Origin: Nitriliruptoraceae bacterium
Lineage (GTDB): Bacteria > Actinomycetota > Nitriliruptoria > Nitriliruptorales > Nitriliruptoraceae
Direction: 5' to 3'
NCBI GenBank assembly: GCA_007130695.1
Contig: SLRZ01000232.1
Coordinates: 1-39,169, forward strand
Length of the DNA: 39,169 nt
Numbering within the stretch: the stretch's first letter is position 1; each line of letters begins with the position of its first letter. Below, piece by piece: positions 1 through 39,169 of this stretch. The translations under genes and the position numbers were made by a program. The notes beneath the pieces were generated by a model that was not told the origin of the DNA, did not search any database, and saw only the letters and a program-made list of their open reading frames with translations.

Positions 1-1377
1 ACGCTGCACATGCATCTGGGCACGCTGTTCGTCTTCGACCCTCCCGCATCGGGGAGCTTCGACTACTCCCGGTTCGTGCAGCTGGTGCGCTCGCGGCTGC
101 ACCTCGTGCCGCGCTACCGGCAGCGCCTGATCGAGCCGCCGCTGGGGCTCGGCAATCCGGTGTGGATCGACGACCATGACTTCGACCTGTCCTTTCATCT
201 GCGCCACGCGTCGCTGCCGCGTCCGGGCACCATGGATCAGCTCACCGACTACGCGACGCGGATCCTGTCGCGCCAGCTCGACCGCGAACGGCCCCTGTGG
301 GAGCTGTACTGCATCGAAGGTCTCGAGGAGGGACGTTTCGCCCTGCTGGCCAAGAGCCACCACGCCCTGATCGACGGGCTCGCGGGGATGGACATCGCCA
401 CGGTGCTCCTCGACCTGTCGCCGGACGGCGGCGACGAACTGCCGGACCCCGAACCCTGGGACCCGGCCCCGGCCCCGTCGCAGGCCGCGCTCGCCGTGGG
501 GACCGCCACGCACCTGGCGGCCACCCCGGGCGCACTGGTCGCCTCGGCACGGCGCGCCGCCAGCGCGCCGTGGGCGGTCGCGCGCCGGGCGGTTGACCTG
601 GGACGGGGCGTGGCCTCGGTGACGCGCGAGAGTGTGGCGCGCCCGCCGCCGAGGTCGATGCTCAACGCCGCCCCCGGGCCACACCGGCGGCTGGTGCTCG
701 AACAGCTGCCGCTGGACGACGTCAAGCGCATCAAGGACACGTTCCGCACGACGGTCAACGACGTCGTCCTCGCCCTCGTGGCGGACGCGACGGGCCGCTA
801 CCTGCGCGGGCGCGGGGTGCGTACCGATGGCCTGTGGCTGCGGGCGATGGTGCCGGTCAGCACCCGGTCGGCGTCGGAGGAGCACGCCCTGGGCAACCGG
901 GTGATCGCCGCCTTCGTGGACCTGCCCATGTTCGAGATGGATCCGGTCGAGCGGTTGCACGTCTGTCACGACGCCATGGCGGAGGTCAAGACCAGCCACC
1001 ACGCGGTCGGTGCCGGCTTCCTGGTCGAGCTCACCGGGTTCGCGCCGCCGACCCTGCACGCGATGGCGGCCCGGGTCGGCGCCCGGGGACGGCTGTTCAA
1101 CTTCCTGGTGACCAACGTCCCCGGTCCGCAGGTGCCCGTCTACTGCCTCGGGTCGCGGCTGCAGGGCGCCTACCCCTTCACGCCGCTGGCCGCGAACCAG
1201 TCCTATTCCGTGGGGCTGATCTCGACCGACGGGCAGCTCAACGTCGGGGTGACGGCCGACTACGCGGCGCTGCCGGACGTGGGGCGGGTCGCCGGGCTGC
1301 TCCGGGCCGGGCTCGAGGAGCTGTGCGAGCACGCCGAGGCGTCCCGCGAGCGTTCGCAGGCCGTCTCGGCCGGGTGA
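1..1377 (+). CDS. WS/DGAT family O-acyltransferase (5' truncated by window)
   Basis: Wax ester synthase/acyl-CoA:diacylglycerol acyltransferase family, which transfers acyl groups from acyl-CoA to alcohols or diacylglycerol for storage lipid. The reading frame is open from base 1, and the first residues (TLHMHLGTLFVF) match the region after the usual family start, so the true start lies upstream of the window. The catalytic motif HHALIDG is at 358-378, in the expected N-terminal third. The second-half signature PGPQ (about 1120-1131) sits in a VTNVPGP context typical of the family. The gene ends at TGA 1375-1377. About 460 residues are present, close to a full protein, so only a few N-terminal residues are missing. 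The acyl substrate cannot be told from sequence. It could act with the acyl-CoA dehydrogenase operon at 8221 in fatty-acid metabolism, but that link is speculative. Confidence 0.9.
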   Translation, partial: TLHMHLGTLFVFDPPASGSFDYSRFVQLVRSRLHLVPRYRQRLIEPPLGLGNPVWIDDHDFDLSFHLRHASLPRPGTMDQLTDYATRILSRQLDRERPLWELYCIEGLEEGRFALLAKSHHALIDGLAGMDIATVLLDLSPDGGDELPDPEPWDPAPAPSQAALAVGTATHLAATPGALVASARRAASAPWAVARRAVDLGRGVASVTRESVARPPPRSMLNAAPGPHRRLVLEQLPLDDVKRIKDTFRTTVNDVVLALVADATGRYLRGRGVRTDGLWLRAMVPVSTRSASEEHALGNRVIAAFVDLPMFEMDPVERLHVCHDAMAEVKTSHHAVGAGFLVELTGFAPPTLHAMAARVGARGRLFNFLVTNVPGPQVPVYCLGSRLQGAYPFTPLAANQSYSVGLISTDGQLNVGVTADYAALPDVGRVAGLLRAGLEELCEHAEASRERSQAVSAG

Positions 1378-1447
1378 GCCCACCGGGACCGGGGGGTGGG
1401 ACGACGAACGAGGCCGGGCCGGTCGAAAGCCAGGAGGAGGAGTGGCG

Positions 1448-1882
1448 GTGGGGGAGCTGGAGCTGCGGGTGCGCCGCCTGGACGAGCGGGCGGTCCTGCC
1501 GGCGTACGCGCACGCCGGCGACGCGGGTCTCGACCTCGCGACCCTCGAGGACCTCTCCCTCGCGCCCGGTGAGCGGACGGCCGCGAGGACCGGTCTGGCC
1601 GTGGCGATCCCCCACGGATGGGTGGGCCTGGTGCATCCGCGTTCCGGGTTGGCGCGACGCCACGGACTGACCGTGGCGAACGCGCCGGGAACGGTCGACG
1701 CGGGCTACCGGGGCGAGGTGCAGGTCCTGCTCGTCAACCTCGGCACCGAGACGGTCGAGCTCGCGGCCGGCGACCGGGTTGCCCAGCTACTGCTCCAACG
1801 CGTGGGGTACGCCCTGGTCGTCGAGGTGGAGGCACTGGACGACACCGCGCGGGGTCAGGGCGGCTTCGGCTCGACCGGCTGA
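1448..1882 (+). CDS. dut: dUTP diphosphatase (dUTPase)
   Basis: Hydrolyses dUTP to dUMP and diphosphate, keeping uracil out of DNA and supplying dUMP for dTMP synthesis. About 144 residues, the normal length for the homotrimeric family. The conserved motifs appear in order: AGDAGLDL (motif 1), HPRSGLARRHGL (motif 2, with the P-R-S-G-L phosphate-binding stretch), GTVDAGYRGEV (motif 3, with the catalytic Asp and the uracil-stacking Tyr), GDRVAQLLLQ (motif 4) and a C-terminal RGQGGFGSTG (motif 5, the flexible P-loop-like arm). Two GTG starts are possible. GTG 1442 lies too close to the AGGAGGAGG Shine-Dalgarno at 1432-1440, whereas GTG 1448 has a normal 7 bp spacing and was chosen. It stands 70 bp after the acyltransferase gene. 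Confidence 0.95.
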   Translation: MGELELRVRRLDERAVLPAYAHAGDAGLDLATLEDLSLAPGERTAARTGLAVAIPHGWVGLVHPRSGLARRHGLTVANAPGTVDAGYRGEVQVLLVNLGTETVELAAGDRVAQLLLQRVGYALVVEVEALDDTARGQGGFGSTG

Positions 1883-1936
1883 CGGGGTCTCGGCAGCGTG
1901 CCGGCTCCCGGGAACCCGCCCCACGCCCGTCGTGGT

Positions 1937-1965
1937 TTGCCCGGGGTGGGGCGACGGGTTACCTT
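1937..1965 (+). promoter_or_regulatory. Promoter of tRNA-Gly
   Basis: A TTGCCC -35 element at 1937-1942 and a TACCTT -10 element at 1960-1965 are separated by exactly 17 bp. Transcription would start near 1972, just before the mature tRNA 5' end at 1980. Identification is by consensus and position only. Confidence 0.55.
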
Positions 1966-1979
1966 TCGCGACTGCACGC

Positions 1980-2056
1980 GCGGATGTAGCTCAGTTGGCT
2001 AGAGCGCCACCTTGCCAAGGTGGAGGTCGCGAGTTCGAATCTCGTCATCCGCTCCA
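1980..2056 (+). tRNA. tRNA-Gly (anticodon GCC)
   Basis: A full cloverleaf can be folded. The acceptor GCGGATG pairs with CATCCGC over 7 bp. The anticodon stem CCACC/GGTGG encloses the loop TTGCCAA with anticodon GCC. The T-arm GCGAG/CTCGT encloses TTCGAAT. The discriminator is T and the 3' CCA (2054-2056) is encoded in the DNA. The anticodon reads GGC/GGU glycine codons, which are heavily used in this GC-rich genome. Confidence 0.97.
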
Positions 2057-2060
2057 CCGC

Positions 2061-2094
2061 AAATCCCGGCCAGAGCGCCGGGATTTGGTGTTTT
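2061..2094 (+). terminator. Rho-independent terminator after tRNA-Gly
   Basis: A perfect 10 bp stem (AAATCCCGGC at 2061-2070 with GCCGGGATTT at 2077-2086) closes the 6-nt loop CAGAGC. It is followed by GGTGTTTT, and it starts 5 bp after the tRNA CCA. The minus-strand side has no T run, so it probably serves only the tRNA. Confidence 0.85.
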
Positions 2095-2150
2095 CCGGGG
2101 CGCTGACCGCCGGCCAGGGCGCCTGCGGGCGGCGACGCACTCGCCGGCCG

Positions 2151-4178
2151 TCAGCTCGGCGTCCCGGTGGCTTCGCCGGCCGACGGGTCCGTCGGCGGGA
2201 TCCGGTCGGCCCCCCAGCTGCGGTGCACGAGCTCGACGACGCGCCCCACCTCGTCGGGCTCCACCAGGGACGGCTCCCCCTCCTCGAGGGGGTTGAAGTG
2301 GAAGATGTAGATCCGCGAGGCGAGCTGCTCGAACGGCAGTGAGGACTCGCCGAAGCGCTCGCCGCGCTCGGCGGTGCTGACCAGGGCCCCGTCGCCCCAG
2401 TCCTGGCCGCCGTCGTTGTTGGGGTTGAAGAAGTAGAAGCGCATCACTCCCTCGGGGTCGCGGGCGACCCGCAGCAGGGTGATGGCGTGCCAACCGACGA
2501 AGCGCGCTGCGGTGTCGGTCGCCGCCACCCCGGCGGGCTGGGGGTAGATCAGGGGCTGGTCGCCGTTGTAGGCGGGGTGGTAGGTCGCGTAGAAGTCGCG
2601 GACGAAGCCCTCGAGGTCGGTCAGCTTCCCGGTGGCGACGTCGACGGCGATGCGGAAGCCGCGCCAGGCCCACCACCCGTGGAACTCGGGGTTGACCCAC
2701 CGGTGGGGGTCGCCCTCGCGACCGATGCAGCGCCGTCCCATCTCCGCGTAGATCCGGTCGAGGTGGGGGACCGTCACCAGCGACACCGGGTCGAGGTCGA
2801 TGGGGGTGCTCGTCGCCACGCCCGAGGTGATGTCCGCCGAGGAGATGGGCTCGCCCTCGAAGTGCACGACCACCTCGTCGTCGCGGGCGGCCCCGGCGAG
2901 GACGTCGAGGAGGTAGTCCGGGTCGTTGTGCGCCCACATCGACAGCGCCCGGGCCGACTGGCAGGTCGGGTTGTTGCCCTGGCCCACGCCGAGCGGCTGG
3001 CCGAGCATGCTCAGCACGCCCGACAGCAGCCAGGCGCGGGGGGAGGGGGTGTCGCCGAACGCGGCGAGCAGGCGCTCCTCGGCGGCGGGCGCCAACGGGA
3101 GGCGCAGCTGGCGCCACAGGGCCGGGGCGATCGCCGGCTGGTGCAGCACCCCGCGCTCGAGCAGCAGGGCCAGCCCGTAGACCGCCTGGGCGGTGGGCGG
3201 GTGGACGGCCTCCGCGATGAGCCGGTGGACGAGTTCGCGGTTGCGCAGCAGGCTGTCGCGGCCCGTGATGGTCAGGCCCAGTGCCTCGGAGAGCAGGTGG
3301 TCGTCGTGGGCGAGCATCTCGTCGACGAGCACGGCGTGGTAGGGGGAGACCAGGCCCGTGTCGTGCATCGCGCGGGCGAAGCCCGACGCCTCCACCTGCA
3401 GGCCGGTGCGGTCGAGGGAGGCGAGCCGTTCGCGGTAGACGTCGGTGCCGGGATCCTCGCGGCACCCCTGGGTGGTGCCGTAGAGGGCCGAGATCAGACG
3501 GTCGGCGCCGCTGCCGCTGCCGAGGTCGATCTCCGGGTCGTCGCGGTAGACGGCGATCTGGGTGATCATGCGTTTGACGGCGTCGACCTGGATCGGGCGC
3601 TGCAGCAGGATGCGCCAGATCTCCTCGACGAGCTGTCCGAGCACGTGCTCGTAGCCGATGCGGTCGGCGACGTGGCGCAACACCGTGCGGCTCACGGTCG
3701 CCAGCCGGCCCTGCCGCTCCCGTTCGGCCTCGTTCGGGCCGCCGAACAGCAGCGTGAGGTTGAGCGCGAGCACCTCGGTGAGATGGCGCCGCGCACGGTC
3801 GGCCGTCAGGGACGGGTGTTGGAGCTCGCCCGTGGAGACCGCCACCAGGCGCAGCTCGCTCATGACCTCGAGCAGCACCGCGTCGGCGTCCCCGCCGGTC
3901 AACGTGTTGGGGCTCAGGGCCGGGTCCAGCAGCTCCGGGTGTTCCCAGTCGGTCCCGATGAACAGGCCCGAGTGCTCCAGCGCCGCCGCCCGTCGCTCGA
4001 GGGCCGCGGGCCCGTCGTCGAGGAGGAGCACCCGCTTCGCGGTGTCGAGCACCGGGCGGACCTTGCCGGGCTTGGCGAAGGCCGGGGCCTCGGCCAGCCG
4101 TTCGAGGGCGTGGTCGAGCCGGCCGGTGAGCCGTTGGAGGTCGGCGGACTCGCCGCTGACGTCGTCGGAGTTGTGCAC
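2151..4178 (-). CDS. Uncharacterised protein with papain-like Gln-Cys-His-Asn signature
   Basis: A 675-residue cytosolic protein without a signal peptide or membrane segment. I do not recognise a named family. The N-terminal half (1-390) is mostly helical-looking and charged. The second half carries, in papain order, GQGNNPTCQSAR (Gln400, Cys406), VGWHAITLLRV (His564) and FFNPNNDGGQDWGDG (Asn585 followed by W-G-x-G). Gln400 lies six residues before Cys406, matching the papain oxyanion Gln19/Cys25 spacing, and the Asn segment recalls papain's NSWG. This suggests a cysteine peptidase, amidase or transpeptidase fold, by inference. The ATG at 4178 follows the upstream ATP-grasp gene by 40 bp on the same strand, so the two are probably co-transcribed and functionally linked. 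A transglutaminase-type fold is an alternative. Confidence 0.8.
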   Translation of the reverse strand: MHNSDDVSGESADLQRLTGRLDHALERLAEAPAFAKPGKVRPVLDTAKRVLLLDDGPAALERRAAALEHSGLFIGTDWEHPELLDPALSPNTLTGGDADAVLLEVMSELRLVAVSTGELQHPSLTADRARRHLTEVLALNLTLLFGGPNEAERERQGRLATVSRTVLRHVADRIGYEHVLGQLVEEIWRILLQRPIQVDAVKRMITQIAVYRDDPEIDLGSGSGADRLISALYGTTQGCREDPGTDVYRERLASLDRTGLQVEASGFARAMHDTGLVSPYHAVLVDEMLAHDDHLLSEALGLTITGRDSLLRNRELVHRLIAEAVHPPTAQAVYGLALLLERGVLHQPAIAPALWRQLRLPLAPAAEERLLAAFGDTPSPRAWLLSGVLSMLGQPLGVGQGNNPTCQSARALSMWAHNDPDYLLDVLAGAARDDEVVVHFEGEPISSADITSGVATSTPIDLDPVSLVTVPHLDRIYAEMGRRCIGREGDPHRWVNPEFHGWWAWRGFRIAVDVATGKLTDLEGFVRDFYATYHPAYNGDQPLIYPQPAGVAATDTAARFVGWHAITLLRVARDPEGVMRFYFFNPNNDGGQDWGDGALVSTAERGERFGESSLPFEQLASRIYIFHFNPLEEGEPSLVEPDEVGRVVELVHRSWGADRIPPTDPSAGEATGTPS

Positions 4179-4218
4179 GTCGGTCCTTGCCTGGCACGTG
4201 GACGGTGGGGGGAGCCCC

Positions 4219-5460
4219 TCACACGTAGAAGTCGAGCTCCTCCTGGCGCGCCAGCAGGTCTCGCAGGGTGTGGGGATCCTCCCCGAAGAAGTACACCAGG
4301 CCCCAGTGGGTGCCGAAGGCGGTGCGTTTGGTGACCGTCTCCTCCATCGGCGCGGTCAGCTCGTGGGTCTCGAAGTAGGGGTGGTCCTCGGTCTCCTCGG
4401 GGAGTTCGAGGCGACTGACCACACGGCGCCGCGGATACACACCGAAGCAGCCCGCGTGGCCCTTGGCGTCGACGACCTCGGTGGGGAAGAAGGACTCGAT
4501 CTCCTCCTCGGTCGTGTGCGGGTCGAAGGCCATGATCATGCCCTGGTAGGCGTTGAACCCGTAGCAGCGCTCGAGCAGTTCGAAGACCTTGAAGCCGGGC
4601 GGCCGGTAGGCGACCTCACCGAAGTACATGGTGCCGTCGCTGGTGACGAAGTACTCGGGGTGGATGAAGCCGAACTCGATGTCGAAGGCCTTGATCAGCT
4701 TCTCGATCTCGGCGGTGATCTTGTCCCGGTAGTGCTCGAGTTCCGGGGTCGCCGGCACGAACACCGAGTAGCCCAGCGTCACGTACTCGGAGATGTTGAG
4801 GAAACGGATCTTGCCGTCGTGGATCCAGGCCTCGACGGCGAACTCCCACCCGTCGAGGTGGGATTCCATCAGCACCGGGAACTCGTCGTCCGGGATCAGG
4901 TCGACCTCGTCGGGGGTTCGGATCACGCGGTGGCCGAGACACCCGGCCTGGTCGAAGGCCTTGAGGTGGATGGGGTCGTTGGGGTCACCGTCGAGCTTGA
5001 GTAGCGTCTGGTTCACCCGCTTGAGGAAGCGGATCACGTCGTCGCGGTCGTGGGCCTCCTCGAAGATGCCGACCCGGATACCGCCGAGCTGGGCCCGGCG
5101 CTTCATCAGGGCCTTGTCGCGCAGCAGCATCGCCTGGCCGAACAGGCGGGGCTTGTCCATCAGCACCGAGTTGATCGCCCCCGCCCACTCCACGGTCTCC
5201 TCGAACAGCGGGATCGCGACGTCGACCCCCATGTCCTTCAGGGTGGTCGCGATCTCGAAGGAGCGGTCGTTGAGTCGCTCGAAGTTCCACGGCAGGTAGG
5301 GGATGTCGTGCTGCTCGCAGTACTCCTCGGCCCACTCGGGGGCCACCACCACGTAGCGTCGGTCGAAGGTCGCCGCCGCCTCGACGGCGTTGAGGCTCCA
5401 CCCGAGCAGGGCGACATAGCCCTTGTCGGGGTCGAACGATTGGTCGGACGCGGCGGCCAT
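4219..5460 (-). CDS. ATP-grasp superfamily carboxylate-amine/thiol ligase
   Basis: A 413-residue protein with an ATP-grasp layout. An N-terminal Rossmann-like pre-domain (about 15-100, GYVALLGWS start) comes first. A central lobe follows with basic residues (LLRDKALMKRR near 112-122, TLLKLDG near 152). Then come a typical acidic-hydrophobic stretch (FPVLMESHLDGWEFAVEAWI, about 194-213) and the metal-binding strand FGFIHPEYFVTSDGTMYFGE (263-282) followed by VAYRPPGF. The family forms amide or thioester bonds via acyl-phosphates, using ATP and Mg. Substrate unknown. ATG 5460 was chosen over GTG 5469 because GGAAAG lies 10 bp upstream of it and abuts the GTG. It is the first gene of a probable two-gene operon with the papain-like protein. 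A peptide or amide ligase paired with a hydrolase is an attractive but untested idea. Confidence 0.85.
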   Translation of the reverse strand: MAAASDQSFDPDKGYVALLGWSLNAVEAAATFDRRYVVVAPEWAEEYCEQHDIPYLPWNFERLNDRSFEIATTLKDMGVDVAIPLFEETVEWAGAINSVLMDKPRLFGQAMLLRDKALMKRRAQLGGIRVGIFEEAHDRDDVIRFLKRVNQTLLKLDGDPNDPIHLKAFDQAGCLGHRVIRTPDEVDLIPDDEFPVLMESHLDGWEFAVEAWIHDGKIRFLNISEYVTLGYSVFVPATPELEHYRDKITAEIEKLIKAFDIEFGFIHPEYFVTSDGTMYFGEVAYRPPGFKVFELLERCYGFNAYQGMIMAFDPHTTEEEIESFFPTEVVDAKGHAGCFGVYPRRRVVSRLELPEETEDHPYFETHELTAPMEETVTKRTAFGTHWGLVYFFGEDPHTLRDLLARQEELDFYV

Positions 5461-5671
5461 GGAGCGCACTCTTTCCGTCGAACGCGGGCGGTGGGAACCC
5501 GTCTCACACTACTGACGTGGTCGGGGCCCCGAGTGGCCACCCCGTCCGATCGGCCGGCCCCGACCGGGGTCACTCCCCGGGCCCGTCGAGACGCCCGCGG
5601 ACTCGGTTTGACCTGGGCCAGCAGGTGTCGGCGATGAGAGGCTGGCGACCACCTGGGGACGCCGGGGCCGG

Positions 5672-6406
5672 TCACCGCAGGTGGATGCCGCCGTCGGCGA
5701 CGATCACCTCGCCGGTGACGTAGGAGGAGGTCACCAGGCCGAAGCACACCTCGGCGATCTGCTCCGGTGTGCCCACCTGCTGCAGGGGGGCCCGCTGTTC
5801 CACCGCCCGATGCAGGTCCTGCCAGTCCTCCGTCCACGGGGTGGCGATGAGGCCGGGCGCGATGGCGTTGACGCGCACCTGCGGGCCCAGCACGTTTGCG
5901 AGCAGGCGGGTGAGATGGTTCAGGGCGGCCTTCGAGGTCGCGTAGGGGATCGAGCTGCCCGTGGGACGCACCCCCGCCAGGGACGAGATGTTGACGACCT
6001 GCCCGCCGTCGCCATCCTGGAGGTGGGGCGCCGCCGCCTGGGTGACGTTCCAGGGACCGACGACGTTCACGTCGAGGGTGTGGCGGAACAACTCCGCGTC
6101 GACCGCGTCGAGGTCGCTGTGCGGGATGCGCTGGGTGGTCCCGGCGTTGTTGACGACGATGTCGAGCCGGTCCCAGGCCTCGGTGGCCCGGGCCACGAGC
6201 GAGCGCGCCGCCTGTGGGTCGGCCACATCGCCCTGGACGTAGATCGCCGACGGCAGGGAGGCCGAGAAGGCCTCGCCCTCCTCCACCGAACGCACCGAGT
6301 TGATCACCAGGTGGGCGCCCTCGTCGGCGAGCCGTCGGGCGATCGCCCGTCCGATCCCGCTGGTGGAGCCGGTGACCAGCGCGACCTGGTCCGTCAGTGC
6401 CGCCAT
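5672..6406 (-). CDS. Short-chain dehydrogenase/reductase (SDR)
   Basis: A classical SDR of 244 residues, the family's normal size, using NAD(P)H to oxidise alcohols or reduce ketones. Visible motifs are the dinucleotide-binding TGSTSGIG near residues 11-18, GDVADP (adenine-ring contact), NNAG, the catalytic Ser in NISSLAGV, Tyr-x-x-x-Lys as YATSK, and the C-terminal VTGEVIVADGGIHLR typical of FabG-like members. The start was set at ATG 6406, which begins MAALTDQVALVTG; GAGGACGAG just upstream can serve as ribosome binding site. An open frame continues further upstream but loses SDR character. Substrate not determinable. It is transcribed away from the alkB-like gene, with about 100 bp between them. 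Confidence 0.9.
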   Translation of the reverse strand: MAALTDQVALVTGSTSGIGRAIARRLADEGAHLVINSVRSVEEGEAFSASLPSAIYVQGDVADPQAARSLVARATEAWDRLDIVVNNAGTTQRIPHSDLDAVDAELFRHTLDVNVVGPWNVTQAAAPHLQDGDGGQVVNISSLAGVRPTGSSIPYATSKAALNHLTRLLANVLGPQVRVNAIAPGLIATPWTEDWQDLHRAVEQRAPLQQVGTPEQIAEVCFGLVTSSYVTGEVIVADGGIHLR

Positions 6407-6479
6407 CGTCTCGTCCTCGTCGCTCGGGGGTCCCGACCGTAGTCGCGGGACCCCGGACGGTGCGGGGAGTCCCGCAAGG

Positions 6480-6499
6480 GAACAGACGTTCGATACACT
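6480..6499 (+). promoter_or_regulatory. LexA (SOS) box abutting a leaderless -10 promoter
   Basis: GAAC-AGAC-GTTC at 6480-6491, followed by GA, matches the GAAC-N4-GTTC core of Gram-positive/actinobacterial LexA boxes; the right half is GTTCGA in full. The -10 hexamer TACACT at 6494-6499 begins two bases later, and the ATG of the alkB-like gene is at 6506, about where transcription should start. LexA bound here would block the promoter, giving DNA-damage induction. Confidence 0.65.
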
Positions 6500-6505
6500 C
6501 GTGGT

Positions 6506-7141
6506 ATGGACACGATGCGCTGGCAGGCGTCGCTGCTGGACGGCCCCGCGATGGGGACAGCGGTGGCGTGGCCGCCCTCGCCGGCGGCCCTGTGCCGGGA
6601 GCACCTCGGCGACGGCGCCTGGGTCGACCACGCTCCGCGCTGGCTGCCCGGGGCGGACGAGTGGTTCGACCGGGTCGTGCACGCGATGGAGTGGCGGCAG
6701 CGTCGGGAACGCCTCCACGGACAGGAGTTCGACCAGCCACGCCTGACCGACCACCGGCACGTCGACGACCTCGCTGGCGGGCTCACGCCGTTACGTGAGG
6801 TGGCGGACGTCCTCTCGCATCACTACGGCGTCCGCTTCGAGCGGCTCGGATCGAACCTGTACCGCGACGGTCGGGACTCGGTGGCCTGGCACGGGGACCG
6901 GATCGCCCGCGACCGGGATGTGGCGGTGATCGCGATTCTCTCGCTCGGCGAGCCACGCCGGTTCCGGCTCCGCCCGCGTGACGGCGGCAGTGGACGGGGC
7001 TTCGACCTCGGGCACGGTGACCTGCTCGTGATGGGGGGGACCTGCCAGCGCACGTGGCGCCACGCGGTGCCGAAGGTGGTCCGGGCCGGCCCCCGCATCA
7101 GCCTGACCTTCCGCCACGCCTACCCGCCGGCGACCCCCTGA
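6506..7141 (+). CDS. AlkB-like 2-oxoglutarate/Fe(II) dioxygenase
   Basis: A 211-residue protein of the AlkB family, which oxidatively removes alkyl groups from damaged bases using 2-oxoglutarate, O2 and Fe(II). The iron triad is visible: His129 and Asp131 in SVAWHGD, and His186 in RTWRHAVPK. The 2-oxoglutarate-binding Arg198 lies in GPRISLTFR. NLYRDGRDSVAWHGD is the characteristic N-x-Y...W-H-x-D segment of AlkB/ABH2-ABH3-like proteins. ATG 6506 lies 6 bp after a TACACT -10, so the mRNA is probably leaderless, which also explains the lack of a Shine-Dalgarno. A LexA box next to the -10 points to SOS control, which suits DNA repair. The gene stands alone, divergent from the SDR gene and convergent with the methyltransferase gene. 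Confidence 0.92.
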   Translation: MDTMRWQASLLDGPAMGTAVAWPPSPAALCREHLGDGAWVDHAPRWLPGADEWFDRVVHAMEWRQRRERLHGQEFDQPRLTDHRHVDDLAGGLTPLREVADVLSHHYGVRFERLGSNLYRDGRDSVAWHGDRIARDRDVAVIAILSLGEPRRFRLRPRDGGSGRGFDLGHGDLLVMGGTCQRTWRHAVPKVVRAGPRISLTFRHAYPPATP

Positions 7142-7160
7142 ACGCCACGCGGTGCGCCGC

Positions 7161-8099
7161 TCACCCTGGCCCGGGACCGTCCGCCTCGCCGTCGTGTCCC
7201 GCCCGGGGACGGCCGACCGCCGTGGCGAGCGCGGCCACGTCCGCCGGGGCGGTGCCGCAGCAGCCGCCGACCAGTCGTGCCCCCGCCGACAGCCAGGGGC
7301 GGGGATCGACCGGCGTGCGCACCGGCCGCCAGACCTGGCCCACCGGGTCCCAGCGCGCGCCGGCGTTCGGCTTGGCGAGCAGGGGAACGCCCAGGGGGGC
7401 CAGGTGCTCCAACGCCGGTACGACCAGTTCGTCGGGCACGCAGTTGACCCCGACCGCGACGATCTCGTCCACCGCGGCGGCGGGGCCCAGCGCCTCGAGC
7501 AGCGGCTCGCCCACCGGCGTCCGGGTGCCGTCGCCGGCCACGGTCACCGACACCCAGGCGTGCCGCCCCGCATCCGCCAGCAGGTCCGCGATCACCTGCA
7601 CCTCCTCGCCCCCCGGGACCGTCTCGACGGCCAGCAGGTCGGCGCCCGCGTCGACGAGGCCCTCGACGCGGGGAGCGTGGAAATCCCGCAGTGCCCCGCG
7701 TCCGATGTCGTAGCGGCCGGTGTACTCCGAGCCGTCCGCCAGTGCGGCGCCGTAGGGCCCGAGCGAGCCCGCGACCAGGGGCCGTGGGTGGGCGTCGCGC
7801 CCGGCCTCGCGGGCCAGTGCCACGGCACGGGCGAAGAGCGTCGGGGCCAACGAGGGATCGAGGCCGGCCGCCTGCAGGCCGCGCCGCGAGAGCTGGTAGC
7901 TGGCCGTCAGCAGGACCTCGGCGCCCGCACCGGCGAACGCGGCGTGCGCGTCGCGGACGAGGTCCGGTGCCTCCAGCAGCGCCCGCGCGGACCACAGCGG
8001 CCCCGGCAACGGCAGGCCGGCGGCCTCCAGGGACGTCGCCAGACCCCCGTCGAGGACGAGGGTCTCTCCGGCGTCGAGTCGCGCGTGCAGCAGTCCCAT
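7161..8099 (-). CDS. mmuM: Homocysteine S-methyltransferase
   Basis: A 312-residue cobalamin-independent homocysteine S-methyltransferase (Pfam S-methyl_trans), which makes methionine from homocysteine and a methyl donor such as S-methylmethionine. The N-terminus LVLDGGLATSLEAAG is the family's typical opening (DGG/A-ATxLE). The zinc ligands are the Cys of VGVNCVPDEL and the pair in GARLVGGCCGTAP near the C-terminus. ASYQ and SLGPYGAAL are further family hallmarks. The start at ATG 8099 (MGLLHARLDAGETLVLDGG) gives the normal length. The methyl donor cannot be read from sequence, so the symbol is by family. Its 5' end faces the acyl-CoA dehydrogenase operon across a 121 bp gap that contains that operon's promoter and operator. 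Confidence 0.92.
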   Translation of the reverse strand: MGLLHARLDAGETLVLDGGLATSLEAAGLPLPGPLWSARALLEAPDLVRDAHAAFAGAGAEVLLTASYQLSRRGLQAAGLDPSLAPTLFARAVALAREAGRDAHPRPLVAGSLGPYGAALADGSEYTGRYDIGRGALRDFHAPRVEGLVDAGADLLAVETVPGGEEVQVIADLLADAGRHAWVSVTVAGDGTRTPVGEPLLEALGPAAAVDEIVAVGVNCVPDELVVPALEHLAPLGVPLLAKPNAGARWDPVGQVWRPVRTPVDPRPWLSAGARLVGGCCGTAPADVAALATAVGRPRAGHDGEADGPGPG

Positions 8100-8167
8100 C
8101 GGGGTTCGATGGTACGCCGGCCGGAAATTCGGGCCCACGGATTCGTGCAACCCCGACCGGGGCCACC

Positions 8168-8190
8168 TAGGATGTGAGTGATCGTTCACA
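8168..8190 (+). promoter_or_regulatory. Promoter with palindromic operator for the acyl-CoA dehydrogenase operon
   Basis: A TAGGAT -10 candidate at 8168-8173 is overlapped at its last base by an 18 bp imperfect palindrome, TGTGAGTGATCGTTCACA (8173-8190). Its arms are TGTGA/TCACA around a central GATC. The position over the start site implies repression. The TetR regulator at the end of the same operon is the natural candidate ligand. Confidence 0.5.
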
Positions 8191-8220
8191 AAGTCCAGCT
8201 GACAAGGGCGGTGGCGCAAA

Positions 8221-9411
8221 GTGGGAGCAGACAACGAGCGTGAGTTGGTCGAGGAGCGCCTCGAGGCACTCCTCAAGGACCATCCTCCGGAGCAGACCGA
8301 GGAGGCGGAGTTCTGGGGCGCCCAGTTCGACGCCGGCCTGGCCTGGGTGAATTTCCCCGAGGGCAAGGGCGGCCTGGGCGTGAGCCCACGGCACCAGACC
8401 CTCGTCAACGAGCGGGTCATGGCCGAGGGCGGTTCGGTGCGCAACCGGGCCATCAACGTCATCGGCATCGGTATGGGTGCCGCGACGCTGGTGCAGCACG
8501 GCACCGAGGAACAGCAGGAACTCCTACGGCCGATGTTCCAGGCCGAGGAGATCTGGTGCCAGCTCTTCTCGGAGCCGGGCGCCGGTTCCGACCTCGCCGG
8601 TCTGGCGACGTCGGCGGTCCAGGAGGGTGACACCTGGATCATCAACGGGCAGAAGGTCTGGACCACCCTGGCGCACCTGGCCAAGTGGGGCCTGCTGGTC
8701 GCGCGTACCGACCCGGACGTCCCCAAGCACGCCGGGCTGACCTACTTCCTGGTCGACATGGAGGCCGATGGCGTCGAGGTCCGGCCGCTGTACCAGATCA
8801 CCGGTGAGGCCGAGTTCAACGAGGTCTACTTCGACGACGCCCGCATCCCCGACCACATGCGGGTCGGCGAGGTCGGTCAGGGCTGGTCGGTGTCGATGAC
8901 CACGCTGATGAACGAGCGGGTCGCCATCGGCGGTCAGGTCTCCCCCCGCGAGTCGGGCACCATCGGCGAGGCGGTCGAGGTCTGGAAGAGCCACGGACAC
9001 GACGACCCGGTGCTGCGTGATGAGCTCATCAGCTTCTGGATCGAGGCCGAATCCCTGCGCCTGACATCGATCCGCGCCGGCGAGTCACGTCGCCAGGGCA
9101 CCCCCGGCCCCGAGGGCTCGACCACGAAGCTGCACTGGGCCGACCTCAACAAGAAGATCAGTTCCTTCACGATGGACCTCATGGAGGCCGAGGGGATGAC
9201 CTTCCCCGGCGGCTACGAGTTCAGTCGCCCGTCGATGAGCGCGATGCGTTCCGGCAACCCGCACAAGACCTTCCTGCGCTCGCGGGCCAACTCCATCGAG
9301 GGTGGCACCAGCGAGATCATGAAGAACATCCTCGGCGAGCGGGTCCTGGGCCTGCCCGGCGAGCCCCGCGTCGACAAGAACGTCCCGTGGCGCGAGGTCC
9401 CGCGCAGCTGA
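8221..9411 (+). CDS. Acyl-CoA dehydrogenase (FadE-type, first of a pair)
   Basis: A 396-residue flavoprotein of the acyl-CoA dehydrogenase family, which introduces the alpha-beta double bond into an acyl-CoA and passes electrons to ETF. Family signatures include WCQLFSEPGAGSDLAGL (flavin/substrate-binding motif near residues 116-132), NGQKVWTTLAHLAKWG, and the C-terminal ANSIEGGTSEIMKNILGERV, in the position of the helix and loop that close over FAD and substrate. GTG 8221 was used as start; the ribosome binding site is weak. The second dehydrogenase gene begins 13 bp after the stop, and a TetR gene overlaps that, giving a three-gene operon. Adjacent unequal FadE pairs in actinobacteria can form alpha2-beta2 enzymes acting on steroid or bulky acyl chains, which may apply here. 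Confidence 0.92.
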   Translation: MGADNERELVEERLEALLKDHPPEQTEEAEFWGAQFDAGLAWVNFPEGKGGLGVSPRHQTLVNERVMAEGGSVRNRAINVIGIGMGAATLVQHGTEEQQELLRPMFQAEEIWCQLFSEPGAGSDLAGLATSAVQEGDTWIINGQKVWTTLAHLAKWGLLVARTDPDVPKHAGLTYFLVDMEADGVEVRPLYQITGEAEFNEVYFDDARIPDHMRVGEVGQGWSVSMTTLMNERVAIGGQVSPRESGTIGEAVEVWKSHGHDDPVLRDELISFWIEAESLRLTSIRAGESRRQGTPGPEGSTTKLHWADLNKKISSFTMDLMEAEGMTFPGGYEFSRPSMSAMRSGNPHKTFLRSRANSIEGGTSEIMKNILGERVLGLPGEPRVDKNVPWREVPRS

Positions 9412-9424
9412 GAGGAGCGTCAAC

Positions 9425-10555
9425 ATGACGACCAACCCGACATTCACGGTCACCGAGGAGCAGCAGATGCTGCGCTCCTCCGCCCGCCAGGTCCTCGAGG
9501 CCCGGGGCGGCAGCGAACGTGTCCGCGAACTGATGATGACCGACGAGGCCGTCGACGAGGCGGCCTACAAGGAGCTCGCCCAGATGGGTCTGGTCGGGCT
9601 GCTGGTCCCCGAGGAGTACGGGGGCTCCGGCTCGACGTTCGTCGAGGCGGGCATCGTGCTCGAGGAGCTCGGCCGGGCCCTGCTGCCCGTGCCCTACCTC
9701 TCCTCGGCGGTGCTGGCGACCACGGCGATCCTGGCCGGTGGGAGCGACGACCAGAAGGCCGCGTACCTGCCCGGAATTGCCTCCGGTGAGCAGCGCGCCA
9801 CGCTGGCCCACCTGAACGAGACCGGCCGTCTCGACGCCGACCCCGGCGTCGCGGCGACCTCCTCCGACAGCGGCTTCGAACTGTCCGGCACCGCCGGCTA
9901 CGTGCTCGACGGGCTCACCGCCGACACGCTGGTCGTCGCGGCCACGACCGACGGTGGCATCGAGCTGTTCGTCGTGCCGGCCGACACGGACGGTGTCCGA
10001 CGCGAGAAGCTCGACGTCCTCGACCTCACCCGGCCCATGGCCACGGTGCACCTCGACGGGGTGTCGGTCGACGGCGACGCGAAGCTGTCCGGTGCTGCCG
10101 GGACCGAGGCGCTGCACCGGGCGCTGACCGCCGGGCTGGTGGCCATCGCCTCCGAGCAGTCGGGAGCGTCGCGGTACGTGCACGAGGACGTCACCGAGTT
10201 CGCCCGCACCCGCATGCAGTTCGGCCGCGCGATCGGCTCCTTCCAGGCGATCAAGCACCGCATCGCCGACCTGATGGTCGAGCTCGAGTCGTCCACCTCC
10301 GCGGTGATGCATGCCCAGCGTGCGCTCGCAGCGGAGGACACCGACGAGATCGCGATCGCGGCACCGATGGCCAAGGCGTACGCCTCGGAGACCTTCGAGC
10401 ACATCGCGGGTGAGGCGATCCAGATCTACGGCGGCATCGGGTTCACCTGGGAGCACGACGCCCACCTGTACTTCAAGCGCTCCAAGGCCAGCCGGCTCCT
10501 GCTGGGAAGTCCGCACCAGCACCGGCGCGTGCTGGCGGACGTGCTCGGCCTTTGA
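9425..10555 (+). CDS. Acyl-CoA dehydrogenase (FadE-type, second of a pair)
   Basis: A 376-residue acyl-CoA dehydrogenase paralogue, clearly divergent from its neighbour. It has the N-terminal helical domain (TEEQQMLRSSARQVLEARGG), a shorter and less conserved central flavin motif (ATLAHLNETGRLDA in place of the usual E/S-rich motif), FARTRMQFGRAIGSFQAIKH near 257-276, and the C-terminal IQIYGGIGFTWEHDAHLYFK. The FTWEHD-type ending is typical of one partner of actinobacterial heteromeric FadE enzymes. Start ATG 9425 has a good GAGAGGAG site upstream. It lies 13 bp after the first dehydrogenase gene and overlaps the TetR gene by 4 bp, so the three are co-translated. Confidence 0.92.
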   Translation: MTTNPTFTVTEEQQMLRSSARQVLEARGGSERVRELMMTDEAVDEAAYKELAQMGLVGLLVPEEYGGSGSTFVEAGIVLEELGRALLPVPYLSSAVLATTAILAGGSDDQKAAYLPGIASGEQRATLAHLNETGRLDADPGVAATSSDSGFELSGTAGYVLDGLTADTLVVAATTDGGIELFVVPADTDGVRREKLDVLDLTRPMATVHLDGVSVDGDAKLSGAAGTEALHRALTAGLVAIASEQSGASRYVHEDVTEFARTRMQFGRAIGSFQAIKHRIADLMVELESSTSAVMHAQRALAAEDTDEIAIAAPMAKAYASETFEHIAGEAIQIYGGIGFTWEHDAHLYFKRSKASRLLLGSPHQHRRVLADVLGL

Positions 10556-11166
10556 CCGCCGCGCCCGTCCCGGCGGCGTCCACGTCACGTGGGCGCCGCC
10601 GGCGGCAGGCTGTCGTCGACGCGGCCGCGACCCTGTTCCTCGAACGCGGGTTCCACGGCACGAGCATCGACGACATCGGCGAGCGCGCGGGCATCTCCGG
10701 GCCCGGCGTCTACCGCCACTTCCCCTCGAAGGACGCGGTGCTCTCGGCGGTCACCGACCGGTTGTGGGAACGGCTCAAGCCCGCACTGCGCGACGCGGCG
10801 GCGGCCGACAGCTCCGAGGCGGCGCTGGAGGTCCTGCTGGACGCCCACGTGGCCATGGCGATCGAAGAGCCCACCGCCCTCGTGCTGCTGGTCCGTGAAC
10901 TGCGTCATCTGCCCGGCCGCAGTCGTTCCTCGGCCCTGCGCAAGCAGTCGAGGTACGTCGCGGCGTGGGCCGGGGTCTTCCGCGGGCTGGCCCCGGGGCT
11001 CGGGGATGAGGAGGCACGGTCGGCCGCTCTGGCGGTCCATGGGCTGCTCGACTCGGCGGCCCGCCACCCGCAGGTCCTCGACCGTGAGCACCGTCGCATC
11101 CAGTTGCGACGGATGGCACGGGCCGCGATCGACGAAGCGCTCGCCGACCCGGTCGGACCTCGCTGA
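10552..11166 (+). CDS. TetR family transcriptional regulator
   Basis: A 204-residue TetR-type repressor. The N-terminal helix-turn-helix spans about residues 18-65: RRQAVVDAAATLFLERGFHG, then SIDDIGERAGISGPGVYRHF and PSKDAVLSAV. The rest is a helical ligand-binding domain. The TTG start at 10552 overlaps the preceding stop (TTGA), the signature of translational coupling, so it is the third gene of the acyl-CoA dehydrogenase operon. It most likely senses an acyl-CoA or related intermediate and represses its own operon through the palindrome at 8173-8190; both points are inference from position. The ligand is unknown. Confidence 0.9.
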   Translation: MTAAPVPAASTSRGRRRRQAVVDAAATLFLERGFHGTSIDDIGERAGISGPGVYRHFPSKDAVLSAVTDRLWERLKPALRDAAAADSSEAALEVLLDAHVAMAIEEPTALVLLVRELRHLPGRSRSSALRKQSRYVAAWAGVFRGLAPGLGDEEARSAALAVHGLLDSAARHPQVLDREHRRIQLRRMARAAIDEALADPVGPR

Positions 11167-11222
11167 CGGGCCCGGCCTCCGGTGCCGGTCGAGGTCCCGG
11201 GCGATGTGGGGCGGGTCGCTCC

Positions 11223-11228
11223 TACGCT
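11223..11228 (+). promoter_or_regulatory. Candidate -10 box for leaderless phosphohexomutase mRNA
   Basis: TACGCT lies 7 bp before ATG 11236 and no Shine-Dalgarno is present between them, as in leaderless actinobacterial transcripts. No convincing -35 is seen. Confidence 0.4.
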
Positions 11229-11235
11229 GCATCCC

Positions 11236-12948
11236 ATGGTCGACGACGATGGGTACGGTCCGGAGGGTCTGCGTGAGCGCGCCCTGGAGTGGATCGCCGG
11301 TGACCCCGACCCCCTGACCCGGGGCCGGCTGCTCCAGGCGGTGGACGCCGGCGACACCGCGGAACTGCGAGCCGCGCTGCACCCCGCCCTCTCGTTCGGG
11401 ACCGCCGGGTTGCGGGGGCCGGTCGGGCCCGGTCCCGCCCGGATGAACCAGGCGACGGTGATGCGCACCACCCGTGGGCTCGCCGAACAGGTGCTGGCCA
11501 CCGTCGGCAGCGGACGCCCGGTGGTGGTGGGCTACGACGCCCGGCCCGACTCCGCCCGCTTCGCCCACGCCACCGCGGGGGTGCTGGCCGCCGCAGGCCT
11601 GCCCGTGCGCCGCTTCGTCGAACCGGTCCCCACCCCCCTGGCGGCCTTCGCGGCCCGCCGGGACGAGGCCGCCGCCGCGATCGTGGTCACGGCCAGCCAC
11701 AACCCGCCGGCCGACAACGGCTACAAGGTCTACGGCGCCGACGCGCGCCAGATCGTTCCGCCGGTGGACCTCGAGATCGCCGCGGCGTCCCAGGCGGCCG
11801 GGCCGGCGAACGCGATCCCCTGGGTGGATCCCGACACCTCCGGGGTGGTCCACGACTACGACGCCGCCCTGGCGGAGGCCTACCTGGCCGAGATCGCCGC
11901 CGTCCGCCCCACCGTCGCCGGCCCCGACCAGCGGATCGCCTACACCCCGCTGCACGGGGTGGGGTGGAACCTGCTCGCCCGCGCGCTGGCCCGGGCCGGC
12001 TACGCCGACGTCCACGTCGTCGCCTCCCAGGCCGAGCCCGACGGTGACTTTCCCACCCTGGCCTTTCCCAACCCCGAGGAACCCGGGACCCTGCACGAGG
12101 TGCTGCGCCTGGGTGACGACGTGCAGGCCGACCTCGTGCTGGCCAACGACCCGGACGCGGACCGGTTGGCGCTGGCGGTTCCCGGTCCCGATGGCCGGCA
12201 CCGACCGCTGAGCGGCAACCAGCTCGGGGTCCTGCTCGCGGACCACCTGCTGCGACACCATGCCGGCCGCCGGCCGCTGGTGGTATCGACGGTGGTCTCC
12301 TCGCCGATGCTGGCGGACGTCGCGGCGTCCCACGGTGCCCGCTACGAGCCGACCCTCACCGGGTTCAAGTGGATCTGCCGTGCCGGCGCAGAGGTGGCCC
12401 GGCAGGAGCAGCGGGAGTTCGTCTTCGGCTACGAGGAGGCCCTGGGCTACGTCGTCGCTGACGTGGTGCGCGACAAGGACGGCATCGCGGCCGGGGTCGT
12501 GACCGCGGATCTCGTGCGGGAACTGGCGGGACGGGGGCAGAGCGTCGACCAGCGACTCGAGGAGCTCTACCAGCGCGACGGCCTGTGGGTGAGCCGCCAG
12601 GTCAGCCGGCCGCTGGGGGCCACCGGCGGGCCAGCGGCAGCGGGGGCCCTGCTCGACACGCTCGCGGGCCTGGACGTCGCCGACGTCGGCGGCCGCAGGC
12701 TCACCGGCATACGTGACCATCGGCGTGGGTCGGGGGAGGTGGCCTGGCGTCCGCCCTCGCCCATCGTCGAACTCGACCTGGAGGGTGGCCGGGCCCTGGT
12801 GCGGCCCTCGGGGACGGAGCCGAAGGTCAAGGTCTACGTGGATCTGCGTGCCGACCGGCAGGGCGACCTCGGTCGACAACAGGACGCACTGGGTCGGGAG
12901 GCCGACCGGGTGGCGACGGCGGTCCTCACTGCGGCCCGGTCCGGCTGA
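11236..12948 (+). CDS. Phosphoglucomutase/phosphomannomutase (alpha-D-phosphohexomutase)
   Basis: A 570-residue phosphohexomutase that interconverts hexose 1- and 6-phosphates through a phosphoserine enzyme. The active-site Ser154 is in VVTASHNPPADNGYK, the Mg loop is DPDADR, the sugar-binding loop is FGYEEALGY and the phosphate-binding loop is PSGTEPK near the C-terminus. SFGTAGLRG near residue 53 and the overall length match the larger PgcA/PGM2-like branch. ATG 11236 gives MVDDDGYG; an in-frame GTG further upstream exists but lacks support, and a TACGCT box 7 bp before the ATG suggests a leaderless transcript. It supplies sugar-1-phosphates for nucleotide sugars, so it could feed the surface-polymer locus downstream, although it is unlinked transcriptionally. 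Confidence 0.92.
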   Translation: MVDDDGYGPEGLRERALEWIAGDPDPLTRGRLLQAVDAGDTAELRAALHPALSFGTAGLRGPVGPGPARMNQATVMRTTRGLAEQVLATVGSGRPVVVGYDARPDSARFAHATAGVLAAAGLPVRRFVEPVPTPLAAFAARRDEAAAAIVVTASHNPPADNGYKVYGADARQIVPPVDLEIAAASQAAGPANAIPWVDPDTSGVVHDYDAALAEAYLAEIAAVRPTVAGPDQRIAYTPLHGVGWNLLARALARAGYADVHVVASQAEPDGDFPTLAFPNPEEPGTLHEVLRLGDDVQADLVLANDPDADRLALAVPGPDGRHRPLSGNQLGVLLADHLLRHHAGRRPLVVSTVVSSPMLADVAASHGARYEPTLTGFKWICRAGAEVARQEQREFVFGYEEALGYVVADVVRDKDGIAAGVVTADLVRELAGRGQSVDQRLEELYQRDGLWVSRQVSRPLGATGGPAAAGALLDTLAGLDVADVGGRRLTGIRDHRRGSGEVAWRPPSPIVELDLEGGRALVRPSGTEPKVKVYVDLRADRQGDLGRQQDALGREADRVATAVLTAARSG

Positions 12949-13035
12949 ACCAGTCGGGGCGCCCCCACGCCCGCCCCCGTCGAGGTGCCGGGAGCGCTGA
13001 CCGCGACCCTCGGTCCTCCGCCGCGGGGCTGGGGT

Positions 13036-13290
13036 TCAGGCGGGGCGCACCTGCAGCGCCCGGGGGCCCCGGCCGTCGTCGCCACGTTCGAAGGTGACCT
13101 GCTCGCCCTCACGCAGGGTACGGAAGCCGCTCGCGTCGATGGAGGAATGGCGGACGAAGACGTCCTCGCCGCCGTCGTCCGGTTGGATGAAGCCGTAGCC
13201 CTTCTCGCCGCTGAACCAGAGCACGCTGCCGCTGGCCCGCCGCGTGGTGGCACGGATCTCGCCGGTCAGCAACTGGTCGGGATCGGACAC
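13036..13290 (-). CDS. Cold-shock domain protein
   Basis: An 84-residue single cold-shock domain protein that binds single-stranded RNA/DNA. The OB-fold core has RNP1 KGYGFIQ and RNP2 VFVRHS. The opening GSVLWFSGEKGYGF is the usual CspA start but is preceded by about 20 extra residues, and the end (RGPRALQVRP) is standard. GTG 13290 is the chosen start, with GAGGACGAG upstream. A shorter protein starting nearer the domain cannot be excluded, but no start codon with a ribosome site is evident there. It faces away from the MFS gene across a 162 bp divergent region that contains candidate -10 boxes in both directions (TAGCCT at 13328-13323, minus; TAGCGT at 13415-13420, plus). Confidence 0.9.
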   Translation of the reverse strand: MSDPDQLLTGEIRATTRRASGSVLWFSGEKGYGFIQPDDGGEDVFVRHSSIDASGFRTLREGEQVTFERGDDGRGPRALQVRPA

Positions 13291-13452
13291 GGTCTCGTCC
13301 TCGGGAGGGGGATCGTCCCGGTGAGGCTATTGCCCGGGCGGCCGGCTGTTCGCGATGACGGCCCCGGCCGTTCGCCGAGTGTCCGGTACCGGTGCCGGGG
13401 GAGGGGCACGCGCCTAGCGTGGCGTCACACCGCAGTGAGACCAGGAGACGAT

Positions 13453-15165
13453 GTGGCCGAGGCGAGCGGAGCCGCCAGGGGCGGGGACCGACCGGTCTCG
13501 ACGTTCGCGCCGTTGGCGGTTCCCGAGTACCGGCGCATCTGGGCCGCCGCCACGGTCTCCCACGTGGGGACCTTCCTCCAGCTGACCGCGGGGCCGTGGT
13601 TGATGCTGCAGTTGACCGGCTCGCCGCTGTTGGTCGCCCTGGTGACGACCGCACTCCTGCTCCCACGGTTGCTGCTGGTGGTGCCGGCCGGCGCCCTGAC
13701 CGACGTCCTGGACCGGCGGACCCTGTTGCTGGTCGGCCAGGGCATCAGCGCCGTGGCCGTCGCCGCGCTCGCGGTCCTGACGGCGCTCGACCTCATCGAC
13801 CCGGTCTCGTTGCTCGGCCTGACGTTCCTGCTCGGCATCGGTTCGGCCATCGCTCTTCCCGCGTTCCAGACCCTGGTGCCCGACCTCGTCGCCGCCCCGT
13901 TGAGGGCCCAGGCGATCACGCTGAACTCGGCGGCGTTCAACGTCGCCCGTTCGCTCGGGCCGGCGATCGGTGGTGCGCTGGTCGCCGTCGGTCTCGCCTC
14001 GGCGGCGTTCGGCGCCAACGCCGTCTCCTACCTCGTCGTCATGGGCGTGCTGCTGTCGTTTCCCCGTGAGGATGTCGGCACCGAGCGCCGTCCGGGCATG
14101 TGGCGATCGGCGGCCGCGGGGGTGCGCTACGCGCGGTTCACACAGCCGATCCGGATCCTGCTCGCGGTGACCGCCCTGTTCTCGCTCACCGCGGCGAGCC
14201 TGCAGGCCTTGCTGCCCAGCGTCGTCGCTGACGACCTCGGCCTCGGGGGTGTCGGATTCGGGGTGCTCTACGGGCTCTTCGGGGCGGGCGCGCTGGCCGG
14301 TGCCCTGACCCGCGAGCGGGTGCGACTGCCCGCCGGCCGGCTGATGCTGCCGGCTTCGATCGTGCTGTTCTCCCTCGGCGCGATCGGCTTCGGTCTGCTG
14401 ACCGTGCCGGCGCTGGCGGGCGCGGCCATCACCCTGGCCGGACTCTCCTGGGTCTGGACGATGACGACCCTGAACGCCTCGGTGCAGTTGCTGGCTCCGA
14501 GGTGGGTCCGTGGCCGGGTGGTGAGCCTGTTCGTGCTGGCCGTCGGTCTCCAGCCGGTGGGGGCGTTTCTGAGCGGTGCCCTCGCGGAGGTCCTCGGCGC
14601 CGGCGCGGCCGTCGCGATCTTCGCCGCAGGTGCGCTGGTGCTGGGGCTCGCCACCCTCCGGTTGCGGCTGCCGGTGCTCGGTGGCATCGAGGAGCCAACG
14701 GCGCCCGAGGACTGGATCGTGCCCGACCACGAACACCACGTGGCCGGCACGCCGGTGCTGGTGGTCACGACCTGGGAGATCGACCCCGACGACGTCGAGC
14801 CGTTCTTCGCCGTGCTGCGTGAGCTGCGTCGCCAGCGGCTGCGGTCAGGTGCCTACCGGTGGTCGGTGTTCCGTGATGCCTCGCACCCGCACCGGATCAC
14901 GGAGATCTTCACGGTCCACGACTGGACCGAGCACCTGGCCCAGCACCGTCGGCTGGACGCCGAGATGGTCGAGGTGATCTCCCGCGCCCGGTCGTTCGAC
15001 CGTTCGGGTGGGCCCGTGACCCGGCACCTCGCCGGCCTCGACGTCGTCGATCCGGGTGCGGCCCCGTTCGAGGAACAGTTGCTCACGGTCCACGACGAGT
15101 TGCACCGCACCGACGGCAGCGTCCCTCTGGACCCGGACGGCCCCCGGGGTGGAGCTTCGAAGTGA
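13453..15165 (+). CDS. MFS exporter (EntS-like MFS_3) with C-terminal ABM-like domain
   Basis: A 570-residue membrane protein. The first about 420 residues form a 12-helix major facilitator of the MFS_3/enterobactin-exporter branch: FRIW-like opening (EYRRIWAAATVSHVG), motif A-like DVLDRRTLLLVG in the first half, and SLGPAIGGALVAVG. Residues about 431-530 (TPVLVVTTWEIDPDD, then RWSVFRDASHPHRITEIF and DWTEHLAQHRR) resemble the dimeric ferredoxin-like antibiotic-biosynthesis-monooxygenase (ABM) fold, facing the cytosol. GTG 13453 was chosen because AGGAG lies 5 bp upstream; the open frame continues upstream through the antisense cold-shock gene but without protein character. A TAGCGT -10 at 13415-13420 precedes it. 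Substrate unknown; siderophore or drug export is the family role. Confidence 0.88.
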   Translation: MAEASGAARGGDRPVSTFAPLAVPEYRRIWAAATVSHVGTFLQLTAGPWLMLQLTGSPLLVALVTTALLLPRLLLVVPAGALTDVLDRRTLLLVGQGISAVAVAALAVLTALDLIDPVSLLGLTFLLGIGSAIALPAFQTLVPDLVAAPLRAQAITLNSAAFNVARSLGPAIGGALVAVGLASAAFGANAVSYLVVMGVLLSFPREDVGTERRPGMWRSAAAGVRYARFTQPIRILLAVTALFSLTAASLQALLPSVVADDLGLGGVGFGVLYGLFGAGALAGALTRERVRLPAGRLMLPASIVLFSLGAIGFGLLTVPALAGAAITLAGLSWVWTMTTLNASVQLLAPRWVRGRVVSLFVLAVGLQPVGAFLSGALAEVLGAGAAVAIFAAGALVLGLATLRLRLPVLGGIEEPTAPEDWIVPDHEHHVAGTPVLVVTTWEIDPDDVEPFFAVLRELRRQRLRSGAYRWSVFRDASHPHRITEIFTVHDWTEHLAQHRRLDAEMVEVISRARSFDRSGGPVTRHLAGLDVVDPGAAPFEEQLLTVHDELHRTDGSVPLDPDGPRGGASK

Positions 15166-15276
15166 TCCACGTTGACGGTGCTGACGGATCCCTCGCCCGT
15201 CGGTCCAAGGCAGCTAGCTTGGGTCTGGGGCAAACAACCGGCGGCACCCCCTGCGCCGCCACCGAACGGACGCGCG

Positions 15277-16167
15277 ATGACTATTCCCGCCGCATGGCAC
15301 CCGGATCCGACCGGCCGTCACCAGCACCGCTACTGGGACGGGACCGTCTGGACGGAGCACGTCGCCAACCACGGGCAGGTCGGTCGAGACCCACTGCCCG
15401 GATCGGATTCGACTTCGGCGGTCGGCGGTGCGGTCGCAGACACCGGTGGGATGCCGGGCACGGGTACCGAGTCCTCGAGCGCCGGCGCCGACGGGGTGGC
15501 ATCGACTGCCGTTCCCGCCGGGGAGGGCGTCCCGCCGGGGGACCCCGCAGCCGGCGCCACGGACAGGTCGATCCCGGCGCAGCCGGCCTCCGAGCAGCAG
15601 CAACCTCCGAACCCGCAACAGCCGGCCGCGCACCCGCAGCCGGGGGAGACGGCACAGCAGGAGCCCGCGGCGCCGGTCTCCACCCAGCAGCCGTCACCGA
15701 ACCAGGGTCCGCCGCCGGCGCAGCCGGGTGGCTACCCGGCGCTACAGCCCGGTGGTTTCCCGGCACAGCAGCCCGCTGCTGCCAGCGGGCAGTCGAACGG
15801 GATCGCCCTGGCGGCCCTGATCGTCGGGTTGCTCTCCCTCGCGATCGCGTGGATCCCCTTCATCGGGTTGTTGGGTGTCGTGGGCGGGTTCGTCGCCCTA
15901 CTGCTCGGCGTCTTCGGCCGCGGGAGGGCCAAGAAGATCGCCAATGGTGCCGGCATGGCCATCACGGGCATCATCTCCGGAATCGTGGCGATCCTGTTGG
16001 GGGTTGCGTCCACGGTCCTGCCGGTCCTGTTCTTCCAGGGCCTGGTTGGAGATTTCGAGGCTGTCGACGCCTGCATCGAGGAGACCGGCGACGAGGAGGC
16101 CTGCATCGAAGAGCATGCACCCTGGTGGCTGCAGTGGCTCGACGACGCGGAGGACTTCGAGAACTGA
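15277..16167 (+). CDS. DUF2510/DUF4190-type membrane protein
   Basis: A 296-residue protein with three parts. Residues 5-30 are a DUF2510 motif (AAWHPDPTGRHQHRYWDGTVWT), with the Trp and W-D-G residues spaced as in actinobacterial envelope proteins. Residues 40-170 are a low-complexity, proline/glutamine-rich linker. Residues 175-250 hold three hydrophobic segments with GLLSLAIAWIPFIGLLGVVGG, of the DUF4190 kind. The last 40 residues are strongly acidic with two Cys in a repeated E-A-C-I-E-E pattern. Start ATG 15277 begins the DUF2510 domain. A TAGCTT -10 candidate lies at 15215-15220. It follows the MFS gene by 111 bp and converges with parC. Function unknown; such proteins are often membrane-anchored sensors or scaffold proteins. 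Confidence 0.8.
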   Translation: MTIPAAWHPDPTGRHQHRYWDGTVWTEHVANHGQVGRDPLPGSDSTSAVGGAVADTGGMPGTGTESSSAGADGVASTAVPAGEGVPPGDPAAGATDRSIPAQPASEQQQPPNPQQPAAHPQPGETAQQEPAAPVSTQQPSPNQGPPPAQPGGYPALQPGGFPAQQPAAASGQSNGIALAALIVGLLSLAIAWIPFIGLLGVVGGFVALLLGVFGRGRAKKIANGAGMAITGIISGIVAILLGVASTVLPVLFFQGLVGDFEAVDACIEETGDEEACIEEHAPWWLQWLDDAEDFEN

Positions 16168-16198
16168 TCGCGGCGCCGGCTGGCCAGCCCTCAGACGG

Positions 16199-18598
16199 TC
16201 AGGCTGGCCCGCCGGTCTCGGCGACCACCGGGCCCGAAGGTTGGGCCTGCAGTGTCGTCCCACGGCCCATGCGCCTGGTCTCGGGGAGGTCGACGGGCCG
16301 CAGGACCTGTGGCTGTGGCCCACCGACGTGGAGATCGGCGGCCACGCCACACCACAGCAACTCGTCGACGCCGGTGCCAACGCCCTTGCCGCCCCGCCCC
16401 TTCGCCGGGTACTCGTCCAACGGGCTGCGCTTGACCGTGCCGTCGGCGCCGAGAGTCACCACGTCACCGTCGTCGGCACCGCCGGGCACCGCGGTGAGTG
16501 CGACCACGCGCTGACCGTCGCCCACCTTCATCCCCGCCACGCCCGTGGCGCTGCGCCCCATCGGGCGGGCCTCGTCCGCGGGGAACCGGGCGATGAGCCC
16601 GCCGCTGTTGGCGACCAGCAGATGGTCCTCGTCCCGGCAGAGGGTGGTGGCCACCAGTTCGTCGCCGGCCTTGCAGCCGGCCGCCTGCAGGGTCCGCTGT
16701 TTCGCTTCGGCATACTCGGCGAGGTTGGTGCGCTTGACCTGCCCGGCACGGGACGCGGTCACCAGCGTGAGCCCCTCGTCGCCGGACAGCGGCACGGCCC
16801 CGACGAGCGGTTCGTCCGGGCCGCCGCCGACGACGCCCGCGACGTGCGTGCCACGCTGGTTGGCCTTGACGACCGGCACGTCGCCGACCGGGAGGCGGTA
16901 GCCGGTGCCCTGCGCATCGACGAGCAGCAGTACGTCGTCGGTGGTGCAGCGGACCACGGCCACCACCGGATCGTGGGGATGTTTGTGTGCGGGGGTGGCG
17001 CGTCGCTGGGTGAGTGGCCTGGCGTACCCGCCCCGGGTGATCATCACCGTGACGGGCTGTGCCTCGAACCCGGCCTGCGACCCGCCGGCGAGCAGGTCCT
17101 CCTCGGAAATTCCCTCGGCGACGATCCGCGACCGACGGGGGGTGGCGTGGACCCGCTTGATCTCTGCGAGCTCGTCGGCGAGCAGCTGGTCGAGCACCGC
17201 CGGGTCACCCAGGATCGTCTCGAGGTCGGCGATCGTGGCCTGCAGCTGCTGGTACTCGTCCTCGAGCGCCGCGCGTTCGAGCGCGGCCAGCCGCCGCAGC
17301 TGCATGTCGAGCACGGCCTGTGCCTGCACCTCACTCATCTCGAAGCGTTCCATCAGCCCCTGCTTGGCGACCGACGCGGACTCGCTGGCCCGGATCAGGG
17401 CGATGACCTCGTCGAGATGGTCCAGCGCCGTGAGCAGCCCCTCGACGAGATGTGCCCGGTCGCGTGCCTTGGTCAGGCGGTGCTGGGTGCGACGGGTCAG
17501 GACCTCGCGCTGGTGGGCGAGGTAGTGCACGAGCGCCTCGCGCAGACCGAGGGTCCGTGGGGCTCCGTCGACCAACGCCACACAGTTGACGTTGAAGTTC
17601 ATGCGCAGGTCGGTGAGCTTGTACAGCCGGGCCAGCACCTGGGCGGGGTCCTCGCCGCGCTTGAGTTCGATGACGATGCGCATGCCGTCGCGCGACGACT
17701 CGTCCCGGAGGTCGCGGATCGCCTCGAGCTTCCGGTTGGCGACCAGGTCGGCGATGCGCTCGAGCAGCGCCGACTTGTTGACCTGGTAGGGGATCTCGGT
17801 GACCACGATGCGAGGCAGGTTGCCGGTGCGCATCTCGGTGGAGGCGACCGCCTCGACGGGCACCGCGCCGCGCCCGGTGCGGTAGGCCTCACGGATCGAG
17901 GCGCTGTCGATGATGCGCGCTCCGGTGGGGAAGTCCGGTGCGGGAACGAAGCGCAGCAGGTCCTCGACGCTGGCCTCGGGGTGGGTGAGCAGGTGCTGGC
18001 AGGCGTCGATCACCTCGCCGAGGTTGTGCGGAGGGATGTTGGTCGCCATCCCGACCGCGATGCCGGCCGCGCCGTTGACGAGCAGGTTCGGGAAGCGGGC
18101 CGGCAGCACGACGGGCTCGGTGTCGTAGCCGTCGTAGTTCTCCACCTCGTCGACGGTGTCCTCGTCGATGCCGGCCAGCAGTTCCATGGCCAGGGGGGAG
18201 AGGCGGGCCTCGGTGTAGCGCATGGCCGCCGGCGGGTCGCCGTCGACCGAGCCGAAGTTGCCGTGGCCGTCGACGAGCGGTTCACGCGTGGCGAAGTCCT
18301 GGGCCATTCGCACCAGCGCGTCGTAGATCGAGCTGTCACCGTGCGGGTGGTAGGTCTTCATGACCTCACCCACGGCCGAAGCGCACTTGCGGTAGGGGCG
18401 GTCGGGGTGCAGGCCCGACTCGTACATCGAGTACAGGATCCGTCGCTGGACCGGCTTGAGCCCGTCACGGACGTCCGGCAGGGCGCGGCCGACGATGACC
18501 GACATCGAGTAGTCGAGGAACGACTGCTCCATGCGGTCCTCGAGCGAGACGTCGAGGATCTGCCCGGTGCTCAGCGTGGGCTGTTTCGTCTTGGCCAT
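16199..18598 (-). CDS. parC: Type IIA topoisomerase subunit A (ParC/GyrA-like)
   Basis: A 799-residue DNA-breaking and rejoining subunit of a type IIA topoisomerase. Catalytic Tyr128 is in [11 protein letters not shown]. The quinolone-determining loop [13 protein letters not shown] has the sensitive-type Ser89 and Asp93. The C-terminal beta-pinwheel begins near residue 500. No canonical Q-R-R-G-G-K-G GyrA box occurs in the first blade; a similar KGRGGKG sits in the last blade (733-739). This favours a topoisomerase IV-like decatenase over gyrase, but the assignment is not certain. ATG 18598 was chosen over an in-frame GTG 18604, because the GAGGTGG site includes that GTG and serves the ATG. 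It lies 93 bp after the partner ATPase gene, same strand. Confidence 0.9.
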
Positions 18599-18691
18599 GA
18601 CCACCTCGGGGGATTGCAGATCGTGGGGTGTCGCGGGGCGGGGCCGTGTCGTGCCGGCGGGTCTCGACCGGCACGCACGTCCGACCGGATG

Positions 18692-20794
<2,103 letters not shown>

Positions 20795-20828
20795 CTAGGT
20801 TCGGTGCCCGCCGAGCGGGAGCGTCGAG

Positions 20829-21746
20829 GTGGTCGAGGAGGTCGAGGACCGGTCGCTGGACGAGTCCATCTTCGACCTCGAGCCGGTCAGCGATCCCGGC
20901 GAACTGCTCGAACTGGTCCGCGAGGCCGCCGCCGCACTCGTGCGCGACTTCGTGGTGCGCCTGCCGCTGATCCTGCTCGGGCTCGTGGTGCTGGTCGTCG
21001 GCCTGCTCCTCGTCGCCGCCGTCGTCAAGGCGGTCGACCGCGGTTTCGAGCGCTCCCGTGCCGAGCACGCTGCGCAACGGCTGGTGGGCAACCTCCTTCG
21101 GGCCGTCCTGGTGCTGCTGGTCGTGCTGCTCGCCCTGTCGGTCGCCGGGGTGCAGGTGGGCGCGGTGCTCGCGGGTCTGGGGCTGGCGGGCCTGGCGCTG
21201 GCCTTCGCCCTGCAGAACATCCTGGAGAACTTCGTCGCCGGCATCCTGATCCTGATCCGCAAACCCTTCCGGCGCGGTGACCAGATCGAGACCCACACCT
21301 ACCAGGGGACCGTGGAGGACATCGACCTGCGCGTGACCCGCCTGCGCGACTTTGACGGTGAACTGGTCCTGGTCCCCAACTCGATGGTGTTCACCGAGCC
21401 CATCATCAACCTCACCCGCCTGGGGCCGCGCCGGACCCGGTTGACCATCGGGGTCGACTACCGCGACGACCACGACCAGGCGCGGGCGGTGCTCCAGCAG
21501 GCCCTCGAGAGCGTCGTAGGGGTGCTCGACCAGCCACCCTGCGAGGTGCTGCTGATCGAATTGGCCGACTCCAGCGTCGACTTCGAGCTCGCCTACTGGA
21601 CCCAACCGACGATTCGCGAGGTGCGCCACGTCCGGGACCGGGTCCTGTCCACCTGTAAGCGGGCGCTGGAGGAGGCCGGCATGACGATCCCCTGGCCCAT
21701 CCGCACGCTGGCCGGTGAAGCGTCCATCCGGATCGACGATCCGTGA
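20829..21746 (+). CDS. MscS-family mechanosensitive channel
   Basis: A 305-residue small-conductance mechanosensitive channel, which opens under membrane tension to release solutes on osmotic downshock. Three helices lie at about 42-66, 86-105 and 107-141. The third is the pore helix, with the Gly/Ala-rich GLGLAGLALAFALQNILEN pattern, followed by RKPFRRGDQIE and the beta domain (GTVEDIDLRVTRLRDFDGEL, VPNS). The C-terminal alpha/beta domain contains TIGVDYRDDHDQA. The GTG start has a weak GGGAG upstream. A TAGGTT -10 candidate at 20796-20801 lies in the divergent region shared with parE. It is the last gene before the surface-polymer locus and appears independent of it. Confidence 0.92.
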   Translation: MVEEVEDRSLDESIFDLEPVSDPGELLELVREAAAALVRDFVVRLPLILLGLVVLVVGLLLVAAVVKAVDRGFERSRAEHAAQRLVGNLLRAVLVLLVVLLALSVAGVQVGAVLAGLGLAGLALAFALQNILENFVAGILILIRKPFRRGDQIETHTYQGTVEDIDLRVTRLRDFDGELVLVPNSMVFTEPIINLTRLGPRRTRLTIGVDYRDDHDQARAVLQQALESVVGVLDQPPCEVLLIELADSSVDFELAYWTQPTIREVRHVRDRVLSTCKRALEEAGMTIPWPIRTLAGEASIRIDDP

Positions 21747-22284
21747 CGCCCTTCGAGTGGGCAGGAACGAAATTCGTTTCCGACCTCGCGCCTCCTGTCG
21801 GCGTGAGGCTCGTCCGGGGGCGGCGGCGAAGCCAGCCCGGCTTGCGACGGGAATGCGCGGCTGTCGTCTATCACGCGAGCAGTGGGTATGCCGACGCCCG
21901 CGGCACGAGAGCCGCGGGCGTCGTGCGCCCGCGGCTAAATCCGGGGAAAGATTTCGCCGCAGGCGCCTTGCATAGCCGATCCGGTAACGGGATGGGGCGT
22001 TCCCGCTCCTCGGTCGGCCTGCTGCGATCATGGGGCAGCTGCGATGGGCATTCCATGCCGGAATGCACGCCGTGACCGTGTGGTCCGACAAGGCCCGAGG
22101 CACCGGGACCGAACCGGGCGCAACACGCGCCCGTTTCGCCGGCCCGTGAACCATTCCCGGGCTGCTGTCGGTGGCTGTGGGCCCACCCGGCACGGCCGTG
22201 GAACTTGGCACAGACCGACCGGTGAGGATTGCATGGACGGTTTCGCGACCCCAGCGCAATATCAGAGGAGGTAACCGGGCGAGC
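21747..22284 (+). promoter_or_regulatory. 538 bp structured leader/intergenic region before the sugar transferase
   Basis: This gap holds no sizeable gene but several perfect inverted repeats. At 21893-21922 a 12 bp hairpin (GACGCCCGCGGC/GCCGCGGGCGTC, loop ACGAGA) has its 3' arm repeated in inverted form again at 21926-21935, so two mutually exclusive hairpins are possible. A 7 bp hairpin GCATTCC-ATGCC-GGAATGC lies at 22048-22066. A further GC-rich 7 bp hairpin CGGGCGC-AACAC-GCGCCCG at 22115-22133 is followed by TTT. I found no match to a riboswitch class that I know. No clear promoter was identified. Confidence 0.55.
22233..22274 (+). CDS. Possible 13-codon leader peptide overlapping the next gene's ribosome site
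   Basis: ATG 22233 has GTGAGG 5 bp upstream and encodes MDGFATPAQYQRR before TAA 22272-22274. Its final codons coincide with the AGAGGAGGT Shine-Dalgarno (22264-22272) of the sugar-transferase gene, so a ribosome translating it would cover or release that site. No homology can be judged from 13 residues. Confidence 0.3.
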   Translation: MDGFATPAQYQRR

Positions 22285-24033
22285 TTGACGTGGAGTATGA
22301 AGCCGATGCAGAAGGACCCGGGCGGAAAGTGCACGCCGCGCGACGGCCACCGAGGGCCGGGTGTCGCTGAACCTCCCAGGAAACGGAGCAGCCGCGGACC
22401 GTCGCCCGATGAAAGCCTCTCGGCCGGCCGGTCCGACAGCGGCAACGCGGGGGCTCTTCCTGCGGCCGCACCGAGGCCGCCTTCGGCGGGGCCGGCGCCT
22501 CGAACTCGGTCCCTGCGCAGCATCCTGGTGGTGCTCGACCTGGTGGTCGTCGCCACGGGGTGGTTCGTGGCGATGACCCTGGTACGGGGTCCGCTGCTCG
22601 ATGGCGGCCACCTCGCCTCAACGGCCATCGAGTTGATCCTCGTCCTGCCGGTGGGCGTGTTGATGCTCTCGGCCAACGGTCTCTATCGACGGCGCATCTG
22701 TCAGGTTCGGGCCATCGAGATCTCGCGCTCCGCTCGGACCGCGGTGATGTTGTCGATGCTCTTTGGTCTCGCAGTGCTGCCGCGCCTGCAGCACCAACCC
22801 GGCGAGACCGTCCGCGCGATCGTTATTGGGACCGCGACCTGGTTCTTCCTCCTGGTGATCGAGCGGGGGGTCCTGCGAGAGTGGCTCCTGGGCCAGCGAG
22901 CCACCGGAGCCTTCCGAACCCCGGTGCTGGTCATGGGTGGTGACACAGCCTCGACCGTGAGCATCGCCGACTTTCTTGCAGACAATCCGGTCCTCGGTTT
23001 CGAGGTCTGTGGAATCCTCGCTCCTGCTGACGCGGCTTGCGCCACCGAGCGGTTCGTTTGGCGTGGGACACCCGACGACCTGCTCCCCGCACTGGCGGCA
23101 TCGAGGGCGTCTGGAGCGGTGCTCGACGCGTCGAGCCTCAACGGACAGCTAAATCCCGCGGTCCGGGCACTCAGCGAGGCAAATTTGCATGCACACGTAT
23201 TCAGTGGCCTCCGCGGCGTTGACCGACGAAGAATCACCCTTTCGTCGGCCGTAGACGAGACGTTTCTCCACGTCGGACCGGTCGGGCTGGGGGCGCGCGA
23301 GCGCATGACCAAACGTGCTCTGGACCTCATCGTCGCGACGAGCCTGCTCATTCTGACGAGCCCAATCTTGCTCGTAGCCGTGCTGTTCATCCGACTCGCC
23401 GACGGATCTCCCGTGCTCTTCCGGCAGGAACGGGTCGGCCACGACGGAGAGCTCTTCACCGTGCTCAAGCTGCGCACCATGCACGTGGGTGCCGACCAGG
23501 CGCGGTCGGAGTTGGCAGATGAGAACCAACGTGATGGACCGCTGTTCAAGCTCGAACACGATCCCAGGGTGAGCCGACTCGGCCGGGTCCTGCGAGCGAC
23601 CAGCATCGACGAGTTGCCGCAGCTGTTGAACGTGCTGGAAGGCACGATGAGCATGGTCGGACCTCGGCCGGCGCTGCCGGAAGAGGTTGCCGAATTCGAT
23701 GTGGAGCTGTCGGCCCGGCTGAGCGTCAAGCCAGGGCTCACCGGACTCTGGCAGGTTGAGGCCAGGGATCTGCCGAGTTTCGATCTGTACCGGCGGCTCG
23801 ATCTCCTGTACGTGCGGAGTTGGTCGATCGGTCTCGATGTCACCCTCATGGCCCGGACCGTCCTCGTCGTTCTGCTCAGGGGATTTCGAGGGATGACGGT
23901 CACGCGGCATCAGGAGGGCCGGCTCACCCTCTCGGCCGCAGGAGGCCCGTTGCCCATGGATGGTGGGCTTTGGGGCGTCGGTTCGGTTGCGCCAACGCCG
24001 GGGGAGCCGGAGGGCGAGCCCCAGCCGACGTAA
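22285..24033 (+). CDS. Polyprenyl-phosphate sugar-1-phosphate transferase (WbaP/CpsE type)
   Basis: Initiating enzyme of extracellular polysaccharide synthesis: transfers a hexose-1-phosphate from a nucleotide sugar to undecaprenyl phosphate at the inner membrane. About 580 residues. The N-terminal half has four to five hydrophobic segments (from ILVVLDLVVVATGWFVAMTL) and a nucleotide-binding-like domain (PVLVMGGDTAS). The C-terminal Bac_transf domain starts at KRALDLIVATSLLILTSPIL and contains FRQERVGHDGELFTVLKLRT, TSIDELPQLLNVLEGTMSMV, GPRPALP and KPGLTGLWQV. The start is uncertain: TTG 22285 is 13 bp from a strong AGGAGG; ATG 22297 and ATG 22306 are alternatives in frame. First gene of the surface-polymer locus; it converges with the Crp-like gene. 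Confidence 0.9.
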   Translation: MTWSMKPMQKDPGGKCTPRDGHRGPGVAEPPRKRSSRGPSPDESLSAGRSDSGNAGALPAAAPRPPSAGPAPRTRSLRSILVVLDLVVVATGWFVAMTLVRGPLLDGGHLASTAIELILVLPVGVLMLSANGLYRRRICQVRAIEISRSARTAVMLSMLFGLAVLPRLQHQPGETVRAIVIGTATWFFLLVIERGVLREWLLGQRATGAFRTPVLVMGGDTASTVSIADFLADNPVLGFEVCGILAPADAACATERFVWRGTPDDLLPALAASRASGAVLDASSLNGQLNPAVRALSEANLHAHVFSGLRGVDRRRITLSSAVDETFLHVGPVGLGARERMTKRALDLIVATSLLILTSPILLVAVLFIRLADGSPVLFRQERVGHDGELFTVLKLRTMHVGADQARSELADENQRDGPLFKLEHDPRVSRLGRVLRATSIDELPQLLNVLEGTMSMVGPRPALPEEVAEFDVELSARLSVKPGLTGLWQVEARDLPSFDLYRRLDLLYVRSWSIGLDVTLMARTVLVVLLRGFRGMTVTRHQEGRLTLSAAGGPLPMDGGLWGVGSVAPTPGEPEGEPQPT

Positions 24034-24060
24034 CCCCACGCCATGCTGGGCCGCGCACGG

Positions 24061-24846
24061 TCAGGCGAGCTGCACCAGCAGGTCGTGCGGTTCGAGGGAC
24101 GTGGCCCGGTCGCGGCAGCGGTCCTGCAGTCTCGGTAGGTCCAGCACGACCAGGGAGCGACGCCCGGTGAGGACGATGCCCGCGTTCCTCAGCCCGTGAA
24201 GGACCTTGGCCGTCGACTCACGCGATGACGCCGCCCACGCCGCCAACTCGTCCTGTGTCAACGGCAGGGTCACGACCACCCGGTCGCCATCGGATTCTCC
24301 CCACTCCAGTGCCAGATCCAGGACACGGCCCGTAACGCGCTCGCGGGTGGAGGTGCCGGCGAATCGTAGGGCCTCGGCCTGGGACAAGGCGAGCTGGCGG
24401 CCGACGGTTCTCAGGCAGTTCGCCGTCACCGCAGGTCGCGCAACCAGGAGGTTGCGTAGCTCGGGTCCGGGGACGGCCAGTGCGTCGATATCCTGGATCG
24501 CCGTCAGGTGCGTCCCTGCCCGGCGGTAGCCCAGTGGTGCTCCAAACCCCCAGGCATCGCCGGGACCTAGCAGTGCCGTGATCACCTGTTCGCCGGATCT
24601 CGTGGTCATGTGGGACTTGGCGGCTCCGCGAGCCACGAGTACGACCGCGTCGTCACCGGCCGACAACAACCGTTGGTCTCGGGGTACGTTCACTGCCCGG
24701 CAGGCATCCAACAGGGCCCTGAGATCTTCCTCCGGCAATCGGTGCAGGAGGGGCGAGTTCCAGACCGACCGCTCGGTCGTATTGCTGCCCTCAACGGGTT
24801 CTGCGCGACGGCGCTTCGTCTGCCATGGTGCGAATTCCTCACGCAT
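24061..24846 (-). CDS. Crp/Fnr family regulator lacking cAMP-binding residues
   Basis: A 261-residue Crp-fold regulator. The N-terminal cyclic-nucleotide-like beta-roll covers about 30-150 and the winged helix about 165-240, with recognition helix SSRESTAKVLHGLR (Arg-Glu at 209-210 and Lys214 at the E. coli Arg180/Glu181/Arg185 positions). In the phosphate-binding cassette, WGFGAPLGYRRAGTHLTA replaces the G-E-L...R-S/T of cAMP-binding CRP, so cAMP is probably not the ligand. There is no N-terminal Cys cluster as in Fnr. ATG 24846 has AGGGG about 6 bp upstream. It is divergent from the response-regulator gene and convergent with the sugar transferase, between parts of the polymer locus, so local control is likely. 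Target sites not identified. Confidence 0.9.
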   Translation of the reverse strand: MREEFAPWQTKRRRAEPVEGSNTTERSVWNSPLLHRLPEEDLRALLDACRAVNVPRDQRLLSAGDDAVVLVARGAAKSHMTTRSGEQVITALLGPGDAWGFGAPLGYRRAGTHLTAIQDIDALAVPGPELRNLLVARPAVTANCLRTVGRQLALSQAEALRFAGTSTRERVTGRVLDLALEWGESDGDRVVVTLPLTQDELAAWAASSRESTAKVLHGLRNAGIVLTGRRSLVVLDLPRLQDRCRDRATSLEPHDLLVQLA

Positions 24847-25192
24847 ATGCGCCCCTGCCCTCTGGTTGTCCCGGTGCGGCCGCCCCGGGCCGCAGATGCT
24901 CCCGGGGTGACCCGTAGATCTCGCTGCCGCCCGTCGTGCACGCTGGCCCATCATTCGTCCGAACCGACCAGTGCCCGGATCGTCCGGACCCACGGTGCCG
25001 TTCGCTGCGGCAGGATCAGTACACCCGTGCGCTCGACGGGAAGGGGGGGTCAGGTGTCCTCCCAGTTCTCTGGCCAGGGCGAAACGCGGCCGTCGTCCCG
25101 GCTGCGACCGCCGGCGGACCTCGGTCGGTGTACTGTCGCCTCAGGGGATCTGCTTGCAGGTGCCGCCGGTGCGGCAGAGGGACGGTCGGACC
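24847..25192. promoter_or_regulatory. 346 bp divergent control region between crp-like and response-regulator genes
   Basis: No gene is seen. It contains a 7 bp hairpin TGCGGCC-GCCCCG-GGCCGCA (24875-24894) in the probable 5' leader of the Crp-like gene, a TACTGT -10 candidate for the response regulator at 25131-25136, and a 6 bp hairpin TGCCGC-CGGT-GCGGCA (25161-25176) immediately before that gene's GAGGGA ribosome site. Confidence 0.4.
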
Positions 25193-25870
25193 ATGGGGCG
25201 AGTTCGTGTGTTCGTGCTCGACGATCATCAGGTTGTTCGTGAGGGTGTGAAGGCGGGGCTGGCGGCTGCTGGGGACATCGACGTTGTCGGTGAGGCCTCG
25301 ACCGCGCGTGAGGCCACGGAGGGACTGCTCCGATCCGTCCCCGATGTCGCGATCCTCGACGTCCGCTTGCCCGACGGGAGCGGTATCGAAGTCGCACGCC
25401 ACGTGCGTAGTTGCGAGCCATCCGTGGCCTGCCTGATGTTCACGGCGTTCAGCAGTGAGGATGCATTCCTCAAGTCCGTTCTCGCCGGCGCCGTCGGGTA
25501 CCTGCCCAAGAACGCCGGTGGTCCGGAAATCGTCTCCGCCGTTCGCCGTGCTGCGGCTGGGGAGTCGCTGATCGACCCCGCGCAATTGGACAGGCTCCGA
25601 GCCCGAATCCTCCCGCAGGAAGCGTTCAACGGCCTGCTGCTCACCCTGACCCCACATGAGCGTCGCATCCTGCACTTCGTGGCCGAAGGCCGTACGAACC
25701 GCGAGATCGCCGCGGAACTGAAGCTCGCCGAGAAGACGGTCCGCAATTACGTCTCATCGATCCTCGGAAAGATCGGCGTCCGCAACCGCACGCAACTCGC
25801 CGTCTACGTGGCGGGTCTGGTGAGCCAGGCGGCTGCCGGCGACGGGCCGCGGAACGAGGCCTCGATCTGA
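25193..25870 (+). CDS. NarL/LuxR-type response regulator, DevR/DosR-like
   Basis: A 225-residue two-domain response regulator. The receiver (1-120) has Asp10/Asp11, phosphoacceptor Asp56 (VAILDVRLPDG), Thr84 and Lys106 (GYLPKNAG). The LuxR helix-turn-helix (about 150-210) starts TLTPHERRILHFVAEG. Its recognition segment LAEKTVRNYVSSILGKIG (178-195) is, from memory, nearly identical to that of mycobacterial DevR/DosR, which reads GGGAC half-sites. No histidine kinase gene is in the window, so the regulator is an orphan here. ATG 25193 has GAGGGA upstream. Palindromes of GGGACA-NN-TGYCCC precede two or three units of the polymer locus downstream, making this protein their most likely activator (inference). 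Confidence 0.93.
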   Translation: MGRVRVFVLDDHQVVREGVKAGLAAAGDIDVVGEASTAREATEGLLRSVPDVAILDVRLPDGSGIEVARHVRSCEPSVACLMFTAFSSEDAFLKSVLAGAVGYLPKNAGGPEIVSAVRRAAAGESLIDPAQLDRLRARILPQEAFNGLLLTLTPHERRILHFVAEGRTNREIAAELKLAEKTVRNYVSSILGKIGVRNRTQLAVYVAGLVSQAAAGDGPRNEASI

Positions 25871-26118
25871 CGGGCGAACTGCCGGCGGCTCACTGCGTGT
25901 GAAGGAGCCAAGCGCGCGGCAGCCGCTCGCGCCGGCGGGCGCGGACGCGCCGATCGGGCACGAATGTGCGCGCATGGAGCGCCGTCGTGCGTCATGGCCG
26001 ATTTCGCCCGGTTTGTCTCAATGATGCCCGATGGCCGTCCGACGGCACGGGTGGAGCCAGGCAGCAAGCGCGTCGCTTGAAAGGGGATGCCGGCTTCCAG
26101 TCTCCAAGGACGGTTTCC

Positions 26119-28173
26119 ATGCACCGGTTCGACCTGAGTTCGCAAGCCCCCCCGCCCCCCGATCTTCCACGTGACCCGGCAAGCGCCGAGCCCCCGATCG
26201 CCGCTCCTCGTGCCGTTCGAGCTACTGCCGCGTTCCTTGCGATCATGGGGATGCTCGCCGCCTACCTCGTCACCGCAGCCGCCCCGGCCGATGCCGCCGA
26301 CCACACATTCACGGGCCGGGTGGACGCAGCCTCGAACAGTTGGGCGGCGCACCGGGTCCAGATCTCGGATCCCTCGACCGTGACCGCCACGCTCGACTGG
26401 ACCACGACCTCGGCGGATCTGAATCTCGGCCTGCGCGATCCCTCCGGCAGCTGGGTGCAGTGGTCGGCGTCGTCATCGGCCCGACCAGAGATCATTGAGT
26501 ACGAGGTCGAGCCCGGGGAGTGGACGCTCGGCATCTCGGCCCGTGAGGGCGCCTCCGACTACACCCTTCGCGTGGCCGTGGAGCCTCACAATGGCTCAGG
26601 GGACGCCTGGGAAGCCGACAACGGGTGGGGAAGTGTCCAGCCATGGGCCATCGAGCAGGAGTCCCGCACCCACGTCTGGACCGAGGAAGAGGCCGTTGAG
26701 GCCGCGACGAACTTCCCACTCATCACCGCGCTGCGCAACAGCTATCGGGCACATGTCCCCGCGATGCGCAGGGCCAACCCCGAGCTCGAGCTCTCGGTGT
26801 ACATGAACGGCGTGTTCGCGCAGGCCAACCAGCAGGACGCCTACCCGCCGAGCTGGTATCTGCGGGACGCCGATGGAAACAAGATTTCGAACAACTGGGG
26901 CATCTGGCTCATGGATCCGGCCAATCCGGGATGGGTCGAGGACAGAGCCCAGACCTGTCTCGACTTCATGAGCTTCAGTGGGTACGACGGATGCTTCGTC
27001 GACAACCTCGGGCCAGGTGCCATCTGGCTTCCGTCGCTCTCTGCCGAGCCGATCAATCCTCGGACGGGACGGGCCTGGACCCGGCAGGAATGGATGACGG
27101 CCACCACCGCGCTCACGGAACAGCTGCAGGCGACGGCGGCACCCAGTCCAGTGTTGGTGAACGGCCTGGGGTACGGGAACGAGTACTTCCGTGGGGTCGC
27201 CCCGACCAGTGACCTCCTGGAGGTCGCCGACGGCGCCCTCGCCGAGATCTGGCTTCGTGCCCCTTCGCAGGGGATCTCCAGTCACCGCCCGAAGAGTGCC
27301 TGGCTGCGTGACGTGGAGCTGGTCGCCGACGCGGTGGCGCGTGGCAAGACCGTCATGGTCTCGACGAAGGTGTGGACCGATGGGTCCCGAGCGCAGAAAG
27401 AGGCCTGGCACCGATTCGCCCTGGCATCATTCATGCTCGCCGACGACGGAAGCAACTACTTCGCGTTCAGCTATGGCCGTGACGAGGATCCGACGGTGGG
27501 GAACGACCTTTGGTCGATCGATGTCGGTGAACCTGTCGGAGCCTACGAGGCATTTGAAGACGTCTACCGGCGTGATTTCAGTCAGGGGAAGGTTCTCGTG
27601 AACCCCACGGAAACCGCGCGAACGGTGCAGCTCGACCGCGCCTATGTGGATCCCGACGGCGTCGAGCGGACGTCCGTTCGCCTCGAGAGCCACTCCGGCA
27701 CGATCCTGCGGACCTCGGAGGCAGACGAGCGGGATGCCCAGGATCCCTCGGGTGAGGAAGATACCGACGACGCTCCGGGTGACGAGGACGGCGAGGACGC
27801 TGTGGGCGACGATGACGGAGAGGACGGCGAGGACCCCCAGGACCCTCCGGGTGACGAGGACGGCGAGGATGTCGACTCGACGCTGACCCGCGTCGCCGAC
27901 GTCCGTTTCGCGGACCGGGGGCGCCCGAACATGGACGTCTCCTTGGGGGTCGAGGCCGGTGAGACGCCCCTGGCCGGCGCCGAGGTCCGGTACCGCCTCA
28001 TGCGAGATGGCGAGCTGACCGAACGGGTCAGGGTGACGACGGACGACGACGGCAGCGCTGCCCACCGCTTCCGTCACCTCGATACCGGTTGCTTCGAAGT
28101 CGTGGTCGAGGACGTCGACCACGACGAAGGTTCCTGGGACGGTGCGACGCCCGAGAACCGCCACTGCCGGTGA
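26119..28173 (+). CDS. Secreted PPC-domain protein with TIM-barrel putative glycoside hydrolase (GHL15-like)
   Basis: 684 residues, probably exported or membrane-anchored: a hydrophobic stretch at about 33-57 ends in APADAADHTF, after an unusually long N-region. Residues 62-155 are a PPC-like beta-sandwich (LDWTTTSADLNLGLRDPSGS). Residues 178-490 resemble putative glycoside hydrolases of the GHL15 kind, with WYLRDADGNKISNNWGIWLM, a likely catalytic Asp295 in GYDGCFVDNLG and Glu376 in GALAEIWL. A highly acidic Asp/Glu/Gly/Pro linker (535-587) leads to a C-terminal Ig-like domain (588-684). ATG 26119 has AAGGA 9 bp upstream. It is preceded by a 248 bp gap and followed by a hairpin. Role inferred: trimming or remodelling of the surface polymer. 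Family assignment is by motif memory and may be off. Confidence 0.82.
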   Translation: MHRFDLSSQAPPPPDLPRDPASAEPPIAAPRAVRATAAFLAIMGMLAAYLVTAAAPADAADHTFTGRVDAASNSWAAHRVQISDPSTVTATLDWTTTSADLNLGLRDPSGSWVQWSASSSARPEIIEYEVEPGEWTLGISAREGASDYTLRVAVEPHNGSGDAWEADNGWGSVQPWAIEQESRTHVWTEEEAVEAATNFPLITALRNSYRAHVPAMRRANPELELSVYMNGVFAQANQQDAYPPSWYLRDADGNKISNNWGIWLMDPANPGWVEDRAQTCLDFMSFSGYDGCFVDNLGPGAIWLPSLSAEPINPRTGRAWTRQEWMTATTALTEQLQATAAPSPVLVNGLGYGNEYFRGVAPTSDLLEVADGALAEIWLRAPSQGISSHRPKSAWLRDVELVADAVARGKTVMVSTKVWTDGSRAQKEAWHRFALASFMLADDGSNYFAFSYGRDEDPTVGNDLWSIDVGEPVGAYEAFEDVYRRDFSQGKVLVNPTETARTVQLDRAYVDPDGVERTSVRLESHSGTILRTSEADERDAQDPSGEEDTDDAPGDEDGEDAVGDDDGEDGEDPQDPPGDEDGEDVDSTLTRVADVRFADRGRPNMDVSLGVEAGETPLAGAEVRYRLMRDGELTERVRVTTDDDGSAAHRFRHLDTGCFEVVVEDVDHDEGSWDGATPENRHCR
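27773..27869 (+). repeat. 25 bp perfect direct repeat in the acidic linker
   Basis: The same 25 bases occur at 27773-27797 and 27845-27869, encoding the repeated unit PPGDEDGED/APGDEDGED. The spacing is 72 bp, a multiple of three, so expansion or loss of units keeps the reading frame. Confidence 0.85.
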
Positions 28174-28186
28174 GTCACGTCGCAGT

Positions 28187-28223
28187 GCACCCCGTGGATC
28201 GGCCGAGCGGCGTCACGGGGTGC
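28187..28223 (+). terminator. Inverted repeat after the hydrolase gene, possible terminator
   Basis: A perfect 10 bp stem (GCACCCCGTG at 28187-28196 with CACGGGGTGC at 28214-28223) and a 17-nt loop start 14 bp after the stop codon. No T run follows, so termination is plausible but not assured. Confidence 0.35.
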
Positions 28224-28238
28224 GCTGCAGCACAGGCG

Positions 28239-28281
28239 GGGGACAGTTGTCCCCGGTCTCCGGTCAGCGGCGCCGTAGCCT
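28239..28281 (+). promoter_or_regulatory. DevR-like palindrome plus -10 box (site A)
   Basis: The perfect palindrome GGGGACA-GT-TGTCCCC occupies 28239-28254. A TAGCCT -10 begins at 28276, 22 bp after the inner TGTCCC arm, so the operator centre falls near -41.5 and replaces a -35 element. This layout is repeated at site C and fits a class II activator-dependent promoter for the B2-like gene. Confidence 0.6.
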
Positions 28282-28411
28282 CTACCTGAGCATCGCGGCA
28301 ACTGCCAGGCGCCCCTGCCGGTGGGCAATGCGGCCGTTCGGCGGCGGGTCGCGGCCACGTGTGCCGAGAGGATCGAGTCATGGATGGTGACGAGTCTCCG
28401 GGTCACCGATC

Positions 28412-28873
28412 ATGAGCGCGCGACGGGGGGCGAGGAGAGAGCAACCCCCAACCGGTGACGAAGATGCCGGGTACGGGTTCCTCGCGGAGCTGGTCGCCAA
28501 GACGGCACTGGCCGGACGTGTCGTGTACTGGTTCCTCGTCGTGCGGCAGCGCGTGTACCGGGCCCCACTGACCGAGACCGTCGACTACCTCGCGAACATC
28601 CGGCTCCGGGCGTTCATGCCTCACCCGCCCCGGCGGCTGGGACGTGCCGTCGACGCGTTGTTGCGCTTCGGGGGGCGCCGACCATCGTCGCTCGTTCGAG
28701 CGCTGGTCCTGTTCCGTTTGCTTCGGGCCCAGCGGCTGCCCGCGCAGTTGGTCGTCGAAGGCTCCCATATGGCACGCCGAACGGGTGGTTGCGCCTGGGT
28801 GGAGGTGGCCGGAGTCGACCTCGGTCCCTCACCGGGTGGCAGACACCGGTCACCGGGGTTTCGGTACGGCTGA
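28412..28873 (+). CDS. Degenerate lasso-peptide B2/transglutaminase-like protein
   Basis: A 153-residue protein resembling the B2 (Transglut_core3) leader peptidases of lasso-peptide pathways: LVRALVLFRLLRAQRLPAQL (94-113) then CAWVEVAGVDL (127-137), corresponding to the usual C-L-x-R-S-L-V-L-Y-x-L-L-R and H-A-W-V-E-V. The catalytic Cys is replaced by Ser93 and the His by Cys127, so peptidase activity is unlikely. The first 60 residues are basic and helical. ATG 28412 lacks a clear ribosome site. It is followed after 141 bp by a nucleotidyltransferase gene; B2-like and such nucleotidyltransferase genes are often seen together in surface-polymer clusters. No B1/PqqD partner or precursor peptide is found nearby. 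Function unknown; a binding or scaffold role is possible. Confidence 0.7.
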   Translation: MSARRGARREQPPTGDEDAGYGFLAELVAKTALAGRVVYWFLVVRQRVYRAPLTETVDYLANIRLRAFMPHPPRRLGRAVDALLRFGGRRPSSLVRALVLFRLLRAQRLPAQLVVEGSHMARRTGGCAWVEVAGVDLGPSPGGRHRSPGFRYG

Positions 28874-28909
28874 AGGTTTTCGTTCAGTGACGGCTCGGTC
28901 TGGATAGCC

Positions 28910-28951
28910 AGGACAGATGCCCCTGATCGCTGACGGCCGGCGAGCCACACT
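28910..28951 (+). promoter_or_regulatory. Weaker DevR-like palindrome (site B)
   Basis: AGGACA-GA-TGCCCC at 28910-28923 matches the GGGACA-NN-TGYCCC pattern with one mismatch. Exactly 22 bp downstream is CACACT (28946-28951), an imperfect -10. Start would be near 28958, 57 bp before the nucleotidyltransferase GTG. Confidence 0.35.
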
Positions 28952-29014
28952 GCGTTGAGTCCGACAAAGGATTCGGGCCATAGGCCCCTGGGGCATCTTC
29001 GACAGGACGCAGTA

Positions 29015-30235
29015 GTGACGCGATCTCGTGTACTCGCTGCGCTCGTCGCCGGGATGCGCGAGCCGACGGCCGGGCCTGCGCTCGAGGTTTGCGGCCTACT
29101 CGAGGACGGTGGACTGACCGCACTCCTGGACCTCGCAGCGGCCAACCGGGTCGAAGCACTTCTCCATCGACAGCTCGAGTTGACGCCCTACCGGTCACAT
29201 GCCCGGGTCGCCGCCCTTGCAGGTGTGCGGGAGGCACAGCTGCAGCGGCACCTGCGCGCGCTCACCGACCTGGTGGCGTTCGGCGAAGTGATGGACCGAC
29301 TCGGAGCACCATGGCTGGTCGTCAAGGGACCGGTGCTCGCTGAGCGACTCTATTCCCGCCCCGACCTTCGACTGTACGGCGACCTCGATCTGGTCGTGCC
29401 CAACACGGTGTTCGCCCGAACACTTGAGGCGCTCGAGGCGGAGGGCGTCGAGGTGCTCGACCGAAATTGGACCCTGCTCCGCCGTGAGGTACGGGGGCAG
29501 GTCCATCTAGTCCTGCCCTACGGCAGCGTCGCTGACCTCCACTGGCACCTGGTGAACGATGGACGCATCCGCCGCGAGCTCAGCATCGACATGAGCGAGG
29601 TGTTTGCGGCAAGGCGGTACGTCGACGTCAACGGGCTGTCGGTTCCGACACTGGATACCAGTGACATGGTGGCCCATCTCTGTCTGCATGCGGCCCTCGC
29701 CGGCGGTCACCGGCTCAGTTGGCTCCAGGACCTCGACCGCCTCGCGGCCCTCGAGGAGCCCGGATGGGGGCAGGTGTGTACCCGTGCCACGGAATGGGGG
29801 GTCGGACCGCTCGTAGGAATCGTCCTGGCGAGATGCCGGTCGGTGCTCGGGACACCCGTGCCAGATGAGGTCCTCACTGCGCTCTTCGCATCGATCTATC
29901 GGCAACACATCACCCGCTTCGTGGATCACCACAGCCCGCCGGCGTTCTCCGGGGGACGGGCCACCCCCGCCACGGTGTGGGCCCAGGTGGCCAGACCGAC
30001 GTGGCGGGCCACGTGGCGTGCCACTGCGGCACGCCTCACACGTCGCAGTCGGGCGGCGCTGGGGCGCCGACGCGAGACGGGCCGACTCGGCGCCCCCGGG
30101 CGTGACGCACCGAGACGCGCTGCGGTCTTGCGTGTCTCCGGAGGCCCGGAGGACCGGGCCGAGTATCTGTCGGAGGTCACCCTCGGAGCGCGAAGCCAGG
30201 GGCACAACACCACCGAACCGAGGAGGAGCGCATGA
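29015..30235 (+). CDS. Uncharacterised nucleotidyltransferase (NTP_transf_5 family)
   Basis: A 406-residue protein of the uncharacterised nucleotidyltransferase family (PF14907 type). The signature LVVKGPVLAERLYSRPDLRL is followed by YGDLDLVV, where Gly122-Asp123-x-Asp125 is the metal-binding motif of polymerase-beta-like nucleotidyltransferases. A His-rich HLCLHAALAGGHRLSWLQDL element, also typical, follows near 225-245. The C-terminal 80 residues are Arg-rich and low-complexity. GTG 29015 was chosen (AGGACG about 7 bp upstream); a TTG at 28955 is in frame but less likely. The stop overlaps the next ATG (ATGA), so it is coupled to the sulfotransferase gene. The target, such as a lipid-linked sugar, protein or small molecule, is unknown. 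Confidence 0.85.
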   Translation: MTRSRVLAALVAGMREPTAGPALEVCGLLEDGGLTALLDLAAANRVEALLHRQLELTPYRSHARVAALAGVREAQLQRHLRALTDLVAFGEVMDRLGAPWLVVKGPVLAERLYSRPDLRLYGDLDLVVPNTVFARTLEALEAEGVEVLDRNWTLLRREVRGQVHLVLPYGSVADLHWHLVNDGRIRRELSIDMSEVFAARRYVDVNGLSVPTLDTSDMVAHLCLHAALAGGHRLSWLQDLDRLAALEEPGWGQVCTRATEWGVGPLVGIVLARCRSVLGTPVPDEVLTALFASIYRQHITRFVDHHSPPAFSGGRATPATVWAQVARPTWRATWRATAARLTRRSRAALGRRRETGRLGAPGRDAPRRAAVLRVSGGPEDRAEYLSEVTLGARSQGHNTTEPRRSA

Positions 30236-31251
30236 GGTCCGTCGGAGGGCAGAAACGCGGGAACTCGTCCGTTCCGGATCGCTCACTGGACCTCGAACTG
30301 CGGGCCACGGGTCAGACGCTCGACGGGGGTGCGCAATCACCGCTGTCATTCCTGGCCGGTAAAGCCAGGCGTCACTGGCAGTGGGGCCGCTCGGAGGGTT
30401 GGGCGAGACTCATCGAGGAGGATGAACTCAACCCGCTCGACCGGTTGCACCGTTCCTGGGCAAGTCACCGCTGGCAGGCCGTGCACCGGCGCCCCCGAGG
30501 CGACGCCAAGCCGGTCTATCTCGTCGGGGTCCAGCGGTCCGGGACCAACATGGTGGTCCGGGGTCTGGACCGGGCCCCCGAGGTCGAAGTGCACAACGAG
30601 AACGACCGTCGTGCGTTCCAGCATTACCGCCTTCGTGAGGACGAGCGGGTCCGTCAACTGACCGACCGTAGTCGGGCGAAGGTCGTCCTCTTCAAGCCCC
30701 TGTGCGATTCCCATCGGGTAGACGGAATACTCGGCGCGACCGCCACACCGGGCCTCGCGCTGTGGGCCTGCCGATCGGTCGAAGGACGAGTCCGTTCGTC
30801 GCTCGCCAAGTTCGGCGACCACGATCTCACGGTCGTCCGCGCCATCGCGCGGGGACACGGAAGCAAACTGTGGCAGGCTCAGCGCTTGTCGCCAGCCAAT
30901 ATCAGCCTACTCAGAAGTTTCGACCACCCTGGCCTCACACCGGCGTCTGCCTCGGCATTGTTCTGGCTGGTCCGCAACTCCCTGTTCTTCGAGCTCGGGC
31001 TGCACCGTCGCAGCGATGTCGGCCTCGTCTCCTACGACCGTTTCGTTGTCGATCCGGCCACGGTGATGATGGCGATGTGCCGGTTCATCGGTTTGGAGTT
31101 TCGTCCGGCCCTCATCGCCCACGTTGGAGACCGCGCGCCCAAGGTGCCCTCTGAGCTCGACATCGAGGCCGGCGTGCGGGACGCCTGCGAGGGGCTCCAT
31201 CTGCAGCTCAACGCGGCCGCGCGGAGGTGGGAGGGTGACCACGGACCCTGA
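30232..31251 (+). CDS. Sulfotransferase family protein (P-loop)
   Basis: A 339-residue protein with a PAPS-type sulfotransferase start in the middle: VYLVGVQRSGTNMVVRGLDR (about 95-114) is the 5'-phosphosulfate-binding loop (Q-R-S-G-T-N). The remainder is divergent, with VSYDRFVVDPATVMMAMCRF typical of the C-terminal region (Y-E-x-L...P...L). A polar, Arg-rich N-terminal extension of about 90 residues precedes the domain. Start ATG 30232 overlaps the preceding stop as ATGA. The flippase GTG lies inside its 3' end (31235 against stop 31251). Together with the minus-strand sulfotransferase at 34290 it suggests that the polymer or its carrier is sulfated. Substrate unknown. Confidence 0.8.
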   Translation: MRSVGGQKRGNSSVPDRSLDLELRATGQTLDGGAQSPLSFLAGKARRHWQWGRSEGWARLIEEDELNPLDRLHRSWASHRWQAVHRRPRGDAKPVYLVGVQRSGTNMVVRGLDRAPEVEVHNENDRRAFQHYRLREDERVRQLTDRSRAKVVLFKPLCDSHRVDGILGATATPGLALWACRSVEGRVRSSLAKFGDHDLTVVRAIARGHGSKLWQAQRLSPANISLLRSFDHPGLTPASASALFWLVRNSLFFELGLHRRSDVGLVSYDRFVVDPATVMMAMCRFIGLEFRPALIAHVGDRAPKVPSELDIEAGVRDACEGLHLQLNAAARRWEGDHGP

Positions 31252-32893
31252 GTCGATGCGGGCCGGCCCTCGCCAGGGGGCACCGTCGGAGCACATCGAG
31301 GCTCCGCGGGTTGTCCGTGACTCCTCGTTCACGGCCTTGGCAGCGGCGCTGGGCGTCGCCTCGGGGCTCCTGGTCGACATCGCCATCGTCGCGACCTTCG
31401 GCGCCGGCTCGGCGACGGACGCGTTCTTCGTCGCGGCCCGGCTCCCGCTCGCCACGGTGACCATACTGATGGTGGGCGCCGGCCAGGCCCTGGTGCCGGC
31501 GTTCTCGACCTGGGCGGTACAGCGCGATCGGCGCGACGCCGACTGCTCCATATCCCATGTGCTCACCATGATCGTGTGTGGCGGCATCTTCACCGGACTG
31601 CTCTTGGTGCTCACGGCGGTGCCCCTCGTTGCGGTCCTGGCCCCGGGACTTCCCGCTGCCACGGCTGCCCACGCGGTCGGTCTGCTCCGGACGCTCGCTA
31701 TCCTCGTGCCCTTATTGGCCGTGGCTGAGGTCCTGCGCGCGGTGCTCAACGCCCGCCGTTCGTTCGCGGCCCCGGCGGGCATGAACCTCCTCATGAACCT
31801 CGTGGTCGTCGGAGTGATCCTGGGCACCGCCCACCAGGACGTGCGGCGGCTCGCACATGCCTTCGTGCTCGGGGCGCTGGTCAAGGTCGCCTATCTGGCC
31901 GTGTTGGCGCACCGTCGGGGGTTCTCGTTCCGGCCGACCTTCCGGTCCACCGATGCGGTGTCTGCGCTGCGCCTGTGCGTCAAGCCCGCGGGAGCAGCGG
32001 GCTTGAGCCCAGTGGCCCGCATCGCGGAGCAGGCGCTCGCTTCGTTTCTCCCGGCCGGATCCATCTCGATACTGAACTATGCCCATCGACTGGTGTGGGC
32101 CATCGGGGGCACCGTCTTCTTCCGGTCCATCGTCAGCACGATCGTGCCCCGGGTCACGGAGCACAGCGTGCGGGGACGTCGGACCGAAGTCCTGCGGGAG
32201 ACCGCCGCCGGCGCCCGTCTGATCATCGCGGTCACCGTGCCCCTGACCATGCTCATGGTCACCATGGGGGAGCCGTTCATCGTTGCGACTTTCACCCGCG
32301 GCAATTTCGACGAGGCGGGAGCGAGACTTCTCGGCCTCGTGCTGGCGGTGCTCGCGGTCGCGCTGCTCGGGGAAGCACTGCAGCGGGTCCTCATGGTGCC
32401 CTTCTACGCGAGACTCGATATGGGCACTCCCTTCCGCAACGCGGCCTACGGCGTCTCGTCCAATCTGGTGCTGATCGCCGGCGTGTTCGCTCTGCGCCAG
32501 CGTCCTGTCACGGCGCTCGTGTCCCTGGCCGTGGCGTTCACGCTGTCGGAGTACGTGGGGCCGGTACACGCCTGGCTCCGGATCCGGGCCTCCGTGGGGC
32601 CCCTCCCGATCTCGATCCTGCGCCGGCTCCTGGCACACCTCCCGGCGGTTGTGGTCGGGTCCGCCGTCTGTGTCTCGCTCCGAGTGATCCTCGGTCTCGA
32701 CGCGCCCATGCCGCGGGTGGACCTCCTCGCCCTCACGAGCCTGGTGTCCGCGTCCGGGCTGGCGGCGTACTGTCTGGTGTGGTGGGGGACGGACCCACGG
32801 GCCAGAGGGTCCGTGGCACGGGTCTGGCACCGTTCGCCGCCGCCCCAGCCCGCGGTCACCCCCGCGGGCGCACACGGGCAGGAGCCGGGATGA
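31235..32893 (+). CDS. MurJ/MviN-like lipid-linked oligosaccharide flippase
   Basis: A 552-residue polytopic membrane protein of the MOP superfamily, most like MurJ, with about 14 hydrophobic segments. The opening FGAGSATDAFFVAARLPLATV matches the conserved D-A-F-x-x-A-x-R-(L/I)-P region of MurJ. Residues around ARIAEQALASFLPAGSIS resemble the cation/substrate cavity helices. In this locus it most probably flips the undecaprenyl-linked repeat unit as a Wzx-equivalent rather than lipid II. GTG 31235 was chosen because GGAGG lies 7 bp upstream; it overlaps the sulfotransferase gene by 17 bp. Its stop overlaps the ATG of the ligase gene (ATGA). Confidence 0.88.
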   Translation: MTTDPESMRAGPRQGAPSEHIEAPRVVRDSSFTALAAALGVASGLLVDIAIVATFGAGSATDAFFVAARLPLATVTILMVGAGQALVPAFSTWAVQRDRRDADCSISHVLTMIVCGGIFTGLLLVLTAVPLVAVLAPGLPAATAAHAVGLLRTLAILVPLLAVAEVLRAVLNARRSFAAPAGMNLLMNLVVVGVILGTAHQDVRRLAHAFVLGALVKVAYLAVLAHRRGFSFRPTFRSTDAVSALRLCVKPAGAAGLSPVARIAEQALASFLPAGSISILNYAHRLVWAIGGTVFFRSIVSTIVPRVTEHSVRGRRTEVLRETAAGARLIIAVTVPLTMLMVTMGEPFIVATFTRGNFDEAGARLLGLVLAVLAVALLGEALQRVLMVPFYARLDMGTPFRNAAYGVSSNLVLIAGVFALRQRPVTALVSLAVAFTLSEYVGPVHAWLRIRASVGPLPISILRRLLAHLPAVVVGSAVCVSLRVILGLDAPMPRVDLLALTSLVSASGLAAYCLVWWGTDPRARGSVARVWHRSPPPQPAVTPAGAHGQEPG

Positions 32894-34308
32894 GGCTCCC
32901 CGTCGGACGAACGCGGACCCACCGGGGCGCAGTGGCCCTGCTCCTTCTTCTCGCCCCGGCCATGGCATTGGCCTTCGGGTGGTTGGTGGCCGCGGGCGGG
33001 GACGCCACCTCGGGCGCGGACCGCCGCGGTGTCGTGGCGGCGCTGGGAATCGGCTTGGCGCTGCCACTGCTGGCGGCCACCATCACCCGGTTCGAGATGT
33101 TCGTGCTCGGGCTCCTCGTCGCGCGAGCCAGCATCGACCACCTCCGCCTCGGGACCGATGCCGTCGAGGTGACCGAGCTCCTCGCCGCCATGTTCATTCT
33201 CGGCGGACTCGCGTGGCTGGTCGCGGGCTCGAGGGCACCGAGTGCCGGCAGCCGGCCCTTGAGCCGGTTCGCCTGGCTCGTCCTGCTGTCCGGGGCGGTC
33301 GCCGTCGTGGGCTCGGCGGAACCCGCGACGAGCGCGGTCGAATTCGCCCGGATCTCTTCTGCGCTACTGATGCTCGTGGTGTGTGAGCGGCTCTTCACCG
33401 GCGTCCCCGAGGCACGTCGGCTGCTCGTCGCCCTCTTCCTGAGCGCGCCGATTCCACTGGCACTCGCCTTGCACCAGTGGGCGACCGGTCAGGGGCTCGT
33501 GTGGGTCGATGAGATCGGCCGTGTCGCGGGGACCTTCTCCCACCCCAATTCGCTCGCCATGTACCTCGCGTTCCTCATCATCATGGGAACCGCGGTGCTG
33601 GAGCGTCCCAGAGGCCGGTGGTCCTACCGGTTTCTCGGGCTGCTCCTGCCGTTGCTGTGGCTCGCCTTGATCTCCACCTTCATGCGTGGGGCATGGATCG
33701 CGACGGTGGTCGGCGTGGGGGTGGTGGCCTGGCAGCGGGATCGTCGGGCGGTGTACGCATTCGTCGCCGTGCTCACGGCGCTGGCCGTGCTGGTGCCCTC
33801 GATCTCGATGCGCTTCTCCGACCTCGCGACCACCACGCAGGAGTCCGGTGATGCGGGCAACTCCCTCATGTGGCGGGTCGAGCACTGGGGGGAGTCGCTC
33901 TCTCTGAGCGAGGACCAGCGCTTGACGGGGGTCGGCCCGCGCATGATCCAGGAGTTGTCGCACGACGGGAAGGCCGCGCACAACGACTTTGTCCGCACCT
34001 ATGTGGAGACCGGCGTGCTCGGTCTCGTCGCCTATCTCCTGTTCCTCTGGGCGCTATGGCGTCGGGCCCGTGAGGCTTTGCACCGGTCTGACACTGGACT
34101 CGCACGGGGGATCGCGGTGGGCTTCGTCGGGCTGGTGCCGTCCTTCATCCTGTTGTCGTTGAGCGACAACCTCATGTCCCAGGGGGTGGTGTTCTGGTAT
34201 TTCGCGGCCATGGCCGGGTGTGCTTCGGCACTCATCGACGCCGGCCCTGCCCCGGACGGAGCGAGCCCACGACCGTTCGATCACCCGCGTCAGCAGCTCG
34301 AGGCGTAG
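32890..34308 (+). CDS. O-antigen ligase/polymerase family membrane protein (Wzy/WaaL-like)
   Basis: A 472-residue integral membrane protein with about 11-12 hydrophobic segments. The family signature is the periplasmic loop region GTFSHPNSLAMYLAF (H-P-N as in many Wzy_C/O-antigen ligases), followed by RGAWIATVVG and a long hydrophilic loop with GVGPRMIQ and KAAHNDFVRTYVETGVLGL (the conserved H-N-x-x-(L/F)...E-x-G-x-x-G). It polymerises repeat units or ligates the chain to an acceptor outside the membrane. ATG 32890 overlaps the flippase stop as ATGA, so the four genes from the nucleotidyltransferase on are translationally coupled. Its 3' end overlaps the convergent sulfotransferase gene by 19 bp. 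Confidence 0.88.
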   Translation: MRLPVGRTRTHRGAVALLLLLAPAMALAFGWLVAAGGDATSGADRRGVVAALGIGLALPLLAATITRFEMFVLGLLVARASIDHLRLGTDAVEVTELLAAMFILGGLAWLVAGSRAPSAGSRPLSRFAWLVLLSGAVAVVGSAEPATSAVEFARISSALLMLVVCERLFTGVPEARRLLVALFLSAPIPLALALHQWATGQGLVWVDEIGRVAGTFSHPNSLAMYLAFLIIMGTAVLERPRGRWSYRFLGLLLPLLWLALISTFMRGAWIATVVGVGVVAWQRDRRAVYAFVAVLTALAVLVPSISMRFSDLATTTQESGDAGNSLMWRVEHWGESLSLSEDQRLTGVGPRMIQELSHDGKAAHNDFVRTYVETGVLGLVAYLLFLWALWRRAREALHRSDTGLARGIAVGFVGLVPSFILLSLSDNLMSQGVVFWYFAAMAGCASALIDAGPAPDGASPRPFDHPRQQLEA

Positions 34309-35201
34309 CCGTATCGCTGCAGTGTTTCCCCGAGAAGGGTGTCGAGACACGCGACGTCCGAAGGGTCCAGCTCGCGACGGAAGGCATCGCCCCTGCCCGC
34401 GCGGAGATGATGGCGAGCCACTCCCTGTTTGAACGCCCGGTTCGGCCGGAGTCCGACGAAGCCGAGAAGTCGGCCGAGTTCCGGTCCGGGTCGCGCGAGG
34501 ATGTCCTCGTAGCGAACATCGATCCATTGGCCGGGCGCGATGACTTGACGTGCGCGCTCGTGCTCCTCGACGACGGCCTTCCAGAACAATCCCGCGAGCA
34601 CGGCGAACGAGTTGCCCGAGCCCTCCCAGGCCTCGAGATCCATTGCGGTGAGTGATCGCAGTGCCGCCGCATCCCGGTGATCCTGCCACCACGACATCTG
34701 TACCAGGGAGTTCGCGACGGCGCGGCCGTCCCGAACGATGTTGATGAAACGAGCTTCAGGAAATGCCGCGGCGATGAAGCCCGCTCGGGGCCACCCCGTG
34801 AACTTGTGCAGGAAGACCGGCTTGCCTTGGCGGGCGGCGCGGTCCTCGAAGTGGGTACGGCACCGGTCACGGAGCCACGGTGACGCGTCCGGCTCCCACA
34901 GTGAGCGGCCCGGCGCGACGACGAGGGGCGATACCTCACGGGCGAGGACACGGTAACCCTCCGATGGGGCGTAGCGCAGTCGGCCCTTGCGGGTCAGCGA
35001 CTCCGGCACGTGGCGGTAGATCTCGCCGTTGTGACGGCCCCCGCGCAAGACAGGGAATCGGTCGTCGACGTTCGAGATGAAGCCGATGTCCGGATGTCGG
35101 GACAGCAACTCCTGCACGAGACTCGATCCGCATCTGCCGGTGCCGGTCGCGAAGGCGAAGACCGGCGGGGCACCGCGCAACGCGAAGTCGCCTTCGACCA
35201 T
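34290..35201 (-). CDS. Sulfotransferase
   Basis: A 303-residue PAPS-dependent sulfotransferase with a clear 5'-phosphosulfate loop, PVFAFATGTGRCGSSLVQEL near residues 13-32, and the 3'-phosphate-binding strand-helix FINIVRDGRAVANSLVQMSW about 120 residues later. DVRYEDILARPGPELGRLLG is the C-terminal Y-E-D-(I/L)...P segment. It transfers sulfate from PAPS to a hydroxyl or amino group, probably of a sugar in this locus. ATG 35201 is the start used. A strong AGGGGAGG lies about 22 bp upstream, too far for this codon, so the true start is uncertain. The gene is transcribed against the main operon, converging with the ligase gene and divergent from the Wzz-like gene. Confidence 0.88.
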   Translation of the reverse strand: MVEGDFALRGAPPVFAFATGTGRCGSSLVQELLSRHPDIGFISNVDDRFPVLRGGRHNGEIYRHVPESLTRKGRLRYAPSEGYRVLAREVSPLVVAPGRSLWEPDASPWLRDRCRTHFEDRAARQGKPVFLHKFTGWPRAGFIAAAFPEARFINIVRDGRAVANSLVQMSWWQDHRDAAALRSLTAMDLEAWEGSGNSFAVLAGLFWKAVVEEHERARQVIAPGQWIDVRYEDILARPGPELGRLLGFVGLRPNRAFKQGVARHHLRAGRGDAFRRELDPSDVACLDTLLGETLQRYGYASSC

Positions 35202-35278
35202 GTGGCCCGCTACCGCGATGGCGATCACCTCCCCTGACAACTGAGGGCGAACGTAGAAGCACCGCGTCGAGGGAAGTA

Positions 35279-35320
35279 GGGACATCTGCCCCGCTTGTCC
35301 CGAGCCGGGAGGCATAGCGT
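35279..35320 (+). promoter_or_regulatory. DevR-like palindrome plus -10 box (site C)
   Basis: GGGACA-TC-TGCCCC spans 35279-35292, and the -10 TAGCGT is at 35315-35320, exactly 22 bp after the palindrome as at site A. It would drive the Wzz-like gene (GTG 35391) from a start near 35327. The site also sits about 80 bp before the divergent sulfotransferase start and could affect both. Confidence 0.6.
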
Positions 35321-35390
35321 CAGCAAGAGCGCGGCCGCACAACCAGCCAGGTGGTCGCCGGGGACAGGACCCTTCGGGGCCGGAGGATCA

Positions 35391-36497
35391 GTGGAGTTGG
35401 AACTGCTGGAGTACTGGCGGAGCTTGGGGAAGCTGCGATGGGGGATCCTGGTCATGGGGATCGCCGCCGCTGCGAGCGCAGCGGTGTTCGGCATTTCGCA
35501 GCCCACGTTGTACGAGGGGCGAGCCACCGTCACGGTGCCGATCAGCGGGGTCTTCAGTTCGCCCAGTGCCGTCCGTCAGGTGGTCGCGAACTACACGGCG
35601 CACGTTCGGTCCGTGCAGGTCGTCGAGGGTGTGCACGAGGAGACCGACGAAGCCCTCGGCGCCCTCGAGAAGGAACTGCGGGTCCGTCAGTCGGGGGATG
35701 GCAACCTGGTCGATATCTGGTACCGCTCGCCATCCCCCGACCGGGCAGCGGTGGTGCCCAGCCTGGCCGCGGAACTCGCCCTTCGCGCGCACCTGGGGCC
35801 CGATGTCGCGGAGGCGGAGGCCTTTGGGGAGTTGGCGGTCACGGCGCTGGAAACGGTGGACGAGGAACTGGAGAACTTTGCGGACGAGGCGGGCGGCCGC
35901 CTCCCGAGTTCGGAGTACGAGGCGGGCATGACGGAGCTCACGCAGCTGCGAGCCGAGTTGGGGCGGGCGCGCGTCGCGGGGGAAACAGAGGATGCCCGGG
36001 CGATCGAAGTCCTCATCGGCGACGCGGAGGCACAGCTCGACGGGATGTCAGCACCGCTTCGAGCAGAACGCAGACTGACGGAGGAACGGGACCGGGCGAA
36101 TGGGCTCGTGGCCCAGGCTGAGAGTGAGCTCCTGCAGGCCCGGGGGCGTCAGGGAGTGACCGACTCGGGTGAGGTGGTCCACGCCGGCACCGTGCAACTG
36201 GTCCCGGGGCTGCCTTCTATCGTCGAGGCTGCGGCCACTGCGATGGTGGTCGCGGCCCTGGCGTCCCTGCTCGCGCTGGTCACCGGCGAGTACGCCCGTC
36301 GGGCTTGGTCGGCCCGCCGTGAAGGAGGCGGGCCTAAGGGGACGGCCAGCGGGCGCTCCGACACCCGCGGTTCACCGAACGACCACGAGGGCCTCGGCAA
36401 GGAGCTGTCCGAACTGGACTCCCGGCCAGAATTCGTGGGGACCTCTGGTGCGGAGAACGCAGTCGACGTCTGGAACGAGTTCGGATCCGCGCCATGA
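35391..36497 (+). CDS. Wzz-like chain-length/polysaccharide co-polymerase protein
   Basis: A 368-residue protein with the topology of polysaccharide co-polymerases: a short cytosolic N-terminus (MELELLEYWRSLGKLRWG), a first membrane helix at about 17-36, a periplasmic-side region of about 240 residues rich in charged helices (LGALEKELRVRQSGDG; coiled-coil-like stretch at about 180-265), a second helix at about 278-297, and a 70-residue polar tail. Y-E-G-R-A-T-V-T-V-P after the first helix corresponds to the Y-x-A/G-x-A-x-(V/L) of Wzz proteins. No tyrosine-kinase domain is fused. GTG 35391 has GGAGG at 35382-35386. The stop overlaps the next ATG (ATGA). It probably controls polymer length with the ligase/polymerase. 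Confidence 0.8.
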   Translation: MELELLEYWRSLGKLRWGILVMGIAAAASAAVFGISQPTLYEGRATVTVPISGVFSSPSAVRQVVANYTAHVRSVQVVEGVHEETDEALGALEKELRVRQSGDGNLVDIWYRSPSPDRAAVVPSLAAELALRAHLGPDVAEAEAFGELAVTALETVDEELENFADEAGGRLPSSEYEAGMTELTQLRAELGRARVAGETEDARAIEVLIGDAEAQLDGMSAPLRAERRLTEERDRANGLVAQAESELLQARGRQGVTDSGEVVHAGTVQLVPGLPSIVEAAATAMVVAALASLLALVTGEYARRAWSARREGGGPKGTASGRSDTRGSPNDHEGLGKELSELDSRPEFVGTSGAENAVDVWNEFGSAP

Positions 36498-38866
36498 AAC
36501 CCCTCCCCGAAGCCGCTCGCGGATCCGCGTTGGGCACGAGACGGGGGCTGATGTGGTGTGTGCTGGCGAACCTGTTGCTCCTGGCCCTACCAGCGGCTGC
36601 GCTGGCGGCCACCACCACGACCTTCAACGGTCACGTGTCGAAGACCGGTACCAGTTGGCGCGCCCACCAGTTCGAGATGGCCGCAGGCAACACGCTGACC
36701 GCCACGTTGGACTGGAGTGGCGATGCGAACCTGGACCTATTCCTCCAGGATCCGGCGGGGACCTGGGTGCGCAGCGCGACGAGCACCACGGCGAAGCCGG
36801 AGGTGATCCGCTGGGACGCGACCTCCACCGGGACCTGGGTGCTGGGTGTCCGGGCGACGAGCGGCGCGGCCGACTACGACCTCGCCGCGGTCCTTGGCAG
36901 CGCAGGAGAGCTGGCCGGAACGGTCAGTTCGTCTGGGGTCTCCTGGCGATCCCATCCCCTGGCGTTGGACACGGGACCGATCACCCTGACCCTCGACTGG
37001 AACGAGCCCGGTGCCAATCTCGATCTCTTCCTCCGCAGCCCCAATGGGACCTGGGTGCAAAGCGCGACGAGCACCACGGCGAAACCGGAGGTGATCACCT
37101 ACGACGTCCTCGAAGCGGGGACGTGGTCAGTGGGCGTGCGTGCGACGTCGGGTAGTGCCGACTACACCATCCAGGTCGGCCGGCTTGGGAGCGGCGCGGT
37201 ACCCCGGCACCTCCGAGACATCGGAGGCGCCGGTCGCGCGGAGATGTATCCATCGGGATTGGATGTCGATGCAGCAGGTCGTCTCTACGTCGCCGACACC
37301 GGGAACGACCAGGTGGCGGCGTACGCGTCCGATGGCAACCCCCTGTGGCGGGTAGGCACGCGGGGCAGGCAGCCGGGACAGTTCGCCGAGCCACGCGACG
37401 TCGCCGTCGTGGGATCGCGCGTCTATGTGGCGGATACCGGAAGTAACCGGGTCCAGGTGCTCGACGCCGCGAACGGAAAGACCATAACCACTTGGAACAC
37501 GTGGTTCGGCGCCGCTATGGGGATAAGCCAGGGCCAGAGTCCCGACGGAACACCCCTCCTCCTCGTGACTGACGGCACCAGCGGTCGGGTCGGCCTGTTC
37601 AGGGAGAACGGCACACTGCTGAGGTGGGTCGGCGCCCCAGGGACGGCGGACGGACAACTCAACGCCCCCAGAGACGCCGCCACGGATGACCAAGGAAACG
37701 TCTTCGTTGCGGATTTCCGTAACCACCGCATCGCTGTGTTCGCCCCCAACGGCGGCTGGCTGGGAAGCTTCGGCACCCTGGGGACGGGTGACGGGCAACT
37801 CCGGGCGCCCTACGGCGTGGCCATCGACGACCAGGGTCGCCTCTACGTCGCCGACAGCAACAACGCACGGGTCCAGGTCTTCACACGCGACGGGGAGTAC
37901 CTCGCACAGTGGGGGAGGAAGGGCGACGGACCACTCGAATTCGAGCAGCTCCGGCGCGTGGCCGTCGGGCCTGGTCAGCAGCCGCGCCTCTATGCGGCAG
38001 ACCTCTGGGGCAACAAGGTCGACCGTTGGACGCAGGACGGGGTGCACGAACTCAGCTACGGCGGCGCGCCGCCACCGCTGGGTGGTTTCAACAAGCCCTA
38101 CGGCTTCACCGTCACCGACGGTCAGGTGTTCGTCTCCGACACCGGTAACCAGCGCATCCAGCGGTTCAGTCGGGATGGCACGTTCGAGCTCGCCTGGGGT
38201 GACCGCGGGTGGGCCGAGGATGCGCAGGGACTGAACTGGCCGCGCGACATCGCCTTCTCCGAGCAGCGGGGCAGCACGTTCGTCGCCGACTCGAAGAACC
38301 AGCGCGTCCTCGAGTTCGGCCTCGACGGTTCCCGGAGGGAGGGGCAGATCCCGCAGGCCGTCACGCCACCGGTCACGCTCAACTGGCCGCAGGCCGTCGA
38401 CGTGCTCGGCGACGACGTGATCGTGGCCGACACCTTCAACCACCGGGTCCAGCGTTGGACGCCGCAAGGTGGGCTGGTCTGGACCGCGACGGGATTCAAC
38501 TTCCCGAAGGACGTCGACGCGCAGGCAGACGTGGTCCTGGTGGCCGACTCGTTGAACAAGCGCATCGTCCGCCTCCGCTCCAGTGACGGGACGACCCTCG
38601 GGTCGATCGGGGCGGATCACCTGAACCGCCCCGAAGGCGTGGCGCAGGCACCGGGGGGAACCATTTGGGTCGCGGACACCTCGTGGAACCGCCTGGTCGA
38701 ACTTCGCCAGGACGGGTCGCTGGTGCAGCGCTTCGGATCCGGGGGCACGACAGCCGGACGGTTCAACGAGCCCACGAAGCTGGAGATCGCCGAAGCCGGG
38801 GGGGTGACCGAACTGTACGTGGCGGACACGGGGAACGACCGACTGCAGGTGTTCCGCATCAACTGA
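36494..38866 (+). CDS. Secreted protein with two PPC-like domains and about 12 NHL repeats
   Basis: 790 residues. A signal peptide is clear (hydrophobic 20-38, LLLLALPAAALAA, cleavage near 39). Two PPC-like beta-sandwich domains follow (about 40-133 and 139-228), each ending in a W-x-L/S-G-V-R-A-T-S-G segment. From about 250 to the end are about 12 NHL blades recognisable by (L/V)-Y-V-A-D-T-G-N-x-R-(V/I)-Q-V, for example LYVADTGNDQV, VFVADFRNHRI and LYVADTGNDRL. Twelve blades would suit two six-bladed propellers, possibly binding carbohydrate or acting as a scaffold. No catalytic motif is seen. ATG 36494 overlaps the Wzz-like stop, so expression is coupled to the polymer machinery. The next gene starts 25 bp later. 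Confidence 0.9.
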   Translation: MKPLPEAARGSALGTRRGLMWCVLANLLLLALPAAALAATTTTFNGHVSKTGTSWRAHQFEMAAGNTLTATLDWSGDANLDLFLQDPAGTWVRSATSTTAKPEVIRWDATSTGTWVLGVRATSGAADYDLAAVLGSAGELAGTVSSSGVSWRSHPLALDTGPITLTLDWNEPGANLDLFLRSPNGTWVQSATSTTAKPEVITYDVLEAGTWSVGVRATSGSADYTIQVGRLGSGAVPRHLRDIGGAGRAEMYPSGLDVDAAGRLYVADTGNDQVAAYASDGNPLWRVGTRGRQPGQFAEPRDVAVVGSRVYVADTGSNRVQVLDAANGKTITTWNTWFGAAMGISQGQSPDGTPLLLVTDGTSGRVGLFRENGTLLRWVGAPGTADGQLNAPRDAATDDQGNVFVADFRNHRIAVFAPNGGWLGSFGTLGTGDGQLRAPYGVAIDDQGRLYVADSNNARVQVFTRDGEYLAQWGRKGDGPLEFEQLRRVAVGPGQQPRLYAADLWGNKVDRWTQDGVHELSYGGAPPPLGGFNKPYGFTVTDGQVFVSDTGNQRIQRFSRDGTFELAWGDRGWAEDAQGLNWPRDIAFSEQRGSTFVADSKNQRVLEFGLDGSRREGQIPQAVTPPVTLNWPQAVDVLGDDVIVADTFNHRVQRWTPQGGLVWTATGFNFPKDVDAQADVVLVADSLNKRIVRLRSSDGTTLGSIGADHLNRPEGVAQAPGGTIWVADTSWNRLVELRQDGSLVQRFGSGGTTAGRFNEPTKLEIAEAGGVTELYVADTGNDRLQVFRIN
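36773..37096 (+). repeat. Near-identical 36 bp segments in the tandem PPC domains
   Basis: Bases 36773-36808 and 37061-37096 differ at a single position and encode the same SATSTTAKPEVI. The surrounding PPC domains are far more diverged, so this stretch looks recently copied or held by gene conversion. Confidence 0.85.
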
Positions 38867-38891
38867 ACCTCTCCCGAAGTGAGGTACGACC

Positions 38892-39169
38892 ATGTTCCGA
38901 TCAAGTCGCGGTCGCATCCGGCTCCTCATCGCCGTACTCGCACTGGGGAGCATCACCGCCGGCGGCACCGGCCCGGTCGCAGCTTCGTCGCAGATCGCCT
39001 CGTTCAGCGGCAACGTCACGGCCGGTGGTGCGAGCTGGGCGCAGCACAACGTCGTCCTTGCCAGTGGGTCGACCGTGGAGATCGTGCTCGATTGGGACAA
39101 CGCGTCGGCCGACCTGAACCTCGGTCTGCGGAATCCCGCGGGGACGTGGGTGCAGTGGGCGTCGTCACC
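38892..39169 (+). CDS. Secreted PPC-domain protein (3' end beyond window)
   Basis: The first 92 residues of a further exported protein. The signal peptide is RLLIAVLALGSITAGGTGPV followed by AASSQ, and a PPC-like domain opens at about 35 (IASFSGNVTAGGASWAQHN, then LDWDNASADLNLGLRNPAGT). The domain is closer to that of the hydrolase gene at 26119 (LDWTTTSADLNLGLRDPSGS, both followed by W-V-Q-W) than to those of the immediately upstream NHL protein, so the missing part may well be another hydrolase-like domain; that is a guess. ATG 38892 has GAGG 7 bp upstream. It is 25 bp after the NHL gene and in the same operon. Confidence 0.88.
   Translation, partial: MFRSSRGRIRLLIAVLALGSITAGGTGPVAASSQIASFSGNVTAGGASWAQHNVVLASGSTVEIVLDWDNASADLNLGLRNPAGTWVQWASS

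Follow-up and report, generated by a model that had tools for sequence, protein, structure and literature searches.

The window examined here, the whole 39,169-nucleotide stretch of contig SLRZ01000232.1 from a Nitriliruptoraceae bacterium, carries the genes of a Wzx/Wzy-dependent polysaccharide locus: an initiating sugar transferase, a MurJ-type flippase and a Wzy_C polymerase occur together, and a Wzz gene is weakly recognized. The sugar transferase (Bac_transf; 22171 to 24033, plus strand) was assigned by Pfam, as were a Crp/FNR-type regulator on the minus strand (24061 to 24993), the response regulator that it adjoins (25193 to 25870, plus strand) and a putative glycosyl hydrolase, GHL15 (25966 to 28173, plus strand). 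Next on the plus strand are genes for a transglutaminase-like protein (Transglut_core3; 28412 to 28873; E value of 5.6e-05, just under the Pfam cutoff), an NTP_transf_5 nucleotidyltransferase-like protein (29015 to 30235, with the GTG start at 29015 picked by eye) and a sulfotransferase (Sulfotransfer_3, by Pfam; 30232 to 31251). They are followed by the MurJ-like flippase ORF (31124 to 32893, plus strand; true start probably downstream) and the Wzy_C or O-antigen-ligase-type polymerase ORF (31975 to 34308, plus strand; true start well downstream). A second sulfotransferase gene lies on the minus strand (34290 to 35201, with the ATG at 35201 picked by eye). The last unit, on the plus strand, comprises a Wzz/chain-length-determinant-like gene (35391 to 36497; Wzz E value of 6.5e-4, under the cutoff), whose GTG start was chosen by eye and is preceded by GGAGG at 35382 to 35386, and a gene for a secreted NHL beta-propeller/PPC protein found by domain search (36494 to 38866).

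Two palindromic boxes (no strand is assigned to any box) precede these units. Box 1, GGGACAGTTGTCCC (28240 to 28253), is the core of the 16-bp palindrome GGGGACAGTTGTCCCC (28239 to 28254), which has 7-bp arms around 2 bp, and Transglut_core3 is the first gene after it. Box 2, GGGACATCTGCCCC (35279 to 35292), lies ahead of the Wzz-like gene and the divergent second sulfotransferase gene. As originally predicted, plus-strand −10-like hexamers, TAGCCT (28276 to 28281) and TAGCGT (35315 to 35320), were found exactly 22 bp past boxes 1 and 2, respectively, and no −35 element was seen at either promoter. A possible −10 on the minus strand, TACGTT (35250 to 35255), is 23 bp from box 2, which may therefore also serve the divergent sulfotransferase. 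The third, weaker copy proposed in the original prediction, AGGACAGATGCCCC (28910 to 28923; one mismatch), lies ahead of the NTP_transf_5 gene. This palindrome was recovered with its 22-bp spacing, but the hexamer at that distance, CACACT, is not a credible −10. When the window was scored with a matrix derived exclusively from other genomes, boxes 1, 2 and 3 ranked first, second and third. No strong box was found in the window upstream of the Bac_transf gene or the regulator gene. A possible degenerate autoregulatory box, GGGTCAGGTGTCCT (25047 to 25060; two mismatches, rank 5 in the window), lies in the gap separating the Crp-type and regulator genes; the box ahead of the regulator gene in relatives provides a comparison for it.

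The product of the gene at 25193 scored above the Pfam cutoff for both Response_reg (PF00072) and GerE (PF00196), which identifies it as a NarL/LuxR-type response regulator. Its best PDB relative was DevR (3C3W; E value of 1.8e-51), ahead by 59 bits, and its recognition helix is LAEKTVRNYVSSILGKIGVRNRTQ. The recognition segment had been described as very close to that of DosR. Among the base-contact residues of DosR, K179 and N183 are kept in the alignment, but residue 182 is Arg rather than Lys, and the segment that follows the helix reads NRT instead of the RRT of DosR. K182R DosR binds DNA about as well as the wild type (PMC5861037). The phospho-acceptor Asp (Asp54) is retained, and the regulator would probably respond to a phosphorylation signal. 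This Asp is missing in five of nine proteins of the same RNY/NRT type, with Gly in its place in four relatives (G012, G028, G029 and G016). The DosR regulon is induced by hypoxia, NO or CO through DosS/DosT. No kinase of that type lies beside the 25193 gene, and when the kinase adjoining the regulator in a relative (G035) was used as a query for the partner of the 25193 regulator, too many histidine kinases matched to single one out. A second, general DosR-like regulator is encoded elsewhere in the genome (contig C219), with the DosR-identical segment AEKTVKNYVS and an adjoining GAF/HisKA_3 (DosS-like) kinase. Thus, the 25193 regulator belongs to a paralogous branch, which forms one side of a tree split with support of 98/91. 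The two proteins are about 50% identical and share a domain plan; the C219 type differs in having K182 and RRT, in being present almost everywhere in the family and in having no link to the GGGACA box.

The window site was compared with the Mycobacterium tuberculosis DosR box, TTSGGGACTWWAGTCCCSAA (PMC2275270). The palindrome in the window, GGGAC-N4-GTCCC, has the same half-sites, half-site spacing and core length; it differs in having A/T rather than T/A next to the center and in lacking the outer TTS/SAA. The proximal box of a DosR promoter overlaps the −35 region (PMC3029386), and the 22-bp spacing to the −10-like hexamers suggests the same placement for the window boxes.

In the 3.3-Mb genome as a whole, GGGACANNTGYCCC was found at five places, two of them within the window, while a reversed control gave none. 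TAGNNT follows at 22 bp in the window pair alone. The remaining three exact sites, on contigs C12 and C76 (which nearly duplicate each other) and on C127, show no −10 at that distance; their neighborhoods contain a cupredoxin-like gene as well as carbohydrate or small membrane genes.

The box was then followed across a comparison set of 66 genomes of the class, with the regulator branch marked by a DosR-like protein having the helix AEKT[VI]RNY and then NRT. This RNY/NRT regulator occurs in 8 of the 66 genomes, and a perfect GGGACA-N2-TGTCCC box was present in 8/8 of these compared to 2/58 of the others, which bears out the expected conservation in relatives. The compared genomes are related and the counts are not independent; after collapsing by genus, the co-occurrence gave a Fisher P value of 1.8e-5. 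The two genomes with a box and no such regulator were G033, where the box precedes an FHA-LuxR gene, and G042. Boxes ahead of the regulator and of polymer or surface genes were found in five genera. They precede regulator genes in G012, G015, G003, G028 and G035 (the last with one mismatch), Bac_transf genes in G003, G015 and G035 (G035 being from another family), nucleotide-sugar epimerase genes in G003, G028 (one mismatch) and G016, and genes for SLH (S-layer) proteins in G028. In G003, a box lies between a sulfotransferase and an NTP_transf_5 gene, and an NTP_transf_5-like gene is preceded by a near-box that has TAGTCT 23 bp away, comparable to weak box 3. HTH_31 genes with boxes or near-boxes were seen in two relatives, G012 and G028. 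When 248 genomes from the phylum were searched for the box plus a −10, the combination turned up only within the family and in one additional genome. Near 80 distant regulator loci of the LAEKTVRNY type, a single box was found (GGGACACATGTCCC, in an Erysipelothrix MAG), with no sign of a regulon; it is followed by a T-run and is perhaps a terminator hairpin. The canonical DosR flavor, GGGACTNNAGTCCC, was considered as the box of this branch and rejected, as it showed no link to the branch in the genome comparison.

Spacing was assessed with 19 boxes collected without a spacing filter. All six TANNNT hexamers near them fell at 20 to 23 bp, although these represent only 6 of 38 flanks, many boxes have no recognizable −10 at 22 bp, and the test is weak once the window's own sites are removed (P = 0.04). 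A set of sites from a pattern demanding 21 to 23 bp was dropped as an unbiased test because that spacing is built into the search.

We propose, with a probability of roughly 0.78 and on the basis of sequence, that the 25193 DosR paralogue activates surface-polysaccharide units through GGGACA-N2-TGYCCC sites near −41.5 at promoters lacking a −35. It seems very improbable that the palindromes arose by chance from a GC-rich composition: composition predicts about 2 to 3 exact matches genome-wide by our estimate, not far from the five found, but it predicts only ∼0.03 in the window, where two strong sites share one locus and the same 22-bp spacing and rank first and second with a matrix from other genomes, and the box is associated with the regulator at the genome level. 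It is unlikely that the boxes belong instead to the general DosR-like C219 regulator, which would place the polymer units in an ordinary stress or dormancy regulon. That protein has the DosR-identical segment and the DosS-like neighbor, and the GGGAC half-sites are common to both site types; however, almost every genome of the family encodes a relative of it while the box is almost confined to genomes with the other branch, the boxes adjoin genes of the 25193 branch, and a search of the C219 contig revealed no such box.

A bound dimer might also cover the −35 region, block polymerase and so repress. Position alone gives no sign of control, and several boxes have no fitting −10; yet no −35 was seen and class II activators have this same spacing, so we consider repression improbable as well. 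DosR-type proteins are mostly activators. Finally, the true binder could be the Crp-type protein at 24061, encoded next door, or the HTH_31 protein that accompanies boxes in two relatives, but neither gene type was identified beside most boxes, and the site fits DosR geometry, from which known Crp-type sites differ, making this a most doubtful explanation.

In the favored reading, activation by the 25193 paralogue, the protein would bind as a dimer centered near −41.5 and recruit RNA polymerase to promoters with a TANNNT −10 and no −35. Box 1 would switch on the unit from Transglut_core3 through NTP_transf_5, sulfotransferase and flippase to polymerase, and box 2 would do so for the Wzz/NHL unit and perhaps also for the divergent sulfotransferase; the product would be a Wzx/Wzy-type surface polysaccharide, probably sulfated. 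In relatives, genes for sugar transferases, nucleotide-sugar enzymes and S-layer proteins, along with that of the regulator, may be controlled through a box of this kind. The original prediction of a regulon dedicated to one surface polymer holds insofar as boxes lie at polymer and surface genes and are tied to the regulator branch, but it is too narrow, because S-layer, regulator and some unrelated genes bear boxes and three further exact sites in the genome have no −10.

The proposed system resembles the DosR/DevR (DosRST) regulon in regulator fold, closest solved structure and the retained contact residues, whereas its targets are polysaccharide and surface genes. RcsB, VpsT and CsgD are LuxR/NarL-family regulators of exopolysaccharide or biofilm in other bacteria. 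Like them, the window protein is a LuxR-type helix-turn-helix protein predicted to control matrix or capsule genes; unlike them, it belongs to another lineage, has another DNA site and is far closer to DosR than to RcsB. Nothing relevant to exopolysaccharide control by a DosR-type regulator emerged from a search of the literature.

The chances are even, in our judgment, that a DosR-type regulator, after duplication, shifted its inner base preference from T/A to A/T and acquired a self-regulating regulon of envelope and sulfated-polysaccharide genes within a single actinobacterial order, with phospho-acceptor control lost in part of the lineage; a dormancy-type switch would thus have become a surface-building switch. 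The results provide a testable candidate regulator-site pair for exopolysaccharide and cell surface control in a little-studied actinobacterial lineage. They also describe a natural DosR paralogue whose site differs at two center-adjacent bases and which differs in a few residues in or just after the recognition helix, so that specificity divergence within the DosR family is directly testable.

The two palindromes of the original prediction were found on rereading as described: box 1 (GGGACAGTTGTCCC; 28240-28253) is followed 22 bp further on by TAGCCT, and box 2 (GGGACATCTGCCCC; 35279-35292) by TAGCGT at the same distance. The third site (AGGACAGATGCCCC; 28910-28923) lies opposite CACACT. Read on the minus strand, box 2 has TACGTT at 23 bp, so that the site may act in both directions. 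The 3.3-Mb genome as a whole contains GGGACANNTGYCCC at five positions, two of them in the window (reversed pattern, none), and the predicted combination with TAGNNT at 22 bp held for both window sites but not for the other three. With two mismatches allowed, the pattern was no commoner than the control; thus, only exact or near-exact sites are informative. Genes near the remaining exact boxes (contig C12, its near-copy C76, and C127) include a cupredoxin-like gene as well as carbohydrate and small membrane genes, and none of these boxes has a -10 at 22 bp; the boxes may reflect a regulon wider than the polymer genes or chance matches. C12 (3979-4200) and C76 (33948-34169) have near-identical ends with two boxes each, 208 bp apart, the C12 pair standing before the cupredoxin-like gene; this represents either a duplication or a strain variant within the assembly.

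A matrix of 23 sites from relatives, none from the window, was scanned over the 39-kb window and ranked 28240 first, 35279 second, and 28910 third; a position ahead of the window regulator gene (25047) ranked fifth. Because the search patterns behind the 23 sites derived from the window motif, the high scores of 28240 and 35279 are partly expected, but that no other position in 39 kb outscored these three is not expected from how the sites were gathered. Sites gathered with a 21- to 23-bp spacing in the pattern were not usable as a spacing test, which was performed on 19 sites gathered without a spacing demand, in both directions (38 flanks; offsets 0 to 55). TANNNT occurred six times in these flanks, always at 20 to 23 bp, with five occurrences at 21 to 23 bp versus 0.37 expected. 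When the window sites were removed, TANNNT occurred three times, twice at 22 bp (p 0.04). These results support the proposed fixed distance from box to -10, although at many boxes a recognisable -10 is missing from that position.

The decisive evidence for the predicted system is the comparison with related genomes. Within the family, 8 of 35 genomes had the perfect box GGGACANNTGTCCC, at 14 places in total (reversed control, 2 places); within the class, 10 of 66 genomes had it, at 17 places (control, 7). In a tree of DosR-like proteins, the window protein grouped with seven others (from genomes G012, G015, G003, G028 [two], G029, and G016), and the branch separating these eight had support of 98/91, to be read with caution given the long branches. 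A profile built from those eight scored them at ∼300 bits and more, versus 247 or less for all others; the next-best protein, from another family (G035), shares their helix. In the sequences compared, helix AEKT[VI]RNY with NRT after it was confined to these nine proteins, encoded in eight genomes. Where other genomes had a DosR-like protein matching at the cut-off (some had none), the best one carries KNY, and RR(T/A/S/V/P) wherever the post-helix stretch was covered. The perfect box was tied to the regulator branch, being present in all eight genomes with the RNY/NRT regulator versus 2 of 58 others (Fisher, 7.8e-9; with genera collapsed, 1.8e-5; both only approximate because the genomes are related).

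The boxes could instead be owned by the general DosR-like regulator encoded on contig C219, which adjoins a GAF/HisKA_3 kinase gene. Relatives of this regulator, however, are found almost throughout the genomes of the family, with or without the box, which speaks against its ownership. KaiB and KaiC-like genes lie near the same regulator and kinase (L058:5203-6494). The canonical DosR flavour, GGGACTNNAGTCCC (12 places, 10 genomes), does not track the regulator branch. A second flavour, GGGACCWTCGYCCCTG followed at 23 bp by TANNNT, recurred under the pattern that demanded 21 to 23 bp in G010, G021, G026, G031, G034, G039, and G041, genomes without the RNY regulator, and might be what the general DosR-like protein binds.

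The claimed likeness of the RNY/NRT-type window regulator and its predicted boxes to DosR held in part. The protein at 25193 comprises receiver and GerE domains, and among solved structures it is closest to DevR/DosR (178 bits, versus 119 for VraR). Of K179, K182, and N183, the DosR residues in contact with bases (PMC5861037), it keeps K179 and N183 but has R at 182; DNA binding by K182R DosR is much like that of the wild type (PMC5861037). Half-sites and 14-bp core length are identical to those of the DosR consensus, TTSGGGACTWWAGTCCCSAA (PMC2275270), whereas beside the centre DosR has T/A and the boxes here A/T, and no outer bases are conserved. The box centre near -41.5 matches the overlap of the proximal box with the -35 in DosR promoters (PMC3029386). 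The window, G003, G015, and G035 proteins retain the phospho-acceptor Asp; it is Gly, with the conserved Lys also missing, in those of G012, G028 (both), G029, and G016 (L066, L072, L053, L071, and L233), five members that, judged from these residues, are probably phosphorylation-independent pseudo-receivers. A histidine-kinase-like gene follows the regulator in G003, G015, and G035; likeness to the G035 neighbour did not reveal the kinase of the window regulator, as many histidine kinases matched.

In relatives, boxes stand ahead of the regulator gene itself (G012, G015, G028, a near-box in G003, and a one-mismatch box in G035), ahead of a sugar transferase gene as tandem copies 29 to 40 bp apart (G003, G015, and G035), and ahead of homologous epimerase genes (G003, G016, and, with one mismatch, G028). 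A G003 near-box, with TAGTCT at a distance of 23 bp, separates a sulfotransferase gene from an NTP_transf_5-like gene, a pairing of families also present in the window; another G003 box is near the start of a large cadherin/Big_9 protein. G028 has boxes ahead of the genes for an SLH/NHL protein (with TAGCGT at 22 bp) and an SLH/polysaccharide-deacetylase protein. Some boxes have no evident link, e.g., in G016 and G029, where they are close to Mur-ligase-like genes. G033 has a perfect GGGACAACTGTCCC box (917) ahead of an FHA-LuxR gene (L111:272-955, minus strand), and the RNY/NRT regulator was not found in its assembly. Beside the boxed sugar transferase of G003, a pyruvate-kinase barrel is fused to PUA_2/ATP-sulfurylase (L056:6656-8893, minus strand), with a 73%-identical ORF at a contig end in G015 (L117:10049-11329, minus strand); with a sulfotransferase adjoining, the fusion may feed polysaccharide sulfation. 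The same cluster encodes a GT4 glycosyltransferase with a C-terminal AAA_33 kinase-like domain (L056:3731-5827, minus strand), possibly an APS-kinase-like part.

The window locus encodes an initiating sugar transferase, a Crp-type regulator, the response regulator, a putative glycosyl hydrolase, a transglutaminase-like protein, an NTP_transf_5 protein, two sulfotransferases, a MurJ-type flippase, a Wzy-type polymerase, a weak Wzz match, and an NHL/PPC secreted protein, from which we infer a Wzx/Wzy-type exopolysaccharide locus whose product is probably sulfated. Box 1 lies ahead of the transglutaminase-like gene and the weak box ahead of the NTP_transf_5 gene; box 2 has the divergent sulfotransferase gene on one side and the Wzz-like gene on the other. 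The adjoining Transglut_core3 and NTP_transf_5 genes (28412-30235) form a pair familiar from lasso-peptide clusters.

Sites, spacing, and regulator in one locus, the original observation as a whole, were thus confirmed at the level of sequence. A surface-polymer regulon was backed by the comparison with relatives, but "dedicated" was too strong and has been softened. We do not assign the system to the DosR regulon in the strict sense, given that its box departs from the consensus and that its signal and binding are predicted. The comparison supports a window system that would work like a DosR-type activator system, the predicted regulator-box pair being a variant of that type.
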